Assembly (NCBI GenBank): GCA_947561395.2
Contig: OX387182.1
Span: 8,108,595-8,172,594 of the forward strand
Origin: Buxus sempervirens
Lineage: Eukaryota > Streptophyta > Magnoliopsida > Buxales > Buxaceae
Reading direction: 5' to 3'
Length of the DNA: 64,000 bases
A program made the translations under genes and the position numbers. Of this stretch, positions 1 to 64,000 are shown one piece after another (within the stretch, counting starts at the first letter, position 1; every line of letters starts with the position of its first letter). Below the pieces are notes generated by a model. It was not told the DNA's origin. It searched no databases and saw only the letters and a list, made by a program, of their open reading frames with translations.

Positions 1-1558
1 TTTGGTGCGTGCCTCGGGACATTCGGAGTCGCCACTGCCTGAGAGTGCAGGCAGACACAATTTTGCCCTAACCGGGTCTAAGTCTGGTCTGCGGCTTATT
101 AGAGATCTAGCTAAGTCCTCGGTTACGTCCGGGGAAGCCCTAAGGCACCCCGGCCCGCCCCGTCGGTTTGACAGGTCCCTCGGGTCTCCCTGGTTTTTGA
201 GTCAATTTCACCCTTTTCCTAGACCAGCATGCTGACTTGTAAGGTCTGGCGGGGCCCGCTAGAGGTGTGGGTCCCTTTTTATTTGATTTTATCTTTTTAT
301 TTATTTAAGTGATGTGGGTCGGACCCGGGTCCCGTTGGAAGACCCGTGGGCTGTCATGGTTGGGCCTTGGGCCCAGTAGGGTTATTGGGTAACCCTTTTT
401 TGGTTATTTAAATTTTATTTATTTACACTTTTATTTGGGCTTGATGGGCTTGGATTTGGCCCATTAGCCAAAGGTCAAGGGGCCCGGGCCTGTTTATTGA
501 AAACAGGCCTGGTATGGGCCAGTCAAAAGTGGGCCCCACAAATGGGCCTATGGTAATCTTGGTGGGCCCATCTAGGCCCACAGTCTTTTATTGGGCTCAC
601 AATAGCCCAAATTGTCTAAAAGGCCGGTTCGGGCCAGTTCGGGTCGGGTTAAGTCCAACCGGGCCAGAAAATTGTGTTTTTTAAGCTACTTTACATTTTG
701 CCCGTATTTCCTCTACGGTCCGCCTTAACCGTGAATTAATTACGGTCTCCTCTGTCCGTGAATTAAACACAGTCCAGGCTGGACCGACCTGAGTTTACGG
801 ACGCGACTTAGTTTACATGTTTGCTGCCGATTCTCCCTGGGATCAATTCCGGCTGTCTTTTTGGGATCTCCAATAACTTTTGTGGTGATTCCAAGTCCTT
901 GGAATTCTTCATTTCCTTCTTTTGACTTGTAAAGTCATCTTTTTCTTCTTCTTTTGCATCTTAGAGAAGTGAGATTGTCTCTTAGTCACCCACAGTCAAT
1001 TTCCAGGAAGGGAATGAGGGGAATTTACAGGGGTGGAATAGTTCTAAAAAAAACATTATAGCAAAATGAATTAGTTTAAAGTATCCATGTTAATTCATGA
1101 ATAGCCTCTTCCTTTTTAATGAAATAATCACTTTAATTTTAGCCTCTCATGGCCTTAAACAAGTAACAAACAGGTTAGAAGCATTGGGATAAAATAAAGA
1201 AAATAAAGAGAAGTTAAAAGTAATTATACTTTACTTGCAAGAAATTACAAAAATACTTACAATGTAGCCTTCTTGTTGATTGGTTGTTCTTTGTAGTGTC
1301 CTAGTAATTTCAGCAGCGCTTCCGCGTCCCGTTAGATTTCACAGATTGAATTTGAAAGGGATTTGACAGGTTCCTTTGTCAAATGGGTGGAAGAAGAAGG
1401 TTTAGGCAAGGTTTTGGAATGGCAAGGGTATTTTGGACATTATATTGGCTTGGGTAGGGTGGTGGCAATTGGGCAGGGCTTGGCCGTGGGGAGCACCAGG
1501 AGGGAGAGGGAGGAGGCCAGAGAGGGATGGCTTGTTTCAATGAAGGGGGGTGGCCTCT

Positions 1559-1568
1559 CTATTTATAG
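1559..1568 (-). promoter_or_regulatory. TATA box in Element 1 3' LTR
   Basis: On the minus strand the sequence reads CTATAAATAG, a strong plant TATA box. The same type of box occurs in most LTRs of this window. Here it lies just downstream, in the sense direction, of the palindrome cluster. Confidence 0.75.
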
Positions 1569-1581
1569 GCAAAAATCCCGT

Positions 1582-1795
1582 GCCCGTATTTGAAGTACGG
1601 GCGTGCCTTGCCCGTACTTCAAGTACGGGCGTGCCTTGCCCGTAATTCAAATACGGGCGAAAAACGAATATTTGCAATTATCGCAGATTCTTCCGTAAGG
1701 GACGCGTGTCCCGCCGTACAGCGACGCGTGTTTCCTTCTAGAAGCTTGCCCGTATTTGAAATACGGGCATGCCTTGCCCGTACTTCAAATACGGT
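1582..1795. repeat. U3 palindrome cluster (GCCCGTA...TACGGGC)
   Basis: At least five short inverted repeats lie directly upstream of the TATA box. They start near 1582, 1610, 1638, 1748 and 1776. The best has arms GCCCGTACTT and AAGTACGGGC around a single base. The same motif family occurs in the Element 2 LTRs. They could be transcription-factor sites or hairpins. Confidence 0.8.
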
Positions 1796-2379
1796 CCAGC
1801 ACGTTTTTAAAATGTTGGATTTCAAATGCTTTATTAAATTTGATTTATTTAAAGATTTTTATCCGATTTTTTTATTATTTTATTATAAAAAACGAGATTC
1901 TTTTATTAAAATATTATTAAAAAAACAAAGATATTTTTATTAAATGATTATTTTATTTATTTAATTCATTTATTCTGCTTTTTGCTGCTGTTTTGCCACA
2001 TGGGCAGCTTTCTTTGAAATTTCAACTACCCATAACTTTTCCGTCCGATGTCCGATTTCAGCAAATTTGGTGTTGTTGGAATCGGCTCGGAACCCACTAT
2101 CCACTGGGATCAAATTGGGCAGTTGAATTGGGTTTGAACAAAAAGTCAACTTTCGCTTCCCCAAAAGTTTGACCGGCTCATAACTTCCTCATCTGGACTC
2201 CAATTCCAGCAAATCCAGTTGCGTTGGAACCGTGTCGGAATGCTCTTTTCAATGAGATGAAGTTTGATGGCCAAATTCTCTTGAATCAATAAGTCAATTT
2301 TTGACCCCCTCAGGGTTTGACTTTTAGTTTGATTTTTCATTTTTCTTTATTTTGGGGGTGCAAAAATCAGGTGCTAACA

Positions 2380-2396
2380 GCTGCCCCTCTTTGCTG
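2380..2396 (-). promoter_or_regulatory. Polypurine tract of Element 1
   Basis: On the minus strand AAAGAGGGGCAGC lies directly before the 3' LTR start TGTTAG. This is the expected site of plus-strand priming. Element 2 and the LTR at 43022 have nearly the same tract. Confidence 0.85.
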
Positions 2397-3370
2397 GAGT
2401 CACCTTAGGGGATGAACGGCAAAGAAGAAAAAAAAAAACCTTATTTTTGCACATTGCATTTCTGTCAACATGGTCGACGAACTCAATCATTGAATTGTTT
2501 AAAAGGGAAGCGTCAAATGTCTGGTATCACTTCCTGATTTTGGGAATCCCTATACCCTCTTTCGGGTTTGAATAGGGTTGTTCCTTAGTTTTTTGAGAAA
2601 AATAGGATTAAATTTTGAGCTCATCAGCCTGTTTCGGCGTTGATGCAAGGCACTTAACAATGTTCTTTTCTTTTTGTTTGTTCCTTTAAAGCTTTTAGTG
2701 ACTTCAGTTTTTTTTTTTTTTTAGTAGGCCAGGGTATGGGTTTGGGAGTGCAGGTTGGAGGACGGGAGGAAGCTTCCGCGCTGCTGTCCATCATCTCGGA
2801 GACCACACACACTTATTCTAGCCTATGCTATTTACAAAAGTGGGAAATCAAAATTTACAAGAGGGGGCGAATTGGCCCATTATTGCTCTTCCTTGTTGTT
2901 TCTCCTTGCCAGGTTTTTTGTCTTGTCAAGGCATTAGAGCTTCTTTTCCATTCAAGAGTTACTCCACTGGGGATCTGGTGGGAGTATGATCTGTCTAGAT
3001 GACTCCCTGGGGATAATTGTGATGTCTCTCTCTGCTTTTGAAGTTTGGAAGGTCTGAGGATCTTGACTATCTTCTTTCTTCTGAGCTCTGCTGGGGATGA
3101 AAGGGAAGAAGCCTATGCTGGGGAATGAAGGAACAAAGTATCCTCCTCATGTTTATTTTTGCGTCTTTCTTCCTTCTTTGTACCTGTACAAGGAACACAG
3201 CATCAGTGTTTGCTCCATCTGCTAGGGATTGATGTAATCTTCAACTAATCAAACAACTCCGTGGGGTTTTTTCTGAAGAGCTTGAGTAGTGGTACTCCCT
3301 TGGGGGCTTGTGCCTTTTCAGGATTTTAACAGGTACGGATTTCGGAAAGCTATTTTGGTACCTGATTATA

Positions 3371-4133
3371 GATCTATTTTAACTGTCCTAAAACAGTTGG
3401 GGAAGAGAACCCAAAGACAAATTGATCTATTTTAATCATTTTGAATGATTGGGGAAGAGAACCCTGGACCTGATCTATTTTAGCCAAACGGCTGGGAAAG
3501 AGAACCTTTGACTGATCTGTTTTAGCCAAACGGCTGGGAGAGAGAACCCAAAGTTAAACTAGTCTATTTTAGCCAAACGGCTGGGAGAGAGAACCCAAAG
3601 TTAAACTGGTCTATTTTAGCCAAACGGCTGGGAAAGTGAACCCACAGTTAAACAGGTCTATTTTAGCCAAACGGCTGGGAAAGGGAACCCGGTTTTAAAC
3701 TGGTCTATTTTAGCCAATCGGCTGGGAAAGGGAACCCGGTTTAGACTGGTCTGTTTTAGCCAAACGGCTGGGAGAGGGAACCCAAAGTTAAACTGGTCTA
3801 TTTTAGCCAATCGGCTGGGAAAGGGAACCCGGGGTTAAACTGGTCTATTTTAGCCAAACGGCTGGGAAAGTGAACCCAAAGTTAAACTGGTCTATTTTAG
3901 CCAAACGGCTGGGAAAGTGAACCCACAGTTAAACTGGTCTATTTTAGCCAAACGGCTGGGAAAGGGAACCCGGTTTAAACTGGTCTATTTTAGCCAAACG
4001 GCTGGGAGAGAGAACCCAAAGTTAAACAGGTCTTTTTTAGCCAATCGGCTGGAAAAGGGAACCCGGTTAAACTGGTCTGTTTTAGCCGAACGGTTGGGAA
4101 AGTGAACCCACAGTTAAACAGGTCTATTTTGAA
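3371..4133. repeat. Tandem array A, 45-47 bp units with a hairpin
   Basis: About 16 units each carry tctatttta, a small inverted repeat, then a gggaaag-gaaccc block and a spacer. Most units have AGCC-AAAC-GGCT or AGCC-AATC-GGCT. The first unit instead has AACTGT...ACAGTT, and the second AATCATT...AATGATT, at the same place. Stems change while remaining paired. Tandem repeats in the 3' UTR are known for Tat/Ogre elements. Confidence 0.9.
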
Positions 4134-4261
4134 CTTAGTATTTCAGGGCTGGACCATGTAAAGTCTCCGCAGGGGGTGAGTTGAAAAACAGCACCCAGGT
4201 GTGCCTTAGCCAACCTTCAGTTTAATCACTGGCGGCGTCGGTACCACAAACTTTGGTCAAT

Positions 4262-5723
4262 TAATGTGTGAATACATTATGACTCTTTGTGCGTCCCATG
4301 TGTGAATACATGGCGACTTTTGTCTGTGTCCCATGTGAGAATACATGGTGACTCTTTTTCTGTCTTTTTGTCTTGATTCAAAGCTTACTTATTTGTCGGT
4401 GGTTTTACAAACTTGTGTCAACCAATGTGTGGATACATTGTGATGACTCTTTTTTGCGTCCCATGTGTGAATACATGGTGACTTTTGTCTCTGTCCTTTT
4501 TTTTTTTTTTTGTCTTAATGATATTCGAAGCTGACTTATTTGTCGGTGGCTTCACAAACTTTTGTCAACCAATGTGTGGATACATTGTGATGACTCTTTT
4601 TGCGTCCCATGTGTGAATACATGGTGACTTTTGTCTCTGTCCTTTTTTTGTCTTAATGATATTCGAAGCTGACTTATTTGTCGATGGCTTCACAAACTTT
4701 TGTCAACCAATGTGTGAATACATTGTGATGACTCTTTTTGCGTCCCATGTGTGAATACATGGTGACTTCCTCTGGGGTGCCCCATGTGAGAATACATGGT
4801 GGCTCTTGTCTTTAGGAGACATTTCGTTTCTTTTGTCTTTGTCCATTTCTTTCTCAATCCATTTTTCTTTTCTTCTTCTTCTTCTTTTTCTTTCTTTCAA
4901 TCCTTTTTTTTTTTTTTTCAAATTCATGTATCAACAGCTTTGATATCACAAATTATGTTGGGACATTCCCTCACCAATTTCTGACTTATCCGTCAGTGGT
5001 TTTGATTCCAGTTTCTTCTTTGTCCAATGTGTGAATACACTGTGACGGTTTTGTTTTTTCATCAGCGTGTGAATACGCCGGAACGGCTTTTCTGCGTTCC
5101 ATGTGTGAATACATGGTGCCGATTCTGCTCGCGCCCCATGTGTGAATACATGGTGACGACTCATTTTACATCCCATGTGTGAGTACATGGTGATGGCATC
5201 CAATGTGTGGATATATTGTGATGACTTTTCTGCGCCCCATGTGTGAATACATGGTGACGAATTTTGCTTTTACATCCAACGTGTGAATACGCTGTGATGG
5301 CATCCAATGTGTGAATACATTGTAATGACTTTTCTGCGCCCCATGTGTGAATACATGGTGACGAATTTTGCTTTTACATCCAACGTGTGAATACGCTGTG
5401 ATGGCATCCAATGTGTGAATACATTGTAATGACTTTTCTGCGCCCCATGTGTGAATACATGGTGACGAATTTTGCTTTTACATCCAACGTGTGAATACGC
5501 TGTGATGGCATCCAATGTGTGAATACATTGTAATGACTTTTCTGCGCCCCATGTGTGAATACATGGTGACGAATTTTGCTTTTACATCCAACGTGTGAAT
5601 ACGCTGTGATGGCATCCAATGTGTGAATACATTGTAATGACTTTTCTGCGCCCCATGTGTGAATACATGGTGACAAATTTTAGCTTTCTGTGCCCCATGT
5701 GAGAATACATGGAGGCAATTTTT
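4262..5723. repeat. Tandem array B, stem-loop repeat with 104-bp higher-order unit
   Basis: More than 25 copies of a stem-loop with loop GTGAAT, or a close variant, occur here. Stems are of three kinds: CCATGT/ACATGG, CAATGT/ACATTG and a CRnCGT/ACGCnG form. From about 5230 to 5660 three stem-loops, one of each kind, form a 104-bp unit repeated four times. Minus-strand ORFs here repeat with the array and are not taken as genes. Confidence 0.9.
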
Positions 5724-7636
5724 CCTGCATCAGTATGTGAATTTGCCGTAATGGCCTTGTCTGTCTGTTTCAAGCTTTGTCAGTACCTGCAAAAGTTCAA
5801 GTGAAATTTAGTTAATCAAAATTACGTGCAAAACATAAGCAATTAAAACCTTTTGGGAATTCACCAATGTTTGGAATTCCCGCTTTTCAAAGTGGGTCCA
5901 TGACAAGGCCAATAATCTTTGGGTCAGTCACCTGACATTCTCATTTAGACTTTATGAAATGGTGTTTCTCAGCATTCCCTGTAAAGGTCTCAACATTTTT
6001 GCCTTCAATGGCATGCCCCAAGTTGGAATGAGGGGAATTGTTTTGGGTTCAGGGGGTTTCTTTGGCACTGCCCTTCCCCAGCTCTTTTAATTTTCTCTCT
6101 CTTTTTTTTTTTTTTTTTTTTTTTTCAACCTTGGTTGGGGGTATTGAAATGGTTTTTCTCTCACTTGGTTCCCTTATTCGGGTTTGGTGCATTGCCCCAG
6201 TCTAAGGGCCCTATCAATTTTCATGGATCATGATCCAACGATCAGAGAGGACTTATTAGTAGGACGAAATGTAGGCTTTGGTTCCAGTGTTTAGAAATGA
6301 AGGATAAACAGGTTCAAATCCTATATAACTTCATTCTATGGGTAACCATTATGTCTAGCCAAAGCTCTTTTGTTTCTTTGATTTTGTTATTGCCAATTTG
6401 CCTAGGAGTTAGTGTCACATTCTCTGTAATCAGAAAGGACTTCATAACAGGATGAAACGTAGGCTGGGTTTATGGGTCCAGAAGAAATGATATAAAGGCT
6501 CAAAATTTGTGAGTAAGGTAAGAGCCATGTCCTGCCCACTTTTCTTGGTTAGGGCTTGCTTCATCTTTTGCCCCTTCAGCTTTGTGTAGCTTCTTTAATT
6601 CGTAGCTGCTTCTCCATTTTTTCCATCTTTGTTCTTTTCTTTCTTTTCTTTTCTTGGGTTCTTTGCCCCAATTCTTGACTTTTGCTTTTGGGGTTTGCCC
6701 CAGCTCTTGTTTTTCTTTTCTTTTTCTTTCTTTTTTTTTTCTTTTCTCAAAGGGAATTGTCCCAATTTTTTCTTCTCTTCACATTCTTGTTTTCTGGGTT
6801 TTATCCCGTTTCTCCTTTTTAGGGCGCTTTTCACTTTGCCCTATCTTTCCCTTTGTCTTTCTCGTGTCTCCAATTTTATGAAGCTTGTGTACCCCAGTTT
6901 TGAAGACAGGACATGGTAGGGTTAATGAAAAGATTGTTAGGCTCAAAGTGTTTTGCTAGGGTTTCATCTTGTGTCAGATGATTTTTGGGAAAAATCAAGG
7001 ATGGCCTTTCATCCTTTTACAGAGAATGTAACACTTACTTGTTTTTGTACAATTAACTGGCTCAAGAACCACTTTCATCTTTATTCATTTTTCTTTTTGA
7101 CTTTGCCCCATTTTGGGGTGGCTAGACATAACATGGGTTAGAAATGAGACGATCAAGCTCAACCACGTCTGACTAGCGGAATTTGTTTGAAGTATTTCAG
7201 CCAAAAATGGCCTCTCATCATGTCATTGGGATCATTGATCCTGGATCACGTCAGTGACCCTTAACTGGTATGGGCACCTCGCCCTTTTTCTCTCATTTCC
7301 TTTCTTTTCAGCTTGCCCCACTGTTTGGCAAGGTAGGGTTCAAAATGTGGTGCAGGTGGGGGATCCCTTGGCTATGTTGAGACCCGCACAGTTTGTGCTA
7401 TTTGCCACATTTCATTTATCAAATTTGATTGTTCAGGTTTGTCCTGAGATCACAGTCTTGTCTTGGTGTGGTTCAACCTTTGGTGATTCCCCAAAAGACT
7501 TCATTATCTTGCAAAAAGAGGCATGTTATCAAGTTCAGAAATTAAAAGAAAGCATAAAAGTAGTAATTTATGCAAAAAGGTGGCTGATATGAATCAGCAT
7601 TCTTGGAATTCGGTTGCATGCCATGGGAGGAAACCT

Positions 7637-8395
7637 TCAGGTGTTCTCCTCATCCTTCTTTTTCACATCATCTTCTCTTTCCTGCGGGAAGATGGTTGAT
7701 TCCGACATTCGGACCTGTGTCAACTTGTCAGAGATGTCAGACCTTGGTTTCTCAAGCAATTCCTTCAAGAATCCTTGATCGATCAGATCTTGAATGTCAT
7801 GCCTCAGATCCCAACACCGGTTTGTGTGGTGTCCTGGAGCACCAGAATGGTACTCACATCGTTCTGCAGCATTGTAGTTTCTGGACCGAATCATTCGGGG
7901 GTTCGGGGGCTTAATCTGCACATACCCCTCCTTCAATAGTGTTGGAAGCAATTCTGCCGGTGCATATGGTAAAGGGGTAAAAACCCTCCTCATTCTAGCC
8001 TCTGCTTCCTCTTTTGTTCTCCTTGGGGAATCATCTAAAGGATCCTGCTTTTTCATGACTCGAGGAACATCTGCTGCCACAGATTTCCCTTTTTCTTTCT
8101 GCAGTTGACTACCTACCATAGTTGGTGGGCGGCTTACTTCCTGGCTGTTCAGGGATATCCTTCCTTTCATTCTCTTGATCTCTCCTTCAAGGTCTCTTAC
8201 TCGAGATCTCAATTCAAAATTTTCTTCTCCTAATGCTTCCCAGCATTTGTTCCATGTTTCTTCTCTGATTGTTATCATTCGTAGTAGGCTCCATAGAGAG
8301 GCCACTATGCTGGATATTTGTTGGGCTGCATCACGACTTGTCTCTAAGGTGTGGTCCATGTCGACTACTGCAGGGGTTCCTGCCAAAAGAAACAA
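7637..8395 (-). CDS. Gag-like protein with coiled-coil-like region and zinc-knuckle-like motif
   Basis: This 252-residue ORF lies downstream of the main gag ORF of Element 1. Residues about 50-100 are rich in charged heptad-like sequence (EENFELRSRVRDLEGEIKRM), probably a coiled coil. The part from about residue 130 resembles the C-terminus of the upstream Gag: FTPLPYAPAELLPTLL, then a PPNPR segment, then a Cys/His motif CEYHSGAPGHHTNRCW and a DLRHDIQDLIDQG helix. The first ORF ends with the same order of blocks, so the element carries two diverged copies of the Gag C-terminal module. Just inside the ORF, at TTTTGGCAG before GAACCC, the sequence looks like a splice acceptor; whether this ORF is joined by splicing is unknown. 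The Cys/His motif is atypical compared with a standard CCHC knuckle. Confidence 0.75.
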   Translation of the reverse strand: MFLLAGTPAVVDMDHTLETSRDAAQQISSIVASLWSLLRMITIREETWNKCWEALGEENFELRSRVRDLEGEIKRMKGRISLNSQEVSRPPTMVGSQLQKEKGKSVAADVPRVMKKQDPLDDSPRRTKEEAEARMRRVFTPLPYAPAELLPTLLKEGYVQIKPPNPRMIRSRNYNAAERCEYHSGAPGHHTNRCWDLRHDIQDLIDQGFLKELLEKPRSDISDKLTQVRMSESTIFPQEREDDVKKKDEENT

Positions 8396-8529
8396 GCGTC
8401 AGAAACCAAAATCCATGAAATGCTAGGCTGCATAAAGATGATCTCTCTTTTTTTCTTTTCTTTTTTTTTTTTCTTTCTCTTCAATCTCTTCCTCTTTTTT
8501 TTCTTCTTTTTTTTTTTCAAAAAATTTTT

Positions 8530-9816
8530 TCAATTTGACGGGGGATCAATTTTGAGTTCCCCAGCTTCAAGGAGATCTTGGACCGCATGACGGAGGCTCC
8601 AACATTCGTCAGTATCATGCCCCGGTGCTCCCTTGTGGTAACCACATGTCTTAGATGGGTCATACCCTCTACTTGCTGGTGCCCTTGGATTTGGAGGAAC
8701 CTGCTTCAGGTGTCCTTCTTGCAGCAAGGTAGGCAACAACTCAGCCAGGGAATATGGGAGCTGTGTGAACACACGGTTCTTTCTTTCTTCCTTAGTCAAG
8801 GGCTCCTTCAGTCGAGCCATGGTGACATTCGCACAGGGGTGATCATTTCCTCTCTTGCGCTTAGCAGATTGGTCATGGTTGATCGTTCCCTCATATCTTA
8901 TGTCTTCTTGGGAGGATTCTGTCATAGAAGCTCCTATTTTTCCAGCCTTAACTGCATCTTCGATCCTTTTAGCCGTTCTCATCAAATCGGCGAAACTTGC
9001 AGCACATTGTCCCAACAGCATTGTAAAGTATGGTTGCCCCAGTGATGAAATGAACAGAGAAGTTTGTTCTTGTTCAAGGAGAGGGGGTTGAACCATATTT
9101 GCTAGTTTTATCCATCTTTTAGCGTAGTCTCTTACAGACTCGCTATTTCCCTTTGACAGTCTCTGTAATTCTGCCCGGGTTTGAATCGTCGGACTGTTCA
9201 AATGGTACTGTTGGATGAATACAGCAGAAAGGTTGTTCCATGTCTTGACCTTCTGCTTGTCCAGACTTAGGAACCAAGAATATGCTGCCCCAGCTAGCGA
9301 TCTCTGGAAGAACTGAACCATGATCTTTTCGTCCTTCACATATTGGCACATGTCGCCAACATAGGATCGCATGTGTATCAAAGGACAGCCAGTACCATCA
9401 AACTTATGCAAGTCAGGACATCGGAACTTTGCTGGCAGATGGATGTCTGGAAAAAGACACAAGTTCTCCAGTGTGGTTTCCTCACGTACTGGTTTGGGCT
9501 GGAGTTGTTTCAAGAGCTCTTCTCTTATTGCGGCTATTTGGGCCTTACTGTCGTCCTTTATTGTAGCCAACATTTCCTCAAGTTGGGCCATCCGTACCCT
9601 GCTTCGGTCTTGCTTTTCCTGCCCCAGCTGGACAGGCACGCATGGTTCTTGTTGTAGAGAGTGGGTGGCTATTCCTGCCGGATGTGGGAATTGGGTGTTC
9701 CGTGGTGGCAGATCAACTGTCATGAGATTCGGCTGGGGTGGTTGTCCCTGTTGGATTTCTGGTACTTGAACCCCCGTGGCATGTGTCATGGCTACTTGTT
9801 GACTTATATCCATCAT
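8530..9816 (-). CDS. gag: Gag polyprotein, Tat/Ogre type
   Basis: This 428-residue protein should form the virus-like particle of Element 1. The N-terminal 70 residues are Gln/Pro-rich. Residues about 85-110 are probably helical (QLEEMLATIKDDSKAQ). The Gag core from about residue 135 has the Tat/Ogre signature: FRCPDLHKFDGTGCP, FFQRSLAGAAYSWF, the helix around TWNNLSAVFIQQY and DYAKRWIKLANMVQPP. Near the end come LPYSLAELLPTLLQEG and a Cys/His motif CGYHKGAPGHDTDECW. The ORF is uninterrupted, as expected for a young insertion. No protease follows. The start at 9816 is the first ATG of the ORF; MTHATG a few residues on is a possible alternative. Confidence 0.9.
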   Translation of the reverse strand: MMDISQQVAMTHATGVQVPEIQQGQPPQPNLMTVDLPPRNTQFPHPAGIATHSLQQEPCVPVQLGQEKQDRSRVRMAQLEEMLATIKDDSKAQIAAIREELLKQLQPKPVREETTLENLCLFPDIHLPAKFRCPDLHKFDGTGCPLIHMRSYVGDMCQYVKDEKIMVQFFQRSLAGAAYSWFLSLDKQKVKTWNNLSAVFIQQYHLNSPTIQTRAELQRLSKGNSESVRDYAKRWIKLANMVQPPLLEQEQTSLFISSLGQPYFTMLLGQCAASFADLMRTAKRIEDAVKAGKIGASMTESSQEDIRYEGTINHDQSAKRKRGNDHPCANVTMARLKEPLTKEERKNRVFTQLPYSLAELLPTLLQEGHLKQVPPNPRAPASRGYDPSKTCGYHKGAPGHDTDECWSLRHAVQDLLEAGELKIDPPSN

Positions 9817-11994
9817 GACTTGCTGTTCTTCAGTTCTTGGTTATGAGGATGACGAAGTTGGAGCCTCAGAAGAATTCATTGCAATCCTTTTTTAATGCAA
9901 ATGCAGCATTCTGGGTAGTGCTTTTAATGTGAAGTACCTGAATCGTACCTGTTCATTAAAGATCTCAATCAGTTTCTTTTCAACTTATGAACAAGGTGTT
10001 GTGTGTGAAGAGATCATTTTCACCGTGAGTGGTGCTCTGGTGTCACGATGAGTGAAAACAAATATGGGACGATTCATGCATGAAAATCACAACATTACTG
10101 TGAACAGTGTGTGACAGTGCTATATCCAATCAAGAGTTTTTCCTGAAAACTGCGATGTTAAAAAAACTTGTAGTTCGATCTTTCAGAGATTGAGACTCTG
10201 GAGATCATATCGTGTTTGATGGTTTTCAAAACCGTGCAATACGTGCTTTGTGAGTGCAAATCTCAGGAAATAATATCCGTGCCTTAATGGGCGGCGACTG
10301 AAAATTTCTTTGAAAACGTGTCCTGAACAATGGTATGGAGAATTTACGCCGCAAGATGGGCAACTTGATTTATGTCTAAATAGCTAGCTCAATATAACCA
10401 CAGATGACGGTTTTATTGTGCGTAGCACGAGACAAAGTTAATGTTTGTTATGAAAGACGATTCAATGTAGGCCCGAAGGCCACTTTGTTGTGAGCTGTGA
10501 AAAGCAATTTTGATGAGCACCTCAGAAGCTGGCTCAATGCATGCCCGGAAAATATTTTGTGCATTTTTGAAAACAGGTTGGTGTAAATGATCTCGAAGTG
10601 CACATGTTTAACGCAAGAACAAATATATACACAGGGAAAATGAAAATTAAATGCTAACAACAAAAAACCCACAAGCGTGTGCATAATCCTAGAAGGGTTG
10701 GTGCCTGTTAAGGCACGACTCCTAGACATACTTGTGTAAGGAAGCACTCCTAAGTCCTGATCAGCCTTTTATCTTTCATCTGTTCTTTCATCTCCTTTTG
10801 GGTGTCAGATTACAATGAAAATGTTTACAACTTGCCATCGAGGGCGAAATTTACAAAAATAATTCTGTAAAGAAAATCACCTTTAGGGTTGTTGGGAACC
10901 CAAAAGGAGGGTACAAGTTTACTTCTTGGCAGGTGGGCTGAAATCCTAAATCTAGGGTTTTTCTGCCCCTGTTCTGGCCTGTTTCTGTTTGATTGTCTGA
11001 TCTGGCCGGCTCTCATCTGCTCAAAAGGCCGACTAAGACTTAAAGTGCTTCCAACGGACTCAATGGATCGAGGCCCACGGCTCACAGGACTCAAATGCAT
11101 GAATCTAGGGTTAGACCCCTGATCAAATTGGGTTGGTTTCCTAAATTAGGGCTAAGGCAGCCCATGGTCTAGGTTTTACTCAGGTTGATGCAAAAAAAAC
11201 GGCGGGGGTTGCTACCCCTGATGGACTTTTGGGTTTTAAATTGATTTTTCCCTTATTTTGTTCCAGCATTCACATTCAGATTCAGATTCAGATCAAGGTT
11301 TTTCAGAATCAATAGGTGGGAAAGGATACCCAGCCCAAGGCATCTGCCTTCAAGGGTCTGAGCCAAGTACTAGACCCTTCGCGTACCATGGCAAGAAACC
11401 AATGGCGCTTGAAGAATCCAGAAACCTGGGGAGATGGGTTTACCCTGCTTTCCCCGGCAAGCCACGGGAGCGTAGAGCTAATACCATCCCAAAAGTAAGT
11501 TTCTCGATTGAAGAAGGGTGGCTGCTAGAGAGATCTAGGTTTTGGTTAAGAAGAACATTCACAGAGTGCAGACATTCAATTCGGATCATCCATGCAAACT
11601 CCCTCGTGCATGTCACCCCACGCAGTTAAAAGTTCATTCACGGTGTAGTGAGGTGCTTGTATGGTGCAGTGGAGTCAAGTGCTGTGTCTGCTTGGGTGAT
11701 TCTCGGATATTGGGCTGATTAAGGGTTCCTTAATGTCACTTTTATAGTGAGAATACAGAACAGTATGTAATACAATGTTTGGGTGGATCCCCAGGTAAGT
11801 GGAGGGTCACAGGGAACCGCTTAAATTCCACTTTCCTTAGGCAATTATCTCGTCCTTATGACAGGATCCCCCAATACCATGTAATTGCATAAGTTCCGTA
11901 AACCACTAAGGCTGGACAAGAAGTATTTCCTAAATCTGCTTATATCCACCTAAGTTGACTCATTTGATAACCAGGGTCCGACTAGGTTGAGGGG
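9817..11994 (-). other. Element 1 5' leader, non-coding
   Basis: About 2.2 kb lies between the primer site and gag. I see no recognisable protein or array here; short ORFs have no family signature. A few ATTCAG repeats occur near 11270-11300. A long leader is usual for this lineage. Confidence 0.65.
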
Positions 11995-12012
11995 TCCCCA
12001 GTGGAGTCGCCA
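11995..12012 (-). promoter_or_regulatory. Primer binding site, tRNA-Arg type
   Basis: On the minus strand TGGCGACTCCACTGGGGA follows the 5' LTR after a three-base spacer. This is the primer site type known for Ogre/Tat elements, complementary to a tRNA-Arg 3' end. It fixes the element as minus-strand. Confidence 0.9.
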
Positions 12013-12015
12013 AGC

Positions 12016-14440
12016 TGTGCGCACCAAAAATCTGGATCCTAGATCGCACACCGGGCGCACCTTTGGTGCGTGCCTCGGGACATTCGGAGTCGCCACTGCC
12101 TGAGAGTGCAGGCAGACACGATTTTGCCCTAACCGGGTCTAAGTCTGGTCTGCGGCTTATTAGAGATCTAGCTAAGTCCTCGGTTACGTCCGGGGAAGCC
12201 CTAAGGCACCCCGGCCCGCCCTGTCGGTTTGACGGGTCCCTCGGGTCTCCCTGGTTTTTGAGTCAATTTCACCCTTTTCCTAGACCAGCATGCTGACTTG
12301 TAAGGTCTGGCGGGGCCCGCTAGAGGTGTGGGTCCCTTTTTATTTGATTTTATCTTTTTATTTATTTAAGTGATGTGGGTCGGACCCGGGTCCCGTTGGA
12401 AGACCCGTGGGCTGTCATGGTTGGGCCTTGGGCCCAGTAGGGTTATTGGGTAACCCTTTTTTGGTTATTTAAATTTTATTTATTTACACTTTTATTTGGG
12501 CTTGATGGGCTTGGATTTGGCCCATTAGCCAAAGGTCAAGGGGCCCGGGCCTGTTTATTGAAAACAGGCCTGGTATGGGCCAGTCAAAAGTGGGCCCCAC
12601 AAATGGGCCTATGGTAATCTTGGTGGGCCCATCTAGGCCCACAGTCTTTTATTGGGCTCACAATAGCCCAAATTGTCTAAAAGGCCGGTTCGGGCCAGTT
12701 CGGGTCGGGTTAAGTCCAACCGGGCCAGAAAATTGTGTTTTTTAAGCTACTTTACATTTTGCCCGTATTTCCTCTACGGTCCGCCTTGACCGTGAATTAA
12801 TTACGGTCTCCTCTGTCCGTGAATTAAACACGGTCCAGGCTGGACCGACCTGAGTTTACGGACGCGACTTAGTTTACATGTTTGCTGCCGATTCTCCCTG
12901 GGATCAATTCCGGCTGTCTTTTTGGGATCTCCAATAACTTTTGTGGTGATTCCAAGTCCTTGGAATTCTTCATTTCCTTCTTTTGACTTGTAAAGTCATC
13001 TTTTTCTTCTTCTTTTGCATCTTAGAGAAGTGAGATTGTCTCTTAGTCACCCACAGTCAATTTCCAGGAAGGGAATGAGGGGAATTTACAGGGGTGGAAT
13101 AGTTCTAAAAAAAACATTATAGTAAAATGAATTAGTTTAAAGTATCCATGTTAATTCATGAATAGCCTCTTCCTTTTTAATGAAATAATCACTTTAATTT
13201 TAGCCTCTCATGGCCTTAAACAAGTAACAAACAGGTTAGAAGCATTGGGATAAAATAAAGAAAATAAAGAGAAGTTAAAAGTAATTATACTTTACTTGCA
13301 AGAAATTACAAAAATACTTACAATGTAGCCTTCTTGTTGATTGGTTGTTCTTTGTAGTGTCCTAGTAATTTCAGCAGCGCTTCCGCGTCCCGTTAGATTT
13401 CACAGATTGAATTTGAAAGGGATTTGACAGGTTCCTTTGTCAAATGGGTGGAAGAAGAAGGTTTAGGCAAGGTTTTGGAATGGCAAGGGTATTTTGGACA
13501 TTATATTGGCTTGGGTAGGGTGGTGGCAATTGGGCAGGGCTTGGCCGTGGGGAGCACCAGGAGGGAGAGGGAGGAGGCCAGAGAGGGATGGCTTGTTTCA
13601 ATGAAGGGGGGTGGCCTCTCTATTTATAGGCAAAAATCCCGTGCCCGTATTTGAAGTACGGGCGTGCCTTGCCCGTACTTCAAGTACGGGCGTGCCTTGC
13701 CCGTAATTCAAATACGGGCGAAAAACGAATATTTGCAATTATCGCAGATTCTTCCGTAAGGGACGCGTGTCCCGCCGTACAGCGACGCGTGTTTCCTTCT
13801 AGAAGCTTGCCCGTATTTGAAATACGGGCATGCCTTGCCCGTACTTCAAATACGGTCCAGCACGTTTTTAAAATGTTGGATTTCAAATGCTTTATTAAAT
13901 TTGATTTATTTAAAGATTTTTATCCGATTTTTTTATTATTTTATTATAAAAAACGAGATTCTTTTATTAAAATATTATTAAAAAAACAAAGATATTTTTA
14001 TTAAATGATTATTTTATTTATTTAATTCATTTATTCTGCTTTTTGCTGCTGTTTTGCCACATGGGCAGCTTTCTTTGAAATTTCAACTACCCATAACTTT
14101 TCCGTCCGATGTCCGATTTCAGCAAATTTGGTGTTGTTGGAATCGGCTCGGAACCCACTATCCACTGGGATCAAATTGGGCAGTTGAATTGGGTTTGAAC
14201 AAAAAGTCAACTTTCGCTTCCCCAAAAGTTTGACCGGCTCATAACTTCCTCATCTGGACTCCAATTCCAGCAAATCCAGTTGCGTTGGAACCGTGTCGGA
14301 ATGCTCTTTTCAATGAGATGAAGTTTGATGGCCAAATTCTCTTGAATCAATAAGTCAATTTTTGACCCCCTCAGGGTTTGACTTTTAGTTTGATTTTTCA
14401 TTTTTCTTTATTTTGGGGGTGCAAAAATCAGGTGCTAACA
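12016..14440 (-). repeat. Element 1, 5' LTR (complete, 2425 bp)
   Basis: On the minus strand it starts TGTTAGCACC at 14440 and ends GGTGCGCACA at 12016, giving TG...CA ends with short inverted ends. The adjacent primer site and the match to 1-2379 define both borders. The palindrome cluster lies at about 13643-13856. Confidence 0.95.
13620..13629 (-). promoter_or_regulatory. TATA box in Element 1 5' LTR
   Basis: CTATAAATAG on the minus strand is the promoter copy that would drive gag transcription of Element 1. Its position matches the box in the 3' LTR. Confidence 0.75.
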
Positions 14441-15243
14441 CATAGTATGAACTCCTGCAACAAATCAAATCTTTCTCATCTAAATTTCCTGTAACTCAAG
14501 AGAAAAGTCTAATTTTCATTGAAACAAAATAAGTTCACATGACAGCCAACAGTATTTTGACTACCAAATCATTAAAATGCCAATAAAATGGGTGAATATA
14601 ACCGTTGTAGGTCTTGAAGAAATTTTCCAATGAGCCAAAATCACCAACAATGGAAACATGAGCATACAGTTATGCCTGTCAAAATCAGACCACATTACAT
14701 GGATTCCACGTGACTACTAAGACTGCTCGTGTCACATTGCCACATTAATTTGCAGCATACACGGATTCCACCTAGATTATGAGAGGCAAGAGAATCAACC
14801 AAAAAAATTTAGATTGTAATAAGAAGCTGAAAAAAACATTGAAATAAAACTACATGCAACTTATGTTTTGCTTCCCTAAGCATCAAAACACGATCAAATG
14901 CCTACCACAATACAAAATTACTTTGACATCCAATTGTTAGTAGTCATTTAAGCAAAGTAAGAAGGAAGCCCACATATAAAAAGAAGGCAAAAGGAAACAT
15001 GGAAACACAAGGAGCCTATAACTACCCATTGATCAAAAGCTCCACACTAACAGGAAAGAGGTGGCCACAAATGAAGTAAAAATCCAACAAGAACAAATCC
15101 TTGCAACAAGTATAAAATACTGAGACCCTGTTCTCCTGTTCTCCCCATCACCTATTGTCACAATAAGAAAACTAATAAGTAAAGTAACAAGTATAAATTT
15201 TTACAAAGCAAATACTGAGACCCTGTAAATTAGTTTCAACCAA
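14441..15243 (-). other. MULE 3' non-coding sequence
   Basis: About 800 bases lie between the end of Element 1 and the transposase stop codon. I see no gene here. An 18-base segment TCACATGACAGCCAACAG at 14535-14552 recurs at 17942-17959 on the other side of the transposase gene. Confidence 0.5.
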
Positions 15244-17876
15244 TTACCTGTTGCTTGACGTGTTGCCACGTTGATGTTCTTCTTGTTCACGTTGACGTGA
15301 ACTATTCCCCTGCATTAAATAAATGAAATTTATAATCAAACTTATTATGAATTCAAAAGAAAGAAATACAAAACATTAATTGGTTAGGTGGTCATACCTC
15401 TCGTCTAGACCCAGACGCCTTACTGCTACACCTCATCGGGCCACGCTGGCATGTCCTTTTGTTGTGACCAAATTGTTTACAGATACAACACCGTAGTGTA
15501 CTTGATCTACGTACTTCACCCGTGGTGCATGGTTCATCTGCCTCTCTCCTTCTATTTTTCTTCGGTCTTCCAGTCAAACGACGAAGACAAGGAGGCATCA
15601 ATGGCTCCACCTCAACTGTTGGCCACATCTTTTGATCCGGAATTGGATGAATCATTTCAGCATATGCCCTCAAGTATGTGTCAACCCTATAACATTGGTC
15701 ACAATAGTTCTCTAAATTCTCCCTTCTCCATCTTATGCATTGTACTGCATGCTTACATGGTATCCCTGACAAATCCCACACCTTGCAAGTACATGTCCGT
15801 GGACCGAGCTTTACAATATATCTGCTTGTTTCATCCTCCTTTACTTCATATTCATCTTGACCGGCAAACAATACACGACAGTTCCTTGAAGCCCTGATTC
15901 TTGCATCCAATATGCCACAAACTTTGGGGGTTACCAATGTAGTCCATGTCAATGCAGTTTGGTGTCGTTTTTGAATTTTTACCATCCACCTCGACCTTAT
16001 ACCATCCACTAAAGATATGATAGACTTCTCTCTATGTTCACCAACCCACTGATTGAAAGACTCTGTCAAGTTATTTGTAATGTGATCATTCTTCACGCGC
16101 ACATCAAAAGCGTGTCTCGACCAAGTAGATGGAGGGATTTCCTTCAGCCAATCATATGCCTCAGGTGATGCATCCTTGATCCGCTCCATTGCATCCTCGA
16201 AGTCAAATACATGATAGGCTCTAGCTGCTGTCCAGAATAAATTCTTCAATAAAACACCCTTGTGAACTGTTTTGAAGTTGCTATAAACATGTCTTGCACA
16301 ATAACGCTGGGTAGCATATGGGAAGATGTCTCCAATTGCCTTTATAATACCCTATAAAGTGTAAAATAAAATAAAGTTACGAATTATAGCAAATTAAATA
16401 CCTTCTGTTTAATCTAGCAAATGAATGACTTAAAAGTTAAACATTAATAAATACCTTCTGTCTATCTGACATGAAAGTCCATGGTTGATCCACACTTCCA
16501 ATAATCATGTATAAGTATTGTAAGAAAAAGGACCAACTATACTGTGTTTCTGCTTCAACCACTGCAACAGCCAAAGGAAACAAACTACCATTCCCATCTA
16601 ATGCTATTGCAGCTAACAATACTCCTCCAAATGGACCCTTCAAGTGACAACCATCAAGTCCAATAAATGGTCGACATCCTTGAATGAATCCAATCTTCAT
16701 TGCATTAAAGCTAATGAAGTATCTCTTGAATCTGGGAGTTGAAGAGGGACCCAACCGCTCTGACTCAATCTTTACCAAACTCCCTGGGTTGGTAGCTCTA
16801 ACAACTTCAGAATATCTCCATAGCATCCCATACGCCTGTCCATGCGTTCCCTCTACGTCTTCAATTGCCTTCCTCCTAGGCCTCCTTAACTGCATATCAC
16901 TGGCCTCAATACCATACTGAGAATGGATGATCTCTCTAATAGATGAAATAGGCAACTTTGGATTTGCACGAAGTTGTGGAATAATCTTATCCGATATCCA
17001 TCTAGAGTTTGCTTCAATATTCTTGTGTACACGAGTACAATTATGTTCTGGCTGAATTGTCTTGATCATGAAAGTCATCCCATCAGGTCTCAGTGATGCA
17101 TGTAGTCTCCACCTACAATCCGCATTAGCACACCCAACTGTGACCCGAGTTCGCTCATTCTTCATTCTCTTTATGTTGAATCCTTCTCTAATCGCAAACT
17201 CAGCTAGGGCTTTTCTGAAATCATTGATGCTAAGAAATAGCATACCTTTCTCAAGTTTAGGCTCCTCCATACCATGTTCCATATCTAAATCAAAACTCCC
17301 ATCCTCAACATGTTCTTCATCTATGTCAACTAAACTTTGGTAGTCCGGATCGGATTCATAATCAGAGAGTTGGTTTCCATTATCTTCTTCATATTCAAAA
17401 CCTACTTCAGCATGTTCTCGTGGTACGCGTGTGTCATTCAACACTTCTTCACCTTCTTCTTCTCCCTCATTACTTAACTCATCTTCATCTTCATCTTCAC
17501 TTATTATAACCTCCTCCTCTACCCAATCATCATCATCATCTATTGATTCTTGTTCCTCACTTCTTCTTCCACCTGAAGTAGCCGCTTCCTCTTGCGTACA
17601 TTGAGATATTAGAACTGCAGGCTCTTCCTCCACGACCAAGTTGATCTCATTTACATTGCTATAGAGCTCAAACACCTTCATTAATATTGTATCACCATCA
17701 ATAACGTGTAAATCTTGTGAACCAGGAGCACGATACTTGATGGTGAAAGCACTACCAACATCAACCTTAGCTACATGCATGGCATCATCCGCCAAATCAA
17801 GATAACTATATCTGTCTTTATCCACATTATCAATGTAATCAACGCCTCTTGAGTGATGAAATTTAAGTGTATGCAT
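15244..17876 (-). CDS. MULE (MuDR-type) transposase, three exons
   Basis: This encodes the enzyme that cuts and moves the MULE. Exon 1 is 17876-16455, exon 2 16351-15398, exon 3 15309-15244. Introns have GT/AG ends (CAGAAG|GTATTT...TTATAG|GGTATT; GAGAG|GTATGA...ATGCAG|GGGAAT) and keep the frame; across the first junction the text reads MSDRQK-GIIKAIGDIFP. Exon 1 has an acidic stretch (about residues 115-200), then the MuDR DNA-binding region with FNIKRMKNERTRVTVGC and CRWRLHA, then the DDE core start FIGLDGCHLKG. Exon 2 has the SWIM zinc finger CTCKVWDLSGIPCKHAV and a knuckle CCICKQFGHNKRTC. No stop or frameshift was seen, so it may be intact. The promoter side is now separated from the MULE right end by Element 2. 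Exon 3 and the stop are inferred from splice signals only. Confidence 0.88.
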
Positions 17877-18253
17877 CTTGTTCAGAAGAAACTACGCCTA
17901 ACAAATTGAACAAGATGAAATTAGCTACACATCACACCATATCACATGACAGCCAACAGCAAAAGTCTGGACAAACAAGGACTAATAGCAATAAACTTTG
18001 AAAATTGAGGCACTAAACTTTGCTACCATGTTGGGGTACAGGTTTGAGTTCTCACCTATTTGGTTCCTAAGTTTAGCAGATAATCCCTAACATTATGCCT
18101 ACTTATGTTGACATCAAGTCATAGATCATGAAGTCAAGCCTGTGATATTGTATCAAACATGAAGACACTCATGGCCTCAGCCCTTAATTTCATCCATCAG
18201 ATTTACCAGGAAGTGCACAACAAGGCAACTTAATTTCATCTACCTTTGAAATC

Positions 18254-18258
18254 ATTAT
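18254..18258. repeat. Target site duplication ATTAT, left
   Basis: ATTAT here is repeated at 30532-30536 directly after the other end of Element 2. This 5-bp duplication confirms both borders and shows that the MULE was the insertion target. Confidence 0.85.
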
Positions 18259-20070
18259 TGTGAGACATGGAAAAAATCAATTTAATGATTTCCTAATCAT
18301 CACACGGGATTATATAAAACAAAGAGTCACCACCATTCAATTTAGGTGTGAATGGACACCAAAATATTAAATAAGCACAAAAGGCAATTTTTAGGGCAAA
18401 ATATCCCTCCTAAAAAAAACAACCAGAGATGGGTAAGGGGATTAAGTTATGAACAGGGGAAGGTGTTAGGCACCCCTATTCATCCACACAAGGTGGTTGC
18501 CAGGCATTGTTCATGTTTTACAAATAAAAAAGGCTTGCTATAAAAATCAGGAAAAATCTCAAAAAAGCAAAATTGTATGGTTTTTTCATATGAATAGTCT
18601 GATTGATCCAGAACTTTCAAACATGATCATACCATTCCTAGGGTTTCATGATCAAAATAAAATTGAGATAAAATCAAATAAAATCAATTTAAAGTGAAAA
18701 CTCCAAAAATCTGGCTTCAAGTCAAATTCTAGAAATCTAGAAAAATATGATTTTTATAAAATATTTCAAAATTGAACTTGAATAGTCCAGGAGATAGATA
18801 AAGCCCAAATTTCACATTAAATCTGAAAATCAAAACCAAAAATACCCTCATTGATGAAAAACACCAAAAGGGGAGAATTTAGACCGTAGGGTCTTCTCTC
18901 AAAAGTGAAAAACAATTTAAAAATCATCTCATGAAACCCTAGACATTATTTTCAGGCTTCTGGATTCAGATCTACCATATTGATCATGATAAATCCAAGA
19001 TCCTAGCTTAAAATCACAAAACTCACGAAAACAGTGCTGTAGGTGCAAAAGTGGCAAAAATCCAAATTTTGGAAAATAGTGGGGATCTCATGCTATAGAC
19101 ATCATAGATTCATGTTATTCATTCAGATATATCATAAAAAGCATTAAAACATGATCAGGATATTCAAAATAGCCACATCTCACAAATTAGAGCACATGGG
19201 GGTCTACCCTACGGATCCACTTGTTCCCCTTTCCCCTAGTTCTCTCTTCACGTTTTACGGTTAGAGAGACTCTTGAGGTACTTAGAGATAGGTTTGGGTA
19301 TACAAACACAATCAAAGGCCTTATTCTAGAAAAAAAGAAAAAAACAGTTATGGGGTTCTATTCTAGGGATCCACCTGTTCTCCTTTCCCCTAGTTCTCTC
19401 TTCACGTTTTACGGCTAGAGAGACCCTTGAGGTACTTAGAGACAAGTTTAGGAATACAAAAACAGATATGGCCTTATTCTACAGCAATAGAGATGATCCT
19501 ATTACTTCTAGAATTGAAGACAGAAAATAAAAAGGGATAGGAGACTTACCTGGATTGAGCAGGCAGAGCAGCAAGGATTCCTTTCCTTCTCTTGGAGCTT
19601 TTGATTCTTCAAAATTTCGTGGCTCTTAGCTAGAGGAGAGACCCTCTATTTATAGGCAAGCACAGGGGTAAGGCTAGTCCAAAGGTTTGGCAAGATAGAG
19701 TTTCAGTTTTAGTTAAACACAAGATCATGCCAATCCTTTATCCACAAGGATAAATGAGATAATTCGAACAGATAAATAAGAGAATTCGTTTATCCAAGAG
19801 AGATATTTGGGTGCAGATAAGGCTGAAAAATTAAAAAGGTAAAATTCGCACAAAGACCCCCGTGACCGTATATATATTACGGTTGCGCCCTGCCCGTATT
19901 ATTAATACGGGCACGCCGTGACCGTATATCAACTGCAGATATGACCAGTTCGTAAACAAAATACGGTCATGACCAGTTTAGCCAGATTTTACACTTTTTT
20001 GACTTGTTTCAAATCCCAATTAATATTTTCAATTATTTTCTCATTTTTAGTGCAATTTGGGGTGTCTACA
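18259..20070 (-). repeat. Element 2, 3' LTR
   Basis: On the minus strand it starts TGTAGACACC at 20070 and ends CATGTCTCACA. It includes the conserved box around GGTGTTAGGCACC near 18455-18475 that is shared by several LTRs of the window. Confidence 0.92.
19646..19655 (-). promoter_or_regulatory. TATA box in Element 2 3' LTR
   Basis: CTATAAATAG on the minus strand. The palindrome cluster (19862-19975) lies about 200 bases upstream in the sense direction; its best member has arms GCCCGTATTA and TAATACGGGC. Confidence 0.75.
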
Positions 20071-20087
20071 GCTGCCCCCTCTTTGCT
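20071..20087 (-). promoter_or_regulatory. Polypurine tract of Element 2
   Basis: AAAGAGGGGGCAGC on the minus strand directly precedes the LTR start TGTAGACACC. Confidence 0.85.
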
Positions 20088-23000
20088 GGTAATTGGAACC
20101 AATTACGAGCAGAGAGCAAAAAAGACCCACCAATTGCACTTTCTGAGACTTTTGTCTAACTAATTGCACTTTGCAAGGATCAAATGGATGATTTTATAAA
20201 AAAAGAATTGATTGTGGAAGATTTGCTAAGAAGTCCCTCAGCTTAAGGGCCAAATCCTCCTCTCTCCTCTCACTGAGCTCTCGTGGCTATGAAGTGAGAT
20301 TTGAGACAAAATTTTTAAATAAAAGTGGGTAAGGTGGCAATCCTTGCAACTTACAACTAATATAAACATTGATCTCCTAAAAAGTGTGGAGAAAATGATG
20401 AAAAAGACAATTTTTCTAGGTGGCCTGCAGTTGTAGCACAATGAACAGCAAAGAACGGACACAACTCAAAATTGCACATTTGAAAAACATCTCATTAATT
20501 GAACTTGCTTTGGTCCAACAAAGAAATGATAAAAACATGGATTCGAAGATAGCCAATGAAACCCCTGCTTGAAGTGGGGTGGCGTCTCTTCCTTATCTCA
20601 GATTTCTTGGAGCTCTCGTGGCTATGAAAAGAAATCTGAGACAAGCAATTTTTGAAAAGAATGTGGATTTAAAATTGACCACTGCAAACTCAATTGATTT
20701 TGATGTTTTTCACTTTTTGAATTTTCCTGATTGATTTTCTTATTTGATATACCTGGGTGCCATTTGATGCCCAAACCTGTGCTTGAATACTCTGCAACTT
20801 GCTTTTGCTTCTTTATCTTCTTGCTCTCTCAATAACGATGTATGTGCCATGACTGCCCATAACCTGTCTTCATGCTTTTTAATTGCCCAAGTAAATGCCC
20901 TCATCTTGATTGATGGATCATGATCTGTTGATCTAACCTCATGCCTTTACAACCCATGATTTGTCTTTCATGCCTTCTTGCTGCCTCAGTAAAATCCTTC
21001 TTCATGATTGAAGAATTGGGAACCCATGTCTAATGAAGAAAACATGCCACTGCTTCGAAGCCTTTTCTTTTTTTTTTTTTTTTTCAAATCCGAAGACTAA
21101 AGCTTGATTGCTTCTTTCAGATGTTGGAATTCATTCCAATGAAAACCCAGAAGGAAAGACACTGAGCATGCCCCAGTTTTGATTGTTTGAAGAAGTATTT
21201 GCCCCTCAGTAGAGATGATCCTCTTTTTTCCTTTTTCTCTTTTTTTTTTCTTTTTTTTTTTTTAACCTTTGCCAAAAAGAAACCCTAATAGAAGAATGCA
21301 AATTCAAATGCAAATATAAGAAAATATGTTTTATACTAGTGGCCTCAGAATTCTCTAATGCTTGCAAAACAAATGTTTTATGAAAAGATATAGATTCTCA
21401 TCATAGGCCAAAAATATATTTTTTTTGCTTTTTTGTGTTTTTATATTTTTTTGAAAAAATGATCCAATCATTTATTAGCATATAGTCCAAAAGAATTAAA
21501 ATCAAGTTGAATAATGGGAAGATTATTTCAAAAAATGAAGAAAGACCAAAATAAGCCTTCGGAACCTTTAGAATCATTCCCATGACCATCGGCTTGTCAA
21601 TTGATGCTCCAGATATGACGAATCTTTCAATCTGACTATTTTGCCCCAGTCTAGAAAGACATTTTCCTTCATCCAATTGAAGAGCAATTGTTTCTCCATT
21701 GTATCCATGATATGAGAATTTATGACTTCAACTTCAGCAATAATTTCCTAATGGCAATTTTGATGGCCATCAACTTATTCACGATTCATATCATTGTTCT
21801 GATTATGTTGTTTCAGTCTTGAAAAGAGAATTTTCCTCAATCACTTGAAGAGTGACTGTATCTCAAAATAACCACCAACATGAGGACATCACCTGGATCT
21901 ATGCCAATTCTGGACTTTCCTCTCTAACAATTTCCTTCTTGTAGATAGCTGATTATTTGCCATGTAGAGCCCTTTCGGGTTTTCACTACATTTCCTTCAT
22001 TTTTCCTTTTTCTTTTTCTTTTTCTTTTTTTTAATCCTTCATCACCAGCAACTATGTAGTCAAAGCTGTCTTAATTCAAAATTTCTTAATCAAAGAGGGC
22101 TTATGAATGGGACGAAACGAAGGCTTGGTGTTAGTTTAGAAAGAAAAAGGAATAAAAGGCTCAAATACCCTATGATCAAATGGGTTAACTGAAATTGTAA
22201 CTTTTAAGGCATTTTTTCCCTTGGAATGAATAAAAAATTGTCCCCCAGTAATGAAGTTCTTCCTCCATTTTGATTTCTTCATTTGAAACTTATTCTCCAG
22301 TATTGAACTTCTTTTTTCCATTCTTTTCTTCACAATTTTGAAGACATTCTCCAAATAGCATTTGATTATCTTTTTTTTTCTTTCTTTTTCTTTTTTTTTT
22401 TCATTTCTTTGCCCCATTTTCTGAAAACATATTCAAAATTCCTTTTGAACTTTAATAATTGTCCCTTCATTCCTTTTTTTTTTTTATGCCTTAATAAATT
22501 TGCCCCAGTGTGGGGTTACAATTCTCAGTTTAGGTTACTTGGAAAAATGTATCAGGCTCAAAGGGTTTAACTAGGGATTTAAAAATTTTTGAGGATATAA
22601 GAAAGAAAGGCCTCTTATCATTTTAAGAAAAGTTTGAATTTTAGACTTGGTAGAGTTGCACTACATGACTGGCTCAGGATTTTTTATTCTCTTTTTTTTC
22701 TTCTTAATCACCTTTTGTCAACATGAAAGCCTCTTTAAATAGAACTTCTGTTATGAACAATTTTTTCACCTTTTGATCAATCTTATGAATTTGGATTCTT
22801 TCCATCAAATGATGACCAATTCTATTTCCAACAAAAAGGTCAGATTCTTCCATATTTTCAAGTGCAAAGCCCCAAAATTTCTTCAAACAATATTATCAAC
22901 TTCCCCTTGAACGAATCAGCAAGTGGTGCGATCCTTTTTGTATTCTAATGCAGAAACTTCAAATCTTCTTCTATCTTTTCTGTTGAAGACTGTGGGTCAT

Positions 23001-23327
23001 CTTTGGTTCCAAAGGCCATAAAATTGGTCACTTCACAATTTTGCAGAATATTCTTCTCATGACACTTAAAAGATTTGAATTTTCATATAAAATGTCTTTT
23101 TTTTCGATTTTGGTCTCAAAATTGAGCCCAATGTCAAAGTCATATTCAACTTAATGAAATTCAATAGGAGATATGATTCATAAGTAAAAGGACCTTGCTG
23201 AAAACCTTTTTTTTTCTAGAAAAATGTTAAAGGGAAAAATCTTTTTTTTTTTTTTTTGAAGAGTCTTTATTAAAATAACTTCCTGAGAACAAGGCTCTTT
23301 AGGATCCTCAGGAAATGTGCATTCTTC
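20088..23327 (-). other. Element 2 3' non-coding region
   Basis: About 3.2 kb with several T-rich runs (near 21070, 21240, 22380, 22470, 23240). I see no pol motif and no clear array. Short phrases such as 'tgccccagt' recur and also occur in the Element 1 3' region, suggesting common ancestry. Confidence 0.65.
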
Positions 23328-25097
23328 TTATGCAGGTTTCTTTTCAGAGAACATGGGAGTTCGAAAACTGCCCCTGTTCTCAAAGGCAAAAATTGACTTT
23401 TCTCCCTTTTTCAGATACTTTCTTTCCCCTGATGAGTGAGGCAAGCCTTCTTGCTTATAACCAGGAGCATTTCTTTCAAGATAAACCCTGACTGTTGGAC
23501 CAATCGGAGTGATAAGCTGAGAAGGGTCAAATCTTCTTTCTCCAGAGAAAATTGCCCCTATTGCATTTGAGCTACCTGCCCCATTGTTATCGGTAGGTGG
23601 GATGGGAGTGACTGAATTGAATGATAAAGAGTTATTATCCAGAAAATCCTGAATTGCATGCTTTAGGGCCAAGCAACGATCTGTGGTATGCCCTGGAGTG
23701 CTCATATGATAATCACAGATTGCAGATGAATCATAATTCTTCCCTTTGCTTGCATGAGGATTTGGCAACCTCAAAGTCACATAACCCTTCTGAAGTAAGG
23801 TAGGCAAAAGTTCAGATGGTCTCATAGGCAGTTTAGAAAATTCCCTTCTCTTCCTTACTTCTGTTTCCTCCTTCACAGGCTGTGCAGAAGGGACATTAAT
23901 TTGAATAGGCAGCAAAGGAAATTGATAGGTTGGCTTGATAGGAGGTGGATGGGCATTGATTTGAAAGGGTTCCCTGGGAAGTTGTACCATATTCACTTCT
24001 GCTTCTCTCCTTTCTTCATTCTTTATTTTTCCCTTACCATTCTCCTTTTTCTATGTAGAGAAAGTGGTGGAAGCTTCCTGGTTCAACACTGCAGAGTAAT
24101 CAGCTATTTTCCCAGACTTGATCCCATCTTCAATTCTGTCTGCCACTTGCACTAGGGCAGCAAAGTTGGTGGTAGTTTGACCCACCAAGTGACTGTAAAA
24201 TGGTTGCCCCAATGTCATGATGAAAGTTGAAATCATTTCTGGTTCTCCCATGGGTGGCTTGACTTGTGCAGCCAACTCCCTCCACCTTTTGGCATATTGC
24301 CTTATGGTCTTATCATTTCTCTTTGTCATCCTCATCATGTCATACCTATCTGGTATAATCTCAGAGTTGAACCTGTATTGTGCCAAAAAGGAATCTGCTA
24401 AATTCTTCCACCTTCTTATTTTCCCATGATCCAAAGTGGTAAACCACTTCAAAGCAGCTCCAGTTAAACTCCTCTGGAAGAGTTGAATTAGTATGCCGTC
24501 ATCCCGGCCAAAATAGCATAAAGCCCCGCAGTATAACTTCAAATGGCTCATTGGGCAGCCAGTGCCATCATATTTATCAAAATCTGGGCATTTAAACTTG
24601 GCCGGTAGACATACATCGGGGTATAGGCACAGATCTTCAAAATTGGTGCCCCCAAAGTTATTCACCCCTTTTACCTCCCTTAGTTCATCTTGAATCATCT
24701 CCAGCCTGTGCATGAATTTTCTTTCTATTTCATCCCTCATCTTTTCTTTTTCATTCTCTTTCTCAGACTCAACCATCTCCTCCCTAATCAGTATAGGTTC
24801 AGGGGTAGGTTCAGAAATGGGTTCAGGAATAGGTTGAACCGGAGGTGGGATATTGATTGGAGGTGGAGGTGCTTGGTTCTGGGCTTGAACTTGTTGGGCC
24901 TGCACCAATAGTATGTTCTCTAGCATTCGGGCTAATCCTGCCACTTGTTCTTGGAGTAGGACAACATCTGGATGAGGAGCATCAGCTTCGTTTTCAATGG
25001 GATTCGTGGCGCGAGCTCTTGATCTGGTTACAGGAGCTATGATTGCAAGTGTATTAGTACCTGGCCACAAAATAAAGGAGAAAATATCAGTGCCCAA
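23328..25097 (-). CDS. gag: Gag polyprotein, Tat/Ogre type, with one in-frame TAG
   Basis: Two consecutive ORFs (25097-24051 and 23996-23328) are in the same frame, separated only by one TAG stop and 18 further codons. The first holds the Gag core: LCLYPDVCLPAKFKCPDF, DKYDGTGCPMSHLKLYC, FQRSLTGAALKWF, NLADSFLAQYRFN, YAKRWRELAAQVKPP. The second has FSKLPMRPSELLPTLLQKG and a Cys/His motif CDYHMSTPGHTTDRC, then a 90-residue tail. The N-terminus is Pro-rich. The true start may be shortly inside the ORF, near APVTRSRARA, because a splice-acceptor-like GGCCAG lies just before it. The stop could be decay or a readthrough site; the context TAG-AAA-AAG is not a classical plant readthrough signal. No protease follows. 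Confidence 0.85.
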
Positions 25098-25250
25098 TTA
25101 ATCTCATTCACATGCCTAGGAATGCCTATCTGCAAGCTGGTTGAACACGAGTTTGGATTTTTCCTTTATTTGATTCTTTTTTTTTTCTTTTTTTTTTTGA
25201 ATTGTTGGAATATTCTAGGGCTTCCAACAGGTCCCACAAAAAGAGAAAAA

Positions 25251-27210
25251 GATCTGAAATTCAAAGGCTTTCAGAGGCCCAAAGAAATTTTTGGAAAAGT
25301 CTGAAATTCAAAGGCTTTCAGAGGCCCAAGGATATTTTTGAAAAAAGTCTGAAATTCAAAGGCTTTCAGAGGCCCAAAGGATATGTGTCTATAATTCAGA
25401 GGCTTATAGACGACCCAAAGAATATGTGTCTATAATCCAGAGGCTTATAGACGGCCCAAAAAGGTTGTGTCTAAAATTCAGAGGCTTTTAGACGGCCCAA
25501 AGAAATGATTTGTCTAAAATTCAGAGGCTTTTAGATGACCCAAAGAAATGATTTGTCTAAAATTCAGAGGCTTTTAGACGGCCCAAAGGATATGTGTCTA
25601 TAATTCAGAGGCTTATAGATGGCCCAAAGAAACGATTTGTCTAAAATTCAGAGGCTTTTAGACGGCCCAAAAAAAATGATTGTCTAAAATTCAGAGGCTT
25701 TTAGACGGCCCAAAGAAATGATTGTCTAAAATTCAGAGGCTTTTAGAAGGCCCAAAAAGGTTATATGTCTATAATTCAGAGGCTTATAGACGGCCCAAAG
25801 AAATGATTGTCTAAAATTCAGAGGCTTTTAGACGGCCGAAAGAAATGATTGTCTAAAATTCAGAGGCTTTTAGACGGCCCAGGGATATTTTTGGAAAAGG
25901 TCTGAAATTAAAAGGCTTTCAGAGGCTCAGGGATATTTTGAGAAAAGATCTGAAATTCAAATGCTTTCAGAGGCCCGAGGATTTTTGATAAAAGTCTGAA
26001 ATTCAAAGGCTTTCAGAGGCCCAAAAGAAAAAGGTCTGAAATTCAAAGGCTTTCAGAGGCCCAAAAGATCTGAAATTCAAAGGCTTTCAGAGGCCCAAAA
26101 GAAAAAGGTCTGAAATTCAAAGGCTTTCAGAGGCCCAAGGATATTTTTGAAAACAGTCTGAAATTCAAAGGCTTTCAGAGGCCCAAAGGATATGTGTCTA
26201 TAATTCAGAGGCTTATAGACGGCCCAAAGAAATGATTGTCTAAAATTCAGAGGCTTTTAGATGGCCCAAAGAAATGATTGTCTAAAATTCAGAGGCTTTT
26301 AGATGCCCCGAAGGAGATGTGTCTATAATTTAGAGGCTTATAGACGGCCCAAAGGAGATGTGTCTATAATTCAGAAGCTTATAGACGGCCCAAAGAAATG
26401 ATTTGTCTAAAATTCAGAGGCTTTTAGACGGCCCAAAGGATATGTGTCTATAATTCAGAGGCTTATAGACGGCCCAAGGATATTTTTTGAGAAAAAAATC
26501 TGAAATTCAAAGGCTTTCAGAGGCCCAGAGATTTTTGAGAAAGGTCTGAAATTCAAAGGCTTTCAGAGGCCCAAAGAGTTTTTGAGAAAAAGTCTGAAAT
26601 TCAAAGGCTTTCAGAGGCCCAAAAGGAAAAGGTCTGAAATTCAAAGGCTTTCAGAGGCCCAAAGGATATGTGTCGATAATTCAGAGGCTTATAGACGGCC
26701 CAAAAAGGAGAAAGATCTGAAATTCAAAGGCTTTCAGAGGCCCAAAGGAAAAAGATCTGAAATTCAAAGGCTTTCAGAGGCCCAGGGATTTTTTGAAAAA
26801 GGTCTGAAATTCAAAGGCTTTCAGAGGCCCAAGGAGTTTTTTGAAAAAAGTCTGAAATTCAAAGGCTTTCAGAAGCCCAAGGAGTTTTTGAGAGAAAAGT
26901 CTGAAATTCAAAGGCTTTCAGAGGCCTAGAGGGATTTTTGAGAAAAAGTCTGAAATTCCAAGGCTTTCAGAGGCCCAAAGAGATTTTTGAGAAAGAGTCT
27001 GAAATTCAAAGGCTTTCAGAGGCCCAAAGGGTTTTGAAAAAGTCTGAAATTCAAAGGCTTTCAGAGGCCCAATGAGTTTTTGAGAAAAAGTCTGAAATTC
27101 AAAGGCTTTCAGATGCCCAAGGAGTTTTTGAAAAATCTGAAATTCAAAGGCTTTCAGAGGCCCATGAGTTTTTTGAAAAAGTCTGAAATTCAAAGGCTTT
27201 CAGAAGCCCA
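25251..27210. repeat. Element 2 leader array of about 50 hairpin units
   Basis: Units of roughly 35-42 bp share a 7-bp stem, a nine-base loop TTCARAGGC and a spacer containing GGCCCAAAG. Three stem classes are mixed along the array: TCTGAAA/TTTCAGA, TCTATAA/TTATAGA and TCTAAAA/TTTTAGA. Each is perfectly paired in most units. It lies between the primer site and gag, so it would be in the 5' leader of the genomic RNA. Short ORFs in the array follow the repeat and are not genes. Confidence 0.93.
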
Positions 27211-28700
27211 AGGAACCTTTCTCTCACATATTTTTTTTATTCAAAAGAATTTTTTTTGTTTTTTTTGAAGTATTTTATTCAAACTTGTTTCCCTTTATTA
27301 TTATTTGAAGGTTAAAAGAAGAATTTAGTGGGAAAAACTGATTAAAGTTGAATATTCCGAGAAAACCGTATACACAGTACGGTCCAGCCCTGCCTGTATT
27401 CAAATTACGAGCAAGCCGTGACCGTATGGAAAACACGGGCGAGCCTAGCCCGTATAACTAATACGGGCAAGCCCAGCCCGTGTACTAAATGCGGTTTTAC
27501 GGAACCCTGTTATATTTTTCCAGTTTTTACATGGTTTGATCACTTTAATTATTCATCCAAACATACGGTTACCCAGTGCAAAGCTTCTAAACTGTCCCAA
27601 AGTGGACCTTGGCCTTTTTGCTAAAACACATGCTTAGGAGGGCACACGTACCCTCTGGATTGACTCCATATTCTAGAATTTGGTACCCTTTTGTTGCCTC
27701 TTGTGTGTACATAGGGTAGGATTGATTCTAAACAGAGTTAGAGACTCTTCCTATGGGCTACACCATGCTTAAGAACAAACATATTTGGGACCAATTTTCT
27801 CCCCAACCAATGGGCACCCTGACACCCCTATGACATGAAAATAATGCAAAACAATAGGATTACCTTGTTACCTTATTTACCTTCAATATGGCATCTGAAT
27901 TATGCCCTGGTTTGTAAGCCATGCATACGGCCTTCCCACAATCATACAAACCCATATCCCCACGTAATTGTATACTTTAGCCAAAAACGTGTAACTCCAC
28001 CTTCAAGCGTAGGGGTTTTGGGTTTTGGCTTAATGGCAACTTAGCACTCAAGCCTAGTGATGATCAGAATCCCAGATCCACATTATCATCACATCATTAG
28101 CTCAAAGTTCTAAGGTAAATGTTTTCACTTTCGCTTTCTGAAGTATTGACCTCGTTGCGCCAAGCTACACACATTCGGGTTCAACTTCCTATAGGTTAAG
28201 GGTAGGCTGTGTAAAAAAATAAAATGTGCACAGTGCATTGTAAAAATAGGTTACATTCACAACGTCCCAAACCCTTGCCACTCTTTTCGCAGCCATGCAT
28301 AAACAAACCAAGGCATAATAGGAAAGCATATTTAAAATAAACAAGTAAATAAAGCAATCCTATAGCACCTAAAACATGCTCATAAAAAAATCATCTATCA
28401 TGCAAACATATGATCATGTTATACACCCAAAATCATCATGGAGATCATGCTGAAAATTAAAACATGCTATCATAAAAATATAGCAAGAAATAAGCATGGT
28501 TCAGCAAAACGGACCTCCCCTACGCATGTTTGTAGAAACAATCCTATAAATCCAAATTAAGCATGTTTCTACCCCCATGAATTCTTGAGCAATAATTTAG
28601 ATTTAAAACATACTCATCATGCTTAAGAACACAAAATAGCAAGCAAATTAAAAAATATCAAAAACATGAAATAAAACACCAAAAAGCTCAAATCCACAAG
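27211..28700 (-). other. Element 2 proximal leader with palindromes
   Basis: About 1.5 kb of leader without coding signals. At 27365-27500 there is a cluster of CCGTA/TACGG inverted repeats like those in the LTR U3, for example arms GCCCGTATAA...TAATACGGGC around 27450. Otherwise AT-rich sequence with nothing recognised. Confidence 0.6.
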
Positions 28701-28718
28701 TCCCCAGCAGAGTCGCCA
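28701..28718 (-). promoter_or_regulatory. Primer binding site, tRNA-Arg type
   Basis: TGGCGACTCTGCTGGGGA on the minus strand, close to the 5' LTR end. It differs from the Element 1 primer site at two positions. Confidence 0.88.
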
Positions 28719-28720
28719 GT

Positions 28721-30531
28721 TCTGAGACATGGAAAAAATCAATTTAATGATTTCCTAATCATCACACGGGATTATATAAAACAAAGAGTCGCCACCATTC
28801 AATTTAAGTGTGAATGGACACCAAAATATTAAATAAGCACAAAAGGCAATTTTTAGGGCAAAATATCCCTCCTAAAAAAAACAACCAGAGATGGGTAAGG
28901 GGATTAAGTTATGAACAGGGGAAGGTGTTAGGCACCCCTATTCATCCACACAAGGTGATTGCCAGGCATTGTTCATGTTTTACAAATAAAAAAGGCTTGC
29001 TATAAAAATCAGGAAAAATCTCAAAAAAGCAAAATTGTATGGTTTTTTCATATGAATAGTCTGATTGATCCAGAACTTTCAAACATGATCATACCATTCC
29101 TAGGGTTTCATGATCAAAATAAAATTGAGATAAAATCAAATAAAATCAATTTAAAGTGAAAACTCCAAAAATATGGCTTCAAGTCAAATTCTAGAAATCT
29201 AGAAAAATATGATTTTTATAAAATATTTCAAAATTGAACTTGAATAGTCCAGGAGATAGATAAAGCCCAAATTTCACATTAAATCTGAAAATCAAAACCA
29301 AAAATACCCTCATTGATGAAAAACACCAAAAGGGGAGAATTTAGACCGTAGGGTCTTCTCTCAAAAGTGAAAAACAATTTAAAAATCATCTCATGAAACC
29401 CTAGACATTATTTTCAGGCTTCTGGATTCAGATCTACCATATTGATCATGATAAATCCAAGATCCTAGCTTAAAATCACAAAACTCACGAAAACAGTGCT
29501 GTAGGTGCAAAAGTGGCAAAAATCCAAATTTTGGAAAATAGTGGGGATCTCATGCTATAGACATCATAGATTCATGTTATTCATTCAGATATATCATAAA
29601 AAGCATTAAAACATGATCAGGATATTCAAAATAGCCACATCTCACAAATTAGAGCACATGGGGGTCTACCCTACGGATCTACTTGTTCCCCTTTCCCCTA
29701 GTTCTCTCTTCACGTTTTACGGTTAGAGAGACTCTTGAGGTACTTAGAGATAGGTTTGGGTATACAAACACAATCAAAGGCCTTATTCTAGAAAAAAGAA
29801 AAAAACAGTTATGGGGTTCTATTCTAGGGATCCACCTGTTCTCCTTTCCCCTGGTTCTCTCTTCACGTTTTACGGCTAGAGAGACCCTTGAGGTACTTAG
29901 AGACAAGTTTAGGAATACAAAAACAGATATGACCTTATTCTACAGCAATAGAGATGATCCTATTACTTCTAGAATTGAAGACAGAAAATAAAAAGGGATA
30001 GGAGACTTACCTGGATTGAGCAGGCAGAGCAGCAAGGATTCCTTTCCTTCTCTTGGAGCTTTTGATTCTTCAAAATTTCGTGGCTCTTAGCTAGAGGAGA
30101 GACCCTCTATTTATAGGCAAGCACAGGGGTAAGGCTAGTCCAAAGGTTTGGCAAGATAGAGTTTCAGTTTGAGTTAAACACAAGATCATGCCAATCCTTT
30201 ATCCACAAGGATAAATGAGATAATTCGAACAGATAAATAAGAGAATTCGCTTATCCAAGAGAGATATTTGGGTGCAAATAAGGCTCAAAAATTAAAAAGG
30301 TAAAATTCGCACAAAGACCCCCGTGACCGTATATATATTACGGTCGCGCCCTGCCCGTATTATTAATACGGGCACGCCGTGACCGTATATCAACTGCAGA
30401 TATGACCAGTCCGTAAACAAAATACGGTCATGACCAGTTTGGCCAGATTTTACACTTTTTTGACTTGTTTCAAATCCCAATTAATATTTTCAATTATTTT
30501 CTCATTTTTAGTGCAATTTGGGGTGTCTACA
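28721..30531 (-). repeat. Element 2, 5' LTR
   Basis: Matches 18259-20070 at a constant offset of 10462, shifting by one after a deletion in an A-run. Its terminal bases read TCAGA where the other copy reads TCACA, one substitution. The palindrome cluster is at about 30324-30440. Confidence 0.92.
30107..30116 (-). promoter_or_regulatory. TATA box in Element 2 5' LTR
   Basis: CTATAAATAG on the minus strand. This is the likely promoter for Element 2 gag RNA. Confidence 0.75.
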
Positions 30532-30536
30532 ATTAT

Positions 30537-31393
30537 ATAACTAAAGCTGCATTTCTCTCAAACACTCAAAATTTACTTAACTTATATAAGCCCTTAGCTC
30601 CTATACTACATTTATGTTAGCAATAATAACAAGTTCAAACATATGAAAGGAAATATTAAGACAAAGTTGTAAAATTATCCAACATGTTCAAACATATATA
30701 ACACCAAATAAAAGCCTCTTTGCCAAGGCTGAATTGTACAAAAACAAACATATCTGCATCATAAACCACTTCTAACCATTGTAAATGCTTCCTTCTTGAG
30801 ATCTATGAGAAGAATTTGTCAAAGATATGCTTGAATGGAAACTTTTCAAGTGTTGTCTTTGCACTTTGTAGTCTGTACTATAATTTGAAATAGAGTTTGT
30901 AACCATTTCTTACACAAGTTTAATCCCAACATGTCACCTAAAAAAACATTGACTAATCTAACTATTTCAGAAGTGAAAGTAAATGAAGAATATTGAAAGC
31001 AAAATGTTTTATAGTTCATATATGTACCAACAGCAGACCACATGTATCCAACAACTTCCCCCATATGCGACTTATGATCTAGAAAACACACAGCTATCAG
31101 GGTATCATTGCCTTTCATCCCTTACCCAGAAAAAACCTTAAAAGTATTGACTGAAGCAAATAAATGCCTTCCATTGGGTGAATTCTAGATACTTATATTT
31201 TCACTTTTCTTCTTTGTTAGGATAGATGATTGCAGGAAATTGGACACATCAACAATTTGCAGCCTTTTCTTTTTCTTTTTGCAATGAGGGATGCACGTGT
31301 GCGTGCACATGCCAGGATTTTAGGTAAGCATAAAAGGGCCTAAGGAAAGGAGAATTAGAACACTGTAAAAAAATCATTTTTTCCTGGACTAAC
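30537..31393. other. MULE internal sequence, unassigned
   Basis: An AT-rich stretch between Element 2 and the Nudix exon. I see no exon of the Nudix family here and no transposase. One 90-residue minus-strand ORF (30846-31118) shows no motif I recognise. Confidence 0.5.
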
Positions 31394-31486
31394 CTCTGCA
31401 ATAATTTCAGCAGAAACTACCCCAGTTTCTTCCCGTAGTTCTCTGACAGCAGCATCTTTTGGTTCTTCACCATCTTCAATACCTCC
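31394..31486 (-). pseudogene. Captured Nudix hydrolase exon
   Basis: On the minus strand a 93-nt block with a splice acceptor (GCAAATGTAG|GGAGGT) and a donor (GCAGAG|GTTAGT) encodes 31 residues in phase 0. It contains a complete Nudix box of the form G-x5-E-x7-R-E-L-x-E-E-x-G-V, seen as GGIEDGEEPKDAAVRELREE followed by TGV. The sequence resembles plant NUDX25-type dinucleoside polyphosphate or RNA pyrophosphohydrolases, in which this segment follows a MPQ motif. I could not find the flanking family exons (the NVGVC strand or the WLTYDF strand) nearby, so this is a gene fragment. It lies inside the MULE in the same orientation as the transposase, as expected for transduplication. An alternative is a host gene remnant into which the MULE inserted, but the MULE terminal repeat lies outside it. 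Confidence 0.8.
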
Positions 31487-32027
31487 CTACATTTGCAAAT
31501 CAAAATATTCCAATAAAGCACAGTTATAATATATGTTTTCCCCTGGGGAAATTAAGAATTCAACTTTAGCCCTTTTTTTATGCAATTTTTGATAAAGTCA
31601 TATTACAATTAGAATACTTGGGAAAGAGCTTCATAATGCAAAATAGCTCAGTAAGAGCTGTTCTCTAGTCATTTTTTCATGCCATTGCTGAACAAACAAG
31701 ATGAAAATGAACTTAATCCGAAATAGCTTCACAATGCACATATCCAGTTAAATCTAAATCTAAATCATTAACCTTGCCAAAAGTTTATAATGACATTTCA
31801 AAAATGAAAAATTTTCAAGCAAATTTGTCAATAAAACAAACAAATGGAAATCCTTAAATTCTGGAATCAACCCACGAAGACATAAACAGTTCTCCAACAA
31901 CCCAATCCCCAAAACAAAAGACAGAAAAGAAGACGAAAAACAAAAATGTGGATGGTTTATATGATCGATCGTTTCCATGGTAAGAAGTAGATGGAAAAGA
32001 AGACGAAAAACAAATTTCATTGTTACC

Positions 32028-32211
32028 TGCGATGAGATGAGTCGTCGAAGAGCGCTTCCTGGAGTGAACCTCGCGGAGAGAGGACCAGAGAGAGAGCGAG
32101 CAAGCTTTCTGGAGTGAAAAACAGATAGAGAGAGAGAGGCTTCGTTCTGGATGGAGCGAACGCAATCTCCTTTGGTTTCTTCTCGAAGGGGATGCGAAGG
32201 AGAAGGAACAC
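32028..32211 (-). pseudogene. Possible first exon fragment upstream of the Nudix exon
   Basis: A minus-strand region with ATG codons at 32211 and 32165 ends in a good splice donor (ATCGCAG|GTAACA at about 32027). Upstream, 32215-32400 is rich in CCCTAATC-type repeats, as in plant 5' UTRs. It could be the captured 5' end of the Nudix gene or the MULE's own leader exon. The encoded Ser/Leu-rich residues resemble a transit peptide but match no family I know. Confidence 0.35.
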
Positions 32212-32434
32212 TAAGCGATTAGGGCATCAGGACATTCGATTAGGGATTTCGACTAGCGATCAAGACATTCGATTAGGGATTTCGATTAGCGATCAAAGCT
32301 TCCTGGCGATTAGGGATTTCGATTTCTCTCTTGGAGAAGGTTGAACAAATGAAGAAGGTGATCACTGATTAGGGCATTTCAATCTCTCGCTTGGAGAAAG
32401 GCAAACGAAGAGAAGAAAAGAGCGTTATAAACAA

Positions 32435-32607
32435 GGGTATTTTCGCCATTTTAGAAAAATCGCCAACGCCGTTTGCGACCAAAGTAACGGCAGGGGGTGT
32501 AACGGACGCTTTTCCAAACTACGGGGGTAGTAAGTGATCGCTTCTGAACCACAGGGGGTGTCCGTGACACTTTCCCAAACCTCGGGGGGTGTTAGTGTAA
32601 ATTTCCC
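32435..32607 (-). repeat. MULE right terminal inverted repeat
   Basis: On the minus strand it begins GGGAAATTTACACTAACACC and continues with CCCCCTGTGGTT, CCCCGTAGTTTGG and similar blocks, the type of terminal repeat common in plant MULEs. The matching left repeat is outside the window, so the inner limit is an estimate. Confidence 0.7.
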
Positions 32608-34785
32608 TTCTTTGTATCCAGTGGAAAAGGCCGGATACAAGGAAGCTTTAGTGTATCCGGCATCATAGGCCGGATACATTAAAGCCCTTGTGTATCCGGC
32701 CTGATATACCGGATACATACGTTTTGCTCAAAAATTAGGGTTTTCCGAGAGAAATCACTTTTTACCATCATATCCCTCATTAAATGAGGGGAAATCTCGG
32801 AAACAGCCTTAGGGTTAAGGTTGATGGGTTCTAGACATTAAGTTGTGTCTACCAACAACCCTAGCCTTTGCCTATAAATAGGAGGCTCCTCCTCAAGCAA
32901 ATGGCAATTAACTCTTGTTTTGAATTCTCGCCAAGAACTCCAAGAGAAGAGGGAAACCGCTGCGGAAGTGCTTCCAGAACCCAGGTAAGCCTCAAACTTT
33001 TCTTTTATTTTCTGTCTTTATATTTCTAGATCTAGATCTCTTCTTCTACCTTTCTGTAGAATAAGGCCTTCTATGTGTATGAAAATCCTTCCTCGGCTCA
33101 AAGTATCTCGAGACTCCCCCTAGCCGTAAAACGTGAAGGCGGGATCTAGGAGAAACGAGACTGGGGATTGACCCTAGTACTAGAACCTATGTAGCATAAA
33201 GCCTTTTGATTGATTGTAAACTGTTTCATATTCAAAGTACCCTTGATTATCTTGAAGAACCATGTTTAACGGGGAGAGAGAACAGAGGGAAACGATAATG
33301 GAATGGAACCCTAGGCTGTTTTAGAACCTTATTTTGATGAATATGTATGCATGCTATTGATCTTGTTTGGTTTTTCACACTTGCACATACATATCACAAT
33401 TTTGGCTGGATAGGCTCACATTTGGGGATTTATTACATTCATTGAGATAAATCTCAAATAAATAGCCTCAATCAATTCTGAAATGTCTTTGGATGATTTT
33501 TAAAGGTTTTGTGTTCATCTTACACGAATTGCACACACTTTGTCACATGGGTTTTACTCAAAATGGACTTTACTTGACAGCAACTGTACCCCAACTTCGG
33601 ACACTCATAACTTCATTGTCCGGATGAATTTTGGAGTGATTCTAGAACCATGGAAAAGGTGTGGCTGTCTAGTTTATGTCCACCAAATTTCATTAATTTC
33701 TATCAAGCGGATTTTTGACACCTCTCTGTCGAAGTTGATTGGACAGTTCAGGTTCAAATACAGAACTTGTCACTTCGACGGAGTGCCATGTGTTCGTTTT
33801 AAGTCCGATTCGAGTGATTTTTGTTTTTGGGCACTCCTTTATGATTCTATTTTTAAATCCAATTGATTTCATAATTTTTTGATTTAAATTGTGTCGTGGA
33901 GAGCAGATTTACTCAGAACTGCTCAATAGCACTTTTCTGGGTCAATCTGTGATCCTCGGGGCCTGTTCGGGAAGTCACCTAAGGCACATCCGAATGAGTT
34001 TTGGTATGAGGCTAGTTTCTTTTGAAATATGGCCATACAGACTTCATTGACACCAAATTTCACGGATTTCTATGGAGTAGATTTTTCTAGGTGATTTTCC
34101 AAAGTTGCCTACTTGTTGCTTTTAATCATCCCCAGCAGCAACTTTAAAGGAGCATAACTCCTAGGATTTCAACCGGATTGACTTGAAATTTTGCATGAGT
34201 CCCTTATTTACTAAGATCCTTCAAATAGATTTGGTTTGGTTCAATTTAAAATTGGATTTGAATGATTTCAAGACAAATGGCATTACTTTTTACCAAATTT
34301 CCCGGATTTGCCTCAACTTGGCTTTGTACATTCTTTTGCTTGGATTTTTATCCTTTTATGACATTTCAGAAATGATATTGACATAAGAGAAGATTTAAAA
34401 TCCATTTGGATCTTCATGTGAATATATCATACACTTGTTCCTTTTTCAAGGCTTTTCATGATTTTTTAGCAAGCTTCCTATTTTCTTTTAGCATGAACAA
34501 ACACTTGGCAACCACCTCGTGTGGATGAATAGGGGTGCCTAACACCTTCCCCCGTTCATAATCTAATCCCCTTACCCATCTCTGGATTTGATTTTCAAGT
34601 AGGGTTATTTTTACTCTAGAATTTGCCTTTTAGCACCTTTTGGCTATTTTTGCTTATGATTGAATCATTTGGTGTCCATTCACACCCTATAGATCTGAAT
34701 GGTGGCGACTCTCCTAATTTTTACATTGAGCCCCGTGTGTTGACGGAGAGATGATCATTCCGGTGATTTTTTCCCGTGTCTCACA
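32608..34785 (+). repeat. LTR remnant (Tat type), 5' part removed by MULE insertion
   Basis: The sequence from 32608 matches the solo LTR at 40182-42886 starting about 590 bases into that LTR, in the same orientation. It ends CCGTGTCTCACA at 34785 with no primer site after it, so it is probably a solo LTR. It holds a TATA box at 32872-32881, a GTATCCGG...CCGGATAC palindrome cluster at 32615-32716 and the conserved GGTGCCTAACACC box near 34535. Its left part should lie beyond the MULE, outside the window. Confidence 0.8.
32872..32881 (+). promoter_or_regulatory. TATA box in LTR remnant
   Basis: CTATAAATAG on the plus strand, about 155 bases downstream of the palindrome cluster. Confidence 0.7.
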
Positions 34786-36520
34786 ATAGGCAGGAGGTGA
34801 ATATTGTGGAGGAAGAAGGCAATGCAAGAAATCCCCTACATCTCCCTCGGGTACACCTTCACCCTAAAATCAACATTGAACACCTCCTTCCATCACCCAT
34901 ACCCAACCTAAACCTATCTGCCCCTCCTGTCCCACCATTTTACATCACCATAAGAGACCCCGCTAACAATCCTTTCAACATAGGAGACCTTCCCATACAA
35001 GAACCCACAGTTATCCCACTTGAACCACCTACCTTGAACCTTTCAACACTTAACCTTGAACCCCCAACATACCACACAGTCCCCCTCCTCTATACCATTG
35101 ACCCCTCCTATTACCAAATCACTCCCATATACACTGAAGCTAAGATCGATCGGATCACTCGATCTGGCTGATATGTCAACACTGACCCAATACCCGTACC
35201 TAAGGGAGAGACAGAAGAAGAAAGAAAAAAGAGAGAAAAGGGGAAGGAAGTGGTAGTTGAGAAGCCACAGACCCAAAAAGGCAAGGGCAGAGCATCTGAG
35301 GAAGAGATCACTGACCTACACAATAGTATCCACATACCCGAGTACGAACTCTTCCAATAACTCAATAAAATACCAACGCAAATCTCTATCATGCGTCTCC
35401 TTATGGACTCTATCAAACACAGAGATGCATTGATGAAAGTCCTTGCGGATGCACATGTACCCGAAGACACTCAGCCAGAACAGTTGGAAACTATCATCTC
35501 CCAAATCATGGCACCAAAGGCCATATCTTTTTCAGTTGAATACATGCCGCCAGAAGGATGTGATCATATTGAACCTCTGTACATCACTGTCAAGTGTTGT
35601 GATATGATAGTGAAAAGAGCTATGATAGACAATGGGTCTGCCTTGAACATCTGTCCGATAAGGACTTTTCACAGTCTACAGCTCAATTCCTCCCTCATTA
35701 AGCCGAGTGTACAATGTCAAAGGATTTGACAACTGAAAGAGGGAATCCCTTGGGGAGGTCATTTTGACCATAATTGTAGCAAAAAAGCCCTTCACCCTTG
35801 TTTTTGAACTGATGGACATCAAGGCTTCCTTCAACTTGCTGATCGGACGACCCTGGTTGCATTATGTTGGAGTAGTACCCTCTTCTTTACACAGGATGGT
35901 AAGGTTCATTTTTGGAAATGAGCTGATAACAGTGCATGCCGAGGATCACAGAGAATTTGAGAGGCTAGGAGTACCCTACATTGAATATGAGCTGCCCACT
36001 TCACTGAACTTCCAAGCTATGAAAATGATCAATGTAGTCAATGTCCCTGAACATGAAAGGAAGCAACAGTCCAAGAAAAGAAGGAGAAATGCAGTGTTTG
36101 GCGCTGCTGAATGCGCCAACTGGGGATTGCGGGCTGGAGAAGGATTGGGCCGTTACAAGCAAGGAATAAAGATGGCCATACAAGTGTCAGAGGAAGCAAT
36201 TGGGTTTGGAATCGGTTACGATCTAGTACCTGAAGATTATGCAAGACTTTTTAGGAGGCAATCTAAACTTAAAAGGGCCAAGATGGAAGGAAGGGAGCCA
36301 GAATGGCCCATTTGCATACATGGAGACTTGTACAAGATCTTCACGAACGAGGCACTGAGGGCAGCCAACTCTCTGGAGAATGTAGTTGCCCAGGGATGGG
36401 GCGATGAGTTCCCACTTTCACCGGAGAGAGATAAGGACAACCTGGAAAGGATAGCACACATGTTCTGGGAAGAACCATCCGTTCTAGACTCGATCGAGAT
36501 GGTCCTGGAAACTGAAATAC
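34786..36520 (+). pseudogene. Retropepsin region of Tat-type pol, broken
   Basis: Pieces of one reading frame are broken by stops near 35170 and 35360, a stop near 35729, and a frame change. The first part is Pro/Leu-rich. A retropepsin is recognised by the active-site motif IDNGSALN (about 35628-35650; DNG replaces the usual DSG, as in other plant Tat proteases) and by LLIGRPWLH (about 35837). After it a G-patch-like motif, GLRAGEGLGRYKQGIKM (about 36123-36175), is present, a known companion of this protease type. The ORF 35764-36525 runs straight into the solo LTR, where a stop is created. Without that LTR the frame continues at 38820. Function: cleavage of Gag-Pol, now lost. Confidence 0.85.
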
Positions 36521-38814
36521 TGTGAGACATGGGAAAAAATCACCGGAATGATCTTCCCTCCGTCAACACACGGGCTCAACGTAAAAATGGGAGAGTCGCC
36601 ACCATTCATGATTTTGGGGTGAGAATGGACACCAAAGATTCAAAAGTAGGCAAAAATAGCCAAAAGAAACATTCTAGGATAAAAATAACCCTACTTGAAA
36701 ATCAAATCCAGAGATGGGTAAGGGGATTAGATTATGAACGGGGGAAGGTGTTAGGCACCCCCATTCATCCACACGAAGTGGTAGCCAAGTGTACGTTCAT
36801 GCAAAAATAAGAAAGCTTGCTAAAATCCTAGAAAACCTTGAAAAATGACCAATGTATGATATTTCCACATGAAGATCTAAATGGATTCTAGATCCTCTCT
36901 CATGTCAATATCATTTCTGGAATATCTCAAAAGATGGAAATCAAAGCTCAAGTTGCTCAAAACCAAGTTAAATCAAATTCGGTAAAAAGTATGTCATTTG
37001 CCTTGAAATCATTCAAATCCAATTCTAAATTAAACCAAACCAAATCCATTTGAAAGATTAGGGTAAATAAGAGTCTCATGCAAAATTTCACTTCATTCCG
37101 ATGAAAAATCTAGGAGTTATGCTCCTTTGAAGTTGCTGCTGGGGATTTTTAAAAGTGGTAAGTGGGCAACTTTGGAAAATTGTCTAGAAAGATCCACTAC
37201 ATAAAAGTCCACGAAATTTGGTGTGATTGAATTCTGTATGGCCATCTTTCCAGAGAAACTAGCCTCATACAAAAATCCCTTCGGATGTGCCTTGGGTGGT
37301 CTCCCGAACAGGCCCCGAAGATCACAGATTTACCCAGAAAAGTACAAATGAACAGTTCTGAGTAAATCGGCTACCAATAATTCAAATGGAATCCAAAAAT
37401 TATGAAATCAACTGGATTTAAAAATAGACTCACAAACGAGTACTCAGAAACAAAAATCACTCAAATCGGACTTAAAACGAACACATGACGGTCCGTCGAA
37501 GTGACAAGTTCTGTATTTGAACCTGAACTGTCCACTTAACTTCGACAGAGAGGTGTCAAAAATCCGCTAGATAGAAATTTGTGAAATTTAGTGGACATAA
37601 ACTAGACAGCCTCACCTTTCCCATGGTTCTGTAATTACCCCAAAATTCATCCGGATGATGAAGTTATGGGTGTCCGAAGTAAGGGTACAGGTGCTGTCAA
37701 GCTAAGCCATTCTTGAAGAAAAACCCAAATCCGAAAATTGATAAAAATGTGTGATTCGTGCAAGATGAACACAAATACTTTAAAATCATCCAAAAGACAT
37801 TCCAGAATTGATTGAGGCCATTTATTTGAGATTTATCACAATAAATGCAATAAACCCCCAAATATGAGCCTATCCCGCCAAAATAGTGATATGTATGTGC
37901 AAGTGTAAAAAAACCAAACAAGATCAATAGCATGCATACATATTCATCCAAATACGGTTCTAAGACAGCCTAGGGTTCCGTTCCATTATCGTTTCCCTCT
38001 GTTCTCTCTCCCCGTTAAACACGGTTCTTCAAGATAATCAAGGGTACTTTGAATATGGAACGGTTTACAATCAATCAAAAAGGCCTTATGCTACATGGGT
38101 TCTAGCACTAGGGTCAATCCCCAGTCTCGTTTCTCCTAGATCCGCCTTCACGTTTTATGGCTAGGGGAGTCTTGAGATACTTTGAGCCGGGGAAGGATTT
38201 CCACACATACAAACAAGGCTTTACACTACAGAAAGATAGAAGAAGAGATCTAGATCTAGGAATGTAAAGACAGAAAATAAAAAGAAAAGTTGAGGCTTAC
38301 CTGAGTTCTGGAGGCGATTCCGCAGCAGTTTTCTTCTTCTCTTGGAATTCTTCTTTGCGAGAATTCAAAACAAGAGTTCAGTGCCTTTTGCTTGAGGAGG
38401 AGCCTCCTATTTATAGGCAAAGGTTAGGGTTAGGGTTGGTGAGAATGGTAGACACAACATAATGTCTATAGCCCACCAACCTTAACCCTAAGGCTATTTC
38501 CGAGATTTCAACTCATTTAATGAGGGACATGATGGTAACAAGTGATTTCTCTCGGAAAACCCTAATTTTGAGCAAACTTAAAGTATCCGGTATATCAGAC
38601 CTGATAAAAAAGGGCCTTAAGGTATCCGGTACATGGTACCGGATACACTAAGGCTCACATGTATCCGGTATGAGTATCCGGATACGGGAAAGGGTACTTG
38701 TATCCGGCCTGAGTATCCGGATACAGGTAAAAGTTTATTTTCTTCAATTTCTGTGCTGGCTTTCCAGGAGATAATGATTTTTGATGATTGTTTGTGCAAT
38801 TTGGGGTGTCTACA
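36521..38814 (-). repeat. Solo LTR (Tat type) inserted in the protease region
   Basis: On the minus strand it starts TGTAGACACC at 38814 and ends CATGTCTCACA at 36521; length 2294. Target duplication AATAC occurs at 36516-36520 and 38815-38819. Removing it rejoins the host frame (ETEI then PSLDWSPEG). It has a TATA box at 38407-38416 and a palindrome cluster at 38585-38727. Confidence 0.93.
38407..38416 (-). promoter_or_regulatory. TATA box in solo LTR
   Basis: CTATAAATAG on the minus strand, downstream of the GTATCCGG palindromes in the sense direction. Confidence 0.7.
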
Positions 38815-38819
38815 AATAC

Positions 38820-40181
38820 CATCCCTTGACTGGTCACCTGAAGGCTTACTGGAAATATTCGAAATGAATGAACAAGTTGCTGAACCGCTGCCACTTACTG
38901 TTGTATCGCCTGTCACTGATTTCGTGATCACCACTGAGGAAATCCCACTATGTGCTCTTGCCAAAGAATCCAAAACTGAAGAAAATCCGGATGTCTACGT
39001 TTGTGTGATCAGTAATGAATCCCAAAGCAATGAAGAAGTCCAGGGGCCATGGCACCCGATGGAATGTGGATGGCTCAATGAATCTCCATCGCCTACTCAT
39101 AGGGAAGGAATGGGCAACTTTGGAGGATTGGCACAGATGTTTCAAGGCATGCCACATGTCTTAGACCCATGCACTGGATCCTCAGAGGTTCCCCTCCAGT
39201 TGTCTATTGATTGGCCTCCCGACTGTATGTCTTCAACAAACTCACCTCCACCCTCCCCTGTTGCCGTACCTCTACCAGAGCCTGGTTCACCACAGCAAGT
39301 CCCAGTTGCTGTTCTGCCACCTATCATCTACATATCTGACTCGGAAGAAAGCTAGGGGCAGCCCGCCTATGCAGCTGATGAGATCATCTACCTTTCAAGC
39401 GAAGAAAACGACCCAGCGGAGTTCATTGGTATGGTCGAAGTGGGCGATGCTAAACTGAAGATGAATGCAGCTGAAGAGGAAGATGCTGAGCCGCTTAAGA
39501 ACTGGACTTCCATCCCTTTTGCAGTCAGCAAGGCTGACCTTCCACAGGGAGTTCCCACCACATCTTTTGATGCTTTTGTTGTAGAGAACTCTGCTTTTTT
39601 TAATGAATATCTAAATCAGTTCTTCTATTTGCATGTGTTTGGAAATGAAAGTAAAAACAAACATAACCATGCTAAATCCTGTAATCCTAATATTGATCTC
39701 GACGTATACCCAGATGGGCCGAAGCACAAGATAGGCAATAAGGTTATAACGGAAGCAACTGCAAACCTTGGCATTAAACAATCAATTGAACATGCAAAAA
39801 TAATGAAAGAAGAGCACAAGCAAGTGCTTAATGCGGAAAAAGAGCAAAACCTTAATAGGCTGGACTGGGTCACAGGCCCACTGTAGAAGAATGATTTAGA
39901 TGTCATCCCTGGTACAGACCAAGACAATTCTTTTGAGTACGAGAACGACGATGAATCATTGGAGACCCCACTTGAAATTCAGCTCGCCTTGGAAAGGCAC
40001 AAAAAGGGTCTCCAGGCTAATATTGAGGAAACTAAACCTGTTAACATATGTGAACCAGCACAACCCAAAATTCTTCAAATCGGTAAAAAGCTGTCTCAAA
40101 CATTAAAAAAGCAGATGATTGAATTTTTAAAATCTTACTCTAACGTGTTTGCATGGTCGTACGAGAATATGCCCGGATTAG
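38820..40181 (+). pseudogene. Tat-type pol linker and RT start
   Basis: Continuation of the host frame after the solo LTR. One stop at about 39355 and one at about 39885 interrupt it. It is acidic and poorly conserved up to about 40060. Then comes the region just before RT, with KKQMIEFLKSYSNVFAWSYE followed by NMPGL. FAWSY.DMPGL is a hallmark of plant Tat/Athila-type pol at the RT entry. The reading stops at the insertion of the next solo LTR at 40182. Confidence 0.8.
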
Positions 40182-42886
40182 TGTAGACACCCCAAAATTG
40201 CACGATTTTTGATAAATCTTGAATGAGAGAAATATTTTATTGGAATTTCCAATTCTTTGCATTGGGTTTGAGATACTTAACCCATTTGAATCCAAAACGG
40301 AAAAGGAAAATGCCCGAATTCAATCTTTTGTGCAAAGTCAAGCTTTTTCCGGTTGAATTTTGTTGACTTTTGACCCCAGAAAATGAAATATTTTTTAAAG
40401 CCAGATTTCAAGATAATTTTTCTCGGTAATCAGGTTCTTAGCCATGTTATTGCATAAAAGAATTTTTTGAGATTTTAAATCTTGACGAATACCTTGGTTT
40501 TAACATATTGAACCTTTTTTCCAGACCTGAAAAATCGGAATTTTGCCTAGAACTGGAAAGTTGACTTTTTATTCACTTGGAATTTGGGTCTGGAACTATT
40601 TTTAATGGATTCAAATGGGGGGGTGTTTGCTTATTTACATGTAATATCTTAAGTAAATGGGGGGGGGGGTGTTTACTTAAACGATATTACATGTAAATAA
40701 GTATTGCCTGTGTTAAAATTTGGAAAAAAGGCTTTTTTCCCTGTATCCGGCAACTCAGGCCGGATACAAGTGCTTCTCTTTGTATCCGGTGGAAAGTGCC
40801 AGATACAAAGGAACTTTAGTGTATCCGGCCTGATATGCCGGATACATTAGTTTTGCTCAAAATTAGGGTTTTCCGAGAGAAATCACTTTTTACCATCATG
40901 TCCCTCATTAAATGAGGGGAAATCTCGGAAACAGCCTTAGGGTTAAGGTTGGGGGGTTCTAGACATTAAGTTGTGTCTACCAACAACCCTAGCTTTGCTT
41001 ATAAATAGGAGGCTCCTCCTCAAGCAAAGGGCCAAGTTTTTTGGAGATCAAAGAACTCCGAGTGAAGAAGGGAACCGCTGCCGGATTGCTTCCAGAACCC
41101 CAGGTAAGCCTCAACCCTCATTTATTTTCTGTATTTAATTTATTAGATCTAGATCTCTTCTTCTACCTTTCTGTAGAATAAAGCCTCTTTTTGTGTGTGG
41201 AAATCCTTCCCCGGTTCAAAGTATCTCAAGACTCCCCCTAGCCGTAAAACGTGAAAGCGGGATCTAGGAGAAACGAGACTTGGGATTGACCCTAGTGCTA
41301 GAACCCATGTAGCATAAGGCTTTTGAATGATTGAAAACAGTTCTATAATCAAAGTACCCTTGATTATCAAGAAGAACCGTGTTTAACGGGGAGAGAGAAC
41401 AGAGGGAAACGATAATAGAACGGAACCCTAGGCTATTTTAGAAACTCATTTTGATGGAGATATATGCATGTTATATTGATCTTATATGGATTCTCACTTG
41501 CACATACATAGCACCGTTTTGACGGGATAGGCTCATATTTGGGGTTTATTACATTCATTGGGTTAAATCTCAAATAAATGGCCTCAATCAAATTCTGGAA
41601 TGTTTTAAATGTTTTTCAAAAGTTTTGGATTCATCTCACACGAATCTCACACACTTGATCACAGTTTTGAGTCGGTTTTACTCAAAAGTGGCCTAACTGG
41701 ACAGCACCTGTACCCTGACTTCGGACGTTCATAACTTCATTGTCCGGATGAATTTTGGAACGATTCCAGAACCATGGGAAAGGTGAGGCTGTCTAGCTTT
41801 TGTCCACCAAATTTCATAAATTTCTATCGAACGGATTTTTGACACATCTCTGTCGAAGTTGAGTAGACAGTTCAGGTTCAAATACAGAACTTGTCACTTC
41901 GACGGACCGCCATGTGTTCGTTTTAAATCCGATTCGAGTGATTTTTGTTTCTGAGCACTCCTTTATGAGTCTATTTTCAAATCCAGTCAGTTTAATAATT
42001 TTTGGATTCCATTTGAATTATTGGTAGCCGATTTACTCAGAACTGTTCATTTATACTTTTCTGGGTAAATCTGTGATCTTCGGGGCCTGTTCGGGAGACC
42101 ACCCAAGGCACATCCGAAGGGATTTTTGTATGAGGTTAGTTTCTTTTGAAAGATGGCCATACAGACTTCAATCACATCAAATTTCGTGGATTTTTATGGA
42201 GTGGATCTTTCTATGCAATTTCCCAAAGTTGCCCACTTATCACTTTTACAAATCCCCAGCAGCAACTTCAAAGGAGCATAACTCCTAAGATTTTTATCGG
42301 AATGAAGTGAAATTTTGCATGAGACTCTTATTTACCCTAATCTTTCAAATGGATTTAGTTTGGTTTGATTTAAAATCGTATTTGAATGATTTCAAGGCAA
42401 ATGGCATACTTTTTACCAAATTTTCCGGATTTGATTCAACTTGGTTTTTGAGCAACTTGTGCTTTGATTTCCATCTTTTGAGATATTCCAGAAATGATAT
42501 TGACATAAGAGAGGATCTAAAATCCATTTAGATCTTCATGTGAAAATATCGTACATTGGTCCTTTTTCAAGGTTTTCTATGATTTTAGCAAGCTTCCTAT
42601 CTTTTGCATGAACATATACTTGGCAACCACTTTGTGTGGATGAATGGGGGTGCCTAACACCTTCCCCCGTTCATAATCTAATCCCCTTACCCATCTCTGG
42701 ATTTGAATTTCAAGTAGGGTTATTTTTACCCTAGAATTTGTTTTTTAACTCTTTTTGCTTATTTTTAAACTTTTGGTGTCCATTCTCACCCCAAAATTAT
42801 GAATGGTGGCGACTCTCCAACTTTTATTTCGGGCCCCGTGTGTTGACGGAGGGATGATCATTCCGGTGATTTTCCCATGTCTCATA
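40182..42886 (+). repeat. Solo LTR (Tat type) inserted at the RT entry
   Basis: Starts TGTAGACACC and ends CATGTCTCATA (the final CA is changed to TA); length 2705. Target duplication ATTAG at 40177-40181 and 42887-42891. Removing it gives the codons for MPGLDTDLVVHRLP across the site, the expected Tat RT sequence. It contains a long hairpin (40630-40701), palindromes (40743-40852), a TATA box (40999-41008) and the conserved box near 42650. Confidence 0.93.
40999..41008 (+). promoter_or_regulatory. TATA box in solo LTR
   Basis: TTATAAATAG on the plus strand, about 150 bases after the palindrome cluster. Confidence 0.7.
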
Positions 42887-42891
42887 ATTAG

Positions 42892-43021
42892 ACACGGACC
42901 TAGTTGTGCATCGGTTACCAAAAAAGCCTGAGGCCACTCCTGTGAAGCAAAAGCTCAGACGCATGAAGCCGGAATTGCCCCTAAAGATCAAGGAAGATGT
43001 CACCAACCAGCTAGATGCTGG
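42892..43021 (+). pseudogene. RT N-terminal fragment of the Tat element
   Basis: Encodes DTDLVVHRLPKKPEATPVKQ and KLRRMKPELPLKIKEDVTNQ, then LDAG, the start of the reverse transcriptase domain of Tat-type elements. It ends exactly where an LTR begins (43022). The catalytic YVDD region is absent from the window. Confidence 0.85.
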
Positions 43022-44313
43022 TGTGCACACCTCGGGCGCGTGGAAAAAGCGTGTTACATGTTTAATGGAGTCGCCACTACCTGAAATGGTGCAGGTAGAC
43101 ACCTTGTTGACTTTTGGTCTGAACCAGTGATTCTGGATAAGTGACCTGATTACAACCCAGGGAAGTCCTTGAACACCCTGGGTTGCCCCACCGAAATGGG
43201 TTCCCTTAAATTAGTTGGATATTTAATGGGCTCTCTTATTTATTATTTTTATTTTTAACAAATTCTAATAATAACATATCTACATTGGGAGATGTAAGAT
43301 TAAACAAATAAAACTAACAAAACTAATAATGACATTCCAAAAACAAATTCAAATAAAACATATCTAACTTCAATGCTGATTTCATTTGCTTTTTCACTTT
43401 CTTATTATTTATTATTTTTTGTTTTTTTTTTGTTTCCTATTATTTTTATCATACAAGATTAACTAATTACTAATTTACAAGGCAAAAAAATGAGACCACC
43501 TGAACTACTTTTAACCATGACCTAATTACTAATTTACAAAGTAAACCAAAAAAAAAAATGAAACAACCTGAATTACTGCGCTATCCACATTCAAAGATTC
43601 ATATCTCCTTCAATTCTTAACCAAATTGTGCGAAATTTGATTCCCTAGAATCATGACTTTAAAAACTAAAATAACCTATAGCAGTTTTCAAAAATTCATT
43701 TTCATTTAAGAGATATGAAGCTCCAAAATTTACTGTTAGACATTTCCAATTGAAAATCTGAACCAAAGAAAATTAAAAATAAAATACCTACTCATAGTGT
43801 AGGGTTTCGAGCATATTTTTAGATTAAACTAAAATAAAAATACCACAAATCTCATGCAGGACTCCAGACTTGAATCAAACTAGAACTAGTGAAAAAATTG
43901 GTTTATTTGGAAAACAAGTGCAAACCTAATGCAAGAAAAAAATTCAAAACTTTAAATCTTTGTCTTTTTTTTTTTACATGATAAAATTACCTAAAGCCAT
44001 CAAACATATATACATGTCTCTCACCAATCATGTAATCTTATCTAAAAAATTGTAATGAAAGAGAGGTCTCATACAATGTATTAAGCAAATGACTCACCTG
44101 TTATGGATTGACACTTCAAATTAGGTCTTGGAACCTTGGTGTGTTGTGAACAGTAGTTTTCATTTCTCCCTCCTTGCTAGTAGACGTCCCTCTTCTTTTC
44201 TCCACTTCTTCCTACTTGCTACTTTTTCTTTCAAAGAACTCTCTTACTTGCTCTCCTTTTTTTTTAAAGAACTCTCTTACTTTTTCTCCTCCCCTTTTGC
44301 TTCCAACTTCAAA

Positions 44314-44324
44314 CCCTTTTATAG
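44314..44324 (-). promoter_or_regulatory. TATA box in LTR
   Basis: CTATAAAAGGG on the minus strand, downstream of the 44812-44849 hairpin in the sense direction. Confidence 0.6.
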
Positions 44325-44389
44325 AGAATCCCCACCCCTTCAAATTCTTAACCCTAACCTTTCCTCTTCCTCTCCTAAACCTCTCCTCT

Positions 44390-44555
44390 CCCTAACTTCC
44401 TCTCTTAAACACCTAAACTCCTAACTCCTCATCTTCCTCTCTTAAACACCTAAACTCCTAACTCCTCATCTTCCTCTCTTAAACACCTAACCCTTCCTCT
44501 TACTCTCTTAAACCCTTAACTCTTCCTCTTCCTCTCTTAAACACCCTCATTTATT
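44390..44555. repeat. CT-rich tandem repeat in LTR
   Basis: Several copies of cctctcttaaacacctaa separated by ctcctaactcctcatctt-like spacers. It lies in the LTR just downstream of U3 in plus coordinates terms; function unknown. Confidence 0.75.
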
Positions 44556-45098
44556 TAGGTTTGGTTAAAGTCTATTTTGTCCCACATTTTTATTAGGCTT
44601 ATATATATTTTTTTAAGCTTTGTCTCAATATCTCAAGAGAATATGAGTTGGACAAATTCGTCCAACTGATTTCTCTTTGTTTATTTTTATTATTATTACT
44701 TTTTAATTTTAAACTTTTATTAACTTTGTTATTTATTTGCATAAGAAACCCCATTAGGAAACTTACTTATTTACTAAAACAACCACACAAAATTTTAATT
44801 TGTCATTGGTTACATGGCAGCCACCATGGCGTACACGTGGCTGCCATGTAGCATCAAATTTCGGTTTTGTAAAAATCCCCAAACTACCATTTATTTATTT
44901 TATTCATAACTTAGCCGTTTGAGATCCGATTTGAGCATGGTTTCGTGCATCGGAATTGGCTCAGAATTCTCTTTATTATGGGCTTGTTATTTCAAAAATA
45001 TGGGTCTATTATAAAAACCTCGATTTACGTCCTCGCATATATGCCGGTTTAATATATGCTTCTTGGGCAATTTTATGCTGCAAAAATGGGTGTTGACA

Positions 45099-45115
45099 GC
45101 TGCCCTTCTTTGTCA
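45099..45115 (-). promoter_or_regulatory. Polypurine tract
   Basis: AAAGAAGGGCAGC on the minus strand directly before TGTCAACACCC. It resembles the tracts of Elements 1 and 2. Confidence 0.75.
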
Positions 45116-45739
45116 GAGTCACCATGGTGATGAATGACAAAGAACAAAAAGAACCCTATTTTTGTACTTTGCATTTCTGTCGACATAACCAATGAGTCAG
45201 GTCCTTTAATGTTTTCAAAAATGCGGAAGCGCCGGTGTAAGCTCTGCGTTGCTTTGGCTCACTTCCAAGTTCTGGGGATTTTCCTTGCCATTGGGCGTTT
45301 GGAATTGTTCCCCTTTTTTAGTTTGAATTGAAAAAGATGGTTTGGACTTAGACTCATTGACTTGTTTCGGCGTTGATGCAAAAGTGCTTCAACAATGTTC
45401 TTTTCCTCTTGTTTTTTCCGTTAACTTAAGCCTTCTTCTTTTATCTTTTCACTTTTTCTTATTTTTTTTGCTTTAAGTTTTTTTTGTTTTATGTTTTTGT
45501 TTTAGTTTTTTGTTTTATGTTTCAAGTTCTTTATTCCCCATGTAGGTACACTACCCTTAACTCTATTTGACTTATAAAGGGTTTAAGAGCTCTGAATCTT
45601 GGTTCAAATCCTATGATACAAAAGTGGGAAAATGAAAATTACAAAAGGGGCCATTTGCCCAACAGTTCTTCATTTTGTCTTCTTCTTCATGTCTTGATTC
45701 TCTGTCATTTTCAGGAATGGTAATATCTTGTTCAACTTT

Positions 45740-46150
45740 GCAGAGGCGTCTTGCTCCTTAGGGACACCTTGTCCTTCAGTCCTGGGAGACACTCTGCTCC
45801 TTTTCAGGTCTTTGCTCATTGTTCTTCAATCGGGAGGCTTTGGCCTCAACTTTTTTGCGGTTTGGAGATTCTTTGCTCCAAGGATGCCATGTCCTTCAAT
45901 CTTGGGAAACGCCTTGCTTCTTAAGGACACATTTTCATGTCATTCAGATGTGGAAGACGCCTTGCTCCATAGGGACACATTTCCTTGTCATACAAATGTG
46001 GGAGAAGCCTTACTCCTTAGGGATACATTTCCGTGTCATTTAGATGTAGGAGACAACTTGCTCCTTAGGGACACATTTCCATGTCATTCAAATTTGGGAG
46101 ACGCCTTGCTCCGAAGGTCTTCAATCTTGGGAGACACCTTGCTTCATTAG
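45740..46150. repeat. Tandem array with ~60-bp units in 3' region
   Basis: Repeats built from gggagacgccttgctcc, ttagggacacattt and ccatgtcattc blocks, degenerate at the left. Plus-strand ORFs through it are repeat-derived. Confidence 0.8.
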
Positions 46151-46500
46151 TTTAGGAGTCACCTTGCTCCAGGATCACATATCTCATCCGCAGGAGGTCA
46201 CATATCTCCCCTGTGGGATGCAATCCAATCAGGATCACATCTCCCCCAACAGGAGGTCTCATCTCACCCGCAGGTGGTCATATATCTCCCCTTTGGGATA
46301 AAATCCAATCAGGATCACATCTCCCTCAACAGGAGGTCTCATCTCACCCGCAGGTGGTCACATATACATCTCCCTTGTAGGATGCAATCACATCATGAAT
46401 ACATCTCCCCCACAAGAGATCTTTCCCGCAGGAGTTACACATCTCACCCGCAGGTGGTCTCATATCTCATCCGCAGATGGTACAATCTCTCATAGCCATC
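46150..46500. repeat. Array of short hairpins with CGCA-type loops
   Basis: Mixed units such as CACC-cgca-GGTG, CATC-cgca-GATG, CTCC-ccaaca-GGAG and ATCTCCC-ctgt-GGGAT alternate with cacatat spacers. As in the other arrays, arms vary together. Confidence 0.75.
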
Positions 46501-46570
46501 ATGGCATTCAGTCCACAGTCCAATTATATTTTGAGAAGAAAATTACCTATATAGAATCCTTGTAATCATT

Positions 46571-47490
46571 TCAAGTGAATTTGATCCTCTTTAAACCCCA
46601 AATTGTACTAAATCATAGAACAAGGTGGTTAAATATCTAATATGATCTTTTTAGTGTAATTGGCCTTCAGAGACACCTTAAGAATAATCTTAGAGAAGTG
46701 TTACAAATGGTGGAAATCAAATATCCTATTTTATAATGATTTGGGACTAAGAATGTCATAAAGTTCTCAAAATACATTTTGGATAAGTGGAATAGTCTTA
46801 AGATCCCTAATAAGGTCACCATACCAAAAATCAATCGATTCTGAAATAAAAAGTTTCGGACCCCAAAAATATTCTAAGTCTGGTTAAAAACGTTGACTTT
46901 TTGGTATATAATTTTTCTAGACAAATCTACAAGGAGTTTCGGGCTCAAATTTTGGTTGTAGTCTATTGAAGGGTATACACATCTCCTAGAATTTTATGGG
47001 CTCCTGAATCACTCATCTGGGTATCAAACCCAAAACGGGCTTTTTGATAAAAACCGGGAAAACTGGAAAGTTGACTTTTTACTGGTTGGGAGTTGGACCT
47101 TGGAAGTATTTTTATTGGTTCCAAATGGGGGGTAAAACCTTATTTACATGTAAAGACTTAAGTAAATTGAGCAATAAATACACAGGACATTTACTTAAAT
47201 GTCTTTCAGGTAAATAAGGGTGCTGTGTAGGAGGCTCAGGTTATTTGGAAAATGGTTAGAGAAGAAAAGGGGATGAAAAACTGTCAAAATCACATTTTCT
47301 GGCTAGAGCGCCTAGGATCGCTCAGGATCACCCCGGCAGTCTGTGGTCGGTGGTAGTTCAAATCAGAACGCCGACGATATGTCTTCAAGCGGTCTACGAT
47401 TTATAACGAGCGCCTAAGATCGCCGAGAATAGTCAAGGTCGGCGGTCGTTCAAAATCGAACAGAATCAGTTCCAAAACATGATTTTTCTC
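46571..47490 (+). repeat. Probable LTR 5' fragment (Tat type)
   Basis: From about 47070 the sequence follows the U3 of the solo LTRs at 40182 and 48438: ggaaagttgactttttactgg, a strong hairpin at 47139-47218, then GC-rich inverted motifs (47300-47460, cctaggatcg / cgccgacgat types). No TGTAGACACC start is clear; ttaaaccccaaattgtac at about 46590 may be a decayed start. The 3' half is missing. Confidence 0.5.
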
Positions 47491-48091
47491 GTCTAAACAC
47501 ATTCTAACATATTTATAACATGATTATCAAAATATATACATCATTACATATCATAAAAACATGCTTTTGTCGATTAATCACATGTAAATACAAAAACGAA
47601 GGTAAACGGTGTCACCTACCTCTATTCGTGTGTTCTTCTTCTTCCTCCTCTAAACCAGTAGTGATCACACTCTTCACGGTTGCAAGACAAAATCCAGAAG
47701 ATGAAAACCCAAGGTAGATTCTCTCTCCCTTCTTCTTCTCTTCTTCTTCTTAAATCGTGCGTTAGTCTTTTGCGGCTGTCGAAGACCAACGAATACAAAG
47801 AGAATTCTAAAACCGTATTCTCTTAGGGCATACTCTACACTTAAATACCTACGATCCCATGCAACACTCAAGTATCAATTGCAATGCAATCGCCCAATCA
47901 GAATACAGCATCATTAAAATTTAATTGTTATCTCGATATCTCACGATCCAACGGTCTGATCTGCGCCAAACTCAGGATCTCCGCTTGTAACAATACCCCC
48001 TACAATAATAAATTATTTCCATCCATAATAATCCTCAAGAATATTTATTATTATTTTTATTTTAATATTTGGGAAAATTCGGGGTTTTACA
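47491..48091 (-). repeat. Probable LTR fragment beginning TGTAAAACCCCGAATTTTCC
   Basis: On the minus strand a new LTR-like start TGTAAAACCCCG at 48091 is followed by AT-rich sequence and a TATTTAAG box near 47845. It is unlike the Tat LTRs above and may belong to another Gypsy or Copia family. It interrupts the LTR fragment at 48092. The other end is not defined. Confidence 0.45.
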
Positions 48092-48349
48092 GCCATGTGG
48101 CACCCAATTTCAGTTTTATCAAAAATCCCCAAACTATCATTTATTTCTTTTAATCATAACTTAGCCGTTTGAAACCCGATTTGAGCACGGTTTGGTGCAT
48201 CGGAATCGTCTCAGAATTCTCTTTATTATGGGTTGTTATTTCAAAAAGATGGGTCCTCTATAAAAACCTCGATTTATGTGCCCGAATATGTGATGGTTCA
48301 AGATATGCATCTTGGGAAATTCTATGGTGCAAAAAATGGGGTGCTGATA
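48092..48349 (-). repeat. LTR fragment related to 44837-45098
   Basis: Roughly 85% similar by eye to the U3 end of the LTR at 43022-45098, including aaaatccccaaact and ctcagaattctctttattat. It ends TATCAGCACCCC on the minus strand (one transition from TG) and is followed by Copia gag sequence, so it marks an insertion into the Copia element. Confidence 0.75.
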
Positions 48350-48437
48350 GTGACCATTGAGAAAGAACCAATCTACCTTTGTCTCTCTTCTTGAATTAAC
48401 AAAGTAAAAACTTTGTTTATAGGAGGTAAAGGGTTAT
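48350..48437 (-). pseudogene. Copia gag fragment, downstream part
   Basis: On the minus strand it reads NPLPPINKVFTLLIQEERQR, then a stop and IGSFSMV, continuing the gag at 50734-51357 after removal of the solo LTR. The remainder of Copia gag and pol is missing to the left. Confidence 0.75.
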
Positions 48438-50733
48438 TGTAGACACCCCAAAATTGCACGATTTTTGATAAATCTTGGAGGGGAATATCTTATTGAAATT
48501 TTTAATTCTTGGCATTGGGTTTGAGGTCCTTAACCCATTTGAATCCAAAACCACAAAGGAAAATGCCCAAATTCAATCTTTTGAGCAAAGTCAAACTTTT
48601 CCGGTTGAATTTTGTTGACTTTTGACCCCAAAAAATGAAATATTTTTTAAGGCAAGATTTCAAGATAGCTTTTCTCAGTAATTAGGTTTTTAGTCATGTT
48701 ATTGCATAAATGAATTTTTGAGCCTTTAGATCTTGACGAATATTTTGGTATTAACATGTTGAATCTTTTTACCGGACTTGAAAAACTAGAATTTAGTTTT
48801 GAACTGGAAAGTTGACTTTTTATTCACTTGGAATTTGGGTTTGGAACTATTTTTAATGGATTCAAATTTTGGGGGGGGGGGGGGGGGTGTTTGCTTATTT
48901 ACATGTAGTATCTTAAGTAAATGGAGATTAAAAAATACGAGGGCATTTACTTAAATGATATTACATGTAAATAAGTATTGCCTGTGCAGGTAAAGGTAAA
49001 AAAAAAGGTGAAAAATTGAACAAACATCTGCTGTCCGCATTTGATCTGCGGTTAAGGCATGTCCGCAATCCAAATGCGAACACAGACAGTTTTGAGAGAA
49101 TTTTTAATTGCTTGATTTTTTAAGCCTTGTTACTATTTCTACTTCTCTCTAGGGTTTCGTTCGTCTCGTTTTATCCTCATTGGTTCTCATATTTACTCCA
49201 ATTCTTGTTTCTAAAACTGAATTGGAACATTCTAGAACCTCTTAAGACCACCCTTGCCCTTACTCTTGCTTATAAATAAGAGGTCTCTCCTCAAGCAAAA
49301 GGCTGGAAAAATAAGGCTAAAAAGTGAGGGCTGAAGATTTTGGTTGGAAACTGTGGCTAAGAACTGTGTCAGAAACTGGAGATTGAAGAGCTCCAAGTGA
49401 AGAAGCGAACCTCTGCCTTTCTGCTTTCTGCAATCCAGGTATGCTTCTTTTATTTTATTTTTATATTTTTAATTTCTAGGATTATCCTGTCTCCTCTTTC
49501 TATAGAATAAGGCTTGTATGTGATTGTAACCCCAAACCTTAATCCAAGTACCTCGAGTATTTTCTCTAACCGTAAAACGTGAAGAGAGTTCTAGGGAAAA
49601 GGAGGACAGGAATGGACCCGTAGGATAGGCCCCTATATGTTATACTCTTTGATTTTTGTATTTTTAATACTTTATTTAGGCTATGTGATTGTTTATTATT
49701 GAAATATGGAGGAATACCATGGATCTATGCTATTCATAGCATTAGATTTTGTTTTCCTCCTAAATTGTTGTTTTTACATTATTTTCTCCTTTTTATGTTT
49801 TTTTGTTATTAGGCTAGGATTTTGGGTCTATCATGGTTAATATGGTAGATCTGAAATCGAAAGCCTTAAAACAACCTCTCAGGTTTCATGAGGTGATTTT
49901 TTGAATTATTTTAATTTTTGAGAGAAGATCCTATGGTCTAAACTCTCCCTTTTTATGTTTTATGGGTGTATCTGGCTTAGATCTCTCAACCAATGGGAAA
50001 TCTGGACTAGATCTGTACCCTAGATGGTTCAAATTTGCTTTCAATATCATGAGATGATTCTTTTGTTGCTTTTAATTTTTGAGAGAGGATCCTATGGTCT
50101 AAACTCTCCCTTTTTGATGATTTTCATCCACATGGGTGTATCTAGTTTATATCTCTCAATTAATGAGAGGTTTGAACTTGATTTGTACCCTAGAATTGTT
50201 CAGATTAATTTTCCAACATCATGAGGTAGTTTTAAAAGGATTCTAATCTTTCTGAGAAGATCCTACAGTCTAAACTCCCTCTTTTTGATGTTTTTCTTTT
50301 TAGTTTGTTTTCTTTGCCTTGATTTTTATTCAATCATGAAGCCCAAAAATGGTGTATTCATAAAAAGGATCTAGAATTAATTTGATCATTCATATGGAAA
50401 AAGCCATACATTTTTTATACTTTTTCTTTACTTTTTTTATTTGATTTTATTAGCAAGCCTTTTTAAAACATGAACAATTCTTGGCAACCACCTTGTGTAG
50501 ATGAATGGGGGTGCCTAACAACTTCCCCTATTCATCACCTAATCTCCTTACTCATCTCTGGTTTATTTTTTATTAGAGTTATTTTTACTCTAATCATGTT
50601 TTTTTTTATTATTTACTTTATTTGATTACTTTGGTGTCCATTCACACTCTAAAAAGGAATGGTCGCGATTCCTTCTTTTTATTGAGCCCGTGTGATGATA
50701 GGAAGTTATTTGATTGATTTTCCATGTCTCACA
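48438..50733 (+). repeat. Solo LTR (Tat type) inserted in Copia gag
   Basis: Starts TGTAGACACC and ends CATGTCTCACA; 2296 bases. Flanks are GTTAT (48433-48437) and ATTAC (50734-50738), each one transition from a common GTTAC, and the gag frame joins across the site (LLSN then PLPP). It has a TATA box (49270-49280), a 17-G run (48871-48887), a hairpin (48894-48975) and a decayed copy of the conserved LTR box near 50510. Confidence 0.88.
49270..49280 (+). promoter_or_regulatory. TATA box in solo LTR
   Basis: TTATAAATAAG on the plus strand, in the same setting (just before aggtctctcctcaagc) as in the other Tat LTRs here. Confidence 0.65.
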
Positions 50734-51357
50734 ATTACTCAGCAAGATTTGTCTCCTAACATGAATGTAAGACTCATTAAGTCCCATCAAGAACTTCATG
50801 ACATAGTCTTGATTTTGATAATCTATCAAAATTTTCAAAACATTGGCAGAGACTTCTGGAATTGGTCTATAGTTCATCAACTCATCCCAAAGTGATTTCA
50901 ATTGAGTAAAATAATCACTAATAGTCATCTGGCCTTGTGTTAGAGTAGAAATAGATTGTTGCAACTGAAAAATCCTAGGATCATTGGTTCGGCAGAAACA
51001 ATCCATAAGATCAAGCCACATGTCTCTAGTAGATTCAACATATAGAACACTGGAAGAAATATCTGTAGATAGAGAAATCAAGATCCACGAGTTTACCATG
51101 TCATTCCCGTGCTTCCAGATGTTATAGTTTGGATCATCAATTGCTAGCTTCGGTAGTGATCCATCAATGAATCTAAGTTTATTCTTTGCACTTAAGGCTA
51201 TGGTGATTGATCTGATCCATGCTTGATAATTGTCCCTTGTTAGGATTTGACTAACCAAATTCACGTTAGGACTATCACCACTATGGAAAAAATAGGGATT
51301 CAAACTCGAATCAACAGTTGTAGTTGCTGAAGTATGCATTGTTGCAGAAGAAGCCAT
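50734..51357 (-). pseudogene. gag: Copia gag, 5' part
   Basis: About 205 residues from MASSATMHTS to RRQILLSN. The N-terminal block NPYFFHSGDSPNVNLVSQ, then LTRDNYQAWIRSITIALSAK and NKLRFIDGSLPKL, is the Copia-type Gag N-terminal domain. The next part contains DMWLDLMDCFCRTNDPRIFQ and YFTQLKSLWDEL, the usual UBN2-like Gag helices. The frame is open up to the solo LTR at 50733; beyond it the ORF continues only into LTR sequence. The nucleocapsid knuckle and pol are absent. The 16 bases between the ATG and the primer site fit a very short leader. Now a truncated pseudogene. Confidence 0.88.
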
Positions 51358-51372
51358 TAGAACAGCTTCAGT

Positions 51373-51384
51373 GCTCTAATACCA
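51373..51384 (-). promoter_or_regulatory. Copia primer binding site, tRNA-Met type
   Basis: TGGTATTAGAGC on the minus strand directly follows the LTR end TCA. It is one base from the common TGGTATCAGAGC site of plant Copia elements. Confidence 0.85.
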
Positions 51385-51625
51385 TGAAGAAAATACCAGA
51401 AGAAAGAAATCAAGAGTAGATCAAGAACAGTAGAGAGAAAACTCTGAACTGGAGAAGAGAAAAATGATCTCTGTATTCTCATTTTTTGAAATTCTGTACA
51501 ATAGGCTTTATATAATGAACTTACGATCTAACTATATACAGTTAACAAACTAACTAACTATATTGATAGCTAATCAGTTTAACTATATACAATTAGCAAA
51601 TCTAACTAATTTAGCTTAGCTGTCA
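51385..51625 (-). repeat. Copia 5' LTR, short (about 241 bp)
   Basis: On the minus strand it begins TGACAGC at 51625 and ends TTTCTTCA before the primer site. A TATA box (CATTATATAAAG, 51506-51517) lies inside. The right border is inferred from the TG and from the LINE sequence that follows. Confidence 0.65.
51506..51517 (-). promoter_or_regulatory. TATA box in Copia LTR
   Basis: CATTATATAAAG on the minus strand, centrally in the short LTR. Confidence 0.6.
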
Positions 51626-52477
51626 AGTTCCCATGTCCGCATCAACTTGATTTCTTCTCTGCAAGATCAGCTTCTCAACACATTAGCTACTATCCACACG
51701 CTTCCCCGCATCACCCACTTTCTTTATTGGCATAGCTGCTTCAATCCCCACAAGTGATTCAATCTGCAAGGAGCCTCCAAAAAGTTACAAGAAGGAAAAT
51801 TTGTATTCTTCATTACCTGTGCCTCGTAGCCCTGATGATCTACCGCAAGCTGCCATGCTGATTTCAATAACAGGGCCTGGTTCATTTCCCATGCCTTCTT
51901 AACGTTTAAACCCCCATTACACCAAGGCCGATTTATCCTCTCCCATCAAATAGTGCGCATGCTCTTAGAATGAGAACCCTTTGCTCCAGAAAAAAGTGCT
52001 CGCTATTTGATCAATTCGGTTTGTTGTTTCTCTTATGCTGAAGCAATTCATAAAATGAAGAGGTTGAGCACTAAGAACCGATTGAACAAGGACCAACTTA
52101 CCCATCTGAGATAGTACCAAAGCTTTCCACCCTGATAATCTAGCATTCATCTTTTTCAACAGCATTTCGCAATCTCGGGCTTTCGGTTTACGACCAAGAA
52201 TGGGCATTCCCAGATACTTTGGCATGTCGTTTGACCTTGCCACCTTGAAATTTCTTCTTATCTGCACTCTCCTAGATTTTGAAATATTGCGGCTGAACTT
52301 GAGAGATGACTTTGCACCATTGATTTGCTACCCAGATTCCACACAATATTTGTGCAGTAGCCTCACCATTGCATGTGATTCTCTTTCATTGGTATCACTA
52401 TAGATCATCATGTCATCTGCATACATCACATTTGAAATAGGCATGCCACGCTGCCAAAGGCTGACCCCTCAAAACCG
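51626..52477 (-). pseudogene. LINE reverse transcriptase, C-terminal part
   Basis: Minus-strand L1-like RT. The catalytic motif YADD is at 52412-52423, preceded by RGMPISNVM and followed by MMIYSDTNERESHAM. Next comes KYLGMPILGRKPK (52190-52235) and LSGWKALVLSQMGKLVLVQS, the usual L1 post-RT region, then IASTFFWSKG. A stop follows near 51963 and the frame decays; traces (WCNGGLNVKKAWEMNQALL) continue to about 51850. It is the continuation of 57184-58290, from which it is separated by the foldback element. The Copia LTR interrupts it on the left. Confidence 0.85.
52469..52477. repeat. 9-bp target duplication TCAAAACCG, left
   Basis: TCAAAACCG is repeated at 57175-57183 on the other side of the foldback element. 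A 9-bp duplication is typical of the Mutator superfamily. Confidence 0.88.
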
Positions 52478-53129
52478 CAGCCGTTTTCCACTACGAGGAA
52501 ATCCTGTTTCGATTCCACTTGGGAGGGCTTGGGGACGACACGCGTCCCAGGCGGTCACACTCCTCATCAGTCGCTTTTGAGAGGAAATTGGCTGGCTCCG
52601 TTTTTGAGCCAGCCAACGCCGATCGGAGCCGTTTTCAAAAAATTGCTCATGTACGCATTTAAACACTCTGAGCGTATTCTACCTAATAACCTTCACGCTC
52701 GAGCGAGCGCAAATCTCCTCCAAACCGCAACTCTCGGGTTTCTGAGATTCCCCTCTTGAGCATTGACGCTCGAGCGAGCCTAAATCAGCCCAAAACCACC
52801 ACCCTGGGTTTTTCTGAGTTTATATTACCAAAACATTGACGCTCAAGCAAGCGCAAATCTCACCCAAACCGCCATCCTGGGCTTTTCTGATAATGTAGAA
52901 TCACGCTTGGACGCTCGAGCAAGCCGAAATCGGTCAAAAACCGCCTCTCGGGCTTCTCTGAGTAGCGATTACCTAAGCCTTGACGCTCGAGCGAGGGTAA
53001 ATCGTACCCAAACCGCCACCCTGGGCTTTTCTGAGGTATTATTATTATTATTATACCCTTCATGCTCGCGCACGCGGAATTCGCTCAAAAAACGTCGTAC
53101 TTAATGTTTTTAGAATCCTTACACATGCG

Positions 53130-54856
53130 AGCCCTTGTACCTGGGGTTGAGAGGACTTGTAACCGGGCTTGTGAGGGCTTGTAACTGGGGTTGTGAGGAC
53201 TTGTAATAGGGGTTGTGAGGACTTGTAACTTCGCTTGTGAGGACTTGTAACTGGGGTTGTGAGGACTTGTAAAAGGGGTTGTGAGGACTTGTAACAGGGC
53301 TTGTGAGGACTTGTAACAGAGGTTGTCAGGACTCGTAACAGGGCTTAACAGGACTTGTAACCGGGGTTGTGAGGACTTGTAACAGGGGTTGTGAGGACTT
53401 GTAACAGGGCTTGACAGGACTTGTAACCGGGCTTGTGAGGACTTGTAACAAGGGTTGAGAGGACTTGTAACAGGGCTTGTGAGGACTTGTAACAGGGCTT
53501 GTAAGGACTTGTAAAAGGGGTTGACAGGACTTGTAACCGGGCTTGTGAGGACTTGTAACAGGGGTTGAGAGGACTTGTAACAGGGCTTGTGAGGACTTGT
53601 AACAGGCCTTGTAAAGACTTGTAACAGGGGTTGTGAGGACATGTAACAGGGCTTGACAGGACTTGTAATTGGGGTTGTGAGGACTTGTAACCGGGGTTGT
53701 GAGGACTTGTAACTGGGGTTGTGAGGACTTGTAACATGGCTTGACAGGACTTGTAACCGGGCTTGTGAGGACTTGTAACAGGGGTTGAGAGGACTTGTAA
53801 CAGGGCTTGTGAGGACTTGTAACAGGAGTTGAGAGGACTTGTAGCAGGGCTTGTGAGGACTTGTAACAGGGGTTGTGAGGACTTGTAACAGGGCTTGACA
53901 GGACTTGTAATTGGGGTTGTGAGGACTTGTAAGCGGGGTTGTGAGGACTTGTAACTGGGGTTTTGAGGACTTGTAACAGGGCTTGTGAGGACTTGTAACA
54001 GGGGTTGAGAGGACTTGTAACAGGGCTTGACAGGACTTATAACTGGGGTTGTGAGGACTTGTAAGAGGGGTTGTGAGGACTTGTAAAAGGGGTTGACAGG
54101 ACTTGTAACCGGGCTTGTGAGAACTTGTAACAGGGGTTGAGAGGACTTGTAACAGGGCTTGTGAGGACTTGTAACAGGGGTTGTGAGGACTTGTAACAGG
54201 GCTTGACAGGACTTGTAACTGGGGTTGTGAGGACTTGTAACCGGGCTTGTGAGGACTTGTAACAGGGCTTGACAGGACTTGTAAGAGGGGTTGTGAGAAC
54301 TTGTAAAAGGGGTTGTGAGGACTTGTAACTGGGGTTGAGAAGACTTGTAACAGGGCTTGATAGGACTTGTAACTGGGGTTGTGAGGACTTGTAACAGGGG
54401 TTGTGAGGACTTGTAACTGGGGTTGAGAGGACTTGTAACAGGGCTTGACAGGACTTGTAACTGGGGTTGTGAGGACTTGTAACAAGGGTTGTGAGGACTT
54501 GCAACAGGGCTTGACAGGACTTGTAACCGGGCTTGTGAGGACTTGTAACAGGGGTTGAGAGGACTTGTAACAGGGCTTGTGAGGACTTGTAACAGGGCTT
54601 GACAGGACTTGTAATTGGGGTTGTGAGGACTTGTAACCGGGGTTGTGAGGACTTGTAACTGGGGTTGTGAGGACTTGAACAGGGCTTAAGAGGACTTGTA
54701 ACAGGGCTTGTGAGGACTTGTAACAGGGGTTAAGAGGACTTGAAACAGGGGTTGAGAGGACTTGTAACAGGGCTTGACAGGACTTGTAACTGGGCTTGTG
54801 AGGACTTGTAAGAGGGGTTGTGAGGACTTGTAAAAGGGGTTGTGAGGACTTGTGAT
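53130..54856 (+). repeat. 22-bp minisatellite array, left arm
   Basis: Roughly 75-80 units of the form acttgtaacaggg-ttg-gagg, with variants (c or g at one place; tgagg, agagg or acagg ends). Because 22 is one more than a multiple of 3, three units form a 66-base, 22-residue cycle that is open in all three minus-strand frames. This explains a 466-residue ORF without any protein family signature. Confidence 0.95.
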
Positions 54857-54961
54857 TTCAAGATGGTGCCATGGAGTGGTTAGAGAAGAAACGGTCTTCC
54901 TTTTAATTATAAAGGATGTTTCCACTCCTGCGTCACATCATAAATAAAGATTCCACTACCC

Positions 54962-56515
54962 GAGTTACAAGTTCTCACAACCCCTTTTACAAGTCCTCAC
55001 AACCCCTCTTACAAGTCCTATCAAGCCCTGTTACAAGTCCTCATAAGCCCGGTTACAAGTCCTCACAACCCCAGTTACAAGTCCTGTCAAGCCCTGTTAC
55101 AAGTCCTCACAACCCCTCTTACAAGTCCTCACAAGCACCCCTCTTACAAGTCCTCACAAGCCCAGTTACAAGTCCTCTCAACCCCTGTTTCAAGTCCTCT
55201 CAACCCCTGTTACAAGTCCTCACAAGCCCTGTTACAAGTCCTCTCAAGCCCTGTTACAAGTCCTCACAACCCCTGTTACAAGTCCTCACAAGCCCTGCTA
55301 CAAGTCCTCTCAACTCCTATTACAAGTCCTCACAAGCCCTGTTACAAGTCCTCTCAACCCCTGTTACAAGTCCTCACAAGCCCGGTTACAAGTCCTGTCA
55401 AGCCCTGTTACAAGTCCTCACAACCCCAGTTACAAGTCCTCACAACCCCGGTTACAAGTCCTCACAACCCCAATTACAAGTCCTGTCAAGCCCTGTTACA
55501 TGTCCTCACAACCCCTGTTACAAGTCTTTACAAGCCCTGTTACAAGTCCTCACAAGCCCTGTTACAAGTCCTCACAACCCCTGTTACAAGTCCTCACAAC
55601 CCCTGTTACAAGTTCTGTCAAGCCCTGTTACAAGTCCTCACAACCCCTGTTACAAGTCCTCACAAGCCTTGTTACAAGTCCTCTCAACCCCTATTACAAG
55701 TCCTCACAAGCCCGGTTAGAAGTCCTGTCAACCCCTTTTACAAGTCCTCACAACCCCTATTACAAGTCCTCACAACCCCAGTTACAAGTCCTGTCAAGCC
55801 CTGTTACAAGTCCTCTCAACCCCTGTTTCAAGTCTTCTCAACCCCTGTTACAAGTCTTCACAAGCCCTGTTACAAGTCCTCTCAAGCCCGGTTACAAGTC
55901 CTCACAACCCCAGTTACAAGTCCTCACAACCCCGCTTATAAGTCCTCACAACCCCAATTACAAGTCCTGTCAAGCCCTGTTACAAGTTCTCAGAAGCCCT
56001 ATTACAAGTCCTCACAACCCCTGTTACAAGTCCTCACAAGCCCGGTTACAAGTCCTGTCAAGCCCTTTTACAAGTCCTCACAACCCCGGTTACAAGTCCT
56101 CACAACCCCAATTACAATTTCTGTCAAGCCCTGTTACAAGTCCTCACAACCCCTGTTACAAGTCCTTACAAGCCCTGTTACAAGTCCTCTCAACCCCTGT
56201 TACAAGTCCTTACAAGCCCTGTTACAAGTCCTCTCAACCCCTGTTACAAGTCCTCACAAGCTCGATTACAAGTCCTGTCAAGCCCTGTTACAAGTCCTCA
56301 CAACCCCTGTTACAAGTCCTCACAACCCCAGTTACAAGTCCTGTCAAGCCCCGGTAGAAGTCCTCACAACCTCTGTTACAAGTCCTCACAAGCCCTGTTA
56401 CAAGTCCTTACAACCCCTTTTACATGTCCTCACAACCCCAATTACAAGTCCTCACAACCCCAGTTACAAGCCCTCACAAGCCCGGTTACAAGTCCTCTCA
56501 ACCCCAGGTACAAGG
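54962..56515 (-). repeat. 22-bp minisatellite array, right arm (inverted)
   Basis: About 70 units, the reverse complement of the left array (acaagtcctcacaacccctgtt). Variant order is not an exact mirror of the left arm. One unit near 55130 carries a small insertion. Long plus-strand ORFs here are repeat artefacts. Confidence 0.95.
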
Positions 56516-57183
56516 GCTCGCATGTGTAAGGATTTTAAAAACATTAAGTACGACGTTTTTTGAGCGAATTCCGCGCGCGCGCGAGCGTCAAGGGTATAAT
56601 AATAATAATAATACCTCAGAAAAGCCCAGGGTGGCGGTTTGGGTACGATTTACCCTCGCTCGAGCGTCAAGGCTTAGGTAATCGCTACTCAGAGAAGCCC
56701 GAGAGTGGCGGTTTTGGACCGATTTCGGATTGCTCGAGCGTCCAGGCGTGATTCTACATTATCAGAAAATCCCAGGGTCGCGGTTTGGGTGAGATTTGCG
56801 TTTACTCGAGCGTCAATGTTTTGGTAATATAAACTCAGAAAAACCCAGGGTGGCAGTTTTGGGCTGATTTAGGCTCGCTCGAGCGTCAATGCTCAAGAGG
56901 GGAATCTCAGAAAACCCGAAAGTCGCGGTTTGGGGGAGATTTGCGCTCGCTCGAGCGTGAACGTTATTAGGTAGAGTACGCTCAGAGTGGTTAAACGCGT
57001 ACATGAGCAATTTTTTGAAAACAGCTCCGATCAGCGTTAGCTGGCTCAAAAACGGAGCAAGCCAATTTCCTCTCAAAAGCGACTGATGAGGAGTGGACCG
57101 CCTGGGACGCGTGTCGTCCCCAAGCGCTCCCAAGAGGAATCGAAACCGGAATTCCTCGTAGAGGAAAACAGCTATCAAAACCG

Positions 57184-58290
57184 ATCATCAGACTCAGTCC
57201 TATTTATCGCCAGAGTGAGGAGTTGTTGACAAATGATGAAAAGGCAAGGGGAGAGGGGGTCTCCTTGGTGGAGGCCCCTCTCGGAAGGGAAGTTGCCAAC
57301 GACTGTGCCATTTAACAGAACACTGTAAGACACAGATGTGACACAAGCCATTAGCACGTTCATGACAGAATTATTAAAGCCAAAGGATAGCATTACCTTT
57401 TCCAAAAAATGCCAATTTACCATATCATATGCCTTAGAGAAATCGAGCTTGAGAGCATACACACCTGAGTCTTGGGACTTGTTGGAGGCAATTTTCCTTT
57501 TTCTTTTTCTGCTCAAATAGGTGCATGATCTCATGGTTCACCATGATGTTATCCCTAATTGATCTGTTTGAAACAAAAGCCTCTTGCAACGGGGATATCA
57601 TATTATGCAATAAATTATTCTAACAATAATTTTATAAACAAAATTGCAGAGACTGCTTGGACGGAAATCTTAAATTTTCCGTGGGTGATTGGTCTTGGGG
57701 ATTAAGGAAATGTATGTATGATTGAGACCGGGAGGGAGATCCCCACTCCTTAAAAAAGCCCTGGACAGTTGAGATTACATCATGGCCCACAACATCCCAA
57801 AAGGAATGGAAGAATATACCTTGATAACCATCTGGGCCGGGGCATTTGTACGGTGCCATTCCTTGAACCGTGAACCAGACCTCCGCGGGCAGTGGAATAA
57901 GTGTCATCTAGTTGTTGTGCTCCTCTGTCACCATTCTTGGGATGAGTCCTGGTAACTCAGCCTATCCTCATGTATCTTCTCATGTGAAGGACTCCTTGAA
58001 GTAATTCTCCACAAAGAATTCCAGCTCCTTCTTAGATAAGATTTCAGCATTTTCGGAGTTCTTTATAGAGTGGATAAAATTTCGTTCTCCTAAACAGGGT
58101 AGTGATACGATTTTCTTCTGTGACAGAACCGCAACCAAGCTATACGAGACTTTTGATGCCAAAGAATAAACCTTTCACAGTTGCTTTTCCTTTTGTCGAT
58201 TTTCTTATGACGGATTGGAGTTGAGAGCCTCTTGTATACATTGAATCTGGTAGATGATCTCCTATTTATGATTATGGATATTACCTACCA
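57184..58290 (-). pseudogene. LINE reverse transcriptase, N-terminal part
   Basis: Minus-strand L1-like RT before the foldback. From right to left: ILWHQKSRIAWLR (about 58150-58190), KKELEFFVENYFKE (about 58000), then the RT entry APYKCPGPDGYQGIFFHSFW (57790-57850), GFFKEWG, and after a degraded part the core SQDSGVYALKLDFSKAYDMV (about 57440-57480) with the catalytic D, and RGLHQGDPLSPCLF (57250-57290). Several frame breaks show a dead copy. The reading continues through the 9-bp foldback target site into 52468, with one TGA that would be CGA originally. The endonuclease domain is not seen; the 5' part is probably cut off by the MITE region. Confidence 0.85.
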
Positions 58291-58300
58291 CATTCAAAGC

Positions 58301-58553
58301 CAGTCATCCAATTTTTCGTAATTAACAATAAGTGATACCTTTTTCAAATAATTGAGAAACAGTGTCAGAAAAACTTTCTTTCAAAAATACACGTAAAAAG
58401 ACTTCAACATTTTTTTTGAATAGTTGCAACTAGCCATGATTAGAAAAAAATTCATAAGGGTATTTTAATGACCGCGAATATTAAAATGATACTTGTTCTC
58501 AATTATTTGAAAAAAGTACCACTAATTATAAGTTATGAATAATTGGATGACTG
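58301..58553. mobile_element. MITE-like element with ~65-bp inverted ends
   Basis: The left end CAGTCATCCAATT and the segment around TTTTTCAAATAATTGAGAA recur in reverse complement at the right end (ttctcaattatttgaaaaaa, then aattggatgactg). Total about 253 bp, no coding. No convincing target duplication was seen, so the superfamily is open. Confidence 0.65.
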
Positions 58554-59084
58554 AATCTAAATTGTTTTTAAAAAGCACAACTAAAAACAATTTTCCACTT
58601 AATTTTTCTTTGATTATAATAAAGATTCAAAATTCCGCCGCGATTGTGTGCCCGGCGAGTCTGCACACGTGTCTTTCAGCAGTTGGCACTAACCCAACTG
58701 ATGTAAGAAGTCAGTTGAATTCCTCAATGACACAAGAGTCTTTCAATCCCTCTAACGCAGCTCTATTGGCTGACACGCGTCCTACTTGAATCTCAAAGCC
58801 GATCTCGACGCTAACAGCGTTAACGCCGTCGTCAAAACGTGAATACATGAATTAGAAGTGAATTCAAAACTTTCTCGCTTGAGTGTATTCCATTTTTTTT
58901 ATTTTCTTCCTCACCTACCCTGGGCACTTACCTCTCTGTTCCATCTCCCATCTATCTTTGTAAATTTCTTCATCTCTCACATCGGAGCAAAACCTGAATT
59001 GAAATTTTATTTTTCTTGACAATCTGTTGTCTACCAAGAGTATCAGCATGAACAACTGTCGATTTCAGAGATCTCGTGCGAATA
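58554..59084. other. Unassigned sequence with gene-like GC-rich part
   Basis: No transposon protein or clear ORF. A relatively GC-rich stretch (58635-58840) with gacacgcgtcc and cgacgctaacagcg could be old promoter or exon sequence. I do not recognise it. Confidence 0.4.
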
Positions 59085-59425
59085 TCGTCTTACCTCTTCC
59101 TTGCCTTAATAAGAGCCTTCTCTCAAGATCCTGAAATCAGATCTATTCTCATGGTTTTCAGGTTTGTTTACTCGACGAGCTCCTTTTTTCTCTGTTTTGC
59201 TCCTTCTCAATAACACTCGATTTGTTCTTACGTCATATATTCTTCAATTCATGTCTATTTATCTTTTCATTCGGTCACAATTTATGTTGTTTACTAAAGA
59301 CCTTCTTGGACTTGAATGAAAACTGAAAAAATTATTGATGTTATTATTTTTGTTAAAATATTGGATTTTTCGTTCTTGCTTGGAAGAATGCGCTCGTAAT
59401 GCTTGGAACAATTTTTCATTTTGTT
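59085..59425 (+). repeat. Left arm of an inverted duplication
   Basis: Resembles the reverse complement of 60318-60650 at roughly 85% identity by eye, for example ataacactcgatttgtt, cttcaattcatgtct and gcttggaagaatg. Contains a splice-like ttttcag|gtttg. Origin unknown. Confidence 0.75.
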
Positions 59426-60317
59426 CACACGAAAACATCTAATATGCACATATCTTGGCATGCTTGCTCAGTTCTTGTTCAGGAATAAAAAATGAGAATA
59501 TTCTGTTTACAGAGAAAGGAATGAATAAATGTAGAAAAGAAGACAACAGAGAACTTGATCTCAATTCCCCTAGTCTCTATCTCTATATATAAAAGAAGAT
59601 AAAGACGGAGTAAGTGATAGAGAGAGTGACAGACTATAATTCTTATTCTTTTGTTCTCACGAATTCCAATCCTTCCCTGCATGGAATCACATTTAATCAC
59701 TGCAGCTCCTCTTCCACAGTTGGGGCTCATATATTAGTGTGCATGCAACTAGTCAAATGTGACAATAATTCTACAAGCTATACATTTCCTATCTAAAATT
59801 ACCAAATTCCCTGTTTCTTCCATCTTTCACTCGAAAGATTTGCTTGTATGAAACCCCTTTCTGCACAAAGTGATATTGGCAAGCCATTGATACTGATGGT
59901 AAAGTCAAATTAATTTCTCCCACTTTGAATATGTGCCCAGCTCTGGTACTCCTACCTTCAAGGCGGCAACAATTATACAGATTCAAATCTGCATTCTAAA
60001 AACCCAAAAATTAGATGGACCTAAAACTTGGTTTTACTATCACCCAAAACATCTGAGGTTGTTTTTTAAAGCTCCAATGTCCTGATTTCTAGATAGAAGT
60101 TCAAATCAGTAATTTCTTGAAATAATTGGACCATGAAACTAGGGACTACGCCAGTATTTGCAAGTTAAATAAATATATGCTATGTCTATATTGAAGAGGC
60201 GAAAAAGTGGTAGCCCAAATCATATTTTGCTCGCCCAAATTTGTTCGTATTTGGAGTTGAAATTGCCTATAATTTTTATTTTGATTAATCATTAGTAACT
60301 ACCTTTGCATTTATCCA
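59426..60317. other. Spacer of the inverted duplication
   Basis: About 0.9 kb. A minus-strand ORF at 59789-59986 (65 codons, with LEGRSTRAGHIFKVGEINL) looks protein-like but I do not recognise a family. Otherwise AT-rich and without features. Confidence 0.4.
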
Positions 60318-60650
60318 ATCATTTACAAGCACATTCTTCCAAGCAAAACGAAGAATCTAATATTTTAAAGTTTTTTGCACTAAAAAAAATTATAACATCA
60401 ATAATTTTTTTTGTTCTTATTTAGGGTCCAAGAAGATCTTTCAGTAAACAGCGTAAATTGTGAACGAATGAAAAGATAAACAGACATGAATTGAAGAATA
60501 TGTGACGTAATAACAAATCGAGTGTTATTGAGAAAGAGCAAAGCAGAGAAAAGAGGAGCTCGTCGGGTAAACAAACCTGAAAACCATAAGAATATATCTG
60601 AGTTCTGGATGCGGAGAAAAGGCTCTAATTAAGGCAAGAAAGAGGTAAGA
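60318..60650 (-). repeat. Right arm of an inverted duplication
   Basis: Inverted partner of 59085-59425. The duplicated unit reaches close to the end of the hAT element, which may have inserted next to it. Confidence 0.75.
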
Positions 60651-60679
60651 AAGTGTTGAAACCAAGGATCGACTTTTCG

Positions 60680-60890
60680 GTGATTTGGGGTGCGCCGGTA
60701 GGCGGCCGAAACGAAATTCTGACGAAATTTCGCTGAAATTCCGACGAAATGGCTCGAAACAGCATTTTTGGCGAAATCAGCGGCACGCCGCCGAAACGCC
60801 TTTTTTGATTAAAAAAGATGAAATTAAACTGTCAGAAGGGCCATTTCGCCGAAATTGGCGGCACGCCGACGAAATGCCTGTTTTAAAAAT
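60680..60890. repeat. hAT subterminal repeats
   Basis: Many short copies in both orientations of motifs such as CGGCACGCCG, GCCGAAACG, CGACGAAAT and TTCGCCGAAAT. Clustered short subterminal motifs are usual transposase-binding sites in hAT elements. This is inferred, not shown. Confidence 0.5.
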
Positions 60891-61255
60891 AAAAAACATA
60901 ATTAAGCTAAAATAACATAATAGACATGATTTTATACAATTTATATGCAAAAATAGATAGAATAAATAAGTATTTGATCTAATTTATGAACAAATAGTCA
61001 AATACAAACACATGAACATAAGCAATTACAAGGCTACAACTGTAAGCACATTACATCACACTTTGTAACATGTGGACCATACTTACATGCGTAAAACAAA
61101 GTCATAGACTCATAGCCTCATAGGCACATAGATTAATAATCATAAAAATTAAAAAGACAAATTGCAAAAAATGCAAAATACAAAGTAGAAGTCTACAAGA
61201 GAGTCAAGAGATAAGAGACAAGAGTCACAAGATTACAAAGTACAAACTACAAAGA
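60891..61255. other. hAT 3' UTR region
   Basis: AT-rich sequence after the transposase stop codon; no further feature seen. Confidence 0.45.
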
Positions 61256-64000
61256 TCAATAAGAAGTAGAATGTCTAGAAGGCTGGAAATGCTGATGTTG
61301 TTGCTGTCGTCGTCTCTCAAGCATGTGAACATATCGCCTCCATGACGTGCGCCCTGCGTACTGACTTCTGTAACGACGCACAACCTCCTCATACTCATCC
61401 TGATCTAAATCCACAATAAAGCCCACAGGAGGACACTCATCATAATACTCCCTCATAATAATAACACCCGCATCCTCATCTTCTTCCTCTTCCTCCTCCT
61501 CCTCCTCCTCCTCCTCCTCTACTACGACTGGTGGAGGATAATAACCATATGGATATGGGATAGCTGGGACTGGCACTGGGACATACCCATATCCGTATGC
61601 AGCTGGATATGGAGCTGGTGCAACTGGATATAAGGGAAAATCAAATAACCCATAGCTGTCAGATGTGTGAAACTGCCCAGGATATGGATATGCATATCCT
61701 CCATACTGCCCACTCTGATCCCCATAACTACGTGAAGATGTATTGCTAGATCCCTCAATGTCCATACTCATAAACGATCGAGACATCTCATCCTCGTCCT
61801 GGGCACCAATCCTCTCCTTCCCCTTACCCCGCCTCTGAAAAGTACGTGGCTCTGGATCTGACTGATCACCCTGACTGTATCGCCCTCCATGGTGGGTGTC
61901 CTGGGTGGCATGTGTGTACACTGCCTCCCCAGTGAAAGGACTAACCCCTGGCCTATGTGATTGTCCTCCACCTCCCTGATGATCATTTCCACCATCATCG
62001 TCGTCATCATCATCAGACCCTCCACCATCCCCACTATCTCCATCCTCGGAGTCAGACTCTGTACCCTCAACTGACTGAACTGGGACTGAGGGCGTCGCTG
62101 CTGCTGTAGAAACTGAAGGGGGCACTACGCTGGTATCTCTATCAAAAGAGTCAACAGAAGGAAATCCCCTCTCTTCCTCCATAACAGCATCAACATCAAT
62201 CCCCATCTCTGCTGCGGCGCGAGCAACGACTGAACTTGGCCCACCATTAGGCTCGTCTAACTCCGCAGTCCTCACCCATTCTGAGAATGGGTTGTCTTCA
62301 TCAATCCGGGTGCTGCATAGGATGTCCAGAGGGTCGTTAACATATGCACTACTACGCTGTGTCTCGTTCTCCAGTTGTTTCGCTCGTAATCTCATGTTGT
62401 AGTGACAAAACACGAGCTTTTGTAGCTTCTGATAGGCCAGCCGGTTCCTTTGCTTTGTATGAATCAACGCAAAGGTGCTCCAGTTACGCTCGCAAGCAGA
62501 TGAGGATGCAGTCTGAGCGAGAATCCGACACGCAAGCTTCGACACAGTGGGAGCACAACCTCCGTACATGGCCCACCATTCGCCTGAAACGTGTAATGAT
62601 TTTCAATAAGCATAAAATAAATTTAGAAATTCTAAATGATTTACCAAAATGTAGTAAATTACATACATGGCATCATCGTACTCCGCGAGGCAATGGCAGT
62701 CGTCATTCCAAATGATTCCATTGCATCTCTAAACTTGATCAACTGCAAGAGCATGTTCAGAATTTAGTAAAAATTGAGGAAAAGATTCCAAATTACAATT
62801 GATAGAGCACTTATTTATTATTTATATAGAATTTACCTCATTGCCGAAATCTGCCTGCCCGGTAGAATTGGGATCGAGGTGGGAATAAACCATCAGCACA
62901 GCTGTCCACATCTCTGCGCGCATCCCAAGGTTGTCCTTGTAGTGATATTTTGGGTTAAAGTAATGTGCTGTTATTGTGTTTGAAAAGAAAATGAGAATTA
63001 ATAAACAATTTAGCATTATCAAAGAAGTATAAGTATAAAAAAAATCAACAAACCTTAATTAATATTATAAATTAATTACCTGCCAAAAGTATGGGATGCT
63101 CCATCGATTTAATCCAACGATCATCAATGATCTTTTGGACCCACTGGTAGGACGACTCTGCGGCAATTTGAACTTGTTCTTTCATCACCCTCATGCTCTC
63201 ATAGATGGAACCGAGGGTCGGGTATGAATCTGTATCAACAATCCGTAGCACCCTGTAAATGGGCTCCAATATATCGACAACTTCCTTCACACCATCCCAA
63301 AAGCTGCCACGAAGAACGATATCCTCTACTTCCCTCCCCTTCTCAGTGCGACTATGAGAGCAAGCACCCCAATCCTCACTAGTAAATAAGGTTCTCAATC
63401 CTTGCTTGTGTCGGAGCATGCTATCCAAGGCAATATAATTTGTACCAAATCTAGTAATCCCTGGCCTGATTATATCTCCATGACATACTGCTCTTATCTT
63501 CGCTAACACATAATTATGATTATAAATAAATGTAGTCAACTTCCGAGCATCTTGTAGTGTCTTCTTCACCCTCTTCCTCTTCCCAATGGCCTCTAACATC
63601 AGGTCTATACAATGTGCAGCACAAGGGGTCCAGTATATGGGGTACTTCGCCTGTATCATTTCACCAGCCTTCTTAAAGGCACTCCTATTGTCTGTAACAA
63701 TCTGTACAACGAGATGTATCCCAACCTCTCTGATCACCTCCTCTAGTAAACCAAAGATGTACTCTGAATCCTTGATTTTATCTGAGGCATCTACAGACTT
63801 CAAAAAGACGGCCTTGCCTCTACAATAGACCATAAAGTTGATGATTGACAGCTTCGTAGGGCCTGTCCAACCATCACACATAATTGAAACCCCGAATCTC
63901 TCCCAATATGGACGCAAAGATTTAATAAATGTCAGCATCTCTTTCTCTTCATCATCCAAATAAACCCCCATGATCTCTTTCGGTGTAGGAGGTAGGACTC
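61256..64000 (-). CDS. hAT transposase, DUF659 and dimerisation domains, partial
   Basis: Four exons on the minus strand: >64000-63080, 62967-62837, 62742-62667 and 62583-61256. All junctions have GT/AG ends and keep the frame (LLA-A-HYFNPK; TMMP-C-EWWAMYGG). Exon 1 has the DUF659/hAT core: FGVSIMCDGWTGPTKLSIIN, FLKSVDAS, VVQIVTDN and YWTPCAAHCIDLMLE with catalytic-type D and the CxxH segment. Exon 4 begins with the hAT dimerisation region: KLACRILAQTASSSACERNW, followed by STFALIHTKQRNRL. After about residue 100 of exon 4 the protein continues as low-complexity sequence: acidic and Gly-rich, a Tyr/Pro/Gly segment and a run of about 14 Glu. No stop was found, so it may be intact in this part. 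The N-terminal BED finger lies outside the window. Confidence 0.88.

Follow-up and report, generated by a model that had tools for sequence, protein, structure and literature searches.

What is conserved in a tandem array when the two arms of its inverted repeats change together? The question is raised by a leader array in a 64,000-nucleotide stretch of Buxus sempervirens DNA (contig OX387182.1; this whole stretch is hereafter the window), for which the original prediction held that a hairpin is the conserved entity, either as an RNA signal in the 5′ leader or as a DNA palindrome renewed by template switching. Covariation is often taken as proof of functional RNA structure, and the roughly 31,000 units of one pattern in this genome, together with further types, form a natural test of covariation from copying alone.

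The host element and its leader

The array lies in the leader of a high-copy, gag-only LTR element of 12,274 bp (~12.3 kb) on the − strand. The predicted leader position is borne out by a gag frame on the − strand, two near-identical LTRs and motifs resembling a primer-binding site and a polypurine tract; a five-base direct repeat, ATAAT, is also present at both outer ends of the element (read from the printed flanks).

28720–30531, − strand: 5′ LTR, 99.1% identical to the 3′ LTR
28701–28718, − strand: putative primer-binding site TGGCGACTCTGCTGGGGA, adjoining the 5′ LTR, assigned by sequence
25098–28719, − strand: untranslated leader from the 5′ LTR to gag, 3.6 kb
27365–27500, − strand: leader short inverted-repeat group #2, ACCGTA..TACGGT and GCCCGTAT..ATACGGGC
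25253–27204, − (element) strand: tandem array of 45 inverted-repeat units, from the unit parse and TRF
24054–25097 (24051 at widest), − strand: gag open frame with a Retrotrans_gag domain (PF03732, E 1.6e-12)
23331–24050, − strand: second open frame, 3′ of gag, without a Pfam match at 0.001
20071–20084, − strand: polypurine-tract-like AAAGAGGGGGCAGC, preceding the 3′ LTR, assigned by sequence
18258–20070, − strand: 3′ LTR, starting TGTAGACACC on the − strand

The array fills the gag-proximal half of the leader. Inside 18258–30531, the two gag-region frames are the only − strand open reading frames of at least 110 amino acids, a threshold that any shorter, decayed pol pieces would escape. Within the array, the sense strand has no frame of at least 110 amino acids and the other strand has one, of 141 amino acids. 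The Retrotrans_gag domain agrees with the Ty3/gypsy Tat lineage, although it is not specific to Tat; from the form of the primer-binding site and the element layout, the element is probably Tat/Ogre-like.

The first in-frame ATG of the gag frame comes only at codon 58, and TTTTGTGGCCAG ahead of GTACTAATAC resembles a splice acceptor, which would make the leader a possible intron of the gag mRNA. Elsewhere in the window, MULE transposase frames (DBD_Tnp_Mut, MULE, SWIM) and hAT-type frames (Dimer_Tnp_hAT, DUF659) occur at 15395–17891 and 61259–63998, and two 1.4-kb inverted arms of 22-bp tandem units, 88% complementary and 0.6 kb apart, occupy 53067–56581.

Anatomy of the focal array

A tandem array is present where it had been predicted, and a parse that tolerates mismatches divides it into 45 units rather than about 50 (38 in a mismatch-free parse). 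Each unit consists of 7-bp arms around a 9-nt loop, at a spacing of 34–52 bp. As claimed, pairing is kept in almost all units: seven of seven pairs are Watson–Crick in 44 of the 45, the exception being TCGATAA/TTATAGA at 26673. The loop attributed to every unit, TTCARAGGC, is exact in only 39. In the focal arrays, the longest stem per unit has a median of 7, compared with 4 after shuffling, and 7 is reached by 1.5–4% of shuffles.

The three predicted stem classes were recovered as TCTGAAA (n = 25), TCTAAAA (n = 11) and TCTATAA (n = 9, with the mismatched unit counted here). They differ at pairs 4 and 5 only, not at three central pairs, and the supposed alternation gives way to a block order, with TCTGAAA at both ends, TCTAAAA and TCTATAA mostly in two internal blocks, and each type tied to its own spacers. 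An eighth pair, G–C, is usual in TCTATAA and TCTAAAA units and missing from TCTGAAA units. Changes affect 1 of 630 stem positions and 6 of 405 loop positions (one-sided P ~0.02, by hand), a difference that would fit constraint on the stem, as expected of a selected RNA hairpin, and that counts against an origin by copying.

Copies and founder types

The array recurs in other elements of the same genome. A degenerate unit pattern, TYTRWAATTCARAGGCTTWYARA, has 31,243 matches in the 676.5 Mb searched (247 contigs), and its reversed control has none. Forty candidates were scored of 2,501 from the array search (58 match rows) and 40 of 3,254 from the leader search (42 match rows). The 36 parsed arrays, two of which are near-copies (L005 and L006), hold 909 units, 6 to 47 per array; L015 and L036 are possibly cut at the locus edge. 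L009 (the focal copy again) and L026 (the same place as L004) were excluded throughout, and L006 was kept in the 909- and 902-unit parse, the linkage and the ATG counts and left out of the 860-unit, tree, covariation and 997-unit sets. Units with more than four differences from their own type were dropped from change counts and type linkage (7 of 909, leaving 902).

One of the three perfect stems is found in 787 of the 909 units (543, 155 and 89). With few exceptions, a stem type is accompanied by a characteristic upstream spacer, loop base and flank on the 3′ side, which indicates that three founder types were multiplied. Covariation inside the array thus comes down to two double changes that separate the founders and were multiplied by duplication. 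Over all 902 units the arms change at rates of 0.0079 and 0.0119 and the loop at 0.0106; the focal deficit of stem changes is gone, contrary to the expectation for selected RNA stems. Two or more stem changes against the own type occur in 8 of 860 units (35 arrays), none of the eight is compensated, and in the 36 sampled arrays every compensated stem belongs to one of the founder types. There is no clear ongoing compensation inside arrays.

Sister families and boundary units

Two sister-family loci, L082 and L083, have arrays of TCTATAA and TCTAAAA types without any TCTGAAA unit. Their leader is 81.6% identical to that of the focal element over 462 bp near the primer-binding site, and gag is 76% identical over 284 bp; the retention of an array at the same place in a sister family favours selection on an RNA hairpin. 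The sister-family leader has other inverted repeats (TATCCGG..CCGGATA and more). These loci add the stem type TTTGAAA/TTTCAAA, and L086 adds TTTAAAA/TTTTAAA. Nearer to the primer-binding site, L082 and L083 have a 76–78-bp repeat with the stems TTTGGAA/TTCCAAA, CTTGGAA/TTCCAAG and mismatched forms, for example CATGGAA/TTCCAAG, around an 11-nt loop with a related core. In L082, L083 and L084, the 76–78-bp repeat holds a second hairpin, TTGATTGGT-AAAAAGGAG-ACCAATCAA, with variants that have A·C on the + strand, and a long run of CTTGGAA..TTCCAAG with a 76-bp period lies at C1:7839222–7841678 (G000).

A related unit borders the focal array.

25204–25228 (8133798–8133822 of contig C1), − strand: gag-side boundary unit; the + strand reads GTTGGAA-TATTCTAGGGC-TTCCAAC

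Its loop is two bases longer around a related core, and its arms are different. There are 35 GTTGGAA/TTCCAAC boundary units, in 30 of 41 loci, and the pattern BTTGGAATATTCTRRGGCTTCCAAV has 9,320 genome matches. Among the matches listed for this pattern, all on C1, C–G is commonest, with some T–A and four G–C, and the unpaired forms are chiefly G–G in boundary units, then C–A. A survey by loop and flank of 41 loci, in which pairing was not required, returned 997 units: 869 have seven pairs, 113 six, 12 five and 2 four, and the single unit below four pairs has none. This high degree of pairing again speaks for the RNA hairpin.

Pairing against tree-aware nulls

Arm positions are paired in register in 92.4% of cases, compared with 8–37% when one arm is slid by 1–3 bases (212 distinct units). 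The tree test was performed on these 212 of 371 distinct units (947 in total) after merging equal cores, with events on random branches as the null. At the unit level, the null reached the observed G in 1 of 400 runs for pair 5 and 11 for pair 4, and in 115, 104 and 393 runs for pairs 1, 2 and 3 and 149 for pair 8. For the paired fraction, runs that reached the observed value numbered 0–3 of 400 at pairs 1, 2, 4 and 5, 11 at pair 3 and 205 at pair 8; almost no variation is seen in this tree at pairs 6 and 7. Raw covariation was rejected as proof of the hairpin: hairpin pairs make up 2 of the top 12 covarying column pairs, and a flank column takes part in the other 10. Because the flank columns covary equally strongly, covariation alone does not single out the hairpin, whereas complementarity does.

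At the level of unit types, 62 of 63 cells pair among nine types, eight of which are fully paired, and the tree-aware null has a mean of 43.8 and a maximum of 56 in 4,000 runs. With mismatched types added, 110 of 119 cells pair among 17 types (null mean 78.7, maximum 104; 4,000 runs) and 140 of 154 among 22 types (null maximum 131). Taken singly in the 17-type test, pair 5 was reached by the null in 5 of 4,000 runs, pairs 1, 2 and 4 in 238, 182 and 230 and pair 3 in 1,431, so that only pair 5 is strong by itself. The nine unpaired cells of the 17 types comprise two sense G·U, one antisense G·U and six others (hand count). The chief weakness of the type-level test is that units of 25 columns give poor trees; a MAFFT alignment of the types, in which those with 11-nt loops were displaced by two columns, was left unused.

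Pairing is therefore conserved between unit types above the tree-aware null. The original prediction of a conserved hairpin holds between types, where 0 of 4,000 simulations reach the observed pairing, and does not hold as repeated covariation inside the array, where it goes back to the two double changes among founders. In the tree of distinct units, pairs 5 and 4 alone are significant on G and pairs 1–3 and 8 are not. Between types, at most 3 of the 9 loop-core positions differ, compared with as many as 4 of 7 in the arms. The steadier loop, like the type-level pairing, is a point for a selected RNA, and it is not required by a purely mutational account.

Double changes across the genome

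Double changes were surveyed at pairs 1 to 4 across the genome. Pair 2 has 1,053, of which all but three among the matches listed are T–A, largely one founder type, and pair 4 has no new-type double change in the genome. Pair 1 has 28, 27 of them C–G; among the 20 retrieved, 18 share both flanks, L106 shares only the upstream flank and L105 neither, which suggests about two origins. Pair 3 has three in the genome, all compensated, all C–G and in three contexts. Given 270 and 161 one-sided changes among the 31,243 units, with change spectra counted among the matches listed, a hand calculation predicts ~1.4 doubles, of which ~0.6 would be compensated. This excess is weak (Poisson P ~0.02, by hand). 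Each pair-3 double belongs to a single unit in a redundant array, a setting in which little selection is expected, and the three weakly favour coupled change; the one in L109 looks stepwise, because a one-sided unit of that kind is present in its array as well.

RNA folding, G·U polarity and AUG content

Compared with shuffles, sense unit folds gave z of 0.40, −1.65, −0.85 and 0.26, antisense unit folds 0.41, −1.85 and −0.07, and a 711-nt part of the array 0.92 in sense and −0.56 in antisense (20 shuffles). Units and 711-nt part do not in general show the stability above shuffles that is expected of conserved RNA structure, and neighbouring arms cross-pair in the 711-nt fold, which argues against an RNA hairpin. 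The TCTATAA unit comes nearest to beating its shuffles, 13 of 200 in sense and 7 of 200 in antisense folding equally well. A stable local fold is thus not evident in these predictions, except perhaps for the TCTATAA type, and the predicted RNA signal gains little by folding, with that one of the three types moderately ahead of its shuffles (z −1.65/−1.85) and the five other unit folds at −0.85 to 0.41.

Among one-sided changes, the ratio of sense to antisense G·U is 44 to 30 when distinct flanks are counted and 51 to 33 in the raw count, with no clear bias, and a sense-strand G·U preference as a sign of RNA selection is not established. The eighth pair is often G·T on the + strand, which is C–A in the sense RNA, and is not kept above the null; both observations weigh against RNA selection. 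The TTGATTGAT/ACCAACCAA stem has two sense G·U pairs.

The focal array contains one sense ATG, compared with 20.7 in shuffles, and the next 1.5 kb of leader contains 45, compared with 34.3; the 36 arrays total 314 sense and 548 antisense ATG. The counts in the adjoining leader and the 36 arrays show that the leader is not AUG-free, and an AUG-free translation leader was accordingly ruled out.

Other unit families in the window

A second element of the window, with LTRs at 1–2379 and 12062–14440, has arrays 3′ of gag.

4262–5748, second element: CATGT hairpin units with the near-constant loop GTGAAT and covarying arms
3381–4130, second element: 47-bp unit array with constant flanks CTATTTT..GGGGA and wholly different paired arms

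The CATGT types are CCATGT/ACATGG, CAATGT/ACATTG, TAATGT/ACATTA and three with one sense G·U. Over these six types, 33 of 36 cells pair, a value that the null reaches in 2 of 4,000 runs; a decayed unit at 5731, with one sense and one antisense G·U, was left out. The parse admitted units with three or more pairs and missed GTGGAT loops, such as that of a unit near 5204 (CAATGT..ATATTG) with an antisense G·U. In the 47-bp units, the arms are replaced outright (AACTGT/ACAGTT, AATCATT/AATGATT, AGCC/GGCT) with the flanks kept, and such units occur in the window and at ten other genome loci.

Judged by the longest stem per unit, not every tandem array in the window is a hairpin array. This stem length does not exceed shuffles (P at least 0.17) for the 22-bp, 37-bp, 29-bp, 73-bp, 45.9-kb and 46.2-kb arrays, the 27379 group, the 47-bp array or the two CATGT arrays; the case for the CATGT and 47-bp families therefore rests on arm change. 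Beyond the focal arrays, it stands out in the CCCGTA/CCGG groups at 1581, 13642, 30324, 32628 and 38622. Strong inverted repeats of CCCGTA/TACGGG and TATCCGG/CCGGATA were observed at 1581–1800, 30324–30388, 32628–32717 and 38622–38725 and at 708–860 of L084; these groups lie in LTR and leader sequence and resemble the Sirevirus CGG-CCG motifs. A scan of viral contigs gave 13 stretches with one match each and no array, near chance by a hand estimate.

Origin of the paired arms

We tentatively favour, as the likeliest single account while short of confidence in it, an array of palindromes renewed and multiplied by template switching. The hairpins would be both products and drivers of copying: when the element is reverse-transcribed or its DNA is replicated, a fold-back template switch would copy one arm onto the other and so make and repair perfect stems, and pausing with strand transfer at hairpins would duplicate and delete units. 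The outcome would be a variable unit number, few founder stem types, co-changing arms, and a recognisable loop core and flanks. The range of 6–47 units per array, the inheritance of stem types as blocks with their spacers, the conserved pairing between types, the compensated pair-3 doubles and the like behaviour of the second, unrelated CATGT family in the neighbouring element all support this account, and the complete replacement of 47-bp arms between kept flanks is easier to explain by one switch event than by stepwise compensation. Against it, most one-sided changes stay uncorrected, pair 4 has no new-type double change, the pair-3 excess is weak and the loop core is steadier than the arms. 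The whole-arm replacements of the 47-bp units include no event resolved to one step, and no template switch was seen directly; we infer that template switching gave rise to the paired changes and to array growth. It fits more observations than the RNA-signal version.

A doubtful but substantial alternative is that these are selected RNA hairpins with a nearly fixed loop (sense GCCUYUGAA), which the Gag of the element itself would bind in packaging or dimerisation, with stem letters free as long as they pair. Such hairpins would form an unusually multivalent packaging signal. Their site adjoining gag and the Ty1 leader hairpins (PMC5454406, in its accessible part) add to the evidence for them given above, and a copy with just six parsed units adds to the evidence against. 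We consider it improbable that the units are DNA palindromes bound by a dimeric protein of host or element that regulates transcription or silencing: the analogy with the Sirevirus palindromes (PMC2829016, in part) and the CCGG and CCCGTA groups in LTR and leader here would suit this, but the Sirevirus motifs are sited in LTRs and 5′ of env rather than in a gag leader, one array has three half-site types, and drift in both arms of a single unit would not be expected of a fixed half-site. Equally improbable, and already disfavoured, is a founder effect in which two or three paired types were multiplied by chance and pairing reflects common descent alone, as the equally covariant spacers and the lack of compensated stems beyond the founders would allow, given that the tree-aware null is rejected with unpaired types included and arm pairing survives change in two other families of the neighbouring element. 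The cause of pairing may thus be RNA selection or the mechanics of copying, and the latter is somewhat ahead.

It is possible, if on the doubtful side, that several unrelated Tat-like non-coding families (leader, CATGT, 47-bp and CCGG/CCCGTA) are arrays that propagate by way of hairpins through fold-back template switching in reverse transcription. If arms were created and renewed in this way, covarying arms would arise without selection. Such a process would bear on how Tat/Ogre tandem arrays start and grow and, if real, would explain the origin of Tat arrays, a source of plant satellites.

Comparison with known systems

A literature search by title and start of abstract, directed mostly at neighbouring subjects and covering few subscription papers, found no covarying hairpin arrays in a retrotransposon leader. 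For the known systems, the following comparisons draw on the accessible parts of the cited papers. In the Tat lineage (Ogre, Retand), tandem arrays have been reported from the 3′ side of elements, between the coding part and the 3′ LTR, in agreement with the prediction that known examples are mostly 3′; non-autonomous copies exist, and the mechanism or function of the arrays is called undetermined or unknown (PMC7004042, PMC11963269). Like the focal array, they are short, variable, family-specific repeats in non-coding parts of long Ty3/gypsy elements. The focal array differs in lying in the leader before gag and in having a hairpin as its unit; the word 'hairpin' is absent from the main text of both papers.

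Sireviruses, which are Ty1/copia elements, share with the focal element family-specific palindromes of dyad symmetry in many copies, up to 32, in LTRs and linker (PMC2829016), and small RNAs are reported on their palindromic regions (PMC10760457). Their motifs are 10–20 bp long with a short centre, mostly with a CGG-CCG core, and are found in LTRs and before env (PMC2829016). The focal units have AT-rich 7-bp arms and a 9-nt loop and lie in the leader of an element with a Retrotrans_gag domain.

Ty1 offers the precedent of retrotransposon leader hairpins in which pairing matters, for packaging and dimerisation, with rescue by compensatory changes; its leader has a few unique hairpins and a pseudoknot rather than a tandem array (PMC5454406). 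Template switching creates and repairs hairpins, and one such event can yield a perfect stem or a paired change (PMC8794818), and quasi-palindrome mutation is the subject of PMC3820800. Where described in PMC8794818, these events concern RNA genes and DNA replication rather than the tandem arrays of retroelements, the setting in which the focal array would place them.
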